A DNA stretch of 58,756 nucleotides. Origin: Bacteroidales bacterium. Lineage in GTDB: Bacteria; Bacteroidota; Bacteroidia; Bacteroidales; UBA932. Shown here piece by piece: positions 1-58,756 of the stretch (its first letter is position 1; every line of letters starts with the position of its first letter). The position numbers and the translations under genes are program-made. Location of the stretch: the NCBI GenBank assembly GCA_017960545.1, contig JAGCYZ010000015.1:1-58756 (forward strand). Reading direction: 5' to 3'. The notes beneath the pieces are model-generated. The model was given only the letters and a program-made list of their open reading frames with translations. It was not told where the DNA came from and made no database searches.

Positions 1-182
1 AGAGGAGCCTTGTCAGAATCTTTCATCTTCTCGCCTACCAAATCAATGGCATCGTAAAAAATAGAATACGCGATACTCTTCTTTCCCTCCAACATGAGAT
101 TGTTCACGAAACGGGTAACCATCGTGTCGTGAAACTTGGGATCAGGAAGTAGAATCCTCTTTTTAGGCTTCGATTTTCTCAT
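1..182 (-). CDS. rpsG: 30S ribosomal protein S7, partial
   Basis: Only the first 60 codons are in the window; the rest runs off the left edge. The start is the ATG read from 182-180. The visible N-terminus is very basic (MRKSKPKKR) and contains the S7 stretch FVNNLMLEGKKSIA. S7 binds the 3' major domain of 16S rRNA and helps assemble the small-subunit head. It lies 29 bases downstream of rpsL on the same strand, the usual str operon order. Identity is clear despite the truncation, which is a window-edge effect. Confidence 0.96.
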   Translation of the reverse strand, partial: MRKSKPKKRILLPDPKFHDTMVTRFVNNLMLEGKKSIAYSIFYDAIDLVGEKMKDSDKAP

Positions 183-211
183 TTTAAATAAAGATAAATA
201 GGTGATAAAAA

Positions 212-595
212 TTACTTCTTAGATTTCTTAGGCCTCTTTGCTCCGTAGAGTGAACGTGACTGAAGACGTCCTTCTACACCAGCGGTATCCAAAGCTCCTC
301 TAAGGATGTGGTAACGTACACCCGGAAGGTCCTTTACACGGCCGCCCCTTACAAGCACGATTGAGTGCTCCTGGAGGTTGTGGCCTTCTCCCGGAATGTA
401 AGCGTTCACCTCTTTAGCGTTTGAGAGACGTACACGGGCAACCTTACGCATAGCTGAGTTAGGTTTCTTAGGTGTGGTTGTGTACACACGCAAGCATACG
501 CCACGCTTCTGAGGGCAAGCATCAAGGGCACGTGACTTGCTCTTAAGCTCTATTGTCTCGCGTCCTTTGCGAACTAATTGTTGAATTGTTGGCAT
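212..595 (-). CDS. rpsL: 30S ribosomal protein S12
   Basis: S12 is 127 aa, the normal length, and acts at the decoding centre of the small subunit. Diagnostic segments are [20 protein letters not shown] around residues 40-60, [11 protein letters not shown], and [15 protein letters not shown] near residues 85-97. The lysines classically changed in streptomycin resistance (in PKKPNS and in RVKDLPG) are the ordinary sensitive residues. The C-terminus is lysine-rich. It is first in the str operon, 29 bases ahead of rpsG, and has a textbook Bacteroidetes promoter at 649-679. Confidence 0.99.
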
Positions 596-648
596 AAATG
601 ATTGTTAGTAAATAATTTATGTTTCTTTACCCCATATTTTAGGGGGTG

Positions 649-679
649 CAAATATACGAATAATCTGACAAAATGCAAA
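649..679 (-). promoter_or_regulatory. rpsL (str operon) promoter
   Basis: Read on the minus strand: TTTG (679-676), 19 bases, then TATATTTG (656-649). This exactly matches the Bacteroidetes consensus TTTG-N19-TAnnTTTG. Transcription would begin near 643, giving a leader of about 50 bases that holds a small CCCC/GGGG hairpin (about 631-645). The -33 element lies immediately beside the terminator hairpin of the upstream gene. Confidence 0.8.
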
Positions 680-707
680 AAGGGGCGCAACAAATTGCAC
701 CCCTTTT
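678..707 (-). terminator. Terminator after the TPR/OmpA-like lipoprotein gene
   Basis: Arms AAAAGGGGCGCAA (678-690) and TTGCACCCCTTTT (695-707) pair with one mismatch around a 4-base loop, with A/T tracts on both sides. It lies 20 bases after the stop of the 727-2373 gene and could work in either direction. It abuts the rpsL -33 element. Confidence 0.7.
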
Positions 708-726
708 ACTTATGTATTATAAATAC

Positions 727-2373
727 TTACCTTCTGAACGCGGCAAATTCAACGTCTTTCCTGGCCCTTGCGGCAAGGTCTGCGTTGGCGTTTGCCAGTG
801 CAAGGTTGGTGTTCATTTCACCCACATTGCCCTGACGTGCGGCTATGATGGCAAGGAGATACTTCACCTTGGGATCCTCGCAGTGGGCTGCGGCCTTGGC
901 CTTGTCCAGCTGGTTGGTGAGGATGTATGCCAGAACGGTGTTGTGGCAGCATCCCGGAACGTTTGCGAGTTCCTGGGCGGCCTTTGCGTAGTTGCCGTTG
1001 AGGATGTCAATGATTCCCATATTGGCGTTGCCAATCTCATCGCCTGCGGAGGTGAAGCAACTTGCAGCGGTTACGAAGTCACCGTTGCGCATTGCGATAA
1101 CGCCGGTGGCGTTCTTGAGGTCAGCGTCCTGGGCCTTTACCTTTGCGAACTCGCGGGCAGCCCTTGAGAGGTCGCCTGCCTGGAGGTAAGCGACGCCAAG
1201 GTTGTACTGTGCCCTGTCGCTTCCAAAGCGGTCGATAGCCTGGTTGTAGATCTGAACCTTCTTGTTGAGGTCGTCCACGAGGGTGGCCACGTGGAGGAGG
1301 GCTTCCTCGTCAAGGACGTTGATGTTGTCGTTGAGGAGGGCCTTGAGCTCGTCCTCTGTGTAGTTCTTGAATTCTACGTTTGCAATGAAGCGGGCGCGGC
1401 GCAGTTCGGGAAGAACCTCTCCCTTGAGCTCCTTGTAAACCTCAGACATATTCTTGATCTCGTTCTCACGTACGGCAGGGTCGCTGTACATTGAAAGGAC
1501 GCGGAGGATAAGGTCCTTGTCCTCTATGTCAGACTTGGAAACAAGCTCCTGGAAGCCTTCCCAGTCCTGTCCGATGCTGGACACCTCGGGGCTGCCGGCA
1601 TCGCGCTTTCCGGTAACTGAAGACCAGGCCTTCTCTGCGGAGTTGGCCCTCCTCTCGGAAAGGGTGTTGTTGAGTTTCTGGCCTCCGTCCGGAGAAGCGT
1701 AAGCTACTATCTCCGTTCCTGCGAGAGTCTTGCGCTCGTTGGCGGCAATCTCGTCCAGGGCAGCCTGGAAGTCCTTGATGGACTGGCTGGAAAGCTGGGA
1801 TGAACGGACGTCAGATGAATTGATGGTGTAGAGAATCTGTCCCTCTTCAGTCATACTGATGATCTCCTGGTAGTTGTCCTCCTTGTAAGGAACCAGTCCG
1901 TCCTGCTTTACAAGCATATAGGTGGTGTTTGCTCCATCGGCCACCTTTCTTGTGGGAAGATAAACGTAGCGGCCCTTGTAGCCAACCCTTCCGCGGAGTT
2001 CAAGATAGCAGTCTTCCATTCCTTCCTGGTATGCGAAGCGTACCCTCTCGGACACTGTGCCGCCGCGGGACGGAACCACCTTGAAGTTGTCCTTGACTTT
2101 CTCGCCCTGATAGTAGAGGGTTGAGCCCTCAACCTCACGGTTTCCGTAAACTATGACAGGCGTAACCTCCAGTACGGCCTTTGGATGGAAGTATCCGTCA
2201 GGATAGGTTACGTTGAGGTCTGCGTTGATCTGGCCGGCAACCACCTCAAGAACTGAAGGGTTGCAGTCAACCAATACGTTCTCGGCCATCTTGGCCATCT
2301 GCTTTGCAGGTGCGCAGGCGACGGTGGCTATGCCCAAAAACGCCAATGTCAATAATTTCAATGTCTTTTTCAT
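727..2373 (-). CDS. OmpA-like/TPR outer-membrane lipoprotein
   Basis: The product is 548 aa and begins with a lipoprotein signal (MKKTLKLLTLAFLGIATVAC, Cys20). Residues about 30-190 look like a beta-rich exported domain. Around residues 220-260 there is an OmpA-C-like segment (VAYASPDGGQKLNNTLSERR), where such proteins bind peptidoglycan. The C-terminal third is alanine-rich helical repeats of TPR type (for example AIDRFGSDRAQYNLGVAYLQ). The likely role is an outer-membrane to peptidoglycan link or periplasmic scaffold; the substrate is unknown. It is transcribed alone from a promoter at 2411-2418, divergent from the sigma-54 activator, and ends at a hairpin terminator. Confidence 0.75.
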   Translation of the reverse strand: MKKTLKLLTLAFLGIATVACAPAKQMAKMAENVLVDCNPSVLEVVAGQINADLNVTYPDGYFHPKAVLEVTPVIVYGNREVEGSTLYYQGEKVKDNFKVVPSRGGTVSERVRFAYQEGMEDCYLELRGRVGYKGRYVYLPTRKVADGANTTYMLVKQDGLVPYKEDNYQEIISMTEEGQILYTINSSDVRSSQLSSQSIKDFQAALDEIAANERKTLAGTEIVAYASPDGGQKLNNTLSERRANSAEKAWSSVTGKRDAGSPEVSSIGQDWEGFQELVSKSDIEDKDLILRVLSMYSDPAVRENEIKNMSEVYKELKGEVLPELRRARFIANVEFKNYTEDELKALLNDNINVLDEEALLHVATLVDDLNKKVQIYNQAIDRFGSDRAQYNLGVAYLQAGDLSRAAREFAKVKAQDADLKNATGVIAMRNGDFVTAASCFTSAGDEIGNANMGIIDILNGNYAKAAQELANVPGCCHNTVLAYILTNQLDKAKAAAHCEDPKVKYLLAIIAARQGNVGEMNTNLALANANADLAARARKDVEFAAFRR

Positions 2374-2410
2374 TTTACACTATGTTATTTTTAATATTGT
2401 CGACAGCATA

Positions 2411-2439
2411 CAAATATAGCCATAAAAATGCTATTTTTG
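2411..2439. promoter_or_regulatory. Divergent -7 elements between lipoprotein and sigma-54 activator
   Basis: TATATTTG on the minus strand (2418-2411) serves the lipoprotein gene and TATTTTTG on the plus strand (2432-2439) serves the activator operon. Both fit the TAnnTTTG -7 consensus. No clear -33 TTTG lies at 19 bases for either one, so both may be moderate promoters. Confidence 0.5.
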
Positions 2440-2470
2440 CACAGAATTAAAATTTTGACTTGTGTAATAC

Positions 2471-3643
2471 ATGGATTCACAGGAATTACAAAAGCTGAAA
2501 AATAAGTTCGATATAATCGGCAACGATCCGGCGCTCAACAGGGCGCTGGAAACAGCCGTAGCCATAGCTCCCACAAACCTTACGGTGCTCATTACCGGAG
2601 AAAGCGGAGTTGGAAAAGAAAACATCCCCAAAATCATACATCAGAACAGTCTCCGCAAAAGCGGCAAATATCTTGCCGTGAACTGCGGCGCAATACCGGA
2701 AGGAACCATCAACGCAGAGCTCTTCGGACACGAAAAAGGATCTTTCACCGGCGCCATCGCAGAGCGCAAGGGGTACTTTGAAGTGGCCGACGGCGGCACC
2801 CTTTTCCTTGACGAGATAGGGGAACTCCCCAAGGACACGCAGGCAATGCTGCTGCGCGTGCTCCAGGACGGAGAGTTCATCAAGGTGGGATCCTCAAAGG
2901 TGGAGAAGACGGACGTGAGGGTGATAGCCGCCACCAACATCAACCTGATGCACGCGGTGAGCACCGGCAAGTTCAGGGAGGACCTGTTCTACAGGCTCAA
3001 CGCCATCCAGATAACAATGCCTTCCCTGCGTGACCGCAAGGACGACATCTACCTCCTTTTCCGCAAATTCTCCTCCGACTTCTCCGAGCGATACGGAATG
3101 CGCAAGGTTAACCTCACCCACGACGCCATTGCAATGCTGCGGGATTACAGGTGGCCCGGAAACATCCGCCAGTTGAAGAACGCCGCGGAGTCCCTCACCG
3201 CCCTGGAGTCCACCAGCATTTCCGGCGACGAGCACAGGGTTGAGATAGACAAGGAAACCCTGTCCAAATACATCCCCAAGGACGATCCCAACGCCCTGCC
3301 GGCCCTTGTATCCGCTCCGCAGAGCAGTATGAGTTCCGATGACAAGCAAATGATTGTCAAGGCTTTGCTGGACCTGAAGCAGGAGGTGGACCGCCTCAAG
3401 ACAATTGTGGCCTCCACCGCCATCAAGCAGGCGGAGCCCCAGATCCAGGAACCGGAGGAAGTTGAATGGCAGGAGCCCGAACACAGGGAGGAGCCCCAGG
3501 AGAGCCGCACCCTGTCCATCCAGGAGATTGAAAAAGAGAACATAGCCAGGGCCCTGGAGAAATTCGGAGGCAACCGCAAACTTGCCGCGGAGGCCCTTGG
3601 AATATCTGAAAGGACCCTATACAGAAGACTGAAGAATGAGTAA
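2471..3643 (+). CDS. Sigma-54-dependent transcriptional activator without a sensor domain
   Basis: The product is 390 aa. It starts almost directly with the AAA+ domain: Walker A GESGVGKE at residues 43-50, the sigma-54-contact loop GSFTGA at 90-95, Walker B TLFLDE at 110-115, and WPGNIRQL near 225. A Gln/Glu/Pro-rich linker (about 300-345) leads to a Fis-type helix-turn-helix at the C-terminus (GNRKLAAEALGISERTLYRR). It remodels RNA polymerase-sigma-54 at -24/-12 promoters. There is no receiver, GAF or PAS domain, so control must come from abundance or partner proteins. The contact loop has Ser where the textbook motif has Ala. It overlaps lptE by 8 bases. Confidence 0.93.
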   Translation: MDSQELQKLKNKFDIIGNDPALNRALETAVAIAPTNLTVLITGESGVGKENIPKIIHQNSLRKSGKYLAVNCGAIPEGTINAELFGHEKGSFTGAIAERKGYFEVADGGTLFLDEIGELPKDTQAMLLRVLQDGEFIKVGSSKVEKTDVRVIAATNINLMHAVSTGKFREDLFYRLNAIQITMPSLRDRKDDIYLLFRKFSSDFSERYGMRKVNLTHDAIAMLRDYRWPGNIRQLKNAAESLTALESTSISGDEHRVEIDKETLSKYIPKDDPNALPALVSAPQSSMSSDDKQMIVKALLDLKQEVDRLKTIVASTAIKQAEPQIQEPEEVEWQEPEHREEPQESRTLSIQEIEKENIARALEKFGGNRKLAAEALGISERTLYRRLKNE

Positions 3644-4142
3644 ACTGCCCCTCATAGCCTTTATGGCGGCTTGCGCGCTGTGCGTAAGCGCCTGCGGCAT
3701 CTATTCCTTCTCCGGAACCTCCATCCAGCCGGACGTGAACACCATTGCCATAGACTTCTTTGAATACACCGCTACCAAGGTGAACCCAAGCCTCAGCAAT
3801 GACATCACGGAAGCCCTGCGCGAGCAGTTCCGCAAGATGACCAAGCTGGAGCAGGTGGAAATTGACGGAGACCTGCATATAGAAGGCACCATAACGGGAT
3901 ACGACGTTACCGCAACCGCCATTACTGCAAATGAGGTCGCCTCCCAGAACCGCCTTACGGTTTCCGCAAAGATTGTGTTCACCAACCGGCTCCACGAGGA
4001 GGACAACCTTGAGAAAAGTTTCTCTCAATATGCCGATTTCCCTTCCACCCAGTCCCTTGACGCGGTGGAAAGCACCCTTTGCAAGGAAATCATAGACAAA
4101 CTGGTAGAAGACATATTCAACTCCACCGTAGCGCAATGGTAA
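3636..4142 (+). CDS. lptE: LptE-like LPS-assembly lipoprotein
   Basis: The product is 168 aa with a lipoprotein signal ending in ALCVSAC and the family opening CGIYSFSGTSI. Beta-strand segments follow (TIAIDFFEY, LHIEGTITGYDV). LptE plugs the LptD barrel and helps deliver lipopolysaccharide to the outer leaflet. The fit rests on size, the lipobox and the early YSFSG segment; the family diverges strongly in sequence. It overlaps the sigma-54 activator by 8 bases and the next gene in an ATGGTAA overlap, so all are probably one transcript. The same order (activator, lptE, TPR protein, secG) is common in Bacteroidales. Confidence 0.85.
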   Translation: MSKLPLIAFMAACALCVSACGIYSFSGTSIQPDVNTIAIDFFEYTATKVNPSLSNDITEALREQFRKMTKLEQVEIDGDLHIEGTITGYDVTATAITANEVASQNRLTVSAKIVFTNRLHEEDNLEKSFSQYADFPSTQSLDAVESTLCKEIIDKLVEDIFNSTVAQW

Positions 4143-4681
4143 ACCTGGACAATATGCCTCTGGACGATCTCTCCGCCCTGGTGACCCGGTATCCGTGGTT
4201 TGGCGCGGCGCGAAAGGCCCTGTGCTGCCGCACAGGCCAGTTCGCTGACGCAGCCCTCTACGTCTTTGACCGCGGCATCCTGGCAAAAGCCGCCGCGGAG
4301 GCAGGCGTATCGGCCCAGAGCGTCACTGAATATGTCCGCAAGGCGCCTATGGAGCAGAAGGTGGTGGTGGTTGGCGGAGACTATTTCACCCAGGATGCCT
4401 ATGAGTCTGTGCGCTCTGGGCAGGAAGCGCCTGCGGTGGTAAAGAAGAAAGATCCTTCGGCTGCGCCTCAGGATGACAGGAAAGCTGCGCCTCAGGATGA
4501 CAGGAAGGTTATGTCGCTGGATGACGTGTATATTACGGAGACGCTGGCGGAAATATACGCCCAGCAGGGATATTTGGAGCAGGCAAAGAGCATTTATTCC
4601 AAACTAATCTTGCGTTATCCAGAAAAAAGTGCTTACTTTGCAACCCTTATCGAAAAACTGAATAATATTAATAATCAATAA
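4136..4681 (+). CDS. TPR-like conserved protein between lptE and secG
   Basis: The product is 181 aa from the ATG at 4136, which overlaps the lptE stop; an in-frame ATG 57 bases upstream lies deep inside lptE and is less likely. The N-terminus (DLSALVTRYPWFGAARKALC) and the C-terminal helical pair (ETLAEIYAQQGYLEQAKSIYSKLILRYP) look like TPR or Sel1-type repeats. There is no signal peptide. A 24-bp tandem duplication in the linker encodes two copies of AAPQDDRK. The function is unknown; context suggests an envelope-assembly helper. The secG ATG follows 2 bases after the stop. Confidence 0.75.
   Translation: MVNLDNMPLDDLSALVTRYPWFGAARKALCCRTGQFADAALYVFDRGILAKAAAEAGVSAQSVTEYVRKAPMEQKVVVVGGDYFTQDAYESVRSGQEAPAVVKKKDPSAAPQDDRKAAPQDDRKVMSLDDVYITETLAEIYAQQGYLEQAKSIYSKLILRYPEKSAYFATLIEKLNNINNQ
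4460..4507 (+). repeat. 24-bp tandem duplication inside the TPR-like gene
   Basis: Two adjacent 24-base units (4460-4483 and 4484-4507) differ only at the last base and encode repeated AAPQDDRK. The duplication lengthens the charged linker before the C-terminal helices without shifting frame. Near-identity implies a recent slippage or duplication event. Confidence 0.9.
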
Positions 4682-4683
4682 CT

Positions 4684-5049
4684 ATGAACGCTGTATTCAC
4701 AATTCTTGTCGTTCTCATTATAATTGCGGCAGTATTGCTGACTCTTGTGGTTCTTCTCCAGAACGGTAAAGGAGAGGGCATGGCTTCCAACTTCGTAGCC
4801 GGCAACCAGGCTTTTGGCGTAAGGCAGACAGCCGACATCCTTGAGAAAGTTACCTGGATCCTGGTAACCTTCATCCTTGTGGTTTCCGTAGTTTCTTCCT
4901 TCACCCTTGGTACAAGCGGAAAGGACGTTGACGTTACCAACAGGATTGAGAACACCACCACACAGGAAGCTCCTGCATTCCCTTCACCTACTGACGGACA
5001 GACCCCTACCCCCAGCGCCCCTACATCTGAGGCTCCCGTAGGAGAGTAA
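4684..5049 (+). CDS. secG: Preprotein translocase subunit SecG
   Basis: The product is 121 aa. Two hydrophobic helices (about residues 3-24 and 53-73) flank the SecG core VLLQNGKGEGMASNF. An Ala/Pro/Thr-rich tail follows from residue 80, making it longer than the 75-110 aa typical elsewhere but usual for Bacteroidetes. SecG is the small accessory subunit of the SecYEG channel. It is the last gene of the activator-lptE-TPR-secG operon and is followed by the hairpin at 5101-5131. Confidence 0.93.
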   Translation: MNAVFTILVVLIIIAAVLLTLVVLLQNGKGEGMASNFVAGNQAFGVRQTADILEKVTWILVTFILVVSVVSSFTLGTSGKDVDVTNRIENTTTQEAPAFPSPTDGQTPTPSAPTSEAPVGE

Positions 5050-5100
5050 TCTGCCATATTGTCAGTCCGGCAAGGGTCGGAATATAATTTGAGGCTTATC

Positions 5101-5131
5101 ACCTGCCCGAGATTTCGGGCGGGTGTTTTTT
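5101..5131 (+). terminator. Hairpin with T-run between secG and clpB
   Basis: ACCTGCCCGA (5101-5110) pairs with TCGGGCGGGT (5115-5124) around a 4-base loop, followed by TTTTTT. It has the form of an intrinsic terminator for the secG operon. The clpB ATG is only 20 bases beyond the T-run, too close for a full promoter in between, so the hairpin may also act as a leader or attenuator for clpB. Confidence 0.8.
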
Positions 5132-5150
5132 ATTATTAATTGTAAACAGT

Positions 5151-7199
5151 ATGGAGAACAAATACGAATTTTTAAGCAAATACGCCATCAACCTCAACGA
5201 TATGGCTGCAAAGGGCAAGCTTGACCCTGTGATAGGCCGTGACGATGAAATACGACGGGTCCTCCAGATACTGAGCCGAAGGACCAAGAACAACCCTATC
5301 CTGGTGGGCGAGCCGGGAGTGGGCAAGACTGCGATTTCAGAAGGCATTGCCTTGAAGATAGTGGACGGGAACGTCCCGGAAAACCTGAAGTCCCGCAAGG
5401 TGTATTCCCTGGATATGGGAGCGCTGATTGCAGGAGCCAAATATCAGGGAGAATTTGAAGAGAGACTCAAGGGAGTGGTCAAGGAGGTAGTCGAAAGCAA
5501 CGGGGAGATAATCCTGTTCATAGACGAGATCCACACCCTGGTGGGCGCGGGGCGCAGCTCCGGAGCAATGGACGCTTCAAACATTTTGAAGCCGGCCCTT
5601 GCGAGGGGCGAACTGCGCACCATAGGCTCCACCACCCTGGACGAGTTCCAGAAATACTTTGAGACCGACAAGGCCCTGGAGAGGCGTTTCCAGAAAGTGA
5701 TGGTGGACGAGCCGTCGCCGGCGGAGTCCATAGCCATCCTGAGGGGCCTGAAGGAGAAATACGAGAACCATCACCGCGTAAAGATAGAGGACGATGCCCT
5801 CATTGCGGCGGTGAACCTCTCCCACAGGTACATCAACAACCGTTTCCTGCCGGACAAGGCCATAGACCTTGTGGACGAGGCCGCCTCCAAGCTCCGCCTG
5901 GAGATGAACTCCGTTCCGGAGCCCATCGACGACCTCAACGCCCGCATACGCCAGCTGGAGATAGAGAAAGAGGCCATCAAGCGCGAAGGCGTCTCCCTTA
6001 AGATGGAGAAGATAGAGAGCGAACTGGCGGACCTGAGCGCAAAGCGCGAAGAGCTTATGACGCGCTGGAAGGACGAGAAAGGAATAGTGACTGAACTGAA
6101 CAACCTGCGCCAGCAGATAGAGGACTACAAGCGCGATGCGGCAATCGCGGAGCGCGCCGGAGACTACGGCAAGGTAGCCGAGCTCCGCTACGGCAAGCTT
6201 GCCGGGGCCCAGGCGCGCCTGCAGGAACTCTCCGAGAAGCAGGCCGCCATCAAGGACCCTATCATCACGGAGGCCGTGACCCCGGAAGACATTGCGGAGG
6301 TTGTAGCCCGCTGGACCGGCATCCCGGTAAGCCGTATGCTGGAAAGCGAGAAGGAGAAGCTCCTCCGTATGGAAAGCGCCCTGCACAAGAGGGTGGTAGG
6401 CCAGGACAAGGCCATAGCGGCCGTGTCCAACGCCGTCCGCCGCTCCCGCGCCGGCCTTTCCAACGAGAAGAGGCCTATCGGTTCCTTCCTGTTCCTGGGA
6501 TCAACCGGTGTGGGCAAGACCGAACTGGCAAAGGCCCTGGCGGAGTTCCTGTTCAATGACGAGAACCTCATAACCAGGATAGATATGAGCGAATACCAGG
6601 AAAGGCACACCGTGAGCAGGCTGGTGGGCGCGCCTCCGGGATACGTAGGATATGACGAGGGCGGCCAGCTTACCGAGGCCGTAAGGCGCAAACCGTACTC
6701 CGTTATCCTGCTGGACGAGATAGAAAAAGCCCATCCGGACGTATTCAACGTGCTGCTTCAGGTTCTGGACGACGGCCGCCTTACGGACAACAAGGGCCGT
6801 ACGGTTGACTTCAAGAACACCATCCTCATTATGACCTCCAACCTCAAGGAAGAGGAGCTCAAGGCGGTTATGAGGCCTGAATTCCTTAACAGGATTGACG
6901 AGATTGTGGTATTCGACCAGCTCACCAAAGACAATATCAGGGAAATCGTTCACATCCAGATGGACCTGCTGCAGAAGAAACTGGAGGACGACAACGTCCA
7001 GCTCAGCTACACGCCGGCCTTCGAAGACTATATGGTTGAAGAGGGTTACAGCCCCGAGTACGGCGCTCGTCCTGTCAAGCGTCTCATCCAGCGCGAGCTG
7101 GTGAACAAGCTTGCCAGCGAGATCCTGCAGGGAAGCATCCGCAAGGATTCCAAGATAACCGCGGACTTCCGTGACGGCAAAGTTGTCCTGAACAATTAA
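5151..7199 (+). CDS. clpB: ClpB-type disaggregase lacking the N-domain
   Basis: The product is 682 aa against about 860 for full ClpB. It begins just before the first AAA+ domain ([17 protein letters not shown]). D1 carries Walker A GEPGVGKT (53-60) and Walker B ILFIDE (121-126). The coiled-coil M-domain (about 250-370) identifies ClpB rather than ClpA or ClpC. D2 carries GSTGVGKT (450-457), pore loop GYVGY (497-501) and Walker B VILLDE (518-523). The protein resembles the short internal-start ClpB form known in E. coli. D2 also lacks roughly 25 residues between MTSNL (about 561-565) and [10 protein letters not shown] (575-584). The usual role is solubilising aggregates with DnaK. No N-domain coding is visible upstream. 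Confidence 0.92.
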
Positions 7200-7220
7200 A
7201 AGACTTAAGCAGAATTTATC

Positions 7221-7228
7221 TATATTTG
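7221..7228 (+). promoter_or_regulatory. -7 element for the steroid-gene cluster
   Basis: TATATTTG, an exact TAnnTTTG match, lies 20 bases before the ATG at 7248. No strong -33 TTTG is seen. It is the only promoter-like site before the five closely packed genes 7248-11532. Confidence 0.5.
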
Positions 7229-7247
7229 AGCATTGATTGTCAAGTAT

Positions 7248-7964
7248 ATGAAAAGATTCTGCTTACTTCTTCTGGCGCTGCTGCCTCTGGCGGCTTGCTC
7301 GCCTAAAAACTATAATACGGCATCTCAGAAAAAGGTGGTTGTCCTTGGAGATTCATACAGCACCTTTGAGAATCGCATACCTGAAGGCTACGCAAACTGG
7401 TACTTCACGGGACGGGGAGGCAACGACGTCCACGATGCCTCCCTTTGCTGGTGGAGCCTCCTGTGTGCACAGAACAAGCTGAACCTCCTGTACAACAGCA
7501 GTTACAGCGGCTCAGCAATCTGCTACACCGGTTATGACAACATGGGCCCCGAGACATCGTTCATAGCAAGGGCCAAGACGGACATTGTGGCTGAGGACGG
7601 CAGCATAGGCCGCTGCGGGCAGAAGCCGGACATACTGCTTATATTCGGCGGCACCAACGATGACTGGAGCGGCTCACCCCTTGGGGAGATTCCGGCCCCC
7701 GGAGCATGGCGGGACGGCAACCTGTATGAGTACTTCCCTGCAGTGTGCTACCTGTTCGGCTACCTGAAGGAGCGCCTCCCTGACACGGACATCTACTTCA
7801 TCCTGAACACGGACCTGGGCCGCCAGATCACCCGCTCTATGCCGGGGATCTGCGAGCAGTATGGTGTAAAGTGCATAACCCTCTTCCAGATAGACAAGAT
7901 AAGCAACCACCCGTCCGTAGCCGGGATGAAAAAGATTGCGGACCAGGTGGGCGCAGCCCTTTAG
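7248..7964 (+). CDS. SGNH/GDSL-family hydrolase lipoprotein
   Basis: The product is 238 aa from the ATG at 7248, which gives a clean lipoprotein signal (MKRFCLLLLALLPLAAC); the in-frame ATG at 7233 is too close to the -7 box. SGNH blocks are visible: GDSYS (catalytic Ser, about residue 37), FGGTNDDW (block III Asn, about residue 131), and SNHPS near the C-terminus (catalytic His). The family includes esterases and carbohydrate deacetylases. The stop is one base before the 5-alpha-reductase gene, so the two are probably co-transcribed. Cleaving steroid or bile-acid esters is a possible role but is inference only. Confidence 0.85.
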   Translation: MKRFCLLLLALLPLAACSPKNYNTASQKKVVVLGDSYSTFENRIPEGYANWYFTGRGGNDVHDASLCWWSLLCAQNKLNLLYNSSYSGSAICYTGYDNMGPETSFIARAKTDIVAEDGSIGRCGQKPDILLIFGGTNDDWSGSPLGEIPAPGAWRDGNLYEYFPAVCYLFGYLKERLPDTDIYFILNTDLGRQITRSMPGICEQYGVKCITLFQIDKISNHPSVAGMKKIADQVGAAL

Positions 7965-7965
7965 G

Positions 7966-8733
7966 ATGGGAGCAGGCCAGTTCAATACATTCCTTGTGAT
8001 AATGGCCCTGGCGGCCGTTGTGGTATTCGTGTGCCTGTTCTTCGTGGATGCAGGGTACGGCAGGTTCTACAACCGCAAGTGGGGCCCCAGCGTGAACAAC
8101 CGCCTGGGCTGGGTACTGATGGAAGCTCCGGTGTTCTTTGCCATGCTGGCCCTGTGGTATTTCTCTGACAGGCGCGCGGACGTAACCCGCCTGGCCTTCC
8201 TTCTGCTGTTTGAACTGCATTACTTCCAGCGCTCATTCATATTCCCCCTGCTCATACGAGGGGACTCCCGCATGCCCCTCTCGATAATCCTGATGGGGGT
8301 GCTCTTCAACACCCTCAACGCCTTCATGCAGGGCGGATGGATCTTCTATATCTCCCCTGCCGATATGTATCCCCCACAGTGGATGGGGACCTTCCGCTTC
8401 TATGCGGGCGCCCTCCTCTTCTTTGCCGGAATGTTCATAAACATACAGTCTGACAGCATTATCCGGCACCTGCGGCAGCCCGGGGACACTGCACACTACC
8501 TGCCCACGGGCGGCATGTTCCGCTACGTAAGTTCTGCCAATTACTTTGGCGAAGTGCTGGAATGGACCGGATTCGCCATACTCACCTGGTCCTGGGCCGG
8601 AGCGGTCTTCGCCCTCTGGACCTTTGCCAACCTGGGCCCCCGCGCCGCGCGCATCCACAAGCGTTACCAGCAGGAATTCCCCACGGAGTTCGATGCCAAG
8701 AAAGTTAAACGAATCATACCCCTCTTATACTGA
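7966..8733 (+). CDS. Steroid 5-alpha-reductase (3-oxo-5-alpha-steroid 4-dehydrogenase)
   Basis: The product is 255 aa from the ATG at 7966, with about six or seven membrane helices. The match to the SRD5A family is strong: FELHYFQRSFIFPLLIRG in the middle, NIQSDSIIRHLRQPGD, then ANYFGEVLEWTGFAILTWS and the basic end KRIIPLLY. These NADPH-binding regions are nearly those of mammalian type 1 and 2 enzymes. A Glu in VLMEAPVFF is placed like the catalytic Glu. The reaction would be NADPH-dependent reduction of the C4-C5 double bond of 3-oxo-4-ene steroids to the 5-alpha form. Related gut Bacteroidetes genes take part in making isoallolithocholic acid. Its stop overlaps the next start (TGATG). Confidence 0.92.
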   Translation: MGAGQFNTFLVIMALAAVVVFVCLFFVDAGYGRFYNRKWGPSVNNRLGWVLMEAPVFFAMLALWYFSDRRADVTRLAFLLLFELHYFQRSFIFPLLIRGDSRMPLSIILMGVLFNTLNAFMQGGWIFYISPADMYPPQWMGTFRFYAGALLFFAGMFINIQSDSIIRHLRQPGDTAHYLPTGGMFRYVSSANYFGEVLEWTGFAILTWSWAGAVFALWTFANLGPRAARIHKRYQQEFPTEFDAKKVKRIIPLLY

Positions 8734-9965
8734 TGCCTGAATCCAAGATATTCACCGAGGCCCACATAGGACCCGTCACCCTGCGCAACCGCGTCATCCG
8801 TTCCGCAGCGTTCGAAAACATGGCCTACGGGAACCGCCCGTCCAAGGACCTGTTCGACTATCATACGGCCGTGGCGCGCGGCGGAGTGGGAATGACCACG
8901 GTGGCATATGCCGCCGTATGCCAGTCCGGCCTGTCCTTTGACGGCCAGCTGTGGATGCGGGAGGAGATCGTCCCGGAACTCAGGGAACTCACTGACGCCA
9001 TCCATTCCTACGGCGCAAAGGCATCCATCCAGCTGGGGCACTGCGGCAATATGACGCACAGGGCCACCTGCGGATGTATGCCCGTGGGCGCCTCCGGAGG
9101 CTTCAACCTGTACTCACCCACCTTCGCCCGCAAGCTCCGCAAGGAAGAGATCGCCCGGATAGCCGCGGACTTCGGCAACGCCGTCAACCTGGCCCGCAAG
9201 GCCGGCTTCGACTGCGTGGAGGTCCACGCCGGCCACGGCTACCTCATAAGCCAGTTCCTGTCGCCATATACCAACAGGCGCAGGGACGAGTTTGGCGGCT
9301 CCCTTGACAACCGTATGCGCTTTATGCGAATGGTGATCAAGGAAGTGATGAAGGCCGCCGGGGACGATATGGGCGTGGTGGTCAAGGTGAATATGCACGA
9401 CGGCTTCCGCCGCGGAATGCAGACGGAGGAGTGCCTTGAGGTGGCAAAGGAGCTGGAGCGGCTGGGCGTCCACGCGCTGGTGCTCACCGCCGGCTTTGTG
9501 AGCAAGGCTCCAATGGAAGTGATGCGTGGCGCGATGCCGCTCAAGACCCTGCGCCACTATATGGATTTAAAGAAGTTCTGGTGGCTCAAGGCGGGCCTGG
9601 CCCTTGCGGGACGCATCGTCATACCAACAGTGCCATTCAAGGAAGGATACTTCCTGGACGAGGCCAGGATATTCCGCGCCAACCTGTCGCTGCCGCTCAT
9701 CTACGTGGGAGGCCTCATCTCAAAGGAGAAGATGGAAGAAGTGCTGGACGCGGGCTTCGAAGGCCTGCAGATGGCGCGCGCACTGGTTCACGATACGGAC
9801 TTTGTGAACAAGCTCAAAAGCGGAGAAGTATCCTGCAGCGGCTGCAAGCATTCCAACTACTGCATTGGGCGTATGTACACCCTGGATATGAAGTGCCACT
9901 GCAAGGTGGACAACCTTCCTGCCAGGCTTGAAAAGGAAATTGCCAAAGCAGAAAAGGAACTATGA
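8733..9965 (+). CDS. Old-yellow-enzyme-type NADH:flavin oxidoreductase (candidate steroid enone reductase)
   Basis: The product is 410 aa, an FMN-binding TIM barrel. Family signatures include IQLGHCGNM (about residue 95), EVHAGHGYLISQFLSPYTN, RRRDEFGGSLDNRMRF, and the phosphate-binding end IYVGGLISKEKMEEVL. A cysteine-rich tail (CSGCKHSNYC, later CHC) may bind a 4Fe-4S cluster, as in 2,4-dienoyl-CoA reductase and the bile-acid enzyme BaiCD. Unlike those, the C-terminal FAD domain is absent. With the 5-alpha-reductase directly upstream, reduction of the C4 double bond to the 5-beta form is the favoured guess, though other enones are possible. It overlaps the next gene as ATGA. Confidence 0.85.
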   Translation: MPESKIFTEAHIGPVTLRNRVIRSAAFENMAYGNRPSKDLFDYHTAVARGGVGMTTVAYAAVCQSGLSFDGQLWMREEIVPELRELTDAIHSYGAKASIQLGHCGNMTHRATCGCMPVGASGGFNLYSPTFARKLRKEEIARIAADFGNAVNLARKAGFDCVEVHAGHGYLISQFLSPYTNRRRDEFGGSLDNRMRFMRMVIKEVMKAAGDDMGVVVKVNMHDGFRRGMQTEECLEVAKELERLGVHALVLTAGFVSKAPMEVMRGAMPLKTLRHYMDLKKFWWLKAGLALAGRIVIPTVPFKEGYFLDEARIFRANLSLPLIYVGGLISKEKMEEVLDAGFEGLQMARALVHDTDFVNKLKSGEVSCSGCKHSNYCIGRMYTLDMKCHCKVDNLPARLEKEIAKAEKEL

Positions 9966-10729
9966 CGGCGCTTGTAACCGGTGGAAGTTCCGGAATGGGA
10001 CTTGAGTACGCGCGGCAGCTGGCCGCCAGGGGTTGCGAACTTGTAATTGTGAGCAATCGCCAGGAGGAACTGGATGCCGCAGCGGCAAAGATCCACGAGG
10101 AATACGGTGTAAACGTACTGCCTTGCTTCCAGGACCTGAGCGGCTGGGACGCCGCTGATCAGTTGTACGGTTTCTGCACACAGAAGGGTCTGCAGGTGGA
10201 CATATTGGTGCTTAACGCCGGATTCTTTTTCTTCAAGGAACTGCAGCAGGAGGACTGCGGCCTGGCCAGCTCAATGATTGGCCTGCACGTGAACACCAAT
10301 ACCCGTATGTGCCTGTTGTTTGGCAACGATATGAAAAAGGCCGGCAAGGGCAACATAATCATAATGTCATCAATGGCCGCGGATATTCCGGCTCCTGGCA
10401 TAACTGTTTATTCAGCCACTAAGGCATACCTCAAGAGTTTCGGGAAATCCCTGTATTACGAGATGAAGCCATACGGCGTGTGCGTAACCACCGTTATGCC
10501 CGCCGCCATTGCCACTCCTTTATACAGGCTCAGCGACAAATTGCTGGACCTTGGAGTGAAAACCGGGCTTATCCGCACCCCCCAGTCCCTGGTCCGCAGG
10601 GCCCTCAGGGGGATGGACCGGGGCCACAAGACGGTCAAACCTGGCCTGATGAACGTCCTTCTGCCCGGCTTCATAGCCATACAGCCATCCGGAATAATCA
10701 GCGCACTCTGGAAGAAATGGAAGAGATAA
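9962..10729 (+). CDS. Short-chain dehydrogenase, 17-beta-HSD/ketoacyl-reductase type
   Basis: The product is 255 aa. Features are the cofactor motif TGGSSGMG (6-13), NAG (85-87), catalytic Ser near 136-137, and YSATK with Tyr150 and Lys154. The stretch VTTVMPAAIATPLY and the hydrophobic C-terminus resemble the 17-beta-hydroxysteroid dehydrogenase type 3/12 group. The N-terminus is short, so the nucleotide motif starts at residue 6. It probably interconverts a hydroxyl and keto group on a steroid or bile acid; which position cannot be read from the sequence. It overlaps the upstream gene by 4 bases and the next by 13. Confidence 0.85.
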   Translation: MTALVTGGSSGMGLEYARQLAARGCELVIVSNRQEELDAAAAKIHEEYGVNVLPCFQDLSGWDAADQLYGFCTQKGLQVDILVLNAGFFFFKELQQEDCGLASSMIGLHVNTNTRMCLLFGNDMKKAGKGNIIIMSSMAADIPAPGITVYSATKAYLKSFGKSLYYEMKPYGVCVTTVMPAAIATPLYRLSDKLLDLGVKTGLIRTPQSLVRRALRGMDRGHKTVKPGLMNVLLPGFIAIQPSGIISALWKKWKR

Positions 10730-11532
10730 TCCCCGGAAGCATAATAGTCACCGGCGCCAGCGGAAGCATGGGCAAAGCCGCCTCTATGGCTCTTGCGGCC
10801 AAGGGGCATCCGGTAATTATGGCCTGCAGGAATCCTGAAAAAGCACAATCCGTAAAGGAAGAAATACTTTCCAAAGTGCCACAGGCTTCCCTGCATCTTA
10901 TGCAACTGGACCTTGCATCAATGCAGTCCATAAGGGAATTCGCAGCCGCCTTCAAGGGAGCCCGGCTTTCGGGACTGCTGAACAACGCAGGCACAATGCC
11001 GCCCCGCTACTCCCTCACGGAAGACGGTCTTGAACAGACCGTTGCCGTGAATTACGCGGGCCCTTACCTGCTCACGCGCCTCCTGCTTGACAGCTTTGCC
11101 CCGGACGCCGGCATAGTCAATGTAATCTCCCTGACCGCCCGGTACGCCCGCATTGACCGCGGCCTGTTTGAGAAAGGTCCGCGGGATTTCCACCAACTGC
11201 GCACTTACGCCACTTCCAAACTGGCCCTTATGCTCTTCAGCATAGAGCTGGCAAAACGCACTCCCCTGCACGTAAATATGTCAGACCCGGGAATAGTCAA
11301 TTCAAATATGATAGACCTGGGCCGCTGGTTCGACCCCCTGGCTGACGCCCTGTTCAAGCCGTTCTGCAAACGGCCGGAACAAGGCATCGCCCCCGCAATA
11401 TCCGCCCTGGAAAGCCCTCAGACAATGAAACTGTTCAAAAGGAACAGTTGCCTGGACGTTCCCGCGCGTTTCCTTGACAACCCTTTGGCGGGGTATTTGT
11501 GGGAAGAGACCGCCCGTAGGACAGGTTTATAA
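10717..11532 (+). CDS. Second short-chain dehydrogenase of the steroid cluster
   Basis: The product is 271 aa from the ATG at 10717, 13 bases inside the upstream gene. Motifs are TGASGSMG (12-19), NNAG (89-92), Ser138 in ISLTA, and YATSK with Tyr164 and Lys168. The nucleotide loop is TGxxGxxG rather than TGxxxGxG. The layout resembles retinol-dehydrogenase-like SDRs, which often accept steroids or retinoids. A long C-terminal tail follows the catalytic core. It is the last gene of the five-gene set. Two different SDRs could work on opposite faces or different ring positions; this is inference. Confidence 0.8.
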   Translation: MEEIIPGSIIVTGASGSMGKAASMALAAKGHPVIMACRNPEKAQSVKEEILSKVPQASLHLMQLDLASMQSIREFAAAFKGARLSGLLNNAGTMPPRYSLTEDGLEQTVAVNYAGPYLLTRLLLDSFAPDAGIVNVISLTARYARIDRGLFEKGPRDFHQLRTYATSKLALMLFSIELAKRTPLHVNMSDPGIVNSNMIDLGRWFDPLADALFKPFCKRPEQGIAPAISALESPQTMKLFKRNSCLDVPARFLDNPLAGYLWEETARRTGL

Positions 11533-11540
11533 TTATTTAC

Positions 11541-11548
11541 TATCTTTG
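11541..11548 (+). promoter_or_regulatory. -7 element for the S41 peptidase gene
   Basis: TATCTTTG (exact TAnnTTTG) sits 22 bases before the ATG at 11571, giving a short leader. No matching -33 TTTG is present. Confidence 0.5.
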
Positions 11549-11570
11549 CATCCTACACAATTATTGAATT

Positions 11571-13217
11571 ATGAAAAGATTCTTCTATATCATTCTTGCA
11601 ATGGCTTTGGCCTTCTCCTCCTGTGAGAAGCAGCCAGTCAACCAGAATCCCGGCGGCGGCACTACTCCAACTGGTCCCACCACTCCTCAGGAGCCGGAGA
11701 AAAACTGGACTTACTATTATGTAAACAACTTCGCCTATGACCTGATGGACACATACTATCTCTGGAAGAAAGAGATCAAGGCCCAGCTTATGGCTTGGAC
11801 AGACCAGGAAGAACCTATCAAGAAGGTGGCGTCAATCAGATACAAAGACAATTCAGGTAACGACATAGACAAATGGACCCAGGTAACGGACGATTACAAG
11901 GCATTTATGGGGGACGTGACCGGTGTCACCACCACATATGGCTACGATTTCTATGATTTCGAACAGGACAAGGAGAACACCAACAGGGTTCTCGCAACCG
12001 TTCGTTATGTCTATCCCAACAGCCCTGCCTCAGAGGCCGGCCTCAAGCGCGGAGATGTCATTGTCAAAGTCAACGGAAAGGATATTCCCATAATATGGCA
12101 GGGAACTGCCGGTTATCTGGACACAGACTTCATTTACGACCAGATGGTCTACAGCAGCAATTGCACCCTGACACTCAAGGACGGCAGCAAAGTCTCTATG
12201 ACCGCAAGGGAAATGATTGAGAATCCTGTCATTATGTACAGGGTCATCGATAACGAAAAAGGACAGAAGATAGGTTATCTCCATTACACATCTTTCACCG
12301 CCGAGTCCTGCGCTTCACTCATCGAGGCCTGCCAGTATTTCAAGTCCGAGGGCATCAAGGAACTAGTCCTTGACCTCAGGTACAACGGAGGCGGTGCCGT
12401 GGTTGCAGAGGAAGTGCTCATCTCAATGCTTGCCCCAAGGGCCAATGTAGAGGCGGGAGACATCTTTGAGACAGAGGTTTACAATACCGAGTACGCCGCT
12501 CAGATGGTCAAAATGTACGGTCCTGAGGCTGGAACCAGCAGATTATCCTTCCAGCACGACTTCAGGTTCGACGGCAAGGATTACCATTTCAACACTGAAG
12601 ATGCAAACATAGGTCTGGAGAAGATCTATGCTATTGTAACTGGAGACAGCGCTTCTGCTTCAGAAGCCCTCATCTGCTGCCTCAAGCCCTTTATGCCTGT
12701 TGTATTGGTTGGAAAACAGACTTACGGCAAATACTGCGGAGGCTATATCATTGGTTCAGACGATTATTTCCAGGACATCATTGATTATTATACGGAGAAT
12801 CACACCAATGACAGTGCAGAGGCCATTGAATTTGGAAAGAACGGCCTCAAGTATGCCAAGAACTGGGGACTTTACGTAATGTTCTCCCGCTATGCGGACA
12901 AGGACGGCGTCACCCTTTGTATGCCTGATGGAATCAAGCCGGACTATACCGCAATGGACAACCCTCAGGACGGCTTCCAGTTTGGCGACCCCAACGAGAC
13001 AATGCTCAAGACAACCCTCAGGCGCGCAGGATTCACCGTTACTGAGTCTTCAGGCTCTCAGCAGCAGGCTCCGGCAAGGTTCGATACCGGCGTAGAGATC
13101 AAGTTCCAGCGTCGTGAAAAGCCTGGTATGGTAAGGGAGCTTACTTCACTTCCAGGACATCGCCGTGATCCGCAGATACCACGGATTTCCAATGATCGGT
13201 ATACCCGGGCTGAGTAA
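11571..13217 (+). CDS. S41-family peptidase lipoprotein with PDZ domain
   Basis: The product is 548 aa with a lipoprotein signal (MKRFFYIILAMALAFSSC) and a Gly/Thr/Pro linker. A PDZ-like segment (YPNSPASEAGLKRGDVIVKV, about residues 145-165) precedes the S41 core: LDLRYNGGG, then TGDSASASEAL with the nucleophilic Ser, and a Lys in KQTYGKYCGG. This is the tricorn/CtpA fold in a surface or periplasmic lipoprotein form found widely in Bacteroidetes. The natural substrate is unknown. The last 77 bases overlap the convergent C69 peptidase gene; residues after about 522 (KPGMVREL onwards) look non-conserved, as if the original stop had been lost. Confidence 0.88.
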   Translation: MKRFFYIILAMALAFSSCEKQPVNQNPGGGTTPTGPTTPQEPEKNWTYYYVNNFAYDLMDTYYLWKKEIKAQLMAWTDQEEPIKKVASIRYKDNSGNDIDKWTQVTDDYKAFMGDVTGVTTTYGYDFYDFEQDKENTNRVLATVRYVYPNSPASEAGLKRGDVIVKVNGKDIPIIWQGTAGYLDTDFIYDQMVYSSNCTLTLKDGSKVSMTAREMIENPVIMYRVIDNEKGQKIGYLHYTSFTAESCASLIEACQYFKSEGIKELVLDLRYNGGGAVVAEEVLISMLAPRANVEAGDIFETEVYNTEYAAQMVKMYGPEAGTSRLSFQHDFRFDGKDYHFNTEDANIGLEKIYAIVTGDSASASEALICCLKPFMPVVLVGKQTYGKYCGGYIIGSDDYFQDIIDYYTENHTNDSAEAIEFGKNGLKYAKNWGLYVMFSRYADKDGVTLCMPDGIKPDYTAMDNPQDGFQFGDPNETMLKTTLRRAGFTVTESSGSQQQAPARFDTGVEIKFQRREKPGMVRELTSLPGHRRDPQIPRISNDRYTRAE

Positions 13218-14847
13218 GTCCCGCGGGAATACCCTCTGAATACTGTGAATGCCTGAAACTCCCGTCGGAGTTTTGGGCTTTTACATTTCCGTCTATGAAC
13301 TTGACCAGCAGGGTCTCCTCCAGGTCTGCCCAGTCCTGGAACTGCTGCTGGGCTGTGGATATGCTGTATTCTGTAATTATCCTGTTAGCGGAAGCCTTGT
13401 CTCCCTTGGACAGGTAGTCCAGGGCCACAAGGTCGTTCTTCTGGACCTCCCCGAACATCTGGGCGTTCTCAAAAGCGTCTATCCTCTCGCGCACGTATGC
13501 GGCCATATGGTTGTACATCTTATAGCAGGCGTTGGCCACGCGGTTGCACATCCAGAAAGCGGAGGTGGGAGAATAATGCAGCATATCGCCGTTGCCCACG
13601 CGGAAGCACTCGGGAATGTCTGAGGAAGCGGTATAGATAGGCGTCACATAAGACGTTGCGGCATCGTCGCAGCCAAACCAGATTATTCCGCCAATCTCGT
13701 CAGGGAGATATCCGCGGGCCTGGCCCACGAACCAGAATCCTGTCTGCTGGGTGGCGATGGCCCTCTCGTTGACGTAGGTCTTGCCGCCGGACTCGAACTC
13801 CATAGGCCTCCAGCGGTACGGCAGGGCGTTTCCGCCAGCTCCAATGTCCGTGGTCATATCCATAGGGGTGCCCTCGTAATGGTCGCGCATAACGTCAGCC
13901 ACGTCCTTTACGGTAATCTTGCGGGAAGGCTTCACAAAGAGAGGCATTTCGCCCTTGAGGTCATATCCCATTGCATAGTTCAGCCAGTCGCCTGCGGGGC
14001 GGGAAACCTCCTTGCCGGACTCGTCCATATAGGTGAAGACTCCGTCGCACAGGATGTTGAAGGCGGACCAGGCGCGGGCGTCGCAGCCGCGCACGGTGCC
14101 AAAGTCAAGCGGGCAGTAAGCGTCGCGGAATGAGAATTCCTCATCCTTGCCGCTGAAATAGCCCTTCTTGCGGGCGAAGGTTATCACGTCCGGGGCGTAG
14201 AGACAGTTCTCGGGATCGTTCAGGGGAAACCTTGTGATGCGGGACTGGTTTGCGTGGGCGCAGATATATCCGTCAGGAACGCGCCTTGCCACCCACACTA
14301 TTCCCTTCTCCTCCGGGCCTTTTCCAATCAAGTCCATCACCCAGGCCTCCGTTCCGTCCGCAATGGAGAAACTCTCCCCTTCTGAAGGGTAGCCGAACTC
14401 GTTTGCCAGGCTTACAATTATGTCTATGGCCTCGCGCGCCGTCCTAGCCCTCTGGAGGGTGACGTAGATAAGGGAACCGTAATCCATAACTCCGGCCGGG
14501 TCCGCAAGTTCCTCGCGTCCGCCGTAGGTGGTTTCGCCAATCACAAGCTGGTGCTCGTTCATATTTCCCACAGTCTGGTAGGTGTGGGCAATCTGCGGAA
14601 TGCTTCCCAGCGGCTTGTAGGTGTCCCACTCGCGTATAAACAGCTTGGAGCCCGCAGGCCAGTTGGCGGCCCTGTTATAGTACAGCTCGCCAAAGAGCAG
14701 ATGGGAATCCGCCGCATAGGAGACCATACAGGATCCGTCGGCGCTGGCACCCTTGGAGATGATTATGTTGGTGCAGGCATCGGACTTTGGTGTAAAGATT
14801 GCTGTAAGCATTATAGCAAACGCACAGATTGCAGTTTTCCTTATCAT
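13141..14847 (-). CDS. C69-family dipeptidase (PepD-like)
   Basis: The product is 568 aa. After a signal peptide the mature chain should begin at Cys25 (SDACTNIIISKGASADGS), the N-terminal-nucleophile Cys of the C69 family. Family segments include GETTYGGREEL and EAWVMDLIG. These enzymes cleave dipeptides released from proteins, here in the periplasm or outside the cell. Its promoter is at 14894-14901, divergent from the small secreted protein. Its 3' end overlaps the S41 peptidase gene tail to tail by 77 bases. Confidence 0.9.
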   Translation of the reverse strand: MIRKTAICAFAIMLTAIFTPKSDACTNIIISKGASADGSCMVSYAADSHLLFGELYYNRAANWPAGSKLFIREWDTYKPLGSIPQIAHTYQTVGNMNEHQLVIGETTYGGREELADPAGVMDYGSLIYVTLQRARTAREAIDIIVSLANEFGYPSEGESFSIADGTEAWVMDLIGKGPEEKGIVWVARRVPDGYICAHANQSRITRFPLNDPENCLYAPDVITFARKKGYFSGKDEEFSFRDAYCPLDFGTVRGCDARAWSAFNILCDGVFTYMDESGKEVSRPAGDWLNYAMGYDLKGEMPLFVKPSRKITVKDVADVMRDHYEGTPMDMTTDIGAGGNALPYRWRPMEFESGGKTYVNERAIATQQTGFWFVGQARGYLPDEIGGIIWFGCDDAATSYVTPIYTASSDIPECFRVGNGDMLHYSPTSAFWMCNRVANACYKMYNHMAAYVRERIDAFENAQMFGEVQKNDLVALDYLSKGDKASANRIITEYSISTAQQQFQDWADLEETLLVKFIDGNVKAQNSDGSFRHSQYSEGIPAGLTQPGYTDHWKSVVSADHGDVLEVK

Positions 14848-14870
14848 TTTCGTTTTATCGTTTAAATGTT

Positions 14871-14901
14871 TAATTTTGTGTCCTGTTTCCGGACAAAGAT
14901 A
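14871..14901. promoter_or_regulatory. Divergent -7 elements for the C69 peptidase and a small secreted protein
   Basis: TAATTTTG on the plus strand (14871-14878) serves the gene starting at 14916. TATCTTTG on the minus strand (14901-14894) serves the C69 peptidase. Both match TAnnTTTG. The two sites are only 15 bases apart, with GTCC/GGAC arms between them, so the two promoters may interfere with each other. Confidence 0.5.
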
Positions 14902-14915
14902 ATTTTTTCCAGAAT

Positions 14916-15341
14916 ATGAAACTGAAATTGACCCTTATTTTGTTCCTTTGCGCACTGCTCGGCCCCTGCTGTCTCAAGGCGGGTGCCCAGGCTACAACCC
15001 CGGAAGAGCAGCTCAAGGAGTTGCAGAAAGGCATTGACGAATCCGTGGAGAAGATGGCAGACAACTACAAGCTGGAAGACTGGCAAATCTTCTACGTAGA
15101 TTCCATAATGACCCACGACTTCCTTGCAATGAACGAAGAGCTTCAGCAGCTTCAGAAAACAAAGGCTACCAACACGGACCTGTACCAGCAGATCCAGGAC
15201 AAGTGGATGGACCAGATGTACGAGGCCTTCCACAAGGTCTTTGACGAAAAACAATGGGCCCGCTACCTGAAGAACGGAGCGGAAAGGGAAAAGAAGAACC
15301 GGGAAAAGAGAGCGGCAAAAAGAGAAAAAAGTCAACAATAA
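14916..15341 (+). CDS. Small exported coiled-coil protein, unknown function
   Basis: The product is 141 aa with a signal peptide (MKLKLTLILFLCALLGPCCL, cleavage near AGAQA). The mature chain is almost wholly charged helix (EEQLKELQKGIDESVEKMAD) and ends in a very basic tail (KKNREKRAAKREKSQQ). No known domain is recognised. It lies 6 bases before pheS on the same strand and probably shares its transcript. The basic tail could bind nucleic acid or acidic envelope polymers, but nothing in the sequence proves this. Confidence 0.7.
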   Translation: MKLKLTLILFLCALLGPCCLKAGAQATTPEEQLKELQKGIDESVEKMADNYKLEDWQIFYVDSIMTHDFLAMNEELQQLQKTKATNTDLYQQIQDKWMDQMYEAFHKVFDEKQWARYLKNGAEREKKNREKRAAKREKSQQ

Positions 15342-15347
15342 TTCAAG

Positions 15348-16385
15348 ATGACAAGAGAAGAAATAGACCGCCTGCGCCAGCAGATAACTGAGCTTAAGTG
15401 CAAGACGGCCAAGGAAGTGGAAGAAGCGCGTATCCGCTTCTTGGGCAAGAAGGGAGAGCTCACCCGCCTGTTCGATGAGTTCAGGCTCGTGGACAAAGAG
15501 CAGAAAAAGGAATTCGGAAAGGTCCTCAACGAGCTCAAGCAGGCCGCAACGGCCAAGATTGAGCAGCTTAAGGAGATGGCTCAGGACGCAGCAGCGTCCC
15601 TGATGCCCAAGCAGGACCTTACAATGCCGGGAGACCCTTACGAGCTGGGATCCCGCCATCCGGTTTCCATAGTAAGGCAGGAAATCGTGGACATTTTCCG
15701 CAAATTTGGCTACGATGTGGCCGAAGGCCCTGAAATTGAAGACGACTACCACGTATTCGAGGCCCTCAACTTCCCTCCCAACCACCCTGCCCGCGATATG
15801 CAGGACACTTTCTTCATCTCCTCCGGACATCTTAATCCGCTGCTGCTCCGCACGCACACATCCAGCGTGCAGGTGCGCGCAATGGAGAAGATGGACCTCC
15901 CCATCAGGGTGATCTGCCCCGGAAGGGTTTTCCGCAACGAGGCCATCAGCGCCCGCGCGCACTGCATCTTCCACCAGGTGGAAGGCCTCTACATTGACGA
16001 GGGCGTCACCTTCGCGGACCTCAAGCAGTCCATCCTGCTCTTCGCCCGCGAAATGTTCGGCCCGGAGACTGAGATCCGTATGCGTCCTTCCTACTTCCCG
16101 TTCACCGAGCCTTCGGCCGAAGTTGACGTCAGCTGCAACATCTGCCACGGCAAGGGCTGCAACATCTGCAAGGGAACAGGATGGCTGGAGATAATGGGAT
16201 GCGGAATGGTAGATCCCAACGTCCTTGAGGCATCGGGCATAGATTCCAAGAAATACAGCGGCTTCGCCTTTGGTATGGGACTGGAAAGGATTGCAATGCT
16301 CAAGTGGAGGGTAAACGACCTCAGACACTACTTTGAGAACGATATGCGCTTCCTTCAGGAGTTCGATACCGCAATAGAAGTGTAA
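15348..16385 (+). CDS. pheS: Phenylalanine-tRNA ligase alpha subunit
   Basis: The product is 345 aa, the usual length. The N-terminal coiled coil (RIRFLGKKGELTRLF) is the tRNA-binding arm. The class II core shows motif 2 (RVFRNEAISARAHCIFHQVEG) and motif 3 (FAFGMGLERIAMLKW). A zinc-like cysteine segment (CNICHGKGCNIC, about residues 263-274) is seen in many alpha subunits. It attaches phenylalanine to tRNA-Phe together with PheT, which is not in this window. It is followed by tRNA-Gly after 47 bases. Confidence 0.97.
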   Translation: MTREEIDRLRQQITELKCKTAKEVEEARIRFLGKKGELTRLFDEFRLVDKEQKKEFGKVLNELKQAATAKIEQLKEMAQDAAASLMPKQDLTMPGDPYELGSRHPVSIVRQEIVDIFRKFGYDVAEGPEIEDDYHVFEALNFPPNHPARDMQDTFFISSGHLNPLLLRTHTSSVQVRAMEKMDLPIRVICPGRVFRNEAISARAHCIFHQVEGLYIDEGVTFADLKQSILLFAREMFGPETEIRMRPSYFPFTEPSAEVDVSCNICHGKGCNICKGTGWLEIMGCGMVDPNVLEASGIDSKKYSGFAFGMGLERIAMLKWRVNDLRHYFENDMRFLQEFDTAIEV

Positions 16386-16390
16386 AAAAA

Positions 16391-16421
16391 TTTGGGATTA
16401 AATATTTTTGGTGTATATTTG
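16391..16421 (+). promoter_or_regulatory. tRNA-Gly promoter
   Basis: TTTG (16391-16394), exactly 19 bases, then TATATTTG (16414-16421): a perfect Bacteroidetes housekeeping promoter. It ends 11 bases before the tRNA 5' end, so the precursor leader is only a few bases. Confidence 0.85.
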
Positions 16422-16432
16422 CAATCCCGAAC

Positions 16433-16508
16433 GCGGAAATAGCTCAGTTGGTAGAGCGCAACCTTGCCAAGGTTGAGGTCGCGGGTCCGAATCCCGTTTT
16501 CCGCTCCA
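16433..16508 (+). tRNA. tRNA-Gly (anticodon GCC)
   Basis: The gene is 76 bases including an encoded CCA. The acceptor arm GCGGAAA (16433-16439) pairs with TTTCCGC (16498-16504), followed by discriminator T and CCA. The anticodon arm reads ACCTTGCCAAGGT with GCC in the loop, and the T-loop contains GGTCCGAATCC. It decodes GGC and GGU. It has its own promoter and a terminator 8 bases after CCA. Confidence 0.97.
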
Positions 16509-16515
16509 GATTGTA

Positions 16516-16545
16516 CAGCTCGACACCAAATGTCGGGCTGTTTTT
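16516..16545 (+). terminator. Terminator after tRNA-Gly
   Basis: CAGCTCGACA (16516-16525) and TGTCGGGCTG (16531-16540) pair with one T-G wobble around a 5-base loop, followed by TTTTT. It ends the tRNA-Gly transcript. The -7 box of the next gene begins about 12 bases further on. Confidence 0.88.
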
Positions 16546-16556
16546 GTTATTTTTAT

Positions 16557-16564
16557 TACTTTTG
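16557..16564 (+). promoter_or_regulatory. -7 element for the small lipoprotein at 16586
   Basis: TACTTTTG matches TAnnTTTG and lies 21 bases before the ATG at 16586, which supports that start over longer in-frame readings through the tRNA. Confidence 0.45.
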
Positions 16565-16585
16565 GGACACATAAGAAACGTGAAT

Positions 16586-17056
16586 ATGATTGCTAAAAGA
16601 ATAATCCGCCTCGGAGTCCTCCTCCTTGGTCTCGTAGCATTGGCCTCTTGCGGAAAGGATCCCGCCATAACCCCCAACCCCATCCTGGGTTCCTGGGAAC
16701 TGGACTACACCCAGTTCAGAGGCCCCAACGGAGAACTTTACGAACAAAGATGGGATCACAGGCAGGTTGTAACCTTCAAGGAAGCGACCGGCACCGTGGA
16801 GTACATATTTCCGGACAATACGTCAACCGTTTCGTTCGGCTACTATCTGCAAAACGGAACCCTGTATTACAATAATGTTTACGTAGAGCTGTCCTACAAC
16901 GGCGAATCCGCCCAGATCCTTAACCTGGAAGGCAACGAGATGAGAATTCTCTTCAGAGGTGAGAACACTCCGTGGGAAGAAACCATCAACCGGGGCAAAC
17001 CGGACGAAAAGACGGTGAATGTCGTAAGCGAAGTGGATATTTACAAACGCAAGTAA
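16586..17056 (+). CDS. Small lipoprotein with lipocalin-like fold
   Basis: The product is 156 aa from the ATG at 16586. It has a lipobox (LLLGLVALASC, Cys22) and then a single beta-rich domain opening ILGSWELDYTQF, the typical start of Bacteroidetes lipocalin-like proteins (GxW). Alternating strands follow (VVTFKEATGTVEYIF, TLYYNNVYVELSY). It is probably surface or periplasmic; the ligand is unknown. It converges on the SDR gene with a 10-base gap. Confidence 0.75.
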   Translation: MIAKRIIRLGVLLLGLVALASCGKDPAITPNPILGSWELDYTQFRGPNGELYEQRWDHRQVVTFKEATGTVEYIFPDNTSTVSFGYYLQNGTLYYNNVYVELSYNGESAQILNLEGNEMRILFRGENTPWEETINRGKPDEKTVNVVSEVDIYKRK

Positions 17057-17066
17057 CCGTTGCGCC

Positions 17067-17861
17067 TTACAGCTTGTAATAACTGCCCAGTATCTTTGAG
17101 AACAAAGGTGCTGGGAGTATTTTTTTAAGCAGGACGGACAGGCGCTGCACTAAAGTGGAAACCACATAGTTGTACCTGGGATTCTTCTTGGCAACAATCT
17201 TTACAATCTTGGAGGCGAGGTAGTCCGGCTTGAGTCCGGTGGTCTCATCTTTCTCAATGCTTGCAAGGGAATCCGCGTAGGTCTTGTACACTTCATACGC
17301 CTCCGGGTCCGCCACGCTCTTGCGCTGCGCGGTGAACGCGGTGGCAAAATCGCCCGGCTCAATTACCGTAACCTTGATTCCCAAAGCCTTGGTTTCCAAG
17401 CGAAGGGCTTCGCAATATCCCTCGATAGCGAACTTGCTGGCGGAATACATCCCCTGGAAAGGCAGACCCATAAGGCCACCTATTGAACTGAAGGCTATGA
17501 TCTTGCCTCCTCCCTGCTTTCGCATTACCGGCAGCACGTAGTGAACGCAGCGGACCAAGCCCATGAAATTCACGTCCATCTGGCGCTGGGCGTCCTGGAT
17601 GGACGTATATTCCAGCGGTCCGCCTATTCCCATCCCTGCATTGTTGATGAAAACGTCTATGCGGCCCTGTGCCTCAACCACCTGGTCCACGGCAGCCTTC
17701 ACCTGAGACTCATCCTGAACGTCAGCCTTGATGTAGGTGACACCGGGGATGAACTCCTTTGCGTTGCGGTGGGTACCATAAACGGTATGGCCCGCTGCAC
17801 AGAGCTGTCGGGCCATAGCTTCTCCAAATCCGGAGGTGATTCCGGTAATGAGGATTATCAT
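17067..17861 (-). CDS. Short-chain dehydrogenase, candidate 3-ketodihydrosphingosine reductase
   Basis: The product is 264 aa: TGITSGFG (6-13), NNAG (73-76), Ser125/126 and YSASK with Tyr139 and Lys143. The C-terminal half carries a hydrophobic basic tail (LVQRLSVLLKKILPAPLF) that may sit on the membrane. It starts 4 bases after the serine palmitoyltransferase gene, so the pair is almost certainly co-transcribed. Reducing 3-ketosphinganine to sphinganine is the next step after SPT, hence the call. Specificity is inferred from context, since many SDRs share these motifs. Confidence 0.75.
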   Translation of the reverse strand: MIILITGITSGFGEAMARQLCAAGHTVYGTHRNAKEFIPGVTYIKADVQDESQVKAAVDQVVEAQGRIDVFINNAGMGIGGPLEYTSIQDAQRQMDVNFMGLVRCVHYVLPVMRKQGGGKIIAFSSIGGLMGLPFQGMYSASKFAIEGYCEALRLETKALGIKVTVIEPGDFATAFTAQRKSVADPEAYEVYKTYADSLASIEKDETTGLKPDYLASKIVKIVAKKNPRYNYVVSTLVQRLSVLLKKILPAPLFSKILGSYYKL

Positions 17862-17865
17862 ATTC

Positions 17866-19056
17866 CTATTTTATTACTCCTACTTGTCTGAATACCTTTT
17901 CTAGCCTGTCAACAGCTATGTCAACCTGCTCCCTAGTATGGGTTGCCATAAGGGCGAAACGGATAAGCACGGAATCCTGAGGTACCGCAGGGGCGATAAC
18001 CGGAGTGATGAATACTCCCTCGTCCAAGGCAAGTTTCACAATCTGGAGGGCCTTGGTGGTATCCCTTACGAACAACGGGATGATAGGAGACTGGGTGTGT
18101 CCGGTATCGAATCCGCGGGCCTTGAACTGCTCCTGTGCGTAATGGGTAACGTCCCAAAGGTTCTCAATGCGCTCCGGTTCAGTGAGCATAATGTCAATTG
18201 CCTTGCTTACTGCGGCAACGTTTGCCGGAGGCATACTCGCGCTGAAGATAAGCGCGCGGGCGTTATGCTTCAGGAAGTTCATTATGTTATGGTTTGCCGC
18301 AATGAATCCTCCCAGGGAGCCGAATGACTTGGAGAACGTACCCATTATGATGTCCACCTTGTCCGTGAGGCCAAAGTGGTCCGCGGTTCCGCGGCCGTGG
18401 TCTCCAAGGACACCGAGGGAATGGGCGTCGTCCACCATTATGTATGCGTCGTACTTCTCGCAGAGCTGGACTATTTCCGGCAGCGGGGCAATGTCTCCTT
18501 CCATTGAATAGACTCCGTCAACTACAATGAGCTTTGGAGCGTTCCTTGGGCAGATGCGGAGTTTCTTCTCCAGGCCGCGCATATCGTTGTGGGGGAACTT
18601 GAGCACCTTGGAGAATCCCAGGCGGCTTCCGTCAATGATGGAAGCGTGGTCCAGGGAGTCCAGAAGCACGAAGCCGTCCCTGAAGGACAGGGCGGAGATG
18701 GCTCCGAGGTTGGACTGCATTCCGGTACTGAACGTAACGGCCTCTTCCTTGCCTACAAGCTTTGCAAGTTTCTCTTCAAGTTCAAGGTGGATGTCCAGGG
18801 TTCCGTTAAGGAAACGGGATCCCGAACAACTTGTTCCGTATTTCTGTATGGCTGCTATGGCTGCCTCCTTGAGACGGGGATCATCTGAAAGTCCCAGGTA
18901 AGAATTGGATCCGAACATAAGGACGTCCCTTCCCTGCATCTTTACAACGGGGTCCTGGCCGGACTCTATGGGACGGTAATATGGATATATGCCCAGGGCT
19001 TTGACTTCATCTGCGCGGGTATATTTTGCGCAAACGTCATCTATTATTCTTTTCAT
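17866..19056 (-). CDS. spt: Serine palmitoyltransferase
   Basis: The product is 396 aa, a soluble alpha-oxoamine synthase. Key residues are DHAS with His137 (stacks on PLP), DDAHS (Asp210, His212), and TFSKSFGS with Lys243, the PLP Schiff-base lysine. The reading closely follows the known Bacteroides SPT: YYRPIESGQDP near the start and FGSNSYLGL. It joins serine and an acyl thioester into 3-ketosphinganine, the first step of sphingolipid synthesis. BioF and KBL are relatives, but the adjacent SDR and the N-terminal sequence favour SPT. It is driven by TATCTTTG at 19105-19098, with a perfect palindrome in the leader. Confidence 0.9.
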   Translation of the reverse strand: MKRIIDDVCAKYTRADEVKALGIYPYYRPIESGQDPVVKMQGRDVLMFGSNSYLGLSDDPRLKEAAIAAIQKYGTSCSGSRFLNGTLDIHLELEEKLAKLVGKEEAVTFSTGMQSNLGAISALSFRDGFVLLDSLDHASIIDGSRLGFSKVLKFPHNDMRGLEKKLRICPRNAPKLIVVDGVYSMEGDIAPLPEIVQLCEKYDAYIMVDDAHSLGVLGDHGRGTADHFGLTDKVDIIMGTFSKSFGSLGGFIAANHNIMNFLKHNARALIFSASMPPANVAAVSKAIDIMLTEPERIENLWDVTHYAQEQFKARGFDTGHTQSPIIPLFVRDTTKALQIVKLALDEGVFITPVIAPAVPQDSVLIRFALMATHTREQVDIAVDRLEKVFRQVGVIK

Positions 19057-19071
19057 ACGGTTTGGTTTTAG

Positions 19072-19105
19072 AGTCCCTTTGGGACTGTAACAACAAACAA
19101 AGATA
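19072..19105 (-). promoter_or_regulatory. spt -7 element and leader palindrome
   Basis: TATCTTTG on the minus strand (19105-19098) is an exact -7 match. About 12 bases downstream lies AGTCCCAAAGGGACT (19086-19072 on the minus strand), a perfect 6-bp inverted repeat around AAA. At the expected transcription start it could be an operator or a 5' mRNA hairpin; the sequence does not decide which. Confidence 0.5.
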
Positions 19106-19112
19106 AGTAATT

Positions 19113-22100
19113 TTATTTAATTTCCGCTTCGCAGGTCATACCAAGACGCTCCACGCCCTCTATGAGGTCTTCGCAGACGCGGATCTTGGCCGCCTTTGAA
19201 AACAGCGGCAGCTGGTAGCCGGTATTTCCGTCATAGCAGGTTACCTTGAGTGTGGTGTCTCCCTTGTGCTTCTTCAGAAGCTTGAGAAGGTTCTTCCTGA
19301 ATTCCGGGGTGATTATCTTTGTGTTGATGTTCAGGTTAAGATAGGCTATGCGGTCGTCATTGAGATTGCCAAGGAAACTTATATTGTTTATGTCCAGCCC
19401 GAACTGTCCGTCGCCCCTGAAGCGCTGCTCCTTGATCTCCGCCTCGATGTAAATGGCATCGTGCAGGTTCAGGAAGCCTATGAACTTTTCGTAATCCTTT
19501 CCGAACAGGGCCAGTTCATATACGCCGCTCTCATCCTCTATGGTAATCCTCTTGCCCTTGCGGTTGCTCCTGGTGAGCAGGTCCTTGGTATCTGTGATGA
19601 TACCTGCGAAATTGACCTTGCGGCCTTTCTTTGCAGTCTGGCACTCGTCAATCTCGTCCTTTAGGGCGGCCAGCTTGACATTGGTGTATGTACGCATCTC
19701 AAAGGCGTACTTGTCCAGCGGATGGGAGGAAATGTACATTCCTACCAGTTCCTTCTCCTGCTGAAGTAGAGCCAGGCGGTCCTCTTCCTGCGTCATCTCC
19801 GGGAATTCAGGGCGGACGGGTTTCATCTCCTCAACCTCCCCGAACAGGGACGTTGCGGCGTCAACCTGGTCATTCCGGTACAGTTCGGCGTAGTGCACAA
19901 GTTCGTCAATGAACATATCCCCGCTTTTTCCCGGAAGGAAGTACTGGCTGCGCCTGTACTTGAAGGAATCCAGCGCGCCGGTATATATGAGGGACTCCAG
20001 CGCCTTGCGGTTCACAATGCCCGCCATCCTCTCCATAAAGTCGAAAGGATCCTTGAAGACGCCCGCGCTCTCCCTTTCCTTGATGATGGCCTCCACTATG
20101 TTCCCGCCAAAACCTTTGATTCCGCCAAGCCCGAAGCGGATCTCACCCGCCTTGTTCACGGAGAACTGGGACTGCGACTCATTCACGTCGGGGCTGGTAA
20201 CCTTGATTCCGTTCTTGCGGCAGTCCGCCATTATCTCCTTGAGCTCGTCCATGTTGGAAGCGTTCTGGGTGAGGTTGGATGCCTGGAATTCAGAAGGATA
20301 GTGAGCCTTGAGGTATGCGGTCTGGTAACTTACCCACGCGTAGCAGGTAGCGTGGGACTTGTTGAACGCATACTTGGCAAAGGCTTCCCAGTCTTTCCAG
20401 ATCTTTTCCAGCATAGGTTGCGGGTGGCCTTTCTCCTTGCCTCCGTCCATAAAGGAGACTTTCAGCTTGTCAAGCTCTTCCTTCTTTTTCTTGCCCATAG
20501 CCTTGCGCAGATGGTCTGCCTGGCCTTTGGTAAAGCCGGCCAGGCGCTGCGACAGCCTCATCACCTGCTCCTGATATACAGTGACGCCGTAAGTTTCCTG
20601 AAGGTCGTCCTGCATATCGGGGAGGTCGTATGCAATTTTGGATGGGTCTGTTTTGCGGGCTACGAAGTCAGGGATGTAATCCATAGGGCCCGGACGGTAC
20701 AGGGCGTTCATTGCTATGAGGTCCTCGAAGCGTTCCGGACGCAGTTTCATAAGCCATTCCTTCATTCCGGCCGATTCAAACTGGAATATGCTCTTGGTGT
20801 CGCCGCGGCTGTAGAGGTCATATACGGCAGGGTCGTCGATGGGGATGGCCTCTATGTCTATGTCAACTCCGTGGTTCTGCTTTACCATTGCAAGGCAGCG
20901 GTCTATGATGGAAAGGGTCTTGAGGCCCAGGAAGTCCATCTTGAGCATTCCAACGTCTTCTATCTTGGTGCCCTCGTACTGGCTCACCCACACTTTCTGA
21001 CCTGTAGCCTTGTCCACTCCCATAGTAATTGGAATGTAGTCAGTGAGGTTGCCGCGGCCTATGATCATTGCGCAGGCGTGGATGCCCACCTGGCGGATGC
21101 ATCCCTCCAGGCGCAATGCATAGTCCAGGACCTCCCTGACAAGGGGAGCGCCGTTCTCATACTCTTCCTTGAGTTCCTTTATATACTTGACGCTGTTGGC
21201 CAGGGTTGGCTTCATCTCCTTCTCCTGCCCGTCAACTTTTACGTTGAAGGCACGGTCCGGAATCATCTTGGTAAGGCGGTTGGACTCCGGGATGCTGAGG
21301 TTGGCTATTCGCGCCATATCCTTCACTGCCAGCTTTGCCGCCATTGTGCCAAAGGTGATGACGTGCGATATGTGGTCCGCTCCGTACTTGTCCTGGACGT
21401 ACTGGATTACGCGGTAGCGGCCTTCGTCGTCAAAGTCAACGTCTATATCCGGCATTGAGATACGGTCCGGGTTCAGGAAACGCTCGAACAGGAGGCCGTA
21501 ACGGATTGGGTCCAGATTGGTGATTCCTAGGCAGTATGCCACCATTGAACCGGCGGCGGAACCCCTTCCGGGGCCCACGGAAATGCCGTTCCGCCTTGCC
21601 CAGCCAATAAAGTCCTGCACAATGAGGAAGTAATCCGGGAAACCCATTCCGGATATGGTCTTAAGTTCAAAGTGAAGGCGGTTTTCCTGATCGGGGGTGA
21701 GGTTGGCGCCATAGCGCCTGTGAGCGCCCTGATAGGAAAGGTGGCAGAGGTAGGCCACGGAGCGGCAGAACTCATCGCCGCGGTATTTCTTTTCCTTGAC
21801 GTTGCCCTGCTTGTCCTTTATGATCTCATATTTGCCGTTCTCTATGATGTCAGCATATTTTGCCAGATGCGTGTCTATCTCCGCAAGGAAGGCGGGGTCT
21901 ATGTCAAACTTGGGCAGTACGTGTCCCCTGTCAATGGTGTAGGACTCTATCTTGTCCAGGACCTCAAGGGTGTTGGAGATGGCTTCAGGATGCTCAGGGA
22001 ACAACGCGGACATTTCTTCCTCGCTCTTGAGGTATTCCTGCTGGGTGTAGCGCAGGCGCTTGGGATCGTCCACCGCGGAGTTGGTGGTAAGGCAGATGAG

Positions 22101-22784
22101 ACGGTCGTGCGCGGGGCCGTCGTCCTTGTTCACAAAGTGAACGTCGTTGGTGGCCACCACCTTTACGCCGTGCTTCTGCGCCAGCCTGAAGATTTCCTCC
22201 GTATAGAACTTCTGCTTCTCGTACAGTTCCAGGCTCATTCCGGGAACCTCCGTCTTGTGAAGCATCACCTCCAGGTAATAGTCATCGCCAAAGACCTTCT
22301 TGTGCCACTGGATGGCGGCATCGGCGCCGGCGGCGTCGCCTGCGACGATAGCCCGCGGCACCTCCCCCGCCAGGCAGGCGGAGCAGCACACAAGGTCCGC
22401 GGCGTATTTCTCTATGACCTGATGCGAGACACGGGGGCGGTTGTAGAAGCCCTCGATGTGCGCGGTGGACACTATCTTCATCAGATTCTTATAGCCGTTG
22501 TAATTCTTGGCCAGAAGGATCAGGTGGAAGTATTTGCCGTGCTCCTTGTCGTGTATGCGGTGGTCGAATTGTGAAACATACACCTCGCAGCCCACTATGG
22601 GCTTTATGTCAGGGAATTTCTTGGCTACGTCCAGGAAGTCTTTCACGCCGTACATATTGCCGTGGTCCGTAATGGCCAGGCCGGGCATGCCCAGTTCCGA
22701 AGCCCTCTTGAAGAGCTTGGAGATATCGGACATTCCATCCAGGATGGAGTACTGCGTATGTACGTGAAGATGGACGAAAGACAT
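19113..22784 (-). CDS. dnaE: DNA polymerase III alpha subunit
   Basis: The product is 1223 aa, the usual DnaE length. It opens with the PHP domain (FVHLHVHTQYSILDG, ITDHGNMYG). The polymerase active site contains GPGRGSAAGSMVAYCLGI and PDIDVDFDDEGR, with the catalytic aspartates. Fingers and helix-hairpin-helix regions follow (YNKSHATCYAWVSYQTAYLK type), and an OB-fold lies near residues 1000-1100 (VNFAGIITDTKDL). It is the main replicative polymerase. Beyond its start lie the secDF terminator and gene on the same strand; no promoter match was found just upstream. Confidence 0.97.
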   Translation of the reverse strand: MSFVHLHVHTQYSILDGMSDISKLFKRASELGMPGLAITDHGNMYGVKDFLDVAKKFPDIKPIVGCEVYVSQFDHRIHDKEHGKYFHLILLAKNYNGYKNLMKIVSTAHIEGFYNRPRVSHQVIEKYAADLVCCSACLAGEVPRAIVAGDAAGADAAIQWHKKVFGDDYYLEVMLHKTEVPGMSLELYEKQKFYTEEIFRLAQKHGVKVVATNDVHFVNKDDGPAHDRLICLTTNSAVDDPKRLRYTQQEYLKSEEEMSALFPEHPEAISNTLEVLDKIESYTIDRGHVLPKFDIDPAFLAEIDTHLAKYADIIENGKYEIIKDKQGNVKEKKYRGDEFCRSVAYLCHLSYQGAHRRYGANLTPDQENRLHFELKTISGMGFPDYFLIVQDFIGWARRNGISVGPGRGSAAGSMVAYCLGITNLDPIRYGLLFERFLNPDRISMPDIDVDFDDEGRYRVIQYVQDKYGADHISHVITFGTMAAKLAVKDMARIANLSIPESNRLTKMIPDRAFNVKVDGQEKEMKPTLANSVKYIKELKEEYENGAPLVREVLDYALRLEGCIRQVGIHACAMIIGRGNLTDYIPITMGVDKATGQKVWVSQYEGTKIEDVGMLKMDFLGLKTLSIIDRCLAMVKQNHGVDIDIEAIPIDDPAVYDLYSRGDTKSIFQFESAGMKEWLMKLRPERFEDLIAMNALYRPGPMDYIPDFVARKTDPSKIAYDLPDMQDDLQETYGVTVYQEQVMRLSQRLAGFTKGQADHLRKAMGKKKKEELDKLKVSFMDGGKEKGHPQPMLEKIWKDWEAFAKYAFNKSHATCYAWVSYQTAYLKAHYPSEFQASNLTQNASNMDELKEIMADCRKNGIKVTSPDVNESQSQFSVNKAGEIRFGLGGIKGFGGNIVEAIIKERESAGVFKDPFDFMERMAGIVNRKALESLIYTGALDSFKYRRSQYFLPGKSGDMFIDELVHYAELYRNDQVDAATSLFGEVEEMKPVRPEFPEMTQEEDRLALLQQEKELVGMYISSHPLDKYAFEMRTYTNVKLAALKDEIDECQTAKKGRKVNFAGIITDTKDLLTRSNRKGKRITIEDESGVYELALFGKDYEKFIGFLNLHDAIYIEAEIKEQRFRGDGQFGLDINNISFLGNLNDDRIAYLNLNINTKIITPEFRKNLLKLLKKHKGDTTLKVTCYDGNTGYQLPLFSKAAKIRVCEDLIEGVERLGMTCEAEIK

Positions 22785-22797
22785 AACACAAAACTAC

Positions 22798-22833
22798 AAA
22801 AAAACGCCCGTATTCCGTAGCGGAAAACGGGCG
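22798..22833 (-). terminator. Terminator after secDF
   Basis: Arms CGCCCGTATTCCG (22805-22817) and CGGAAAACGGGCG (22821-22833) pair with one mismatch. On the minus strand the hairpin is followed by seven T residues (22804-22798). It separates secDF from dnaE and implies that dnaE has its own promoter or relies on read-through. Confidence 0.85.
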
Positions 22834-22854
22834 AATTTCTATAAAGTTTTCAAC

Positions 22855-25800
22855 CTACTTCTTAGCAGGAACTTTGTTGGCTTTAGTACTATTCTTCATT
22901 GTAACATCGTACATAACCGGGGTACCGATCATGATTGATGCGTAAGTTCCAATGATAACACCAAGTACAAGGGCTACTGCAAGACCTCTGATGGACTCTC
23001 CGCCGAATATTGCGATTGCAATCATAGGAAGGAGGGTAGAGAGGGAGGTGTTTACAGTACGTGTCAGGGTTGCGTTGAGCGACTCGTTGACGGTGTCCTT
23101 GAAGTTGGCGTTGGGGTGCTTGGCCAGGTTCTCACGGATACGGTCGAAGATAACCACGTTGTCGTTGATAGCGTAACCGATAATTGTAAGGATAGCCGCG
23201 ATGAAGGTCTGGTCAACGTCAAGGTTGAACGGCAGGATTCCTGAGAACAGGGAGAAGAAGCCGATAACGATGATGGTTGTATGGGCCAGGGAAACAACGC
23301 CTCCGAGTCCCCAGGTCCACTTGCGGAACCTCATTGCAATGTAACCGAAGATTACGATCAGCGCAAGGATTACGGAGATCACGGCTGAACGCTTGATGTC
23401 GTTTGCGATGGTTGCTCCCACCTTGTCGGAACTGATGATTCCGTTAGGGTTGTCAAGGGTGGATACAAATCCCTCGAGAGGAACATTCTCTGTGAAGAAC
23501 GGCTTGAGGGCCTGGTAGAGCATGTTCTCGATCTCAGCGTCAACGTCGGTGGACTCGTCCTCGTACTTGTAGGAGGTGGTGATCTTCATCTGGCTGTCGC
23601 CTCCGAACTGCTTGACCTCGGCTGAGGAGTTGGCAATTCCGTTGGTGGCGGCCGCATCGTTGAATACGTCAAGAACTGCCTCGCGTACGTCCTCTGCCTG
23701 AACCGGCTTGTCAAAGCGTACTACATAGGTACGGCCTCCAGTGAAGTCGACACCATAGGTGAAGCCCTTGAATGCCATTGAAAGGATGGCGATGAGGATG
23801 AGGGCTCCTGAGATGATGTAAGACCACTTGCGTGCGCCAAGGAAGTCGATATGGGTGTTCTTGAGGAAGTTGCGGGTGAGCTTGCTGTCAAAGGTGATCT
23901 CCTTGCCCTTTGCCACCCTGGCCTCAAGGATAAGCCTTGTGATGAAGATGGAAGTGAGCACGGAAGTGATGATACCTATGATAAGGGTTGTAGCGAATCC
24001 CTGGATAGGACCGGAACCGAATACGAACAGCACGATACCGGTAAGGAGGGTTGTGATCTGACCGTCGATGATGGCGGAGTAAGCGTTCCTGTAACCGTCC
24101 TTGATTGCAAGACCGATTCCCTTGCCGGCCTTAAGCTCTTCCTTGATACGCTCGTAGATAATGACGTTGGCGTCCACCGCCATACCAAGGGTCAATACCA
24201 AACCGGCGATACCAGGCAGTGTGAGAACTGCTCCGAATGCTGCCAGGGTACCGAACAGGAGAACCACGTTGGTAAGGAGGGCGATATCTGCCGCAACACC
24301 TGCGCCTCTGTAGAAGAAGATCATGAACAGGAGCACCAGGATGAAGGCGATAACGAAGGAGATGAGTCCGGAACGGATTGACTCGGCTCCAAGTGAAGGT
24401 CCTACGACCTGCTCCTGTACGATAGTGGCAGGTGCAGGGAGTTTACCTGACTTGAGCACGTTGGTAAGGTCGGTAGCCTCTTCAATGGTGAAGTTTCCGG
24501 AAATCTGGGAGTTTCCTCCGGTGATCTCAGTGTTTACGGTAGGATATGAGTAAACGGCACCGTCAAGCACAATGGCTACCTGGCGTCCGATGTTCTCCTT
24601 TGTGAGGCGGGCCCAGGTGTTTGCGCCTTCCGCGTTCATTGACATTGAAACGGTAGGGTTGGCGGATGAGCGCTGGTTGTCGTAAGAAACACGGGCGTCG
24701 GTAACTACATCTCCGTCAAGAGGAGCCTTTCCGTCACGGGAAGAAGCCTTGATGGCTACAAGCTCGTAAACATTGTCTCCGGCGAAGAATGAGCTTGGCT
24801 TGGCGCTCCACATAGGGATGAACTCTGCAGGGAAGAGGTCAGCCACCTGAGGCATTGACAGATACCTGTCAACAATTGCCATGTCAGAAGAATTGGCGAA
24901 TCCCAGGCAGGCGTTGCCGCTCATATTGGAAAGCTGGAGGACAGAGAACAGAGGGTTCTGCTTCTTGTATGCCTCGAGCTGGGCGTCGGTGAGGGTGTCA
25001 TCGGTGTTGGCGGCGATTTCCTCGGAAAGGATATCGGCGTTGTCAGCAGCGGTCTCCTCTCCATTCTCCTGGATAGTGTCTGCATCCTCGTCTGCCATAA
25101 GCTGGGCAAGGAGTGAGTTGGCCTGTACCAGGTAAGGATAGAGCTCGCTGTACTCGTATGTTGTCCAGAACTCGAGGGAAGCGGTTCCCTGGAGCAGCTT
25201 GCGGACACGCTCAGGCTCTTTTACGCCCGGGAGCTCCACGAGGATCCTTCCGGTGTTTCCAATCTTCTGGATGGAAGGAGAGGTAACTCCAAAGCGGTCG
25301 ATACGGTTGCGGAGTACGTTGAAAGAGTTGGCAATGGCACTCTCGGCCTCGTCCTTGATAACAGAAATGACTGCATCGTCAGAAGACTCCGGAGTGATCT
25401 TGTCCCTGAGTTCGTATGTTCCGAAGATCTGGGCAAGCCTCTGGCCGCCTGCGACCTCTTTCCACGCTTCACCGAACAGGGTGATGAGATCGGACTGGGA
25501 AGACACGCTGCGCTCCTTTGCAAGGGCAAGTGCCTGCTCGAATGCAGGTGTTGCGTTGTCTCCGGCCAGAGCCTTGATAAGATCTTCCAACTGAACCTGG
25601 AGCATTACGTTCATACCGCCCTTGAGGTCCAGACCAAGATTTATCTGCTTAGCCTGTACGTCCTTGAATGTGTGTCCGAAGTATACTTTTTCTGAAGAGA
25701 GAGAATCTGTGTATCTCTTCTGCTGTTCCTTGCGGAGAGAATCCAGGTAGAAAGCCTGGTCTGCGAGAGGAACTCTGCCGAATGCAGCTGAATTCTGGAA

Positions 25801-25935
25801 GGCCGTTACGGCATCTTCGGCATACTTTTTGGCTTTCTTCTCCTGGATTGAGTTAACCAGGGTGAAGGAAAGCTGCCAGATGCAGGCCAGGACCAGAAGG
25901 ATAGCTACAAGTCTGATAGCGCCTTTACTTTGCAT
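22855..25935 (-). CDS. secDF: Fused protein translocase SecDF
   Basis: The product is 1026 aa, with SecD and SecF in one chain as is normal for Bacteroidetes. The N-terminal helix leads to the SecD signature NLGLDLKGGMNVML (about residue 97). A large periplasmic P1 region follows, then SecD helices with GMAVDANVIIYERIKEELKAG. The SecF half begins near residue 640 and includes TYGVDFTGGRTYVVRF and YAINDNVVIFDRIREN. It uses the proton gradient to pull exported proteins through SecYEG. A -7 TAAATTTG lies at 25998-25991, and transcription ends at the hairpin at 22798-22833. Confidence 0.97.
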   Translation of the reverse strand: MQSKGAIRLVAILLVLACIWQLSFTLVNSIQEKKAKKYAEDAVTAFQNSAAFGRVPLADQAFYLDSLRKEQQKRYTDSLSSEKVYFGHTFKDVQAKQINLGLDLKGGMNVMLQVQLEDLIKALAGDNATPAFEQALALAKERSVSSQSDLITLFGEAWKEVAGGQRLAQIFGTYELRDKITPESSDDAVISVIKDEAESAIANSFNVLRNRIDRFGVTSPSIQKIGNTGRILVELPGVKEPERVRKLLQGTASLEFWTTYEYSELYPYLVQANSLLAQLMADEDADTIQENGEETAADNADILSEEIAANTDDTLTDAQLEAYKKQNPLFSVLQLSNMSGNACLGFANSSDMAIVDRYLSMPQVADLFPAEFIPMWSAKPSSFFAGDNVYELVAIKASSRDGKAPLDGDVVTDARVSYDNQRSSANPTVSMSMNAEGANTWARLTKENIGRQVAIVLDGAVYSYPTVNTEITGGNSQISGNFTIEEATDLTNVLKSGKLPAPATIVQEQVVGPSLGAESIRSGLISFVIAFILVLLFMIFFYRGAGVAADIALLTNVVLLFGTLAAFGAVLTLPGIAGLVLTLGMAVDANVIIYERIKEELKAGKGIGLAIKDGYRNAYSAIIDGQITTLLTGIVLFVFGSGPIQGFATTLIIGIITSVLTSIFITRLILEARVAKGKEITFDSKLTRNFLKNTHIDFLGARKWSYIISGALILIAILSMAFKGFTYGVDFTGGRTYVVRFDKPVQAEDVREAVLDVFNDAAATNGIANSSAEVKQFGGDSQMKITTSYKYEDESTDVDAEIENMLYQALKPFFTENVPLEGFVSTLDNPNGIISSDKVGATIANDIKRSAVISVILALIVIFGYIAMRFRKWTWGLGGVVSLAHTTIIVIGFFSLFSGILPFNLDVDQTFIAAILTIIGYAINDNVVIFDRIRENLAKHPNANFKDTVNESLNATLTRTVNTSLSTLLPMIAIAIFGGESIRGLAVALVLGVIIGTYASIMIGTPVMYDVTMKNSTKANKVPAKK

Positions 25936-25990
25936 AACTGTTATTATTTCTTAAATTTATATTGTCTGGATAGTTGTCCAAAATAGTTTG

Positions 25991-26048
25991 CAAATTTAGT
26001 ATTTTTTTAATAGAAATAAAGTTTCTTTCCAAGTATTTCGTATTTTTG
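25991..26048. promoter_or_regulatory. Divergent -7 elements between secDF and the PD40 protein
   Basis: TAAATTTG on the minus strand (25998-25991) fits secDF. TATTTTTG on the plus strand (26041-26048) fits the gene starting at 26073. Both match TAnnTTTG; neither has a clear -33 partner. Confidence 0.45.
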
Positions 26049-26072
26049 CGCTTACACTTTAACATTATCCGC

Positions 26073-27590
26073 ATGAAATCCTTCGCAAAGGTGTTATCCT
26101 TGGTCCTGATTCTGGCATTGTGCCCCTTGGCGGGCCTCCAAGCCCAGAACAAGGCCGATTCTTTGCGCAAGGCATACGACTTTGCCGGAGCCGTTGAGCT
26201 CTGCGAACAGATGATCTCCTCCGCGGAAGACTCCCTGGAACTTGAAATGTGGGACGCCTCTATGGTGCTTGCCCAGAACGGACTCAGCATGACCGAGTTC
26301 TGCCTTGACCCTGAAGTGGTGGCAAAGGTCCGCCTCCCCATCAAGGACTTCCACCTGTTCTACCCAATGCAGGCCGGAAGCTGGTATCCTGTTCCCAACC
26401 AGTTGGATTCGTCGGAATTCGACGGTTTTGCCCAGGCGCTTTACATTCCCCGCGGCGCAGACGAAATCTACTTCTCCGCCCCGGACACAAGCGGTTTCAG
26501 GAACATTTACCAGACCCAGTACCTGGACTCCCTGTGGTCCGTCCCGGAAACCGTGTACGATATGATCACGGACCAGTCCAACGAGATCTATCCCCTGCTG
26601 AGCCCGGACGGGCAGACCCTGTTCTTCGCCTCCGACGGCCTGTACGGAATGGGCGGCTACGACATCTACTCCACCACCTGGGATCCTGACACCCAGTCCT
26701 GGGAGATGCCCGTGAACCTGGGCTTCCCCTTCTCCTCCCCGTATGACGATTTCCTCTTCTACAACACTCCGGACGGCAAATACTCCATATTCGCATCCAA
26801 CCGCGAAACCTCGCGCGACAGCGTGAACATATATGTGCTGGCATACGACAGCAACCCCATCCGCCGCTCAATTGACAACACGGAGCGCCTGAGGGAAATT
26901 GCCGCCCTCAACCCAAAGAACTCCGCCAAGATAGACAACACCTCCGCGGTAAGGTCCTCCCTTGTAGAAAACTCGGAAGTGCAGAAGTACTCCCTCCAGG
27001 CAGACCTGGTAAAGTCCCTGCGCGACTCCCTCTACCGCTTCCACGACCAGATTGACGTAACCGAGCTCCAGGGCCGCCTGAACGAAGCCATCCGGACGCT
27101 CCAGCGTCTGGAAATGGACTTCCTGTCCAGCGGCCTGTCCTTTGACCTCAGCGCCCTGCAGAAAGAGACCCAGCGCCAGGTAGTGGGCGTCAAGTCCGGA
27201 TTCACCTTCAGCAAGAACGAACCCGGCACCCAGTTCCACCTTGACATAGAAGAGCCCGAACCCACCGAAGAAGACGCCGCCGCAGCCGCCGCTCTGGCAA
27301 GGCAGAAACAGAACGCCCGCCGATCCAAGGCCAAGCCCGTAGAAATCACCCGCTACACCCTTGTGATAACTCCGTCCAACGGCCGTGCCCTCTCCTCCGC
27401 CGCAATCTCCGCCATCCGCTCCAGCACCTCCAAGGACATTATCCGTCACCTGGACGAAGGCGTGGTCACCTTCCGCATAGGCCAGTTCGACACCCCCGAA
27501 CCCATCCACATAATAATGGAACATCTTGCCCGCAACGGCGAACAGAACTGCACCATACAGGAAGAAACCATTACAGTACAGCAGCCGTAA
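26073..27590 (+). CDS. Exported PD40 beta-propeller protein
   Basis: The product is 505 aa from the ATG at 26073, which gives a clean signal peptide (MKSFAKVLSLVLILALCPLA, cleavage after LQA). An in-frame ATG 99 bases upstream precedes the -7 box and is unlikely. PD40/WD40-like blades are visible: NEIYPLLSPDGQTLFFAS, GMGGYDIYS and PDGKYSIFASNR (about residues 165-265), as in TolB and PorE-type envelope proteins. The C-terminal third is Ala/Glu-rich with a short conserved end but no OmpA domain. It is likely a periplasmic scaffold; the function is unproven. It is single, upstream of tRNA-Ser. Confidence 0.75.
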   Translation: MKSFAKVLSLVLILALCPLAGLQAQNKADSLRKAYDFAGAVELCEQMISSAEDSLELEMWDASMVLAQNGLSMTEFCLDPEVVAKVRLPIKDFHLFYPMQAGSWYPVPNQLDSSEFDGFAQALYIPRGADEIYFSAPDTSGFRNIYQTQYLDSLWSVPETVYDMITDQSNEIYPLLSPDGQTLFFASDGLYGMGGYDIYSTTWDPDTQSWEMPVNLGFPFSSPYDDFLFYNTPDGKYSIFASNRETSRDSVNIYVLAYDSNPIRRSIDNTERLREIAALNPKNSAKIDNTSAVRSSLVENSEVQKYSLQADLVKSLRDSLYRFHDQIDVTELQGRLNEAIRTLQRLEMDFLSSGLSFDLSALQKETQRQVVGVKSGFTFSKNEPGTQFHLDIEEPEPTEEDAAAAAALARQKQNARRSKAKPVEITRYTLVITPSNGRALSSAAISAIRSSTSKDIIRHLDEGVVTFRIGQFDTPEPIHIIMEHLARNGEQNCTIQEETITVQQP

Positions 27591-27626
27591 AGCGTCCTAC
27601 CCTATTGCGAAACAAAATTTTATATG

Positions 27627-27634
27627 TATATTTG
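27627..27634 (+). promoter_or_regulatory. tRNA-Ser -7 element
   Basis: TATATTTG (exact TAnnTTTG) lies 34 bases before the tRNA 5' end; ATTG stands at the -33 position (27604-27607), a near match. Confidence 0.6.
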
Positions 27635-27668
27635 CCATCCCATTTGGTAAAACCACAGTGGTGAGATT

Positions 27669-27757
27669 GGAGAGGTGGGTGAGTGGCTGAAACCACCGGT
27701 TTGCTAAACCGACGTACGCTTCACGGCGTACCACGAGTTCGAATCTCGTCCTCTCCG
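27669..27757 (+). tRNA. tRNA-Ser (anticodon GCT)
   Basis: A class II tRNA of 89 bases without encoded CCA. GGAGAGG (27669-27675) pairs with CCTCTCC (27750-27756), with discriminator G. The anticodon arm is CGGTTTGCTAAACCG with GCT in the loop. A long variable arm (TACGCTTCACGGCGTA) and a T-arm with GAGTTCGAATCTC complete it. It decodes AGC and AGU. Its 3' end is copied, directly and inverted, in the next 200 bases. Confidence 0.96.
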
Positions 27758-27954
27758 CGCTATGCAATCAAGAGGGTAAACGCCGCACTTTCGAGTGCGG
27801 CGTTTGTCGTTAAGGGGCGTCCGTGGAGAACTTGTTCTCCTAAGGATGTCCCTTGGCGGCAAACACAGGCCGTCAGGCCGTTTACCCTTCTTGATTGCTC
27901 GCGGAGAGACCGAGAAGAGCGAAGGCGCAGCGCGCCTGAGCTAATCTCGTCCTC
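27742..27954. repeat. Direct repeat of the tRNA-Ser 3' end about 200 bp downstream
   Basis: AATCTCGTCCTC in the tRNA T-arm/acceptor (27742-27753) recurs exactly at 27943-27954. Flanking similarity continues: GAGTTCG against GAGCT before, TCCGCG against CTCGCG after. A repeated tRNA 3' end bracketing a segment is the usual scar of site-specific integration, but no integrase lies within the 200 bp. Confidence 0.6.
27751..27908. repeat. Long inverted repeat joining the tRNA-Ser end to a structured non-coding segment
   Basis: Left arm 27751-27782 starts in the tRNA 3' end and runs through GCAATCAAGAGGGTAAACG. Right arm 27879-27908 is its complement with one 1-base indel and a small bulge. Between the arms are a 9-bp stem with a TTCG loop (27781-27802), a stem AAGGGGCGTCC/GGATGTCCCTT enclosing GGAGAA/TTCTCC (27814-27854), and GGCC-GTCA-GGCC (27868-27879). 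The fold is a multi-branched, cloverleaf-like shape of about 135 bases. It may be a structured RNA or a folded-DNA mobile-element end. Confidence 0.7.
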
Positions 27955-28237
27955 CTCGCGGACTCAACCATATCCCCCGTTGCTCCGCAACTGCCCCATC
28001 CTGTGGCGTACGGCCTTTTAACACCCCATTCATCACTCCAGCGGGGAAGATGAAATTCGGAGGGATGGGTGGTAATTCGTAAGTGATTGATTGTCAGTGA
28101 TGTGGGAAACGGAAATCGTCCCTCTGCACCCATTTGGCTGCGGAGGGACGGGCAATGTGCCTCTCAGGGCACTGTAAGGCTTCTTGCCCGTCCCTCCGAA
28201 TTTCACATCGAGCCGTTATCCCAAGAAAATGGAAAAA
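27758..28237. other. 480-bp non-coding region with nested inverted repeats
   Basis: No credible gene is seen on either strand; the open frames here lack family similarity, start signals and coding bias. The region holds the tRNA-linked structure (to about 27960), a smaller hairpin with AGGCGC-AGC-GCGCCT (27923-27937), GTTGC-TCC-GCAAC (about 27979-27991), and the GGAGGGACGGG palindromes (28049-28209). It ends at the C-terminus of the minus-strand gene 28238-28972. Confidence 0.7.
28049..28209. repeat. Nested GC-rich palindromes (GGAGGGACGGG family)
   Basis: GGAGGGACGGGCAA (28142-28155) is perfectly complementary to TTGCCCGTCCCTCC (28184-28197), with an inner GTGCC/GGCAC stem (28157-28172). 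The right arm can instead pair with GATGAAATTCGGAGGGATGG starting at 28049, extending to 28209 with one 2-base indel and one mismatch. Two alternative hairpins share one arm. The form resembles REP/BIME elements, but the sequence differs from those flanking the RAYT gene. Confidence 0.7.
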
Positions 28238-28972
28238 CTAGTCCTTGTCTCCCATCATATGGATCCTGGAGAATTCATTTTTGAAGGGGACGACATCTTG
28301 TTCCGAAAGGATGCCGAGATTATACTTGTGCTTGACCTCACCGACAAAAAACATATACATCTCATGGCCTTTCATAGTGGCTATGATAGGCGGGAAGGCC
28401 TTATGGGCTTCGGGCGAAAAGCTGTCTCCCCATCTGCCGTGTCGAAGGCAGTCTGAAACAATACGTTGCGCGGCAAAGACCTGCCCGGATTCGAACAGTT
28501 GTTTCGCTTTAAGAATGTATGTCTCCCAATCAGTTTGTTTATATGCTGAAAGATAGGTTGTGACATACTCTATGATGTCTTCCGCCCGGCTGGAACGGGT
28601 AAGGATGCGAAGGTCGGGACCGACTAAAAAGTATTCCGGGTGGGAGGTAATGCCCAGTTTCCTTTCAACACTCTTTTTGTTTTTCATCCTTGAGATGACA
28701 AACAGAGTCCTCCCGTAGTCGGGATTGTAATTCTGGAAATAGGGCTGAATCTCTTCGTTTGTATACCATACTGGGAGCGTTCCCGTGGATTCGTTCTCGT
28801 CTTCAAAGGCCAGGATGGTGAACAGTGCATCATCATTTGACAACCTGGACAATTTCCTTTGTCCAGAGACAGGATACTTGACATCCGGCACAGTCTCTTG
28901 GTAGGGAACCTGCGCCAGGCATAATGTCGAACATAGAAACAATGCAAATGATAATGACAACGTTCTTCGCAT
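28238..28972 (-). CDS. Exported protein of unknown function
   Basis: The product is 244 aa with a signal peptide (MRRTLSLSFALFLCSTLCLA, cleavage before QVPYQ). No known family is recognised. The middle (TLFVISRMKNKKSVERKLGI, HPEYFLVGPDLRILTRSS) has the alternation of a thioredoxin-like fold but no CxxC. The second half is helical. It is monocistronic, with -7 TACCTTTG at 29002-28995. Its stop directly borders the palindrome-rich non-coding region. Confidence 0.65.
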   Translation of the reverse strand: MRRTLSLSFALFLCSTLCLAQVPYQETVPDVKYPVSGQRKLSRLSNDDALFTILAFEDENESTGTLPVWYTNEEIQPYFQNYNPDYGRTLFVISRMKNKKSVERKLGITSHPEYFLVGPDLRILTRSSRAEDIIEYVTTYLSAYKQTDWETYILKAKQLFESGQVFAAQRIVSDCLRHGRWGDSFSPEAHKAFPPIIATMKGHEMYMFFVGEVKHKYNLGILSEQDVVPFKNEFSRIHMMGDKD

Positions 28973-28994
28973 AAATGTAAGTTTAGCTGACTAT

Positions 28995-29039
28995 CAAAGG
29001 TAGTGAATTTCGGTCACTTCCGGAAAATGAGTAAATTTG
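28995..29039. promoter_or_regulatory. Divergent -7 elements: exported protein and greA
   Basis: TACCTTTG on the minus strand (29002-28995) serves the exported protein. TAAATTTG on the plus strand (29032-29039) ends just 4 bases before the greA ATG at 29044, implying a leaderless or near-leaderless greA message if this box is used. Confidence 0.45.
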
Positions 29040-29043
29040 AAGC

Positions 29044-29511
29044 ATGGAATACCTGTCAAAGCAACGATACGACGAAATTGCAGCCGAGTTGAAGCACCTT
29101 ATAGACGTGGTCTATCCCAAGGTGAAGGACGACCTGGCGGAGGCCCGCGCCCAGGGGGACCTGAGCGAAAATGCTGGATACCGTGAGGCGAGGCGCATCC
29201 AGGCCAAGACCATCAGCCGTATCCGTTTCCTGCAGAAGGTCCTGGAGCATTCCCGCGTGCTTGATACAGACGCGCTCCCGAAAGACAGGGTAAGCCTTCT
29301 GAGCAAGGTCGAATTCACGAACCTCTCTACAAATACCCGCATGAAAATAGAGATAGTCAGCCCTCACGAGATGAACCTCGAGGCCGGCAAAATATCTCTG
29401 AAATCCCCTATCGGGGCTGCCCTGATGGGCAAGAAGGTAGGCGAAATAGCCGAGGCCAGGGTTCCCTCCGGAACCGTGCGCCTGAGAATCGAAAGCATCA
29501 CCCTTGACTAG
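29044..29511 (+). CDS. greA: Transcript cleavage factor GreA
   Basis: The product is 155 aa, standard length. The N-terminal coiled coil carries the tip motif GDLSENAGYREAR (about residues 39-51), with the acidic Asp and Glu that activate RNA polymerase's own cleavage of backtracked RNA. The C-terminal FKBP-like domain shows ISLKSPIGAALMGKKVGE. It lacks the extra basic patch expected of GreB. The usual tip reads SENAEY; here Glu is replaced by Gly. It stands alone between oppositely oriented genes. Confidence 0.92.
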   Translation: MEYLSKQRYDEIAAELKHLIDVVYPKVKDDLAEARAQGDLSENAGYREARRIQAKTISRIRFLQKVLEHSRVLDTDALPKDRVSLLSKVEFTNLSTNTRMKIEIVSPHEMNLEAGKISLKSPIGAALMGKKVGEIAEARVPSGTVRLRIESITLD

Positions 29512-29534
29512 GGGATTTCGCACGAATAACGGGA

Positions 29535-30035
29535 TCAGGGTTTGGCGAAGGTGACGGTGACGCTGCCGGAGCCGAGGGCCTCTTTGAGGCCTGCGGTGGA
29601 GGCGAGCTTGCCGATGCGGGTGTAGCTGTAGCCGCCGGCGCTGCCGTAGAACAGCACCACGCAGTTGCCGGAGTAGAGCATCAGATCTCCGGCCGCGATG
29701 GTGCTGAAATATTTGTCTGCGCGGGGGAGGGTGACACCGTAGCAGTATTTCTCATTGCCGTTGAGCTCGGACATATCCAGCGTAAGCGGCAGTTTGGCGA
29801 CGAAAGCCTTGCCGGTTTCGGTGGCCTCGATGGTGGCGGTGAAGGTTTTGCCACCGGCGGTGATATTTATGGTCATGGGTTCTTCCTGGTTAGTGCTGCC
29901 TCCGTCAGAGCCGGTGCCGTTGCCGCCGGGCTCCTGGGTGGTGTTGTCGGGGGTTTCGGCCTGCAGTTCTGGCGAACAGGCCGGGGCCAGCAGGCAAAGT
30001 GCGATGGCTAATCGCAGGAGGATAAAGCTTGTCAT
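29535..30035 (-). CDS. Lipoprotein with cyclophilin-like domain
   Basis: The product is 166 aa. A lipoprotein signal (LAIALCLLAPAC, Cys20) and a Gly/Ser/Thr/Glu linker lead to a cyclophilin-like beta-barrel: TINITAGGKTFTATIEA, LDMSELNGNEKYCYG, GDLMLYSGNCVVLFYGS. This small family often sits next to flavodoxins in gut bacteria. The prolyl-isomerase active-site residues are not obvious, so activity is uncertain. It converges on greA with a 23-base gap. Confidence 0.8.
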   Translation of the reverse strand: MTSFILLRLAIALCLLAPACSPELQAETPDNTTQEPGGNGTGSDGGSTNQEEPMTINITAGGKTFTATIEATETGKAFVAKLPLTLDMSELNGNEKYCYGVTLPRADKYFSTIAAGDLMLYSGNCVVLFYGSAGGYSYTRIGKLASTAGLKEALGSGSVTVTFAKP

Positions 30036-30132
30036 AGTGGTCGTCGCTGACAGGTTTGCAATCAGTTGGTTTTACAGTTGCTAATATAATGAATCCTTTT
30101 CGTTATATTCGCTAAAACTGAAATCGCAATAT

Positions 30133-31137
30133 ATGATTACTCTGGAAAAAGCGACGCGTGAGGAACTCGATTCCGTCATTGCGTTTTATGACGATGTAAT
30201 AGACAACACCCCCCAAATGGAACTCTACGCCCGGTGGAGCAAGGGAGCGCATCCCACCATAGAGGGCCTCAAATCCTATATAGATGAAGGCAGCCTTTAC
30301 CTGTACAAGGAGGATGGCGCCATTGTTGGCGCAATGGCCCTTCCGATGCATCAGGGCGAGGATTATCACCCGGTTGCCTGGAGCAACGAGGTGCCGGACA
30401 ACCAGGTGGCTACGTTCCATATCCTGGGCGTCAAGCCCGATAGGCAGAGGTCGGGCGTGGGCGCCGCGATGGTTCGCAAAGGCGTCGCCCTGGCCCTGGC
30501 GAACGGGATGAAAGCCGTGCGTTTGGACACCCTGGCGTCCAACAAGCCGGCGCAGCGCCTGTACGAGTCGTTGGGCTTCGAGTTTCGCGGCAAGCAGTAT
30601 TTGTATGCCGAGAATACAGCCTGGACCGACTTCTTTTTCTACGAGTATGGCGGCAGCGCCGCGGCTGCTTTCCGCCCTATGCGGCGGTTCAAGCAGGCGC
30701 TGCCGGAGCAGGAGTGCCAGGAGATATTGGCAAAGGCCTACAGAGGGACTTTGTCTGTAATAGGCGATGGCGGCTACCCCTATGCGCTGCCAATCAATTT
30801 CTGTTACGCGGACGGCCATATCTGGTTCCATTGTGCGTTGGAGGGGCATAAGATAGACGCCATCAAGGCCTGCGACAAGGCCTGCTTCACGGTAATCGAC
30901 GAGCCCGTCAAGGAGCAGGGCGAGTGGTGGTACCACGTGCGCAGCGTGGTCTGCTTCGGCCGCGTGCGCGTGGTCTCTGACCAGACCGAGCGCATTACGC
31001 GCCTCCGCCAGCTGGGCGCAAAGTACTTCCCCGACGGCTACGACATCGACACCGATATGGCCAAGAACGCGCCCCGCGCCGCGGTGCTCGACTTCAAGAT
31101 CGAGCATATGAGCGGCAAGCGCGTCCGCGAAAAATAA
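30133..31137 (+). CDS. GNAT acetyltransferase fused to a Nim-like flavin-binding domain
   Basis: The product is 334 aa. Residues 1-175 are a GNAT domain (FHILGVKPDRQRSGVGAAMV, the acetyl-CoA loop, and NKPAQRLYESLGFEF). Residues about 180-334 are a pyridoxamine-phosphate-oxidase-like split barrel (FRPMRRFKQALPEQE, GGYPYALPINFCYADGHIWF) of the type found in Nim 5-nitroimidazole reductases. The two halves are normally separate proteins. The fusion suggests a two-step detoxification, for example reduction then acetylation, but the substrate is unknown. A TATATTCG -7-like box lies at 30104-30111. Confidence 0.85.
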   Translation: MITLEKATREELDSVIAFYDDVIDNTPQMELYARWSKGAHPTIEGLKSYIDEGSLYLYKEDGAIVGAMALPMHQGEDYHPVAWSNEVPDNQVATFHILGVKPDRQRSGVGAAMVRKGVALALANGMKAVRLDTLASNKPAQRLYESLGFEFRGKQYLYAENTAWTDFFFYEYGGSAAAAFRPMRRFKQALPEQECQEILAKAYRGTLSVIGDGGYPYALPINFCYADGHIWFHCALEGHKIDAIKACDKACFTVIDEPVKEQGEWWYHVRSVVCFGRVRVVSDQTERITRLRQLGAKYFPDGYDIDTDMAKNAPRAAVLDFKIEHMSGKRVREK

Positions 31138-31147
31138 CCTTTCCGAA

Positions 31148-32266
31148 TTATTGTTTCAGGGGTCTGAGGTGCAGCAGGGTTACTTCGCTGTCGGTGCCCA
31201 GCCGGAGCGGGAGCCCGAACGTGCCGCTGCCGCAGGAAACATATACCTGCAGGCGCCCGCGCCGGTACAGCCCGCGGTTGTATTCGAACATGCGGTCATT
31301 GATCAGGGTGAGCGGGAAGAACTGGCCGCCGTGGGTGTGGCCGGCAAGGAACAGGTCGGCGCCGGCCGCCTCCATATAGCCGGCCCCCACTGGGCTGTGA
31401 TGCAGCACAACGGTGGCCATAGCGTCCGATACGCCCATCCTGGGCATCACGCTCTGGATGGTCTCGTTGCTGAGTGCTGCGTGCATGCTGTCGCGCGCAG
31501 TGTTATCGGCCACCATATAATCGAGGCCGATAATCTGCAAGCCAGCGTATTCCGTCGCCTCGTTCTCCAGCACCCGCATCCCCGCCGCGCGGCAAAGCTT
31601 CTTCACGTACGCGGCGTTCACATAGGTGTCGTGGTTTCCATCGACAAAGAACACCGGAGCCTTCAGCTCCTTCATTGGCGCAATTACATCCTCCGAGCAA
31701 TTGTACCAGCTCTCTATGAAATCGCCGGTAAAGAAGATGACATCGGGGCCCGCGGCCTGTACCATATCCACCAGTTTCTGCAGATGCTTCCTGCCGCGGA
31801 AATGCCCCAGGTGGACATCGGTGAGCTGCACCGCAGTCACCTCCTTGTCCAGGTGGGGCAGCTCTATGGTAACTTCCTTCAATTCAGGGGAGGCCGCGTG
31901 AATTATCCCGTATGCCGATACCCCCACGGTAATCGCCAGCACACATATGCCGAACACCGTCTTCCCAAAAGGCACAATCAGATGTACCATATCCACCGCC
32001 AACAACGTCAGCAGCAGAATTACCAGCACGGCGCACAGATGGCAGAACAGCACCGTGAACAGGTGCATTAGCGGGCTGGCTGTGAACTTGCCGGCATAGG
32101 TGGCCATCGCTGTCAGCGACAGCACCACGGCCACCCCGTAGCCGGCGCACCACCACGCCGGCCTTGTCCCCGTCACCCAGGCCGTCCTGGAAGCGATATA
32201 CCAAACCGCCCCACCCAAAACAGCCAAGAACAGTATCACCATCATTGCCACACCCAATTTCTTCAT
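31148..32266 (-). CDS. Membrane-bound calcineurin-like metallophosphoesterase
   Basis: The product is 372 aa from the ATG at 32266, which overlaps the upstream stop as ATGA; a longer reading into the upstream gene is less likely. Four or so N-terminal helices (to about residue 125) precede the phosphoesterase: TDVHLGHF, GDFIES, GNHD and GHTHGGQ supply the dimetal ligands. The order matches the YkuE/YaeI family, which acts on lipid phosphates or UDP-sugar lipids at the membrane face. The substrate is not fixed by sequence. It forms a two-gene operon with the DUF3784 protein. Confidence 0.9.
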   Translation of the reverse strand: MKKLGVAMMVILFLAVLGGAVWYIASRTAWVTGTRPAWWCAGYGVAVVLSLTAMATYAGKFTASPLMHLFTVLFCHLCAVLVILLLTLLAVDMVHLIVPFGKTVFGICVLAITVGVSAYGIIHAASPELKEVTIELPHLDKEVTAVQLTDVHLGHFRGRKHLQKLVDMVQAAGPDVIFFTGDFIESWYNCSEDVIAPMKELKAPVFFVDGNHDTYVNAAYVKKLCRAAGMRVLENEATEYAGLQIIGLDYMVADNTARDSMHAALSNETIQSVMPRMGVSDAMATVVLHHSPVGAGYMEAAGADLFLAGHTHGGQFFPLTLINDRMFEYNRGLYRRGRLQVYVSCGSGTFGLPLRLGTDSEVTLLHLRPLKQ

Positions 32267-32574
32267 TTCTTCTTCCGCGCCCACGTGTTTGCCAGTATCA
32301 CCACCACAATGCACAGAAAGAACACAATGAAGCAGAAAGATATGACACTCGCCGTAGAAGATTCTCCCAAATTCATGAACATCAAAGGAGCCAGCACCAG
32401 CATCAGTCCTCCGATAAGCCCACGCAGCCGCTTGACATTATACTCCGCCTTCTCCTGCTTCGAGGCCGTGTTATACCCCGCAATAAGATTATCTCCCTTA
32501 CCCACAAGGACAACTATGCCCATTATGGCCAGCATGGCCGCGATCACTGAGAGTATTACAATTTCTATCACCAT
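32263..32574 (-). CDS. DUF3784-type small membrane protein
   Basis: The product is 103 aa with three hydrophobic helices (about 3-24, 52-70, 77-96). The loop GKGDNLIAGYNTASKQEKAE is the hallmark of the DUF3784 family. The function is unknown. It is the first gene of a pair with the metallophosphoesterase (ATGA overlap). A TATATTCG box on the minus strand (32602-32595) may be its -7 element. Confidence 0.85.
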   Translation of the reverse strand: MVIEIVILSVIAAMLAIMGIVVLVGKGDNLIAGYNTASKQEKAEYNVKRLRGLIGGLMLVLAPLMFMNLGESSTASVISFCFIVFFLCIVVVILANTWARKKK

Positions 32575-32613
32575 TGTTAATTATTTAATACTAACGAATA
32601 TAATCATTTTCCC

Positions 32614-32621
32614 TATATTTG
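32614..32621 (+). promoter_or_regulatory. -7 element for the deoxyribosyltransferase-like gene
   Basis: TATATTTG lies 23 bases before the ATG at 32645 and supports that start, since in-frame upstream ATGs lie within the divergent gene. Confidence 0.5.
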
Positions 32622-32644
32622 TTAGAGCTATAAACCCAATTCAA

Positions 32645-33073
32645 ATGGCAAAGATCTACGTCGCCTCCAGCTGGAGGAACAAATATTACCCCCAAGTGGT
32701 ACAACGCCTTCGCGAGGCGGGACACGAAGTCTATGACTTCCGTAACCCGCCGCACGGCGGCAACGGCTTCCGCTGGACCGACATCGACCCAAACGCCCCT
32801 GACTGGGACTTTAACGAGTATGCCCAGGGACTGCACCACCCAAAGGCGCAGCGCCAGTTCCAGGCCGATATGGAGGCCCTGGAATGGGCCGATACCTGCG
32901 TCCTCGTGCTCCCCTGCGGGCGCAGCGCCCACACCGAGGCCGGCTGGATGGCCGGCGCCCGCAGACGCGTCATCGCCTACATCCCAGAAATGGTCGAACC
33001 CGAACTTATGTACAAACTCTTCGACGGGGTAGTGGGGGAATTGGAAGAGTTGGTGAAAGCATTGGAGGATTGA
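32645..33073 (+). CDS. Nucleoside 2-deoxyribosyltransferase-like protein
   Basis: The product is 142 aa. It opens KIYVASSWRNKYYPQVVQRL, then YDFRNPP, and has a conserved end CGRSAHTEAGWMAGA that matches the nucleoside-recycling or TIR-like Rossmann fold. In true transferases the Glu of such an SAxxExG segment is the nucleophile, and it is present here. Relatives occur in phages and in nucleotide-scavenging or defence contexts. The gene has its own promoter and is followed 7 bases later by an acetyltransferase. Confidence 0.75.
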   Translation: MAKIYVASSWRNKYYPQVVQRLREAGHEVYDFRNPPHGGNGFRWTDIDPNAPDWDFNEYAQGLHHPKAQRQFQADMEALEWADTCVLVLPCGRSAHTEAGWMAGARRRVIAYIPEMVEPELMYKLFDGVVGELEELVKALED

Positions 33074-33080
33074 ATAACAA

Positions 33081-33716
33081 ATGAATATTAAACTTGAAAA
33101 ACCTGAAGACTACCGTGAGGTAGAAAACCTGACCAGGGAGGCATTCTGGAATGTATATCGTCCCGGTTGTACGGAACACTATGTTTTACACTGCTATAGG
33201 GATAATCCCGATTTCATCCCTGAATTGGATTTTGTGATGGAGGAGGATGGCCGCATTATAGGCCATATAATGTTCTCAAAGGCCCAACTGGTCTTGAACG
33301 ATGGAACCTGCAAGCCTTCCTGGACGTTTGGTCCCATCAGCATCCATCCGGACTATAAACGGAAGGGGTATGGGCTGCGGCTGCTCCAGTATGCGCTTGC
33401 GGAGGCCCGTAAAATGGGTGTCGGCTTCCTGTGTATGGAAGGCAATATTGACTTTTACAGCCACGCGGGGTTCAGCCTGGCCGGCAATTTCAACATCCAT
33501 TACCACGACTTTCCCAAGGAGGAGGTGGTCCCGTTCTTCCTGGCACAGGAACTCATTCCGGGCTGGCTTACCGCCCAAGGGATAGATGAAGCAACCTATT
33601 GTCCGCCCAAGGGCTATTTTGTTGCTGATGAAAACCCGGAAGCGTTTGAGGCATACGAAGCCTCTTTCCCTAAAAAGGAAAAACTCAGGCTGCCCGGCCA
33701 GCTGGCAACCCAATAA
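33081..33716 (+). CDS. GNAT-family N-acetyltransferase
   Basis: The product is 211 aa with the acetyl-CoA-binding motif SIHPDYKRKGYGLRLLQYAL (about residues 91-110) and a later YSHAGF turn (about residues 131-136). The N-terminus (REVENLTREAFWN) is typical of the YhbS-like group. The substrate is unknown. It lies 7 bases after the deoxyribosyltransferase-like gene and 27 before the nitroreductase, so the three may share a transcript. Confidence 0.85.
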   Translation: MNIKLEKPEDYREVENLTREAFWNVYRPGCTEHYVLHCYRDNPDFIPELDFVMEEDGRIIGHIMFSKAQLVLNDGTCKPSWTFGPISIHPDYKRKGYGLRLLQYALAEARKMGVGFLCMEGNIDFYSHAGFSLAGNFNIHYHDFPKEEVVPFFLAQELIPGWLTAQGIDEATYCPPKGYFVADENPEAFEAYEASFPKKEKLRLPGQLATQ

Positions 33717-33743
33717 ATCATTATTTAGAAATCAAATAAAATT

Positions 33744-34439
33744 ATGTGTATGACGATACTGGAAGCAATAGAGATGAGGCACTCGGTGAGAAAATACACC
33801 GGAGATCCCATACCGGAGAATGTCCTGGCAGTCCTCCGGGAAAAGATAGACGAGGTTAACAGTTCCGGGGACCTGCACGTACAGCTGGTTACGGACGAGC
33901 CAAAGTCCTTCAGCGGACTTATGGCGTACGGAGCATTCTCCGGGGTCAACAGTTACCTGGTAATGGCCGGGAAGAAGGACGATACCCTGGACGAGCGCAT
34001 AGGCTACTATGGAGAGCAGCTGGTCCTGCTGGCCCAGACCCTGGGCCTGAACTCCTGCTGGGCGGGAGCCAGCTACAAGAAGATTCCGGGAACCTACGTC
34101 CTGGAAGAGGACGAAAAGATTGGGTGCTACATTGCCTTGGGCTATGGCGTTACCCAGGGGAACGCCCACAAGAGCAAATCAAGGAGAGATGTCAGCAACG
34201 CCAGCGACCTTACTCCGGCGTGGTTCAACAAGGGAATAGATGCCGCACTCCTCGCCCCAACCGCCGTCAACCAGCAGAAATTCCAGATAGAGTATCTTGG
34301 GAAGAAAGGCGATGACGCAAAGCCCAAGGTCTCCGCAAAGCCTGTATTCTCAATGATAGGCTATGCCAAGATGGACCTGGGAATTGTCCGATACCACTTT
34401 GAAGTGGCCGCGGGGAAAGAAAACTTTGACTGGGCCTGA
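33744..34439 (+). CDS. Nitroreductase-family FMN protein
   Basis: The product is 231 aa. The N-terminal MRHSVRKYTGDPI is the flavin-phosphate motif of the family; YGEQLVLLAQTLGLNSCWAG marks the mid-region helix. The remaining C-terminal half (SRRDVSNASDLTPAWFNKGI, LLAPTAVNQQKFQIEY) matches the larger TM-type nitroreductases. It would use NAD(P)H to reduce nitro groups, quinones or enones. The first Met (33744) and third residue Met (33750) are both possible starts. Confidence 0.88.
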   Translation: MCMTILEAIEMRHSVRKYTGDPIPENVLAVLREKIDEVNSSGDLHVQLVTDEPKSFSGLMAYGAFSGVNSYLVMAGKKDDTLDERIGYYGEQLVLLAQTLGLNSCWAGASYKKIPGTYVLEEDEKIGCYIALGYGVTQGNAHKSKSRRDVSNASDLTPAWFNKGIDAALLAPTAVNQQKFQIEYLGKKGDDAKPKVSAKPVFSMIGYAKMDLGIVRYHFEVAAGKENFDWA

Positions 34440-34451
34440 GGCCGGACTCCC

Positions 34452-36773
34452 CTATTTCAACTGCCCGTATAATTCCGCATCAAACTCCTCCAGGGCCGTC
34501 ACACCGTGCAGGTGGTTGATGGATATCCAGGGAAGCCAGGTGCGATGGGCGCCTATTCCCCTGATGGGATTCATACGCCAGTGCTCCTGCTGCCAGCCGG
34601 GGCCGGCCATATCGTAGGTCCGGCCCGGCAGCGCGAGCATTGCCTTGGTGCCGTGCAGCAGCACGTGCGCCACGGCCAGCTCGTGCGCATCGCCGGTGTA
34701 TTTGTACAGCTTTGCGTATAGGGGGACGGCCCAGTCCAGATACTGGTCAACGCCGCCCACATCGTTGGAGCCTATTCCGTTGGCGCCGGTGGTGGGGACG
34801 CCGGGCTTCCAGCCCAGTTCGTCCGGATCGGCGCCAACCGGCATCGGGACGTTCCATATCCATATCCAGGTCTCGGCGTAGTCTGCGGCGGCCTGGGCAC
34901 GGGCGAGCCATTTTTGGTCCTTGGTGTCTTCGTAGAGGGTCATAAAGGCTTCGGCGCTGAGCATTCCGGACTCCTTGTCGGCTACGCTGGAGGTTCCGGT
35001 GGCGCCCTGGTAAACGCCCTGGCTGCCGAATTCATCCCAGATGTATTCTCCGGCACGGACGGCGGCCTCCTTGTAACGGGGGTCTCCGGTGAAGTTGGAC
35101 AGCTTCACCAGGAAAGGGATGGGAGCGTAGGAGAGGGCGCCGGACTGGTCCGACACGGCTCCGTCGTCGCCCCAGGCGGCGGGGAAGGAGCCGTCCTGGC
35201 GCTGCAGCGGCAGGAGCCAGTCCGCAAAGCTCCGGCCCCACGCCAGCCATTGGGGATGCTGGATGCCGTGAGATTTCTCACGCTCCAGCATATCCATCAG
35301 GCGGGCGAGGTCCTCGGGGATGGGGCGGAGACCCCAGCTGTTGCCGCCGTGGATGTTTCCAACCTGACCGGTGCGCAGGTTCAGGCCTTCGCCAACCGGC
35401 GGATCAAGCGGGACGTAGCGCACAAGCGTGGCCATTATCTCTTCCGCCAGCTGGCTGAAGCGGAGGCCCCTTGCGCTGTTGTCCCTGTATGCTTCCAGCA
35501 GGAACTGCTCAGCAATCTCAACGTGCTTTCCGCAGAAGCCCAGAACAGCGTATTCCCATATTTCCAGCTCCGCTGCCGAGGGGTCAAGGTCTATGCCCAG
35601 CTGGCGCGCCCAGGCCTGCATCCGCGGGATGTCAGGATTGTATGCCGAGCGGGAGGGGAATGACCTGTATGCGGGGCGGAAAGAGCCCGGCTTGCCTGTC
35701 TTTGCGTCTATGACGAAAGGCACACCCGCTCGGTCCCTGTATTCTATGACCTGGGAGGCCAGGTGGTCCAGAAGCGTGGTGCGCATCAACTCAAGGTCCA
35801 CTTTCTGGACCTTGGGGTCCAGCGCACCCCAGGCGTCCCGCCAGGCATCGCGCTCCACCTCCGGCATTCCTTGGGAAACTCCTGTAAGGAATGCCAGCGT
35901 GTACTTCTGCGTAAAGCCGTCTTCCACCGGATGGAGGCGTACGCGCACAATGGGCTGGGCCGGAGTGGTCGCGGCCCTGAAACCTCCGCCCGCAAACTCC
36001 CTGCAGGTACCCGGATATATGAACGATACTCCTGTGCCTTTATCCTCGGCCGCCATTTCCAGGGTTCCGAACCCCAATGAAGGCTCTATCACGCTGTCCG
36101 TCGCCGAGGCGGTGGATTCCTCCCAGGTGGTAGCCCCGTCCGGCTTCAGGTTCAGGACGCCGAACCATCCGTACTTCTCAGATGGGCTGTCCACAACAAC
36201 CCCGAGCGGCGCGGAAAGGTAATCTTCCCTGAGGGAGAAATAACCGGCGTCATAAAACGCACGGCCACCCTTGGAATAATCCGTGGTATGCGGATCTCCA
36301 TATATGACTCCGGGGATGAAGAATTTGCAGTCCGCCCATCGGGCCGGGGTATTCATCCCGGCGGCGGTACAGAAGCCCGCACCTTCCAGCGTGCCGCTTA
36401 CCTTTACGGTGCGGTCCAGCTGAAGGGCGTCCCCTTCTATTTTCCAGATATCGGTAAAAGAGAATATTGCTTCGCCGGACTCTATGCTGGCGGTGGCTTC
36501 AACCAGATTCCCGTTACGCTTGACGGCGCTGTATGCCGCCTCAAGGACGGTCTGCTCCGTCCCATCTATATATAGATAGACTTTGGCTGGCGCCGTCTGC
36601 TGAAGGGTCTTCCCGTTGGGACGGTCCATCTCTATGCCATACTTCCCCTGGCCTGAAGGGGTAAATGCTACTGAGCAGCCGGAATCAGTCCGCCCCAGGC
36701 GGACAGCACGGCCGCATCCTGCCAGCAGAAAAAGGGCTGCCAGCAAGAATCCTGCGGATATTATTCTTTTCAT
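34452..36773 (-). CDS. Large lipoprotein with alpha/alpha-toroid domain, possible carbohydrate-active enzyme
   Basis: The product is 773 aa with a lipoprotein signal (FLLAALFLLAGC, Cys20). Residues about 25-330 look like a beta-sandwich. From about 380 to the end are paired helices of an alpha/alpha toroid: SFADWLLPLQRQDGSFPAAW, YQGATGTSSVADKESGM, AAADYAETWIWIWNVP. This fold is shared by GH88, GH105, GH127 and polysaccharide-lyase families. I do not recognise a named family, and catalytic residues cannot be assigned. It starts 3 bases after the FMN-binding protein gene, so the pair is probably co-transcribed. Confidence 0.7.
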   Translation of the reverse strand: MKRIISAGFLLAALFLLAGCGRAVRLGRTDSGCSVAFTPSGQGKYGIEMDRPNGKTLQQTAPAKVYLYIDGTEQTVLEAAYSAVKRNGNLVEATASIESGEAIFSFTDIWKIEGDALQLDRTVKVSGTLEGAGFCTAAGMNTPARWADCKFFIPGVIYGDPHTTDYSKGGRAFYDAGYFSLREDYLSAPLGVVVDSPSEKYGWFGVLNLKPDGATTWEESTASATDSVIEPSLGFGTLEMAAEDKGTGVSFIYPGTCREFAGGGFRAATTPAQPIVRVRLHPVEDGFTQKYTLAFLTGVSQGMPEVERDAWRDAWGALDPKVQKVDLELMRTTLLDHLASQVIEYRDRAGVPFVIDAKTGKPGSFRPAYRSFPSRSAYNPDIPRMQAWARQLGIDLDPSAAELEIWEYAVLGFCGKHVEIAEQFLLEAYRDNSARGLRFSQLAEEIMATLVRYVPLDPPVGEGLNLRTGQVGNIHGGNSWGLRPIPEDLARLMDMLEREKSHGIQHPQWLAWGRSFADWLLPLQRQDGSFPAAWGDDGAVSDQSGALSYAPIPFLVKLSNFTGDPRYKEAAVRAGEYIWDEFGSQGVYQGATGTSSVADKESGMLSAEAFMTLYEDTKDQKWLARAQAAADYAETWIWIWNVPMPVGADPDELGWKPGVPTTGANGIGSNDVGGVDQYLDWAVPLYAKLYKYTGDAHELAVAHVLLHGTKAMLALPGRTYDMAGPGWQQEHWRMNPIRGIGAHRTWLPWISINHLHGVTALEEFDAELYGQLK

Positions 36774-36776
36774 CTC

Positions 36777-37172
36777 TTATTTTTTCTCCAGGGAACGGAG
36801 ACCTGTCTTGACGTTCTCTATGAGGGCGTCGGAGGACATTGTGGCGCCGGAAACGGCGTCCACCTCGGCCTCCAGAGCCTGCTGGACGGTCATACCCTTG
36901 AAAGCGTCCAGCACTTTCACCGCCATCTCGTAGAAGGAAGGCGTCTCATCGCTGGGAAGGGCTTCTACAGATTCAATCTTTCCGCCAACAATGGTAATCT
37001 TCACCGGAGTTGCGGCGTGATGCCCCAACACATCCTTGCACATCTCGGTGGTGTCAATCACCTTTTTATCTTCCGCCTGTTTCTGGGCAGCTGCCGGGAA
37101 AACTGTAAAAGCTACGGATGCCAGCGCAATAAGCGCTACAATCGCAATCAATATTTTAGAAGTCTTTTTCAT
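36777..37172 (-). CDS. Exported FMN-binding domain protein
   Basis: The product is 131 aa. A signal peptide or anchor (IAIVALIALASVAFTVF) precedes an FMN_bind domain with DAVSGATMSSDALIENV (about residues 103-119). The SGAT Thr is where ApbE attaches FMN covalently in this family. It probably acts as a small extracytoplasmic electron carrier. No ApbE gene is in the window. TAACTTTG at 37199-37192 is the likely -7 element. The large lipoprotein gene follows after 3 bases. Confidence 0.88.
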   Translation of the reverse strand: MKKTSKILIAIVALIALASVAFTVFPAAAQKQAEDKKVIDTTEMCKDVLGHHAATPVKITIVGGKIESVEALPSDETPSFYEMAVKVLDAFKGMTVQQALEAEVDAVSGATMSSDALIENVKTGLRSLEKK

Positions 37173-37191
37173 AAAACTTTATTTCCTATTG

Positions 37192-37199
37192 CAAAGTTA
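37192..37199 (-). promoter_or_regulatory. -7 element for the FMN-binding protein pair
   Basis: TAACTTTG on the minus strand fits TAnnTTTG and lies 19 bases before the start at 37172. It would drive both the FMN-binding gene and the lipoprotein gene behind it. Confidence 0.45.
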
Positions 37200-37225
37200 C
37201 CTTTTATGCAAGCAACTGTATATCC

Positions 37226-38005
37226 CTATTTATTAGGAAGGGTGACCTTGAACGAAAGTCCCGCCGCAGGGGTGAAGCCTGCGTGAGCAGGAGAAGGGGC
37301 GCTGGCAACGAAAGGTTCCAACTTGACATCAAAGCCCGCCAGCCCTCTTTGCGCCCTCAGGTCCTGGACATACATATTCTTGACCTTGGCGATGCGTACC
37401 GCGTCAACAATATTCCAGATTTCCAGTCCTAAGTTGGCCAGTACACAAATCACGGAAACAGTAGAAATGTCATAGTCCGTAACGTAGATTCCACCGTTAG
37501 ATCCTGTGGTATAATGGACTTCTACTCCATTGCTTGCTATGCTTGACAGCAGTCCGCTTCCAAAGAAGAAACCGGCGGCACGCCACCACTCTCCTTCTAT
37601 TGCCTGACCCAGTCCGGGGATGACAAAAGAAGCAAAGCCAAGCCAGCCCGGGCTGAATCTGTCATCATATTGGCGAATATACATCTTAGGGTTGTAAATA
37701 TGCTTCAACTCCTTGTATCTCAGGCCTTCAGGAACCGGACCTTCAGAATAGGCCGTATGTACAGGAACACCGTCAAAGACATCCTTTTCTCCGTTCTCGT
37801 ATCTGATCATAACAACCTGGGCCGTGCTGATCGAATATGTGGGGCCGTCGAGATTGCTGAATCTTTTATATTTTATCATCAAAGGCGAAACCTCCTCCAC
37901 CTTTGCCTGGATATCCTCTCCGCTGCGGGTGGTGATAATATCCTGTGCCCGGGAAACCATCACGCTCCCCAGCATCATTACTGCTATAAATATCAATCTT
38001 TTCAT
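37226..38005 (-). CDS. Exported protein with DUF5683-like membrane segment
   Basis: The product is 259 aa from the ATG at 38005. The longer reading from 38038 is ruled out because the -7 box TATATTTG is at 38033-38026. A signal peptide (MKRLIFIAVMMLGSVMVSRA) leads to a small domain (TTRSGEDIQAKVEEVSPLMI). A later segment, SFVIPGLGQAIEGEWWRAAG, matches the PGLGQ signature of DUF5683 membrane proteins, followed by hydrophobic stretches. The role is unknown. Its upstream side faces the left REP pair at 38063. Confidence 0.75.
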   Translation of the reverse strand: MKRLIFIAVMMLGSVMVSRAQDIITTRSGEDIQAKVEEVSPLMIKYKRFSNLDGPTYSISTAQVVMIRYENGEKDVFDGVPVHTAYSEGPVPEGLRYKELKHIYNPKMYIRQYDDRFSPGWLGFASFVIPGLGQAIEGEWWRAAGFFFGSGLLSSIASNGVEVHYTTGSNGGIYVTDYDISTVSVICVLANLGLEIWNIVDAVRIAKVKNMYVQDLRAQRGLAGFDVKLEPFVASAPSPAHAGFTPAAGLSFKVTLPNK

Positions 38006-38025
38006 TGCTCTCATTATTTTCTCTG

Positions 38026-38033
38026 CAAATATA
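38026..38033 (-). promoter_or_regulatory. -7 element for the DUF5683-like gene
   Basis: TATATTTG on the minus strand, exact to TAnnTTTG, about 20 bases before the start at 38005. It decides against the in-frame ATG at 38038. Confidence 0.5.
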
Positions 38034-38062
38034 ATCATCTCCCACCTTATTTGAAATACCCC

Positions 38063-38149
38063 GCTCCTCCCGCTCCACCGCCTTGCACGGAAGGAGCGTT
38101 TTAACCCCCTTTTTGCTCCTTCTGCTCCATCGAATGGAGCGGGAGGAGC
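38063..38149. repeat. Left REP pair (BIME-like, 87 bp)
   Basis: Two 35-bp palindromes (38063-38097 and 38115-38149) are 17 bases apart. The second folds as GCTCCTTCTGCTCCA / TGGAGCGGGAGGAGC with a 5-base loop and two wobble pairs. The first is a hybrid, with a left half like one REP type and a right half (TTGCACGGAAGGAGC) like the other. The outer arms 38063-38077 and 38135-38149 are a perfect 15-bp inverted repeat. It borders the 3' end of the RAYT gene and is an inverted copy of the right pair. Confidence 0.88.
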
Positions 38150-38161
38150 ACCTCGGCCTTT

Positions 38162-39025
38162 TCAAAGACTCTCTAGCATCTTCGCCACCGCTTCGTAGGG
38201 GAGGCCTGTCACCCTGGCCATCTGATTCACATTCGAGGCGAAGCGGAAGTGCAGTTGGCGGAGCACTTCGGCTTGCTCTTCGGGCAAAAGATCCTTGACC
38301 GAAGCCTTTCTATAGAGGGTCTGGCAGAGATCCTCCACTACGGGGTAGATAGTCTGATCCCTGAAGACAGGACCGGAAGAGTCCGGTGCGTTGAGCAGGG
38401 ACCGGGCTTTCGAGGAGTTGTTCAGGTAGTAGTTCATCCTCTTTGGGGTTCTGAATACGGACTCCACGAAGCCAGTTGGTACGTACGACCCAGGGATTAT
38501 GAATCCTTCCTCCCCCACTAAGAGTCCTGCCGGGGCGTCCAGTTTGCTGTGTGTAATCCTGTATCGGGCTCGGGCGGAAAGACTCTCAAGGAGAATTCCC
38601 CTGGGCTTGGCTACTTTGAAGAAAGTGTTGCCTGTGCCCCAGGGGTAATCACCTGGGTTCGGGCAAATATTAGCCGCAACGCTGTTCATCTGCACATAAG
38701 CGATGGCTCGGCAGAGAGAATCCTCGGAAACATCCACTCTTCTGATATCCACTTTATTCCTCCGGAGACTCTTGGCAATCCCGTATTTCCGGCGGGTATA
38801 AAAAGAAAAGTGCCTTTTGAATTCGTTAATGAATTCCAGTGCCTGGCCCCTGGTGCATTCCAGTATGAAATGTACGTGATTGGACATCAGGATGAAAGCT
38901 ATCACCTTAACTCCGAACATTGCTGCGATGATAGGGATAGCGTTCATCGCCGTTTTAAAGTCTTCCTGGTCTTTGAACCATATCTTGTCTTCAAGATGGT
39001 CAGTAGTAACTAGATAGAATTCCAT
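38162..39025 (-). CDS. REP-associated tyrosine transposase (RAYT, Y1/HUH family)
   Basis: The product is 287 aa. The HUH motif is SNHVHFIL (His50, His52). The catalytic Tyr is Tyr110 in AIAYVQMNSVAANI, followed by CPNPGDYPWGTG, the exact layout of TnpA-REP proteins (YxxxNPV...PEDYPWSS). The extra C-terminal region (about 180-287) probably binds DNA and ends in a helix-turn-helix-like segment (NQMARVTGLPYEAVAKML). RAYTs cut and join single-stranded REP hairpins. This gene is framed by matching palindrome pairs at 38063-38149 and 39144-39230. It is complete and apparently functional. Confidence 0.92.
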   Translation of the reverse strand: MEFYLVTTDHLEDKIWFKDQEDFKTAMNAIPIIAAMFGVKVIAFILMSNHVHFILECTRGQALEFINEFKRHFSFYTRRKYGIAKSLRRNKVDIRRVDVSEDSLCRAIAYVQMNSVAANICPNPGDYPWGTGNTFFKVAKPRGILLESLSARARYRITHSKLDAPAGLLVGEEGFIIPGSYVPTGFVESVFRTPKRMNYYLNNSSKARSLLNAPDSSGPVFRDQTIYPVVEDLCQTLYRKASVKDLLPEEQAEVLRQLHFRFASNVNQMARVTGLPYEAVAKMLESL

Positions 39026-39143
39026 ATCGTTTAAGTTTAAGTTCAGGTCACAAATATGTGTAATTGCATCCTTGCACCAAATACCCTAAAGGCAAAAGTT
39101 TCTTTTTCTTTATACGATTTTTGACCGAGGATAAGACTTCCCT

Positions 39144-39230
39144 GCTCCTCCCACTCCAATGCGTGGAGTGGGAGGAGCAAAAAGGGGGCAAAAGTGCTCC
39201 TTCCGTGCCAAGAGGTGGCACGGAAGGAGC
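39144..39230. repeat. Right REP pair (BIME-like, 87 bp)
   Basis: Two perfect 35-bp hairpins: GCTCCTCCCACTCCA / TGGAGTGGGAGGAGC (39144-39178) and GCTCCTTCCGTGCCA / TGGCACGGAAGGAGC (39196-39230). Each has a 15-bp stem and 5-base loop, and they are 17 bases apart. The spacer AAAAAGGGGGCAAAAGT is nearly the reverse complement of the left-pair spacer. The whole unit has the same length as the left one and opposite orientation. A weaker ATACCC/GGGTAT hairpin follows at 39246-39266. Confidence 0.92.
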
Positions 39231-39290
39231 AGGGTAAGGGAGGGGATACCCGATTGGAGCGGGTATGACGGGAATGGGACGCGGGGGGGG

Positions 39291-40526
39291 TCAGTGCGCG
39301 GATTTGAGCTTGCGGGTGAGGAGGTTGGCGCTGAGGACGATGCCCAGGACGATGGCGAGGGTGATCTTGACGGAGCTGAAACCTGCGGCAAGGGCGGATT
39401 CCATCTGGGTGGAGACTACGAAGTAGGAGCTCCAGAAGACGCCGGCGCCGGGAATCAGCGGAAAGATTCCGCATATGAGGAATACGGTGCTGGGGCACTT
39501 GAAGCGATGTGCGGCGGCCAGGGACAGGAGCGCCACCAAAGTGGCTGCGAAGAATGTCCCGCCCGCCGGGCCCAGCCCAAGGTATCGGGTGAACACCAGG
39601 TACGTCAGCCATCCGGCCATACCCACCACTCCGCACTGGAGATAGAATCTGCGCGGAACGCCGAACAGAACGGCAAAGGAGGCCGTACCCAAGAACGATG
39701 CCGCCAACTGTATGGGAAGCAATGCGGTGACCGGATCCGTAATGGTCCCGGTAAGATGGATCATCTCACCTTGGATGGCGCTCTGTGCAATGAAGGCAAG
39801 GCACACTCCAACGGCTATGCACAGGAACACCATCATTGCGTCCAGCAGGCGCGTGATGCCTGCCAGGTAATCTTCTCCGGCGATATCCCTAAGGCCATTG
39901 GTGAAAGCCACTCCCGGAATTAGCGGAATAAGCGTTCCCACCATCATATTACCAAGGTTCTGCCCGAAGCCAAAACTGTTGAACAGTATGCAAAGCGCCG
40001 TACCGAGCGCACCTGCAAAGATGTTGCTGAGCGGCTTGGAAAGCGACGGGACGCACACCAGGACCAGGAACAGATACACCAGCGTCCCGGCAACAAGCGC
40101 TGCCGCGCAGTCAAGCAGGCTGCCGCCGAAGATGGCGCAGAATGCGCCACTTCCCAGCGCCGCGCCTGCGAACTGCTCCCACAGCGGCTTCTCCGGCATC
40201 TGCCGTATCTCCTCCACCTTCCTTTCCGCCTCCTCCAGCGTGTACTTCCCCGCGGAGACGTCGCGTGAGAACTGGTTTATGTCCACCACCTTGTCCAGGC
40301 GCGCTCCCTTGATTGGGATGAACTTGACGTTGGCATAGGCCTTACCTGTTGTGAATATACCGTTGCTGAGGACGAAGAAATTCTCGTTCTGCTCGCCAAA
40401 GTGGGTGGCGATCCTCTCCATTGTATCCTCTACACGGGAGATCTCCGCACCGTTCTCAAGCAGCACGTGTCCGGCCTCGGAAGCCAGTGAAAGTATCCTT
40501 GCAGAAGTCTCTTGGCTGTTTATCAT
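39291..40526 (-). CDS. ThrE-type threonine/serine exporter family protein
   Basis: The product is 411 aa. The N-terminal soluble region (SEAGHVLLENGAEISRVEDT) is the ThrE_1 signature. About ten membrane helices follow, with PLIPGVAFTNGLRDI (ThrE_1) and, near the end, CGIFPLIPGAGVFW (ThrE_2). Both halves are in one chain. Such proteins export small amino acids. It is the last gene of the seven-gene sulfonolipid operon, 3 bases after the 96-aa membrane protein. Export of cysteate or a related amino acid is an attractive but unproven role. Confidence 0.88.
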   Translation of the reverse strand: MINSQETSARILSLASEAGHVLLENGAEISRVEDTMERIATHFGEQNENFFVLSNGIFTTGKAYANVKFIPIKGARLDKVVDINQFSRDVSAGKYTLEEAERKVEEIRQMPEKPLWEQFAGAALGSGAFCAIFGGSLLDCAAALVAGTLVYLFLVLVCVPSLSKPLSNIFAGALGTALCILFNSFGFGQNLGNMMVGTLIPLIPGVAFTNGLRDIAGEDYLAGITRLLDAMMVFLCIAVGVCLAFIAQSAIQGEMIHLTGTITDPVTALLPIQLAASFLGTASFAVLFGVPRRFYLQCGVVGMAGWLTYLVFTRYLGLGPAGGTFFAATLVALLSLAAAHRFKCPSTVFLICGIFPLIPGAGVFWSSYFVVSTQMESALAAGFSSVKITLAIVLGIVLSANLLTRKLKSAH

Positions 40527-40529
40527 AGT

Positions 40530-40820
40530 TTATTTTTTGCGTCCTCCCCTGCGGTCAACCCATATCCAAAGCAGATACATCAGCGCTCCCCAGACAAGGA
40601 ACAGCAGTACATAGACCCAGAAAGGCAGGGTTGCGGTGTATTCATTCCTGTTGACGTATTTTTCAAAATTGGGGATGTCCGCATAATAATAGGCCCCGGC
40701 CCCGAAATCAAGGTCGTCCTGGAGGCCGAGCCCATTTGCCATTATATAAATGACCGTGGCAAGGACGGCTATGCCCACAACGGCAAAAGCCACCCTTGCC
40801 ACAGTCTTTTTCTTAGCCAT
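40530..40820 (-). CDS. Small two-helix membrane protein in the sulfonolipid operon
   Basis: The product is 96 aa with helices at about 8-28 and 67-88, an outward loop rich in Tyr and Asp (DDLDFGAGAYYYADIPNFEK), and basic ends (MAKKKTVAR, DRRGGRKK). No family is recognised. Its start codon follows the YeiH-family stop with no gap and its stop is 3 bases before the ThrE-type gene, so it belongs to the operon. It may be an accessory subunit of one of the neighbouring transporters; this is inference. Confidence 0.7.
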   Translation of the reverse strand: MAKKKTVARVAFAVVGIAVLATVIYIMANGLGLQDDLDFGAGAYYYADIPNFEKYVNRNEYTATLPFWVYVLLFLVWGALMYLLWIWVDRRGGRKK

Positions 40821-42158
40821 TTAGTTCAGAACGGGAATTGGGAATACCTTTCCTGAAAGCAGGAACCATACGGCAAACAGAGTGAGGGCTATGTTGAACA
40901 ACTGGCCCACAACATACAGCCACAGAACCTTTCCGCCCTGCATCTGCTTTACAATCTCCTTGAAGTTGGTGTCAAGGCCGATGCTTACGAATGCAAGCAC
41001 GAACGCCCAGTTCTTGTACTGGTCAAGCACCTTGTTTATTGCGCTCACCTGGTCAGCTCCGGCAAGAGGCTGGATGATGAAGGATGCAATGAGGGAGGCT
41101 ACAAAGAAACCGATGATGAACTTGGGGAAGCGGGTCCAAATCTCGCCTGCGCCAACCTTCTGGGTTCCGGTCTTGTCAACCTTGGTCGCGAAGAACAGGG
41201 CAACGAAGAAGGCGATGAAACCGATGAGGATGTTCTGGATCATCTTTACAAGCACGGCGGCCTTCTCGGCCTCTCCGCCAAGTGCGGAACCGGCTACTGC
41301 AACTGCTCCGGTGCTGTCAACGGTACCTCCGATGAGGGCTCCTCCCATAATGGGGGACATCTGGGCCCAGCGGATGAGCATAGGCTCGAACACCATCATA
41401 AGGACGGTGAAGATAATGGAGATGGACACTACCATTGTAAGGTCTGTCTTCTTGCAGTTTGAAGCGGCGCCGGTGGCGATGGCTGCGGAAGTACCGCAGA
41501 CAGAAGTCGCCGCCGCCATGGTGATGACCAGGGGCTTGTTGTCAAGCTTGAGGACCTTTGTTCCGAACCACCACATAAAGATGATGACGATAGGGGTGAC
41601 TATCCAGGCGATTCCAAGTCCGTAAAGGCCGAACTTTGCAATGTTGGAGAACAGTACGGAGAATCCCATTATCACCAGACCGGTCTTGATGTAGAACTCA
41701 GTCTTTACGGCAGGCTTGAGCCAGTCAGGAACCCCAACGGTGTTGGAAATAAGAAGTCCCACGATCAATGCCCAGAAAGCCCACTCAAGATAACGGTTGA
41801 GAGTGTACTCGGCGCTGATAAGGCGCACGATGACAGCAAGGACGAACAACCCGAGGAAAGCCGGGATGTACTTCTTCACATTGCCGCCCATAAGCTTGAC
41901 TCCAATGGTGAAAAGGACGCCAAGGACGACAACTGTACGCAAGAGTTTCCACCAGAAAGCACCTGTTGCCAACTGGCTACCCAGAGACGGCAGACTTGCC
42001 GCTTTAGCTTCTCCCAGCCCGAATGTGCTGAAACTGAGCGCGGAGAAGTTAAATGCACCTGTAAGGACTGCTACGCAGCCGATAAGGATTACGATGAATC
42101 CGATCCATACGGCCAGCCAGTCTTCAGTGCTGAAAAGTTTAGATTTTTGTTTGCTCAT
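40821..42158 (-). CDS. YeiH-family putative sulfate exporter (UPF0324)
   Basis: The product is 445 aa from the ATG at 42158 (MSKQKSKLFSTEDWL); an earlier in-frame ATG lies inside the upstream gene. About ten to twelve helices are present. Family segments include AATSVCGTSAAIATG, ALIGGTVDSTGAVAVAGSAL and, near the end, FVLAFVSIGLDTNFKEI. A family member exports sulfate during taurine breakdown in some bacteria. In this operon, sulfite is the expected substrate of cysteate synthase, so a sulfite, sulfate or sulfonate exporter fits. It starts 2 bases after the SDR stop. Confidence 0.88.
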   Translation of the reverse strand: MSKQKSKLFSTEDWLAVWIGFIVILIGCVAVLTGAFNFSALSFSTFGLGEAKAASLPSLGSQLATGAFWWKLLRTVVVLGVLFTIGVKLMGGNVKKYIPAFLGLFVLAVIVRLISAEYTLNRYLEWAFWALIVGLLISNTVGVPDWLKPAVKTEFYIKTGLVIMGFSVLFSNIAKFGLYGLGIAWIVTPIVIIFMWWFGTKVLKLDNKPLVITMAAATSVCGTSAAIATGAASNCKKTDLTMVVSISIIFTVLMMVFEPMLIRWAQMSPIMGGALIGGTVDSTGAVAVAGSALGGEAEKAAVLVKMIQNILIGFIAFFVALFFATKVDKTGTQKVGAGEIWTRFPKFIIGFFVASLIASFIIQPLAGADQVSAINKVLDQYKNWAFVLAFVSIGLDTNFKEIVKQMQGGKVLWLYVVGQLFNIALTLFAVWFLLSGKVFPIPVLN

Positions 42159-42160
42159 AT

Positions 42161-42943
42161 CTACATAGATTTGATTTTCATCGAAAGCCGGGCGCACAGT
42201 CCCGGGAAGAAACGTTTGATATAGACCATTATGAGTTCCTTGCGGCCCACGAGCACCTCGCGGCGGCCTTTGTCAAAGGCGTGCGCGATCTTTCGCGCAG
42301 CGTCCTCGGGACTGAGGCCGCCCGCCTGCCCGGGATCCATCTTCCCGTGCTGCGCGCCGCCCTTGTCCAGGGCATAGAACGATATGTTGGTCCTGACCCT
42401 GCCGGGGCACACCAGCGTCACGCGGATGCCGCGCGGGGCGTACTCCGCCCGCAGGGTTTCAAAGAAACCGTAAAGGGCGTGTTTGGACGAACTGTACGCG
42501 CAGCGCAGCGGGAAGCCGAAGCGCCCCGCTATGGAGGTGGTGGCGGCTATATGCCCGCCGCCGGCCTCCAGCATCCGCGGCAAAATGGCCTTTGCCATAG
42601 CCACGGGCGCGAAGTAGTTCACTTCCATAATGCGGCGCACCATTTCCATTGAGGTGTCCTCAACGGTGGTGCGCTGGCTGATTCCTGCGTTGCAGTACAT
42701 CAGGTCAATGCCTCCGAACGCATCCCAGGCCTGCTGCACAAGCCCCGGGATGCCCTGGGCGTCAAGCAGGTCGAAAGGGAGCGCCTTGGCGCCGGCGGCC
42801 CCGAATCCCAGGCACTTGTCGGCCACGGCCTCCAGTTTCTCCTGTTCATTGGAAGTAACCACCACATAGGCTCCGCGCTTAGCGTAGAGATATGCACAGG
42901 CTTCTCCTATACCTGACGATGCTCCGGTAATCCAGACTTTCAT
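42161..42943 (-). CDS. Short-chain dehydrogenase, candidate 3-ketocapnine reductase
   Basis: The product is 260 aa: TGASSGIG (6-13), NAG (85-87), Ser137 and YSSSK with Tyr150 and Lys154. The region after the catalytic Lys (LRAEYAPRGIRVTLVCPGRV) and the hydrophobic basic C-terminus (VYIKRFFPGLCARLSMKIK) resemble membrane-associated ketosphinganine reductases. Its position directly after cysteate synthase (no gap) in an operon with the acyltransferase suggests that it reduces 3-ketocapnine to capnine. Specificity is inferred from context. Confidence 0.8.
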   Translation of the reverse strand: MKVWITGASSGIGEACAYLYAKRGAYVVVTSNEQEKLEAVADKCLGFGAAGAKALPFDLLDAQGIPGLVQQAWDAFGGIDLMYCNAGISQRTTVEDTSMEMVRRIMEVNYFAPVAMAKAILPRMLEAGGGHIAATTSIAGRFGFPLRCAYSSSKHALYGFFETLRAEYAPRGIRVTLVCPGRVRTNISFYALDKGGAQHGKMDPGQAGGLSPEDAARKIAHAFDKGRREVLVGRKELIMVYIKRFFPGLCARLSMKIKSM

Positions 42944-44227
42944 CTAAAACAGATTCTTTACTTTTTTTACTACCTGCTCCGCATCCAGGTCCGGTTCCAG
43001 AACCAGGTCCGGCTGCTTGAGCACAAAGCCTTTGCTTATTGCACCAAGCGTTCCTCCGCCGGTACAGTTAAGCATAATGTATTCGTCTTTCTTGACCTTG
43101 CCTTCAGCGACGGCCTTGGCAAGTGCTGATACTGCGACGCACGCAGCCGGCAACAGGTCATAACCCTCCAGGTTGCGGAACAGCAGAAGCCAGAATACTA
43201 TGTCGTTGTTGTCGGCCAGATAGACGTCTCCCCCACTTTCCTTGAGCGTGTCAAAAAGGCCTCCGGCAATGCCGTAAGGGGGTTTCCTGTTGGAAAGTAC
43301 CTTGGCAAGGATGACCTCCGCCTGGCGGCGTCCCTCCTCGGGTTCCAGGTCGACCAGCTTGCGGGATTCCTGTTTCCAGGAGTCGTACATAAGGGAGAAC
43401 GGAGCGTTCTGGGCCACGTAAACGCGCATATGGTTTTCGCCGAAGCGTCCGTCAGCCGCCAGCCTCTGCGCGTTTTCCCAGGCCGCTATGGCTCCGGTTC
43501 CGGAGCCTACCGCCTGGAAATAAGCGTCGGGTATGCGCCCCACTTTCTCAGCAAAGCTGAGGATGGTGGTGCCCATACCGTCGCGCCTCGCCACGTTCTT
43601 GGCTCCTCCTTCCAGGAAGAAGCCGGGATCCGTGGCCAGCTTTTCGCCAAGGGCGATGGCATCGTAATAATCGCATCCGTGCGGCACCGCGACAAGCTTG
43701 ACGCATTTGTCAAGCGGCTTGCGGAACCACAGGTCGTGGCAGCTGTCCAGAGGAACGCATATCACTACCGGGATGCCGTTGTCCGAGCACACCTGGGCGA
43801 ACGCCCTTGCGGTGTTTCCGGCAGACTGCACCACCAGCACGCGCTTTTCCTTCTTTTCCATACGGGCAAGGACGCTGTAGGCCTCGGTCTCCTTGAAGGA
43901 GCAGGTCTTCATCTTTGCCCCTATCTTGGGGTTCCAGCCGGAGAATGTTATATACAGGTTCTCCAGTCCCAGATACCTTGCAAGTCCCTTGGACCTGTAT
44001 GTAACAGGGGCGCTGGAGTGCTTGAGAGTGCGTTTGATGGGCATCCAGTTGGCATAACGGTATATTCCGTCAAGCTCTTTGCGCACTGTGAATTCACGGT
44101 TTTCGTACACGGCCCTTACCAGCGAGGGTTCAGGGCTCTGGGGGTCCGCCATAGTCCAGCCTTCATCTTCAAGAAGACGTCCGGTGGCCACGTTTATCAG
44201 ACCGTATTTTGTGGGTTCGAATCTCAT
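42944..44227 (-). CDS. Cysteate synthase (threonine-synthase-like PLP enzyme)
   Basis: The product is 427 aa. The PLP lysine is Lys112 in SFKETEAY. The N-terminal zinc-ribbon-like part seen in threonine synthase is not evident; instead there is a segment YANWMPIKRTL and the loop TFSGWNPKIGAKMKTCSFKE, characteristic of cysteate synthases. QSAGNTARAF binds substrate and CTGGGTLGAISKG binds the PLP phosphate. It would join O-phosphoserine with sulfite to make L-cysteate, the head-group precursor of sulfonolipids. It is flanked by the acyltransferase (3-base gap) and the SDR. Confidence 0.88.
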   Translation of the reverse strand: MRFEPTKYGLINVATGRLLEDEGWTMADPQSPEPSLVRAVYENREFTVRKELDGIYRYANWMPIKRTLKHSSAPVTYRSKGLARYLGLENLYITFSGWNPKIGAKMKTCSFKETEAYSVLARMEKKEKRVLVVQSAGNTARAFAQVCSDNGIPVVICVPLDSCHDLWFRKPLDKCVKLVAVPHGCDYYDAIALGEKLATDPGFFLEGGAKNVARRDGMGTTILSFAEKVGRIPDAYFQAVGSGTGAIAAWENAQRLAADGRFGENHMRVYVAQNAPFSLMYDSWKQESRKLVDLEPEEGRRQAEVILAKVLSNRKPPYGIAGGLFDTLKESGGDVYLADNNDIVFWLLLFRNLEGYDLLPAACVAVSALAKAVAEGKVKKDEYIMLNCTGGGTLGAISKGFVLKQPDLVLEPDLDAEQVVKKVKNLF

Positions 44228-44230
44228 AGT

Positions 44231-45496
44231 TTATTTGATGATGGCCATGTCAGGGATATCTTTATCGTACTCTCCGCGGGCGAGGCGCTCCTTGATGTCG
44301 CGGAACGCGTCAAGCGTGCGCTCCACGTCTTCCATACTGTGAGCGGCGGTAGGGATGATCCTGAAAATGAGCATTCCCGGAGGAATTACGGGATATGTTA
44401 CAATTGAGCAGAAGATATGGTAGTTCTCCCTGAGGTCCACCGCGATGTTGGAAGCCTGGTTGATGCCGCAAGCCAGGTGAACCGGGGTCACGCAGGCCTC
44501 TGCGGGGCCAATCTCATATCCCAGCTCTCGGAAGCCTTCCTGCAGGCGGCGCGTAACTTTCCAGAGTTGCGCGCGGCGCTCGTCGCCTTCCGGGCTGTCG
44601 ATAATCTCAAGGCGCTTGATGCAGCCTTCCACTATTGGCATAGGCAGAGCCTTGGCGTACATCTGGGAGCGCATATTGTAGCGCAGGTAGGTGATGATTT
44701 CCTTCTTGGAAGCCACAAATCCGCCGATGGTGGCCATTGACTTGGCGTAGGCGCCAATGTACAGGTCAACGCCGTCCATTACGCCAAAGTGCTCGGAAGT
44801 TCCCCTTCCGTGAGGCCCCATCACGCCAAAGCCGTGGGCATCGTCAATCATAAAGCGGAAGTTGTACTTCTCCTTGAGGGCCACTATCTGGTCCAGGATT
44901 CCAAGGGCTCCGGTCATTCCAAAGACTCCTTCGGTGATTACCAGCACGCCTCCGCCGTTCTCGTCCGCCACCTTGCAGGCGCGGGCCAGGACTTTCTCGC
45001 AGTCAACGATGTTGTTGTGGCGGAATTTGTATTTCTCTCCAATGTGGAGACGGATTCCGTCAAGGAGGCAGGCGTGGCACTCGGCATCGTAAACGATGAC
45101 GTCATGACGTCCCACAAGGGCGTCGATCGTGGATACGATTCCCTGGTATCCGAAGTTGTACAGGAAAGCGGCCTCCTTGCACTCGAACTCTGCGAGCATA
45201 CGCTCGAACTTCTCGTGCAGCGCGGTGTGGCCGGTGAGCATACGGCTTCCCATAGGGTAAGCCATACCCCAGCGGGCGGCACCCTCGGCATCCGCCTTGC
45301 GGATTTCCGGGTGGTTTGCCAGTCCGAGGTAGTTGTTCAGGCTCCAGCACAATACTTCCTGGCCGTTGAACCTCATATGGGGGCCAAGTTCTCCCTCAAG
45401 TTTAGGGAAGGCGAAATAACCTTCGGCTTTCTCGCGGTACTGGCCTATGGGGCCGCCGGTAGAAGCCATGATTTTCTCAAAAATGTCTTTATACAT
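44231..45496 (-). CDS. sulA: Cysteate acyltransferase (SPT-like, sulfonolipid synthesis)
   Basis: The product is 421 aa, an alpha-oxoamine synthase. PLP contacts are His141 (ECHAC), DDAHGFG (218-224) and Lys252 in AYAKSMATIGG. It differs from the SPT at 17866-19056 in its longer N-terminus (ASTGGPIGQYREKAEGYFAF), MGSRMLTGHT, and the AKSM motif in place of SKSF. These match the cysteate-fatty-acyl transferases of Alistipes and Flavobacterium. It condenses cysteate with an acyl donor to 3-ketocapnine. It lies 3 bases before cysteate synthase and 7 bases after the VOC protein. Confidence 0.88.
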   Translation of the reverse strand: MYKDIFEKIMASTGGPIGQYREKAEGYFAFPKLEGELGPHMRFNGQEVLCWSLNNYLGLANHPEIRKADAEGAARWGMAYPMGSRMLTGHTALHEKFERMLAEFECKEAAFLYNFGYQGIVSTIDALVGRHDVIVYDAECHACLLDGIRLHIGEKYKFRHNNIVDCEKVLARACKVADENGGGVLVITEGVFGMTGALGILDQIVALKEKYNFRFMIDDAHGFGVMGPHGRGTSEHFGVMDGVDLYIGAYAKSMATIGGFVASKKEIITYLRYNMRSQMYAKALPMPIVEGCIKRLEIIDSPEGDERRAQLWKVTRRLQEGFRELGYEIGPAEACVTPVHLACGINQASNIAVDLRENYHIFCSIVTYPVIPPGMLIFRIIPTAAHSMEDVERTLDAFRDIKERLARGEYDKDIPDMAIIK

Positions 45497-45503
45497 ATTA
45501 ATC

Positions 45504-46577
45504 TTACTTGATTCTTTCTCTTGAAACCAGACCCATAAGGCGGAACAGGAACTTTGGAAGCTCTTTACGGGGATCCCGCTTCTTAAGGTCTATGAACCAT
45601 CCCAGTTTCTTTACAACCGGGACTCTTTCCGTCTCTACGAACTCTATGAGGGTACCGTCCGGATCCTCTATGTAGGTGAAGCGGCCCGCGGCGTCTCCCA
45701 TATTGAATTCCTGGCCTTCCGGACAGCTGTCAACGGTGAAGGGATGGCCCAGGGCGGCGCAGTGCGCTCCCAGCGCGTCCGTGCCGCACACGTCGAAGCA
45801 AATCTGGATGAATCCGGGGTCTCCCCACTGCCGCCCCTCGAAAATCTTGCGGGGCGCGTGGTCCAGCGCCTGCACCAGTTCTATGGTGTTCTTTCCCATA
45901 AGGCCCGCGAAGGCGCCCTTGCCCTGGCCTGAAGGGGCCAGGAGCACACGCCTGTAGCGCTCCGTGCAGCCAGGCATTATGTTCCAGTCGTCAAAGATAC
46001 CTATGGAGTCATACAGGAGAGTGTCATAGCCCAGGACGTCCTTGTAGAAAAGGATTGAGGCGTCCATATCCGAAACGCCCACGACGGCGCCGAAGATGCC
46101 GCCGTTCATACGGTTCTGCTCAATGTACACGTCCTTGTTTTCAACAACCTGGAAACAGTTGCCATAAAGGTCTTTGACATAGAAGCAGGGCGTTCCGTCC
46201 GGCAGCGTGGAAATGTCTCCTACGCCATCCCATTTTTCCCTTATAATGCTGTGGAAAGCCTCCACGTCCCGGCTTTTGATTTTGGCGGCGAATATGCCAA
46301 GGTCACCCACGGAAATGTCAAAATCCGCACTGACCGGTTTCCTCTGGGAGTACTGCCAAATTTCCAGACCGCCGCCGCCTTGAAGGTTTACGGCTATGCA
46401 AGCGTGACGTTTCTGTGCCTGGCCTCCGGTGTATGGAAGCATCCTTTCTGCAACAGTATCGTCTTCCAGAATTTTGATGTCCATTCCGAACATCTCAATG
46501 AACCAGTTCCAGGATTTGCGGAAATTGACGGTTCCCACACCCACCTGCTGGATGCCTGTTATAGAGAAATCTGCCAT
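45504..46577 (-). CDS. VOC-superfamily (HPPD-like) protein heading the sulfonolipid operon
   Basis: The product is 357 aa with two tandem VOC/glyoxalase-fold halves (about 1-150 and 160-335), as in 4-hydroxyphenylpyruvate dioxygenase. Half boundaries show FSITGIQQVGVGTV and GGIFGAVVGVSDMDASILF. The expected His metal ligands look replaced: Gln in GIQQVGV, no His in GIFGAVV, and FIQICFDV where HPPD has QHIAF. A terminal Glu (DPDGTLIEFVE) remains. It may bind a different metal or none. It is first in the seven-gene operon, starting from -7 TATCTTTG at 46607-46600. A role in lipid or cysteate modification is inferred only. Confidence 0.82.
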   Translation of the reverse strand: MADFSITGIQQVGVGTVNFRKSWNWFIEMFGMDIKILEDDTVAERMLPYTGGQAQKRHACIAVNLQGGGGLEIWQYSQRKPVSADFDISVGDLGIFAAKIKSRDVEAFHSIIREKWDGVGDISTLPDGTPCFYVKDLYGNCFQVVENKDVYIEQNRMNGGIFGAVVGVSDMDASILFYKDVLGYDTLLYDSIGIFDDWNIMPGCTERYRRVLLAPSGQGKGAFAGLMGKNTIELVQALDHAPRKIFEGRQWGDPGFIQICFDVCGTDALGAHCAALGHPFTVDSCPEGQEFNMGDAAGRFTYIEDPDGTLIEFVETERVPVVKKLGWFIDLKKRDPRKELPKFLFRLMGLVSRERIK

Positions 46578-46599
46578 ATAATATGGTATATAAAGTTAT

Positions 46600-46607
46600 C
46601 AAAGATA
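46600..46607 (-). promoter_or_regulatory. -7 element of the sulfonolipid operon
   Basis: TATCTTTG on the minus strand, exact to TAnnTTTG, about 23 bases before the VOC gene start at 46577. It lies in the 72-base divergent spacer shared with the S9 peptidase gene; no -33 match is evident. Confidence 0.5.
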
Positions 46608-46649
46608 GCAATCATTTTTGTATCTTGCGATAAATTCACAGGTTAGTTT

Positions 46650-49460
46650 ATGAAAAGACGTGCATTATTTTTCCTGTGCGCAGCCATATCCCTTTGCTGT
46701 GCAACCGTTTCCCTCAATGCCCAAAACAAGCCTCTGGACCACAGTGTCTATGATGGATGGCAATCTGTAAGCGCCGTGAAACTTACCCCCGACGGCGGTA
46801 TGGTAAGTTACGAGGTGGTACCTCAGGAAGGGGACGGAACCCTATATGTAAAGAATCTGAAATCCGGTGCGGAACTGGCCGTGGAACGCGGTTCAGGCCT
46901 TAAATGGACCGGGGACGCCAGCTGGGCGGTATTCACCGTGAAGGCTCCGTTCGACTCCACCCGCCAGGCCAAGATTGACAAGAAAAGCAGGGAAGACCAG
47001 CCAAAGGACAGCCTTGCGCGCCTGAACCTGCGCACCCTGCAGTGGGAGATGATTGGCGCATCCGGAAGCACCGCTATGGGGCTTGACGCGGCGCCGTACA
47101 TCTTTGCCGCGCAGGAGGTGAAAGGGCGCAAATCCAGGAAACTTCTGGTAATTGACACCGCCACGGGCGCGGTGGATTCAATATTGAACGTATCTTCCTT
47201 TGAGGCGGACAAGACAGGCAAGCGCCTGGTTGCCGCCACCGCAAAGGAAGACGCGGATTCGCTTTCGCGCAGCGCCGTCATCCTCTATGACTACGCTTCG
47301 GGCAAGGTTGACACCCTGTCGGCAGACAAGAAGTCATACGCCAACCTGCGCTTCAGCGACAGCGGGAGCAAGGTGGTCTTCACCGGAACGGACCAGGAAG
47401 AGAAGAATGACGGCACACCGCGCCACTCCGTTTATCTGGCGCAGGAGAAGGTAGTGACAGCTGCAACGCGCCGCACTCCGGCCGTTACCCGCTGGGATAC
47501 CGGCGAGGTGCTGGCCGCAGACTGCGCGGACCTTCCCAAGGGCTGGGTGGTTAGCGCCCCAAGCCGTCCGGCTTTCTCCAACGGCGCCGGACGCCTGGTG
47601 CTCACCCTGTCGGAATATATGCCGGCCAAGGACACCACGGTGTATGAATTCGAAGCAGCCCAACTGGACATCTGGGTCTGGGACAACCACACGGTTCCTC
47701 CAATGGACAAACTGGGGCGCTCACGCACCCGCACCGCCGTCGTGAACCTGGATCAGCCGGGCAAACTGGTAGTGGTTTCCGCCAACCCTTCGGACAGGAT
47801 AACTTTCTTCAACGGAGCTGATGCGGACTACGCTCTCTCAACTGACACTGACAATTACGTGATTGACAATATGTGGGCCTCCGACAGCAGGGCGGACATT
47901 TCGCTGGTGAACCTGCGGGACGGCAGCCGCAAACTCCTGAGCAAGGAATCCGAAGGCTACGGCATCCCTTCGCCTTATGGCAAATACCTGGCTCACTTCA
48001 ACCCTGCCGACGGCAACTGGTACTGTCTCAACCTTTCCAGCGGCACCCTGGTGAACCTCACCGGAGCCACCGGAATGAATTTCTGGGACGAAGAGGACGA
48101 CCATCCCACAACCGGCTACGTGCCAATAGGCACCCCTTCCTGGGTGGGTACCGACGAGGCTCTCCTCCTCACTGACAAGTACGATGTATGGAAGTTCTCC
48201 CCCGACGGTTCAAAGGCGGAGAACCTCACCCGCGGCGCAGGCCGCAGGGACAAGGTCCAGTACCGCGTGGTGAACCTTGACGGCCGCACCAACCCGTACC
48301 TCTACCAGTTTATCAAGACCCAGCCTGCAAAGGGCACAATACGTCTTTCTTCCTTCGATACCCAGACCAAGCAGAACGGCTACGCCACCGTTGACATTGT
48401 CCGCGGCGGAGATCCCCAGGGATTCCTGGCGGAGAAGTCCTTCACAACGGTCACCAAGGCAGACAACGCCGATGTGATCGCCTACCTGAAGGGAGACTTC
48501 CGCAACCCTATGGACCTGTACATAACCAGGGACAACTTCAAGACGGACACCAAGCTCACCGCCATCAACCCCCAGCAGGCCCAATACCGCTGGGGCGATG
48601 TCCAGCTTGTCCACTGGAACGCATACGACGGAACCAAGCTTGACGGCCTGCTGTTCACTCCTGACGGAGTCCAGCCTGGCGACAAGCTTCCTATGATGAT
48701 ATACTTCTACGAGAAGAACTCGGAGACCCTGTTCAATTACCGCCAGCCTGCTCCCAGCCGTTCTACAGTGAACATTTCATTCTTTGTGAGCCGCGGCTAT
48801 GTGGTATTCATACCGGACATCGTCTATGTTGACGGCCACCCTGGCGAGAGCGCATTCAACTGCGTATGTTCAGGCGCTGAGTCAATGTGCCGCCAGTTCA
48901 GCTATATAGACAAATCCAAGATGGCCATCCAGGGCCAGAGCTGGGGCGGATACCAGACAGCGTACCTTGTAACGCGCACAAATATGTTTGCCGCAGCGGG
49001 CGCGGGCGCCCCTGTGGGCAACATGACCAGCGCGTACGGCGGAATTCGCTGGGAGAGCGGCAACAGCCGTATCGGCCAGTATGAGCACGGACAGAGCCGC
49101 GTTGGCACCACATTGTGGGAGGGCGTGGACCTCTATCTGGAGAACTCCCCCGTCTTCCACGTTCCCCACGTGAACACCCCGGTGCTCATTATGCACAACG
49201 ATGCGGACGGCGCAGTTCCTTGGTATCAGGGAATAGAGTTCTTTATGAGCCTGAGGCGCCTTGGCAAGCCCGCCTGGCTGCTGGAATACAACAACGAGCA
49301 GCACAACCTGTCCGAGAGGCGCAACAGCAAGGACCTTTCTATCCGTCTGTCGCAGTTCTTCGACCACTATCTGAAAGGCGAGCCTATGCCCGTATGGATG
49401 GAGAGCGGAATACCTTACGCCCGCAAGGGTAATTACTTTGCAACTGAATACGCAGAATAA
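46650..49460 (+). CDS. Exported S9-family prolyl-oligopeptidase-type peptidase
   Basis: The product is 936 aa with a signal peptide (MKRRALFFLCAAISLCCATV). A long beta-propeller region (about 50-650) is followed by the alpha/beta-hydrolase domain: GQSWGGYQTAYLV with Ser764, HNDADGAVPWYQG (Asp) and NNEQHNL (His). Domain order and length match large Bacteroidetes S9 peptidases of the DPP/acylaminoacyl type. It probably trims proline-containing or acylated peptides outside the cytoplasm. The M28 peptidase follows after 6 bases, so the pair forms a peptide-degrading operon. Confidence 0.93.
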   Translation: MKRRALFFLCAAISLCCATVSLNAQNKPLDHSVYDGWQSVSAVKLTPDGGMVSYEVVPQEGDGTLYVKNLKSGAELAVERGSGLKWTGDASWAVFTVKAPFDSTRQAKIDKKSREDQPKDSLARLNLRTLQWEMIGASGSTAMGLDAAPYIFAAQEVKGRKSRKLLVIDTATGAVDSILNVSSFEADKTGKRLVAATAKEDADSLSRSAVILYDYASGKVDTLSADKKSYANLRFSDSGSKVVFTGTDQEEKNDGTPRHSVYLAQEKVVTAATRRTPAVTRWDTGEVLAADCADLPKGWVVSAPSRPAFSNGAGRLVLTLSEYMPAKDTTVYEFEAAQLDIWVWDNHTVPPMDKLGRSRTRTAVVNLDQPGKLVVVSANPSDRITFFNGADADYALSTDTDNYVIDNMWASDSRADISLVNLRDGSRKLLSKESEGYGIPSPYGKYLAHFNPADGNWYCLNLSSGTLVNLTGATGMNFWDEEDDHPTTGYVPIGTPSWVGTDEALLLTDKYDVWKFSPDGSKAENLTRGAGRRDKVQYRVVNLDGRTNPYLYQFIKTQPAKGTIRLSSFDTQTKQNGYATVDIVRGGDPQGFLAEKSFTTVTKADNADVIAYLKGDFRNPMDLYITRDNFKTDTKLTAINPQQAQYRWGDVQLVHWNAYDGTKLDGLLFTPDGVQPGDKLPMMIYFYEKNSETLFNYRQPAPSRSTVNISFFVSRGYVVFIPDIVYVDGHPGESAFNCVCSGAESMCRQFSYIDKSKMAIQGQSWGGYQTAYLVTRTNMFAAAGAGAPVGNMTSAYGGIRWESGNSRIGQYEHGQSRVGTTLWEGVDLYLENSPVFHVPHVNTPVLIMHNDADGAVPWYQGIEFFMSLRRLGKPAWLLEYNNEQHNLSERRNSKDLSIRLSQFFDHYLKGEPMPVWMESGIPYARKGNYFATEYAE

Positions 49461-49466
49461 TAGAAT

Positions 49467-50927
49467 ATGAAAAAGCTGTTTTTCACCTTATTCGTCATAT
49501 TGACGGTGACTGCGGGGGCGCAGGATAAAGTCACCCGTACAGTCCTGGAACTGGGACGTACTGACAACCGTACAATGCAGCACGCAGACTACATAGCCCG
49601 CAACATAGGCGGACGCCTGGTGGGCACGCATATGCTGCATCACGCAGAGGACTGGGTGGCGGACCAGTTCCGCTCCTGGGGCCTGGAAGTGACCTTGCAG
49701 GAAGCCGTGACCATCAATGTGGGCTTCGACCGCGGCCCGTGGTCCGGCCGCTACCTTGCGGAAGACGGCTTTACCCTGCACTTCGGAACCCCGGCATACA
49801 CGGCAGGAACAAGGGGCCGGCAGAAGGGCCGCGCAATCCTGGAGCCCAAGAACCAGCAGGAATTCGACAGGGTGAAAGGCGCTCTGAAGGGAGCCTGGGT
49901 GATGTTGGAGACAGGTGCCACCAGCGGGCTGGCCATCGACGCCAGCGCCAAGGCGGATTCCACCCGTGCGGCGCAGCTCGCCGCCGGTGAGGACGCCGTG
50001 GTGCCAATGTACCGCCAGATGGTTGAAGCCGGCGTGTTGGGCTTCATCCGCCCTTCCAAACTCCCAATGCAAGTCCTCTATAACAGGGCTACGTGCTTCG
50101 ACCTTACAATGGACAACCTTCCAACTGCCTGCGACATCCTCCTGGACGAGCACCAGTTCGAGATCCTGAAGCAGAAGGTTGCGGACCGCCAGGAAGTGAT
50201 CCTGGAGTTTGACATCCGCAACCACTTCTTCCCCGGCCCGATGAAGTATCACAACATCCTTGCAGTGATACGCGGCTCCAAGTATCCGGACGAATACGTG
50301 ATGATGGGAAGCCATCTGGACGCCTATGACATTGCCACCGGCTCCACCGACGACGGCCAGGGCGTGTGCGTCACTATGGAAGCCGCCCGCCTGCTGGCCG
50401 CCGCCGGCGCCAAGCCCGAGCGCTCCATTATGTTCTGCATATGGACAGGTGAAGAGTACGGCCTCCTTGGCTCCAAGTACTTCGTGGAGAACAAGACCGT
50501 TCCCTGGAACAAGATATCCAACTATTTCAACCGTGACGGAGGTCCTCTGGCTGCCGTTTCCGTAACAGTTCCTCCCTCAATGTACGATGACTTCGTCAAG
50601 GTTTGCAAGCCCCTGGAGGACTATAACCCCAAGATCCCCTTCAAGGTAAACAAGCGCGAGGGCGAACCCGGCGAGCGTCCTAAGACCGCCGGCGGCTCTG
50701 ACCACGCATACTTCGCGATGAACGGCATCCCGGCCATCTCCTTCCGCGAACAGGATGTCTTTGGATACGACTTCGTCTACCGCGACATCTGGCACACGGA
50801 GGATGACCTCTATGACCATCTCATCCCGGAGTATATGGAGCACTCCGCCGTTGTCCAGGCCGTCACCGCCTACGGTCTCGCCAACCTTGGCCACCTCCTC
50901 TCCCGCTCCGACCTCTACAAAGACTGA
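49467..50927 (+). CDS. Exported M28-family zinc aminopeptidase
   Basis: The product is 486 aa with a signal peptide (MKKLFFTLFVILTVTAGA). Zinc ligands are visible in GSHLDAYD (His283), STDDGQG (Asp), WTGEEYG (the general-base Glu and ligand Glu), and IWHTEDDLYDH near the end. An inserted PA-like domain (about 110-230) separates the N-terminus from the catalytic part. M28 enzymes remove N-terminal residues from peptides. It lies 6 bases after the S9 peptidase, fitting sequential peptide breakdown. Confidence 0.93.
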   Translation: MKKLFFTLFVILTVTAGAQDKVTRTVLELGRTDNRTMQHADYIARNIGGRLVGTHMLHHAEDWVADQFRSWGLEVTLQEAVTINVGFDRGPWSGRYLAEDGFTLHFGTPAYTAGTRGRQKGRAILEPKNQQEFDRVKGALKGAWVMLETGATSGLAIDASAKADSTRAAQLAAGEDAVVPMYRQMVEAGVLGFIRPSKLPMQVLYNRATCFDLTMDNLPTACDILLDEHQFEILKQKVADRQEVILEFDIRNHFFPGPMKYHNILAVIRGSKYPDEYVMMGSHLDAYDIATGSTDDGQGVCVTMEAARLLAAAGAKPERSIMFCIWTGEEYGLLGSKYFVENKTVPWNKISNYFNRDGGPLAAVSVTVPPSMYDDFVKVCKPLEDYNPKIPFKVNKREGEPGERPKTAGGSDHAYFAMNGIPAISFREQDVFGYDFVYRDIWHTEDDLYDHLIPEYMEHSAVVQAVTAYGLANLGHLLSRSDLYKD

Positions 50928-51020
50928 TTTAAGTGATGAATACCAAGTTGATGGATGCGGAGGCCTGGAGGCATACTTATAGCATAAAGACAAAGCAGAT
51001 AATACAAAACGACCAATAGA

Positions 51021-51644
51021 ATGAAAAAGATTTTCAGCGTTTTTTTAGGTTGCCTCCTGGCAACCACCGCATTTGGGCAGAGCGCACAGGAGATTGTTGC
51101 CCGTATGGACGAGGTAATGAGCCAGCATGACGAAAAGGAAGGCTTGGTTATGACAATGGATATGAAGCTCCCCATATTGGGTACCATTTCCACTACCGCA
51201 TATACCTTGGGCAATAAGATCCGTATGGAAGCCAATTCAGGAGGAAAGAATCTCATCACCTGGATGGACGAAGAAACTTCCTGGACCTATGATGCCGAAA
51301 AGGGTGAGATAGAGATAGAGAGCAGGGACGGAAAATCCAGCGAGGCGGAAGACAATGCCAAGATGCTCACAGGAATAACTGAAGGTTACAGCGTTTCCTT
51401 AAAGAGACAGACCGCGGACGCCTGGTACATCAACTGCAAGAAACTCAAGACCAACACGGAAAAGGATGACCCCAAGACAATGGAGCTTGTTGTGGCCAAA
51501 GAAACGTATCAGCCAATCAGCCTTTCCGCAACCGTTTCCCTGGTAACCGTCACAATCAAAAACTTCAAATTTGGCGTAACTGAAAGCCAGGTAACCTTTG
51601 ACCAGTCAAAGTATCCCGGCGTAAAAATCGTGGACAAGAGATAA
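51021..51644 (+). CDS. LolA-like exported protein
   Basis: The product is 207 aa with a signal peptide (MKKIFSVFLGCLLATTAFG). The first mature residues (QSAQEIVARMDEVMSQ) and the half-barrel strand pattern (MTMDMKLPILGTISTTAYTL, NLITWMDEETSWTYD) resemble the LolA/LolB or DUF4412 fold, which carries lipoproteins or other hydrophobic ligands across the periplasm. The match is structural in feel rather than motif-based, so the role is tentative. The 93 bases before it hold no clear promoter, and transcription may continue from the M28 gene. Confidence 0.65.
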   Translation: MKKIFSVFLGCLLATTAFGQSAQEIVARMDEVMSQHDEKEGLVMTMDMKLPILGTISTTAYTLGNKIRMEANSGGKNLITWMDEETSWTYDAEKGEIEIESRDGKSSEAEDNAKMLTGITEGYSVSLKRQTADAWYINCKKLKTNTEKDDPKTMELVVAKETYQPISLSATVSLVTVTIKNFKFGVTESQVTFDQSKYPGVKIVDKR

Positions 51645-51660
51645 TAATAAGTAAAAAAAA

Positions 51661-51691
51661 TTTGCAGATTAAAAATATTGTCATACCTTTG
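51661..51691 (+). promoter_or_regulatory. Promoter of the outer-membrane receptor gene
   Basis: TTTG (51661-51664), exactly 19 bases, TACCTTTG (51684-51691): a perfect Bacteroidetes consensus promoter. The start is near 51697, giving a leader of about 40 bases before the ATG at 51738. Confidence 0.85.
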
Positions 51692-51737
51692 CAGTGTACT
51701 ATTGAACTAATACACAAGGATACTAAAAGAAATCTAT

Positions 51738-54089
51738 ATGAAAAAGGTACTGACAACTCTTCTGGGAAGCATACTGTTTTGCTCTTCCCTGTTTGCAGGA
51801 AAACAGAATAACGTAATACTGCGCGGAAGCGCCAGGGACGCATCGGGCGAGCCCGCCGCATACGCCACCGCCTTCATCTCTAAAGCCGACGGCTCAATTG
51901 CGGCGGGCGTCTCCGCCGACGCGGACGGCGTCTTTGAGCTTGCCGCCCCGGCCGGCGAATATACCCTGACAATATCCCTCGTGGGCTACAAGGACGCCGT
52001 GCAGCGCGTAAGGATGGAAAGCGCACTCACCACCCTCCCCCCTGTTGTCCTGCAGGAAGACACGGAACTTCTGGGCGAAGCCGTGGTTACAGCGGTGATG
52101 CCAAAGACAAAACTGACAGGCGAAGGCCTCCAGACCTCCGTGCACGGTTCCGTGCTTGAGAACGTGGGAACGGCCAAAGACGTCCTGGGAAAGGTTCCAG
52201 GAATAATCAAGGGAGACAACGGTATTGAGGTTATAGGCAAAGGGTCTCCGCTTATATATATAAATGGCAAGAAGGTCACCGATGCCGGCGAGCTTGACCG
52301 CCTTTTGAGCCACGAGATTCAGAGCGTGGAGGTAATCAACAACCCGGGCGCCCAGTATGACGCAACGGTGCGAAGCGTCGTACGCATCCGCACCGTGCGC
52401 CGCCAGGGCGAGGGCTTCGGCTTTGACGTAAACCTGACGGACCAGCAGTCCCTGCAGAAAAAGGATTTCAACGATCCAAGCAGCGCGCTGAACGTCAACT
52501 ACCGCAAGGGCGGAGTAGATGTATTCGGCGGCGTGAACCTGGCTAAAAAAAGCAACAGGCAGACAAGCGACCTGATCCAGGAGACAATGGTCGCATCCTC
52601 CACATTCAAGCAGGACGAAATCCTGATTGCCGATGTAGAATACAAGGAGATAACCCTCACCGGCGGAGCCAACTGGCAGATTGCCGACAACCACTACATT
52701 GGCATCAAGGCGGACTGGAACAGGATTCCTTCTCTAAGCCAGAATGTCTTGCTGGAAGGAGACCTCTTCCTGGACAACGTCCTTATGGATCATCTGAAGA
52801 CCGAAACAGATGAGACCAACGGCAGCCCTATACCACATTCTTTGGGAACCAATGCCTACTATAACGGACAGGTGGGCAAACTGGGAATAGACCTGAACCT
52901 GGACTACTTTGGCAAAGGCGACAGCAAACTGGCCCATTCACGGGAGAAAAGCACCATAGAAGATGCCGATGTGAATACGGAGGCAATAACCGGCAACCGC
53001 CTGTACGCAGCCAAACTGGTGCTTTCTTACCCTGTATGGGCAGGCCAGCTGCAGGTGGGTACGGAGGAGACTTTCTCCCGCCACAGCGACGATTACAGGA
53101 TTACCGGAGCTGCCATTCCGGCATCTTCCGCCCGCGTCAGGGAGGACAACGCCGCCGCTTTTGTCAATTACGGATTCTTTATCTCCTCTTTGGGACAGAT
53201 CAGCGCCGGCCTTAGGTATGAGCACGTAAATTACGCCTATGACGACCTGCTGGGAGACGGCAGTTTCTCCAGGAAATATGACAATGTATTCCCGTCCATC
53301 TCCTATGCAAACGCCTTTGGACCCGTCCAGGTGATGGCCAGTTACAGCGCCAGAACCGCCCGCCCGGACTTTTCCAATCTCTCAAGCGCCATCCAATATG
53401 ACAACCGCTATACCCTTCAGAGCGGCAACGCCGCGCTGCAGCCGGAGAAAATACAGTCCCTGAACGTGACAGGTGTCTGGAACTTCCTTACTATGGTGGT
53501 AAACTATGACCGCACGGACAACCCCATCATCACTTTGGCCGATCTTTATAATGACCAGGGAGTGGTACTGCTGAAGCCTCACAACAATGACACCCCTCAT
53601 AGGGCACTCACCGCTTATCTGGTCGCCCAGCCTGTCATCGGTGTCTGGTCTCCAACTTACGTTGCAGGAGTGCAGCAAAGCTGGCTGAACGTCGGGAACC
53701 TCAGTTTCAATGACAAGCCCATCTGGATCGCCCAGCTGAACAACGCTTTCCGCTTTGGCCAGGGATGGCAGCTGGAAATCAATGGGGATTACCACAGTCC
53801 GGGCTATTCCGCCAATGTATTGGTTCTCAACCATTACCTGGACATCTCTGCCGCCGTCCAGAAAAGCCTGCTGAGCGATGGCTCTTTGGTAATCCGTCTC
53901 GCCGCCTCTGACCTTGCCAACCGTGGAAACAACAACGTAATGGTTGACCGAAGCCATTACCGCGTGAACCAGAACAACAGAATGGACACCCAGCGGATTA
54001 CCCTCTCCATCCGCTACCGCTTCAACAGCGCCCAGAGCAAATACAAAGGCACCGGAGCCGGAGCCGATGCCAAAGCGAGAATGCAGTAA
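51738..54089 (+). CDS. TonB-dependent-receptor-like outer-membrane beta-barrel protein
   Basis: The product is 783 aa. A signal peptide (to about residue 21) leads to a carboxypeptidase-regulatory-like domain (GSARDASGEPAAYATAFISK, about 30-110), then a plug-like region with LGKVPGIIKGDNGIEVIGKG and VINNPGAQYDATVRSVVRI. The remainder is a beta-barrel of the OMP_b-brl_3 type (NYGFFISSLGQISAGLRYEH, ending in ITLSIRYRF). No SusD follows, so it is not a classical Sus pair. The substrate is unknown; no TonB box was pinned down. Transcription ends at the hairpin at 54092-54123. Confidence 0.9.
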   Translation: MKKVLTTLLGSILFCSSLFAGKQNNVILRGSARDASGEPAAYATAFISKADGSIAAGVSADADGVFELAAPAGEYTLTISLVGYKDAVQRVRMESALTTLPPVVLQEDTELLGEAVVTAVMPKTKLTGEGLQTSVHGSVLENVGTAKDVLGKVPGIIKGDNGIEVIGKGSPLIYINGKKVTDAGELDRLLSHEIQSVEVINNPGAQYDATVRSVVRIRTVRRQGEGFGFDVNLTDQQSLQKKDFNDPSSALNVNYRKGGVDVFGGVNLAKKSNRQTSDLIQETMVASSTFKQDEILIADVEYKEITLTGGANWQIADNHYIGIKADWNRIPSLSQNVLLEGDLFLDNVLMDHLKTETDETNGSPIPHSLGTNAYYNGQVGKLGIDLNLDYFGKGDSKLAHSREKSTIEDADVNTEAITGNRLYAAKLVLSYPVWAGQLQVGTEETFSRHSDDYRITGAAIPASSARVREDNAAAFVNYGFFISSLGQISAGLRYEHVNYAYDDLLGDGSFSRKYDNVFPSISYANAFGPVQVMASYSARTARPDFSNLSSAIQYDNRYTLQSGNAALQPEKIQSLNVTGVWNFLTMVVNYDRTDNPIITLADLYNDQGVVLLKPHNNDTPHRALTAYLVAQPVIGVWSPTYVAGVQQSWLNVGNLSFNDKPIWIAQLNNAFRFGQGWQLEINGDYHSPGYSANVLVLNHYLDISAAVQKSLLSDGSLVIRLAASDLANRGNNNVMVDRSHYRVNQNNRMDTQRITLSIRYRFNSAQSKYKGTGAGADAKARMQ

Positions 54090-54091
54090 AA

Positions 54092-54123
54092 GAAAAAGGG
54101 ACGTGGTTTCACGTCCCTTTTTC
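54092..54123. terminator. Bidirectional terminator between the barrel gene and GH8
   Basis: GAAAAAGGGACGTG (54092-54105) and CACGTCCCTTTTTC (54110-54123) are a perfect 14-bp stem with a GTTT loop and A/T-rich feet on both sides. It ends the plus-strand receptor gene and the minus-strand xylan genes. Confidence 0.92.
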
Positions 54124-54129
54124 TTGTGA

Positions 54130-55413
54130 TTATTTCTGAGGAGTAATTACGCGGTAGTTTCCGCTCAGGTGCATAAATGCAAACAGGCGGAGAAGACCAT
54201 CGTAATAGGCGTCAAAATAACCGTCATCATAGGGCTCGTTCTTGCTGTCCCAGAGACGCTGTACGAACTCCCTTGAAATCTCGTTGTCCGCTGCCAGAGT
54301 AACGGCTGCCGTTGTTGCAACAAGACCAACAGAGTGACGCAGTTTCTGTCCGGCGTACTCGCGCATACCGGCGCGCATCACGGTCTCGACATCTGTTCCA
54401 TCTACGTTGTACTGGTCCACGAAATCGTCTATTCCCTTTGAATAGAAGAAGTTCTGGATGGTATTGGCGTAGTTGTTCTGCCACTCCTTGTCCGCGCAAG
54501 CCCAGGAATAATCCAGCGCAATGTTCATAGGAACGCGCCAGGAATCAAACCTGAAAGTAGGCTTCTGGGTACGGCCGCCGAATCCCCTTACCATAAATGA
54601 ACCGTCGTAGTTGTTGTAATCCGGGTTCAGGCCGGTCTCGGGATTGATGCTCTTGTGCAGATACTCGCGGCTCGCCTTGGCGCACTCACGGTAGAAGTCT
54701 GCACGGCCGTCATTAGCCCAGCGCGCCCATACCTCGTAGAAAGCGGGAATGTGATATGAAGGGTCGGTGTAATTGATTCCGCCGCCGTCTGGGGTGAAGG
54801 TAATAAGGTGGTTTTCCTTGTTGATGAAAGGCATGATACCGTTCTGTGAACCGTCCTTCTCCCAAGAAGAATTCAGGATGTTCTGCGCCTCGGCCAGATA
54901 GTTGATATCGCCGTCGTTGCCCCAGCGGTTAGAAGCGAATACAAGGGCTGTGATAAAGTAAAGCTCGCCGTCTGAGGCGGGGCCGGCTCCACGGATGGTG
55001 CCGTCCGGAACGCTCAGGCTCCAGGCGAAATATCCCTTCATAGGGCCGTCCTGGTACTGCATATACTTCTTGCTCCAGCGCCATAGTTTGTCAAACTCTT
55101 TCTTCTTGTCAAGCTGTACGCAAACCATAAGTCCGTAGGACATTCCCTCGGTACGGGCGTCGTAGTTCTTGATATCGGACACATAAGCCATATCGTCCCC
55201 TACCTCAAAGTAAACTTTGTTGGGTCCGTAAAATACCTCCTGGAAAATAGATTCCAGCTTTGCGTCTATCTCCTTCTTGGGATAACCCATCTCGGCAAAG
55301 ACATTGCGGTATTTTCCTGTCTCGAAACCGCCTTTATCCCAAGGCTTAAGCTGCTTGGGCTTGCAGGATACGACCATAAGGACGGCCGCTAAAACTATAA
55401 GCAACTTCTTCAT
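54130..55413 (-). CDS. GH8-family xylanase lipoprotein (exo-oligoxylanase type)
   Basis: The product is 427 aa from the ATG at 55413, giving a lipoprotein signal (LLIVLAAVLMVVSC, Cys17); an in-frame ATG 57 bases upstream lies inside the GH43 gene. The general-acid Glu is Glu89 in NYDARTEGMSYGL. TDPSYHIPAFYE holds the base Asp in the arrangement of reducing-end xylose-releasing GH8 enzymes. The alpha/alpha-barrel extends to the C-terminus. It would cut xylo-oligosaccharides. It starts 1 base after the GH43 stop, in one xylan operon. Confidence 0.9.
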   Translation of the reverse strand: MKKLLIVLAAVLMVVSCKPKQLKPWDKGGFETGKYRNVFAEMGYPKKEIDAKLESIFQEVFYGPNKVYFEVGDDMAYVSDIKNYDARTEGMSYGLMVCVQLDKKKEFDKLWRWSKKYMQYQDGPMKGYFAWSLSVPDGTIRGAGPASDGELYFITALVFASNRWGNDGDINYLAEAQNILNSSWEKDGSQNGIMPFINKENHLITFTPDGGGINYTDPSYHIPAFYEVWARWANDGRADFYRECAKASREYLHKSINPETGLNPDYNNYDGSFMVRGFGGRTQKPTFRFDSWRVPMNIALDYSWACADKEWQNNYANTIQNFFYSKGIDDFVDQYNVDGTDVETVMRAGMREYAGQKLRHSVGLVATTAAVTLAADNEISREFVQRLWDSKNEPYDDGYFDAYYDGLLRLFAFMHLSGNYRVITPQK

Positions 55414-55414
55414 A

Positions 55415-56863
55415 TTACCTGTCTCTGAAATTCCACTTTGAGTTGTCGCTGTTGAAGTCGTATTTGCCAAGTGCTACGGTAGAGTCTCCGGTGCAGATAA
55501 GTGCGAGAGGCTCGTCGTGGCCTGGAACGCTCTTAGGCATAATCCTGTATGTTCCGTCTATCAGCTGTTCAATCCTCCAGAGCTGCTCATCCGCGCCTGT
55601 GAATGCAGGAACCGTTATAAGCTCCTCTGCTTCTGTGGCGGCAAGGGCCCTGTGGGTTCCCTCAATCTCAATCTTGTAGTATGGGAATCCGAGGTATCCG
55701 CCGGCATCTTCAACTGGAGTGATAGTCCACCTCTGGTGAGGACGGAACATATAGTCGTTTGCTCTCACGCCAATCTCACCCTTTGGCCAGTCTGCAATCA
55801 CATCCACCAGCTGCTGGTTCTCTATTGCGAATGTAGGATCATTTACGCTTCCGAATCCTCTTGTGCTCCTGCCGGCCATACGGACGAAGTCAACCGCAAT
55901 CTCAAGGGCGTATCCCCTGCGCACTGACTCAATCTCAAAGGAGCCCGGCTTGAATTGATCTGCCACGAACGGCCAGTCATCCCTCCACTGGAGAGCGTTG
56001 ATTGCAAGTACAGATCTGCCGCTCAGATCCATGTCAGCCTCATAGTGGCAAGACATTCTCTCTACTCCTTCGTCAACTACAAAGTGTCCGAAGTGGCCTG
56101 GTCCAGTCACCCTGTTGCCTGCAGAAAGAACCATCCTTCCGCCGCCTTCCATCATATCACGACCTACGTTGTCATAGTAAGGTCCGCGAGGGTTACGTGA
56201 ACGGCCTACAACAATATTGTAAGTGGAATTAACACCATCGCAGCAGGTTCCGTGTGTAGCAAGGAGATAGTACCATCCGTTGCGGTACATCATTGCCGTT
56301 GCCTCGCAGTCAATTGCTACGTCTGTAGCAACGTCTCCCGGCATGCGGTTGCCCGTCTTAGGGTCAAGCTCGCAAATGCGGATGGTTCCGAAGTATGTTC
56401 CGTATGAGCACCAGAGCTTTCCGTCAGGTCCCATCAGGAATGCAGGGTCAATTGCCCAACAGTCTTCGTCAGCCTCGGCCCAAGCAACAAGCATAGGGTC
56501 TGAATATCCGAAGTCCGGAGATTCCGGATCCAGGGTCTTTGTCCACATTGTGATGATATTTCCGCGGGTCTTGCCCTCGGTGCCTGGGAAGCCTGCGCTG
56601 TAGGATACCAGATAGCGGTCGCCTATCTTGATTACGTCAGGGGCAACGCCGCCACCAGTGCGTACTCCACCACCGGTCCAGGTATAGCCGTCCTCTGAAA
56701 TGAGGCCGCCGCTGCCGGTTCCAAAGGTATAGTATTTACCGTCACACTCAGCAATGGTGGAAGGGTCGTGTATAAAGATATTGCCTTTTAACTGTGCGTT
56801 GGCAGAAATGGCTGACAGAGCCATAAGAATAATAGCTGCCGCTAATATGTATAATTTCTTCAT
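55415..56863 (-). CDS. GH43-family glycosidase with C-terminal ricin-like lectin domain
   Basis: The product is 482 aa with a signal peptide (to about residue 23). The five-bladed propeller opens FIHDPSTIAECDGKYY (catalytic base Asp33). AIDPAFLMGPDGKLWCSYG holds the second Asp and DCEATAMMYRNGWYYLL the acid Glu. This pattern is typical of arabinanase or arabinofuranosidase/xylosidase GH43 enzymes. Residues about 345-482 form a beta-trefoil-like region (QLVDVIADWPKGEIG, DEQLWRIEQLIDGTYRIMP) suggesting a glycan-binding module. It fits removal of arabinose or xylose side chains beside the GH8 enzyme. Confidence 0.88.
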   Translation of the reverse strand: MKKLYILAAAIILMALSAISANAQLKGNIFIHDPSTIAECDGKYYTFGTGSGGLISEDGYTWTGGGVRTGGGVAPDVIKIGDRYLVSYSAGFPGTEGKTRGNIITMWTKTLDPESPDFGYSDPMLVAWAEADEDCWAIDPAFLMGPDGKLWCSYGTYFGTIRICELDPKTGNRMPGDVATDVAIDCEATAMMYRNGWYYLLATHGTCCDGVNSTYNIVVGRSRNPRGPYYDNVGRDMMEGGGRMVLSAGNRVTGPGHFGHFVVDEGVERMSCHYEADMDLSGRSVLAINALQWRDDWPFVADQFKPGSFEIESVRRGYALEIAVDFVRMAGRSTRGFGSVNDPTFAIENQQLVDVIADWPKGEIGVRANDYMFRPHQRWTITPVEDAGGYLGFPYYKIEIEGTHRALAATEAEELITVPAFTGADEQLWRIEQLIDGTYRIMPKSVPGHDEPLALICTGDSTVALGKYDFNSDNSKWNFRDR

Positions 56864-56875
56864 AGCTGCTGTACT

Positions 56876-57574
56876 TTACTGGTTTGTTACTGTGAAATCC
56901 TTGAAGATGTTTCCGTTCTCATCATAGAAGCGGATGCAGAAATCGCTCATTCCAGGGCCGTTGATGACGGTTCCCCTGACAACGTTCTTGCCCTTGTGAA
57001 GGGTGAGCTTAGGGGATACGCAGTCGTCAACTACCATACGGCGGTCGTTGGAAAGGAGGATTGCCTCTTCTCCGTTGACATACCAGATGGAACCTGAATT
57101 GGAGCCAACTGCCATCCTTACGGTCACGTCCTTGTCCACGTTGATTACCGTAACAGCCATAAACACTCCCTCTGTAGGCCTGAGTCCAAGTCCGGAAGCG
57201 AAACGATAAAGCTTCACGTTATACTTCTTGCTGTCAAGGCAGTGCCATTTGAGTTTTGTCTTGTCTGCAAGAGTAACTGTCTGCCCGTCCTTAGGCACCA
57301 TTGTATTCTGGTCCTTGAAATAGACGGTAGCGAATTCTTTCCTAAGATAGCTGTCGTTGAAAGCAGCGTTAGAATTCAGACCAGGTTTTCCGATAGGTTC
57401 CAGCAACGTCCATCTCTGAACGAAACCCTTTGCGTCCGGTCCTGCCGGAACGGCAGTGCTAGGAGAAAAATAGTCTTCTAGCGTCAGTGGAGGCATCTGA
57501 CCCGGAGCAGACTGTGCGTTCATTTGAATCCCTAGTCCTAAGAAAAAGAGAGTCAAAACAATCAATTTTTTCAT
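56876..57574 (-). CDS. Exported protein of the xylan locus, unknown function
   Basis: The product is 232 aa with a signal peptide (MKKLIVLTLFFLGLGIQMNA). The mature chain is beta-rich: FVQRWTLLEPIGKPG, then a jelly-roll-like stretch (VTVRMAVGSNSGSIWYVNGE, KLTLHKGKNVVRGTVINGPG) like carbohydrate-binding modules in glycan-degrading proteins. It sits between SusD and GH43 where surface glycan-binding proteins are often encoded, but it lacks their lipobox. No catalytic motif is seen. A -7 TATCTTTG lies at 57611-57604. Confidence 0.7.
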   Translation of the reverse strand: MKKLIVLTLFFLGLGIQMNAQSAPGQMPPLTLEDYFSPSTAVPAGPDAKGFVQRWTLLEPIGKPGLNSNAAFNDSYLRKEFATVYFKDQNTMVPKDGQTVTLADKTKLKWHCLDSKKYNVKLYRFASGLGLRPTEGVFMAVTVINVDKDVTVRMAVGSNSGSIWYVNGEEAILLSNDRRMVVDDCVSPKLTLHKGKNVVRGTVINGPGMSDFCIRFYDENGNIFKDFTVTNQ

Positions 57575-57603
57575 TTGTTAATTATTTTAAGATTAGTGTG
57601 TAC

Positions 57604-57657
57604 CAAAGATACAAAAATAATATAAATGGGCGGACCTTGAAATATCAAAGTCCGCCC
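57604..57657 (-). promoter_or_regulatory. Hairpin and -7 element between susD and the exported protein
   Basis: GGGCGGACCTTG and CAAAGTCCGCCC (57628-57657) pair with one mismatch around a short A/T loop after susD, but without a clear T-run. TATCTTTG on the minus strand (57611-57604) is a -7 match for the 56876-57574 gene. The hairpin may soften rather than stop susD transcription, as is common inside glycan loci. Confidence 0.5.
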
Positions 57658-57698
57658 AACTCAATAAACTAACCTGATTCTATAAAAGAGTCACTCTA

Positions 57699-58756
57699 TT
57701 AATTCCAACCAGGGTTCTGGTTCAGGTTCTCGTTCTGCTCAACGGTGTTCTTAGGGAACGGCATACGCTCGTTCTTTCCAGCCTTGAAGCCGTAATCCTT
57801 GTTGTAATAAGCATCGCTGTAGTCAACAACAAGGTGGTGAGGCCTTCCGGTAGGATCTCCTGTATTAGGATCGTAGAAGTCATCGTAGAATGAAGGAACT
57901 TCCTTACCCTGATCCTTGAGAACTGTAGCAGCGTCGCCCCAGCGTACGAGGTCAGCGAAACGGCATCCCTCTACATACATCTCGAAGCGCTTCTCCTGCT
58001 TAACGTTGTCCATTGTAAGTTTGTCATAAGTAGGAGCACCTGCGCGCTCTGCCACCATGTTGAGGTACTGCAGACCGTCGTTGTCGCTAGTCATTGCGCA
58101 AGCCTCGGCATAGAGCAGGAGAACTTCTGCGTAACGCATTACGTTCTGGTTCTCGTGGGTGTTGGAGTCTGTGTTGGCGTTGAGGTCAGCACGACGTGGA
58201 GCCCTCTTCATTGAGAAGTAACCAACGCTTCCAAAGTAGTGGTAACCAGGCTGGATACCGATCTTAGGATTCATCCTCTTCTCTTCTACGCTCTGGCCCT
58301 CGAATCCGTTCCACTCAAGCTCCTCGATCATCTCGTCATAGGACATGATCCAGGCTTTCCTACGGTATGAGTCAGGCTCGTGGCTCATAATAGCCTCTAC
58401 GAAAGACTTTGAAGGGTTGCCACCGCCGCCCCATCCTTCTGACTGGATGATCTTGGTAGGGAGGGTCTTGCCCCAGAATCCACCGTTTCCTGAACGCCAC
58501 ATATCGGCCTGGTTGGCCTGGCCGTGGTTCTTTCCGGTGAGACGTACTCCAGGGAAGTCAAGATAGTTGAGGTCGAGGAGCTTCTCCTCGCAAGCGTCGC
58601 ACTCGCCGTGGAGGATCTCTGACATCTTGGTGCCGGGAACAAGTGCGTACTTGCCGGAGTTGATGACAGCCTTGAGGCTGGTCTTTGCTCCGTTCCAATC
58701 CTTTGCGAATACCTGGATCTTACCCTTGAGTGCAAGGGCGAACTCCTTGGTGGCGC
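57699..58756 (-). CDS. SusD/RagB-family glycan-binding lipoprotein, partial
   Basis: The gene enters from the right edge; only the C-terminal part (about 350 codons) is present. Helical TPR-like SusD segments are visible (KEFALALKGKIQVFAKDWNG, ALVPGTKMSEIL). The later family landmarks are VMRYAEVLLLYAEACAM, MYVEGCRFADLVRWGDAATV and the end NQNPGWN. SusD proteins cap a SusC transporter and bind the polysaccharide. With GH43 and GH8 behind it this marks a xylan or arabinoxylan locus; its susC partner is expected just outside the window. Confidence 0.93.
   Translation of the reverse strand, partial: ATKEFALALKGKIQVFAKDWNGAKTSLKAVINSGKYALVPGTKMSEILHGECDACEEKLLDLNYLDFPGVRLTGKNHGQANQADMWRSGNGGFWGKTLPTKIIQSEGWGGGGNPSKSFVEAIMSHEPDSYRRKAWIMSYDEMIEELEWNGFEGQSVEEKRMNPKIGIQPGYHYFGSVGYFSMKRAPRRADLNANTDSNTHENQNVMRYAEVLLLYAEACAMTSDNDGLQYLNMVAERAGAPTYDKLTMDNVKQEKRFEMYVEGCRFADLVRWGDAATVLKDQGKEVPSFYDDFYDPNTGDPTGRPHHLVVDYSDAYYNKDYGFKAGKNERMPFPKNTVEQNENLNQNPGWN

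Follow-up and report, generated by a model that had tools for sequence, protein, structure and literature searches.

We detected, in a 58,756-nucleotide stretch of the genome of a gut Bacteroidales bacterium (contig JAGCYZ010000015.1 of assembly GCA_017960545.1; hereafter the window), a run of seven minus-strand genes that, on balance, we believe to be a capnine (sulfonolipid-base) operon with its own sulfite transport. What is new here is the presence of sulfonolipid-base genes in one run with a YeiH–TM2 membrane protein pair; the pathway enzymes and the PF03601 transporter family were already known. Searches of the open-access literature turned up no description of sulfonolipid genes packed with a transporter, in keeping with the preliminary description of this DNA, which knew of no precedent for the layout. 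The pathway activities discussed below are read from gene content, homology, co-occurrence and context.

The run begins with VOC (45504..46577), a two-domain glyoxalase-fold protein of 357 aa, followed by a predicted cysteate acyl-ACP transferase of the SulA/CapB type (CFAT; 44231..45496), a predicted cysteate synthase of the archaeal type (CYS; 42944..44227) and an SDR oxidoreductase (42161..42943). Downstream are a YeiH/PSE-family transporter (YeiH; 40821..42158), a two-helix membrane protein of 96 aa (TM2; 40530..40820) and, as the last gene, a ThrE-type amino-acid exporter (ThrE; 39291..40526). The successive intergenic gaps are 7, 3, 0, 2, 0 and 3 bases, taking ATG 42158 as the YeiH start codon; the YeiH ORF as listed begins with GTG 42197 and would then overlap the SDR gene. 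A candidate promoter, TATCTTTG (46600..46607, minus strand), lies 22 bases ahead of the VOC start codon and matches TAnnTTTG, which we take to be the consensus of the Bacteroidales -7 element. A promoter and terminator scan of the run, which seeks sigma-70-type sites, gave nothing usable. The seven minus-strand ORFs and gaps of 0–7 bases reported in the preliminary description are all present, and its family assignments were borne out by profile searches and phmmer for CYS, CFAT, YeiH and ThrE. Its view of the run as a sulfonolipid-base operon also appears to hold, given the predicted identities of CYS and CFAT and a probable ketocapnine reductase.

In an NCBIfam search, CYS passed the cut-off of TIGR03844 (440.9 bits against 324.9), and it matched the cysteate synthase in PDB entry 9k3c at E 9.4e-153. 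By homology, it would couple O-phosphoserine with sulfite to yield L-cysteate. CFAT matched 7u7h (E 5.7e-163) and 28eh, a cysteate-C-fatty acyltransferase (3.5e-162), by phmmer, and would likewise be expected to form 3-ketocapnine from cysteate and acyl-ACP. Its Lys282 is aligned to Lys281 of SulA, and the SPT-like protein that the window also encodes carries alanine at this position; lysine in SulA versus alanine in SPT is given as a diagnostic difference in the available text of PMC9304779. The archaeal-type cysteate synthase, the SulA-like acyltransferase with this lysine and the SDR as a possible ketocapnine reductase all resemble the capnine pathway of Alistipes, Chryseobacterium and Capnocytophaga (Cys/CapA, CFAT/SulA/CapB, KCR/CapC). 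Unlike in A. finegoldii and C. gleum, where the available text of PMC11211663 places the reductase genes scattered and away from cfat and Cys, the window's genes form one run that includes the transporter pair, VOC and ThrE.

The SDR scored 171 bits against PF00106 and 208.1 bits against NF004825, slightly below the cut-off of 215, and SDRs with 56–74% identity to it lie near CFAT in genomes G138 and G203 and in horse MAGs. Its family and its position beside CFAT make it a probable 3-ketocapnine reductase, the role already proposed for it in the preliminary description. VOC scored 42.2 bits against PF00903, and its AlphaFold model reached a pLDDT of 71.8; the four remaining models did not exceed 43. 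Foldseek placed 4huz (E 2.8e-13) and GLOD4 9csj (1.2e-12) best; assignment of a function from the fold was dropped, as the model matches many two-domain glyoxalase-fold proteins. VOC stands immediately 5′ of CFAT at 14 loci (L061, L062, L179–L181, L183, L184, L271, L272, L275, L280, L286, L296 and L302), and it may be an accessory protein that acts perhaps on the ketone intermediate.

YeiH exceeded the cut-off of PF03601 (167.6 bits against 24.5) and fell far under that of TIGR00698 (83.6 against 232.6). In its predicted model, helices at residues 12–33 and 66–89 precede the PF03601 core, and Foldseek found no match to this model at E 0.001. The window YeiH is a divergent member of the PF03601 family, by sequence, with extra N-terminal helices; added helices of this kind occur in the PSE_2 form, according to the available text of PMC8396727. 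TM2 had no Pfam or NCBIfam match, and its alignment shows a conserved loop with DFGAGAYYYADIP in most members. YeiH lies immediately upstream of TM2 in 80/80 named loci. With Salmonella YeiH, H. denitrificans Hden_0834 and Paracoccus SuyZ, the window protein shares PF03601 and a link to sulfite, which for Salmonella YeiH is experimental (PMC12880088); unlike these known proteins, it is divergent, has a constant TM2 partner and is tied genomically to sulfite-consuming enzymes.

Co-occurrence connects the transporter with the lipid enzymes even where the genes are not adjacent. We drew 81 genomes of the genus, counting YeiH as type 1 (at least 70% identity) or type 2 (37–39%) and CFAT at E 1e-180 or better, with matches of 32–37% left out. 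YeiH was present in 50/55 genomes with CYS and in 3/26 without it (Fisher 2e-12, related genomes being treated as independent). Among the 36 genomes that were at least 90% complete, the figures were 28/29 and 0/7 (1e-6, kinship ignored). With either CYS or CFAT as the reference, YeiH was found in 53 of 60 genomes, as against none of the 21 with neither. Across 393 genomes of the order, CYS occurred in 25/33 with YeiH and 80/360 others (1e-9, kinship ignored). The eight YeiH-bearing genomes of the order that lack CYS comprise three with PALPx, a PALP-fold protein described below (two of these also with CFAT), and five with CFAT. Since 80 of the order's 105 CYS-bearing genomes have no YeiH at E 1e-30, YeiH is not generally required.

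All seven genes recur in identical order on MAG contigs L271, L272 and L275, and part of the run is found on L273 and L274 (contig L178 of genome G001). Horse MAG loci L280 and L286 read VOC-CFAT-PALPx-SDR-YeiH-TM2, with PALPx in the CYS slot. Of 53 genomes in the genus that hold both CYS and CFAT, 9 have the two no more than 12 kb apart; for YeiH and CYS the figure is 7 of 50, in differing gene orders. The latter count has a probability of 7e-7 under random placement at p 0.01, uncorrected for genome kinship and contig breaks; such breaks can hide some neighbours of CYS in both comparisons. Outside the genus, where 45 CYS loci were fetched from 102 CYS-bearing genomes, none had CYS near CFAT or YeiH, and the seven genes were rejected as an order-wide sulfonolipid cluster because these loci had no other homologues of the window's genes in the fetched stretch. 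The sole exception was one CFAT-type match of 30% at locus L105. VOC, SDR, YeiH and TM2 recur with CFAT or CYS across a group of related operons; in another family, too, CFAT is accompanied by VOC and SDR.

ThrE exceeded the cut-offs of PF06738 (217.9 bits) and PF12821 (122.3 bits) and remained below that of the equivalog NF047720 (79.5 against 550). It belongs to the run at L178 (= L274), L271, L272, L273 and L275. At L280 and L286, a ThrE of 52% identity lies nearby, with a 163-aa opposite-strand ORF between it and TM2. A core role for ThrE was discarded, as it is missing next to YeiH–TM2 in most loci; it is a local addition limited to the window's closest kin and the two horse MAGs, an accessory that may relieve a surplus of cysteate or serine-type compounds. 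The preliminary description had treated the two exporters as a unit and the two-helix protein as a bystander, neither of which is supported, as YeiH goes with TM2 and may import, and ThrE is confined to few lineages. Conservation of the exporters and VOC beside CYS in relatives, which it had made a test of its reading, gave a mixed picture: the related operons repeat VOC, SDR, YeiH and TM2, yet YeiH is near CYS in only seven of the 50 same-genus genomes with both and in none of the 45 CYS loci fetched outside the genus.

The same pair occurs in Clostridia, with YeiH 67–73% identical. A sulfite reductase lies roughly 0.5–10 kb from the pair in 9/12 Clostridia loci versus 0/68 loci of the Bacteroidales type, which makes sulfite the likely cargo. 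Most of these neighbourhoods also hold genes for TusA, ThiF and JAB proteins, and some hold siroheme genes. CysD, CysN and CysH had no match in the 12 loci. Sulfonate-type ABC genes (SsuC/TauC-like permease, ATPase) lie near the pair at L321, L334 and L344, with an SsuA-family binding protein above its cut-off at L334.

The window genome has no PF01507 match (PAPS/APS reductase, CysH) and no HdrB1; at 78% completeness, it may lack CysH or the Hdr set through a gap in the assembly. All 55 CYS-bearing genomes of the genus hold at least one of YeiH, HdrB1 and CysH, and 19 of them, the window's included, hold YeiH without HdrB1 or CysH (weak partial PF01507 matches in two of these, G003 and G450, were not counted as CysH). 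With respect to type 1 YeiH and HdrB1, 23 of the 55 have both, 19 only YeiH, 12 only HdrB1 and one neither, and the two tend to replace each other (p 0.02, relatedness uncorrected). In relatives, a Hdr-like set resembling the sulfite-forming sHdr lies upstream of CYS, and it is packed as C1-B1-A-C2-M between SDR and CYS at L180 and L296. The available text of PMC11582611 defines sHdr type I as C1B1AHC2B2 and type II as C1B1AHB3 plus etfAB in one cluster; the relatives' cluster, being C1-B1-A-C2-M only, falls outside both. It shares with sHdr the order C1-B1-A-C2 (L070–L073, L180, L183, L292, L296 and L302) and a short HdrA alignable almost end to end with 6tjr, which we take to be H. denitrificans sHdrA. 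Unlike sHdr, it has no H gene within the set, and its last subunit is a protein of 609 aa with Fe-S and CCG domains and a probable membrane part.

PALPx was never found together with CYS in a genome of the draw (0/67) and often adjoins CFAT, so it is a candidate further cysteate synthase. In G103, the matches of a YeiH homologue and of PALPx are 155 bases apart. The PALPx of L280 and L286 resembles threonine synthase and TIGR03844 proteins in its PALP fold; its best NCBIfam model is threonine synthase (145.3 bits), and it differs in scoring below both cut-offs (303 and 324.9) and in occupying the CYS slot. CapA is related to cystathionine beta-synthase. As 119 of the order's 277 CFAT-bearing genomes have neither CYS nor PALPx, neither enzyme is the whole story.

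We favour YeiH and its small partner TM2 as a two-part sulfite transporter. In the window genome, where neither a PAPS/APS reductase nor a Hdr-like set turned up, the pair would most likely import sulfite for CYS. Sulfite is the likely cargo given the genomic context and co-occurrence, and we infer that uptake fits the window best, although homologues are called exporters; the transporter's fold class leaves the direction unfixed. The preliminary description had the exporters handling overflow of sulfite or sulfate and of cysteate, or moving a precursor; of this, the transporter within the operon and the sulfite theme are supported, and a joint role with ThrE is not. The pair might instead export surplus sulfite as a safety valve for the cysteate-synthesis pool, as in sulfur oxidisers in which sHdr forms sulfite and YeiH or TauE excretes it, a reading we judge somewhat unlikely. 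A probable sulfite exporter of the YeiH type working with sHdr is modelled in H. denitrificans, its yeiH gene being induced 526-fold by thiosulfate (available text of PMC12423496 and PMC11582611), and a Salmonella yeiH deletion is described as sulfite-sensitive, with YeiH conferring sulfite resistance (available text of PMC12880088). HdrB1 moreover accompanies YeiH in 31 of the 50 YeiH- and CYS-bearing genomes of the genus. Export is harder to reconcile with the 19 genomes in which no inner sulfite source was found, with the tendency of YeiH and HdrB1 to replace each other, and with the proximity of the Clostridia pair to an enzyme that consumes sulfite. Sulfite stress should also affect the 21 genomes without CYS and CFAT, none of which has YeiH.

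Cargo other than sulfite (sulfate, a sulfonate or cysteate), with only an indirect tie to sulfite, seems improbable to us. The family's name, putative sulfate exporter, the sulfonate-type ABC genes near the pair at L321, L334 and L344 and the assignment of Paracoccus SuyZ to cysteate dissimilation in the available text of PMC11582611 speak for it; against it, sulfite rather than sulfate or sulfonate is what CYS and sulfite reductase have in common, and the Clostridia loci gave no matches to CysD, CysN or CysH. That the transporters are chance neighbours brought in by general gene shuffling, unrelated to the lipid, we consider very improbable. CYS is indeed not within 12 kb of CFAT on one contig in 44 of 53 genomes, nor of YeiH in 43 of 50, and ThrE joins in few lineages; but YeiH co-occurs with CYS or CFAT even without adjacency, adjacency is repeated in differing gene orders, and the same pair stands in a sulfite context in another phylum.

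Sulfite import by YeiH–TM2 could extend beyond the window. We propose tentatively, as a possibility on the less likely side, that the pair is a two-part sulfite importer common to sulfonolipid makers and sulfite-reducing rumen Clostridia, that CYS of anaerobic Bacteroidales is fed either by the pair or by a membrane-tied sHdr-like complex making sulfite for lipid and not for energy, and that PALPx is a separate cysteate synthase. Thiosulfate or sulfonate cleavage could be another source of sulfite.

The sulfonolipids of gut Bacteroidota are membrane lipids with immune activity. How sulfite is supplied for the cysteate in them seems to be a question that has not been asked, and the word sulfite is absent from the main text of three sulfonolipid papers (PMC9304779, PMC11211663 and PMC10191378). 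The operon and its relatives point to a transporter pair, a Hdr-like set and, in PALPx, another candidate for a cysteate synthase. The small membrane protein family TM2 gains a candidate function, and YeiH, hitherto regarded as a detoxifier, may enter biosynthesis.

An ORF reading of the window reproduced the seven-gene run of the preliminary description in order, strand and coordinates (39291-46577, minus strand): a VOC protein, a SulA-type cysteate acyltransferase (CFAT), cysteate synthase (CYS), a short-chain dehydrogenase (SDR), a YeiH-type transporter, a 96-aa two-helix membrane protein (TM2) and a ThrE-type exporter. The tight spacing also holds, with gaps of 7, 3, 0, 2, 0 and 3 bases when the YeiH start is set at the ATG at 42158. 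The next upstream neighbour, an S9 peptidase at 46650, is in the opposite orientation, and a candidate promoter, TATCTTTG (46607-46600, minus strand), lies 22 bases before the VOC gene and fits what we take to be the Bacteroidales -7 consensus. CYS scored 440.9 bits against a cut-off of 324.9 and matched PDB 9k3c (E 9.4e-153), CFAT matched the SulA/cysteate acyltransferase structures 7u7h and 28eh, and family searches upheld the SDR, YeiH, ThrE and VOC assignments; the activities and roles proposed for these proteins come from homology and context. CFAT keeps the lysine diagnostic of SulA, with alanine at that position in the serine palmitoyltransferase (SPT)-like protein of the window (17866-19056, minus strand); lysine versus alanine is given as the distinction between SulA and SPT in a passage of PMC9304779.

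In close kin, the conserved neighbourhood extends past the seven genes, as a protein with an FMN-binding domain (36777-37172, minus strand) and a second, unknown one (37226-38038, minus strand) lie downstream of ThrE in the window and likewise in loci L271 and L272. Just downstream of the run is an IS200-like (Y1) transposase-family protein (38162-39025, minus strand). Related ORFs near YeiH in L186, L190, L271, L275, L295 and L327 are perhaps a trace of movement.

Of 393 genomes drawn from the order, 105 contain CYS (TIGR03844), as do 55 of 81 from the genus (54 above cut-off); many of the genomes are MAGs, with the genus draw 58-100% complete. Among the first 60 CYS loci, 15 from the genus (14 genomes) and 45 from outside it (of 102 CYS-positive genomes there), window homologues adjoin CYS in two, L061 and L062, both in the genus; L105 has one CFAT-type match (30%). 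Within the genus, CYS lies within 12 kb of CFAT in 9 of the 53 genomes that carry both genes, and within 12 kb of YeiH in 7/50, although contig breaks may hide some. Gene order differs among the nine. The order of the window, VOC-CFAT-CYS-SDR-YeiH-TM2-ThrE, recurs in G001, split over two contigs; G003 and G456 have VOC-CFAT-SDR-CYS-YeiH-TM2, and G461 has VOC-CFAT-SDR-[Hdr-like set]-CYS-YeiH-TM2. Variant orders are without SDR (G424), without SDR and VOC (G435) or without YeiH (G431, G426). In the remaining genus loci CYS is solitary or behind an Hdr set, with YeiH-TM2 located separately, and a different SDR (30-34% identical) adjoins CFAT in 13 of the 14 non-clustered loci read (L198-L211). 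On a CFAT tree built from 37 selected rows and midpoint-rooted for drawing, clustered CFATs group with other-family CFATs (four of them unclustered) and those of horse MAGs, opposite 15 split-type CFATs from the same genus, with supports of 100/99 on each side, a pattern suggestive of interfamily transfer or an ancient duplication.

The window YeiH belongs to a subfamily scoring 83.6 bits on TIGR00698 (cut-off 232.6), and its structure model has extra N-terminal helices. TM2 adjoins YeiH type 1 in every locus read, 22 in the genus and 8/8 from the rest of the order, and adjoins YeiH, a few matches being partial, in 80/80 named loci, which were retained from 357 relatives found by TM2 and partly represent the same DNA as genus loci (L217 and L277, for example). 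YeiH type 2 (~34-41% identical) had no TM2 beside it in the loci read. YeiH of either type occurs in 50/55 CYS-positive versus 3/26 CYS-negative genus genomes (p 2e-12) and, among the 36 that are at least 90% complete, in 28/29 versus 0/7 (p 1e-6); across the order, CYS is present in 25/33 YeiH-positive versus 80/360 other genomes (p 1e-9). Related genomes were taken as independent throughout, so these co-occurrence p-values are too small. YeiH is found in 53 of 60 genus genomes with CYS or CFAT and in none of 21 without both. The three YeiH-positive, CYS-negative genus genomes (77-83% complete) all have CFAT, and the eight such genomes of the order all have CFAT or PALPx, another PLP enzyme.

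Cysteate synthase requires sulfite. In relatives, including another genus of the same family, a five-gene Hdr-like set (HdrC1, B1, A and C2, followed by a 609-aa protein that has a probable membrane part as well as Fe-S and CCG domains) stands directly upstream of CYS (L070-L073, L180 at 8735-13650, L183, L292, L296, L302); in L074, matches are limited to A, C2 and the last gene. Its marker HdrB1 lies within 12 kb of CYS in 13/35 genus genomes with both, and occurs in 37/60 with CYS or CFAT versus 0/21 without (p 2e-7). At residues 5-329 of 337, the short HdrA aligns with 6tjr (E 8.8e-61), which we take to be H. denitrificans sHdrA; against longer HdrA chains, its best-aligned part spans residues 94-331 or less. 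In gene order and HdrA length the set resembles sHdr, which oxidizes sulfane sulfur to sulfite, and by this analogy it may be a sulfite source in relatives; we do not class it as sHdr, however, because it has no H gene and its last subunit differs. Genome G012 encodes cysteate synthase twice, once behind the Hdr set (contig C26, L070) and once as a lone gene (contig C54, L058). All 55 CYS-positive genus genomes have at least one of YeiH, HdrB1 or CysH, the last separated from CysD by match length and one locus read, with weak partial PF01507 matches left out. YeiH type 1 and HdrB1 are somewhat mutually exclusive among them (23 both, 19 YeiH only, 12 HdrB1 only, 1 neither; p 0.02).

The YeiH-TM2 pair of Clostridia has a YeiH 67-73% identical to that of the window, and given this identity the pair has probably passed between phyla. 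An AsrC-kind sulfite reductase lies ~0.5 to 10 kb from YeiH-TM2 in 9 of the 12 loci titled as Clostridia, among which L336 and L339 are so similar that they hardly count as independent. The reductase scored above the NIR_SIR cut-off and reached 160.6 bits on TIGR02912 (cut-off 324.1); in L334 the gene is partial, at the locus end. No sulfite reductase was found in 20 kb at L341, in the ~5 kb covered in L322 and L348, or near the pair in the 68 Bacteroidales-type loci, classed by title (L337 by taxonomy). CysD, CysN and CysH had no match in the 12 Clostridia loci. In this setting (L289, L336, L346 and others, from Lachnospiraceae and relatives), the small sulfite reductase occurs with TusA (8 loci), ThiF and JAB (7) and partly siroheme genes (3 to 5).

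Because the Clostridia pair lies near sulfite reductase, CYS needs sulfite, and passages in the literature have YeiH primarily driving sulfite resistance in Salmonella (PMC12880088) and describe it as exporting sulfite in H. denitrificans (PMC12423496, PMC11582611), sulfite is a fairly likely cargo of YeiH-TM2. The proposal that the exporters handle sulfite thus survives for YeiH as to cargo, with export now placed behind uptake. In the window genome the pair would bring sulfite into the cell: an outside source fits this genome because neither PF01507 (CysD/CysH) nor HdrB1, matched in 17/81 and 37/81 genus genomes, was found there. That absence speaks against sulfite export, yet it is weakened by a completeness of 78%, and the literature favours export; we rank uptake ahead, though not far.

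In the horse MAGs the CYS slot is filled by PALPx, a 415-aa threonine-synthase-like PLP enzyme (L280:2968-4215, L286:3145-4392) that is 22-23% identical to CYS where aligned. It occurs in 67/378 genomes of the order (E 1e-70, 39-61% identity), none of which is among the CYS-positive genomes in the draw of 393 (0/67, p 5e-11), a pattern that a split by lineage alone could produce. CFAT is present in 58/67 of these genomes versus 277/393 overall, at 14-239 bases from PALPx in eight genomes, at ~20 bases in G019 (locus L016) and within ~1-5 kb in four more. G203, from another family, groups CFAT-PALPx-SDR-VOC with Hdr-type C1, C2 and the start of the last gene; A and B1 were not seen at that locus. 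PALPx is a candidate cysteate synthase; two published types of that enzyme, CapA and the archaeal one, are named in PMC10191378.

The SPT-like gene of the window (NF047600 633.6 bits versus 640) is directly followed by a 3-ketodihydrosphingosine-reductase-like SDR (17067-17861, minus strand; NF049977 306.8 versus 400). Judged from these homologies, the genome may make both sphingolipids and sulfonolipids, which a passage of that review regards as possibly mutually exclusive (PMC10191378).

The enzymes are of kinds already described, and the families PF03601 and ThrE are likewise known. As the preliminary description held, no account of this layout was found within the open-access literature searched; against that literature, what is new is the packaging of the enzymes with a transporter pair, together with the surrounding Hdr and PALPx variants.
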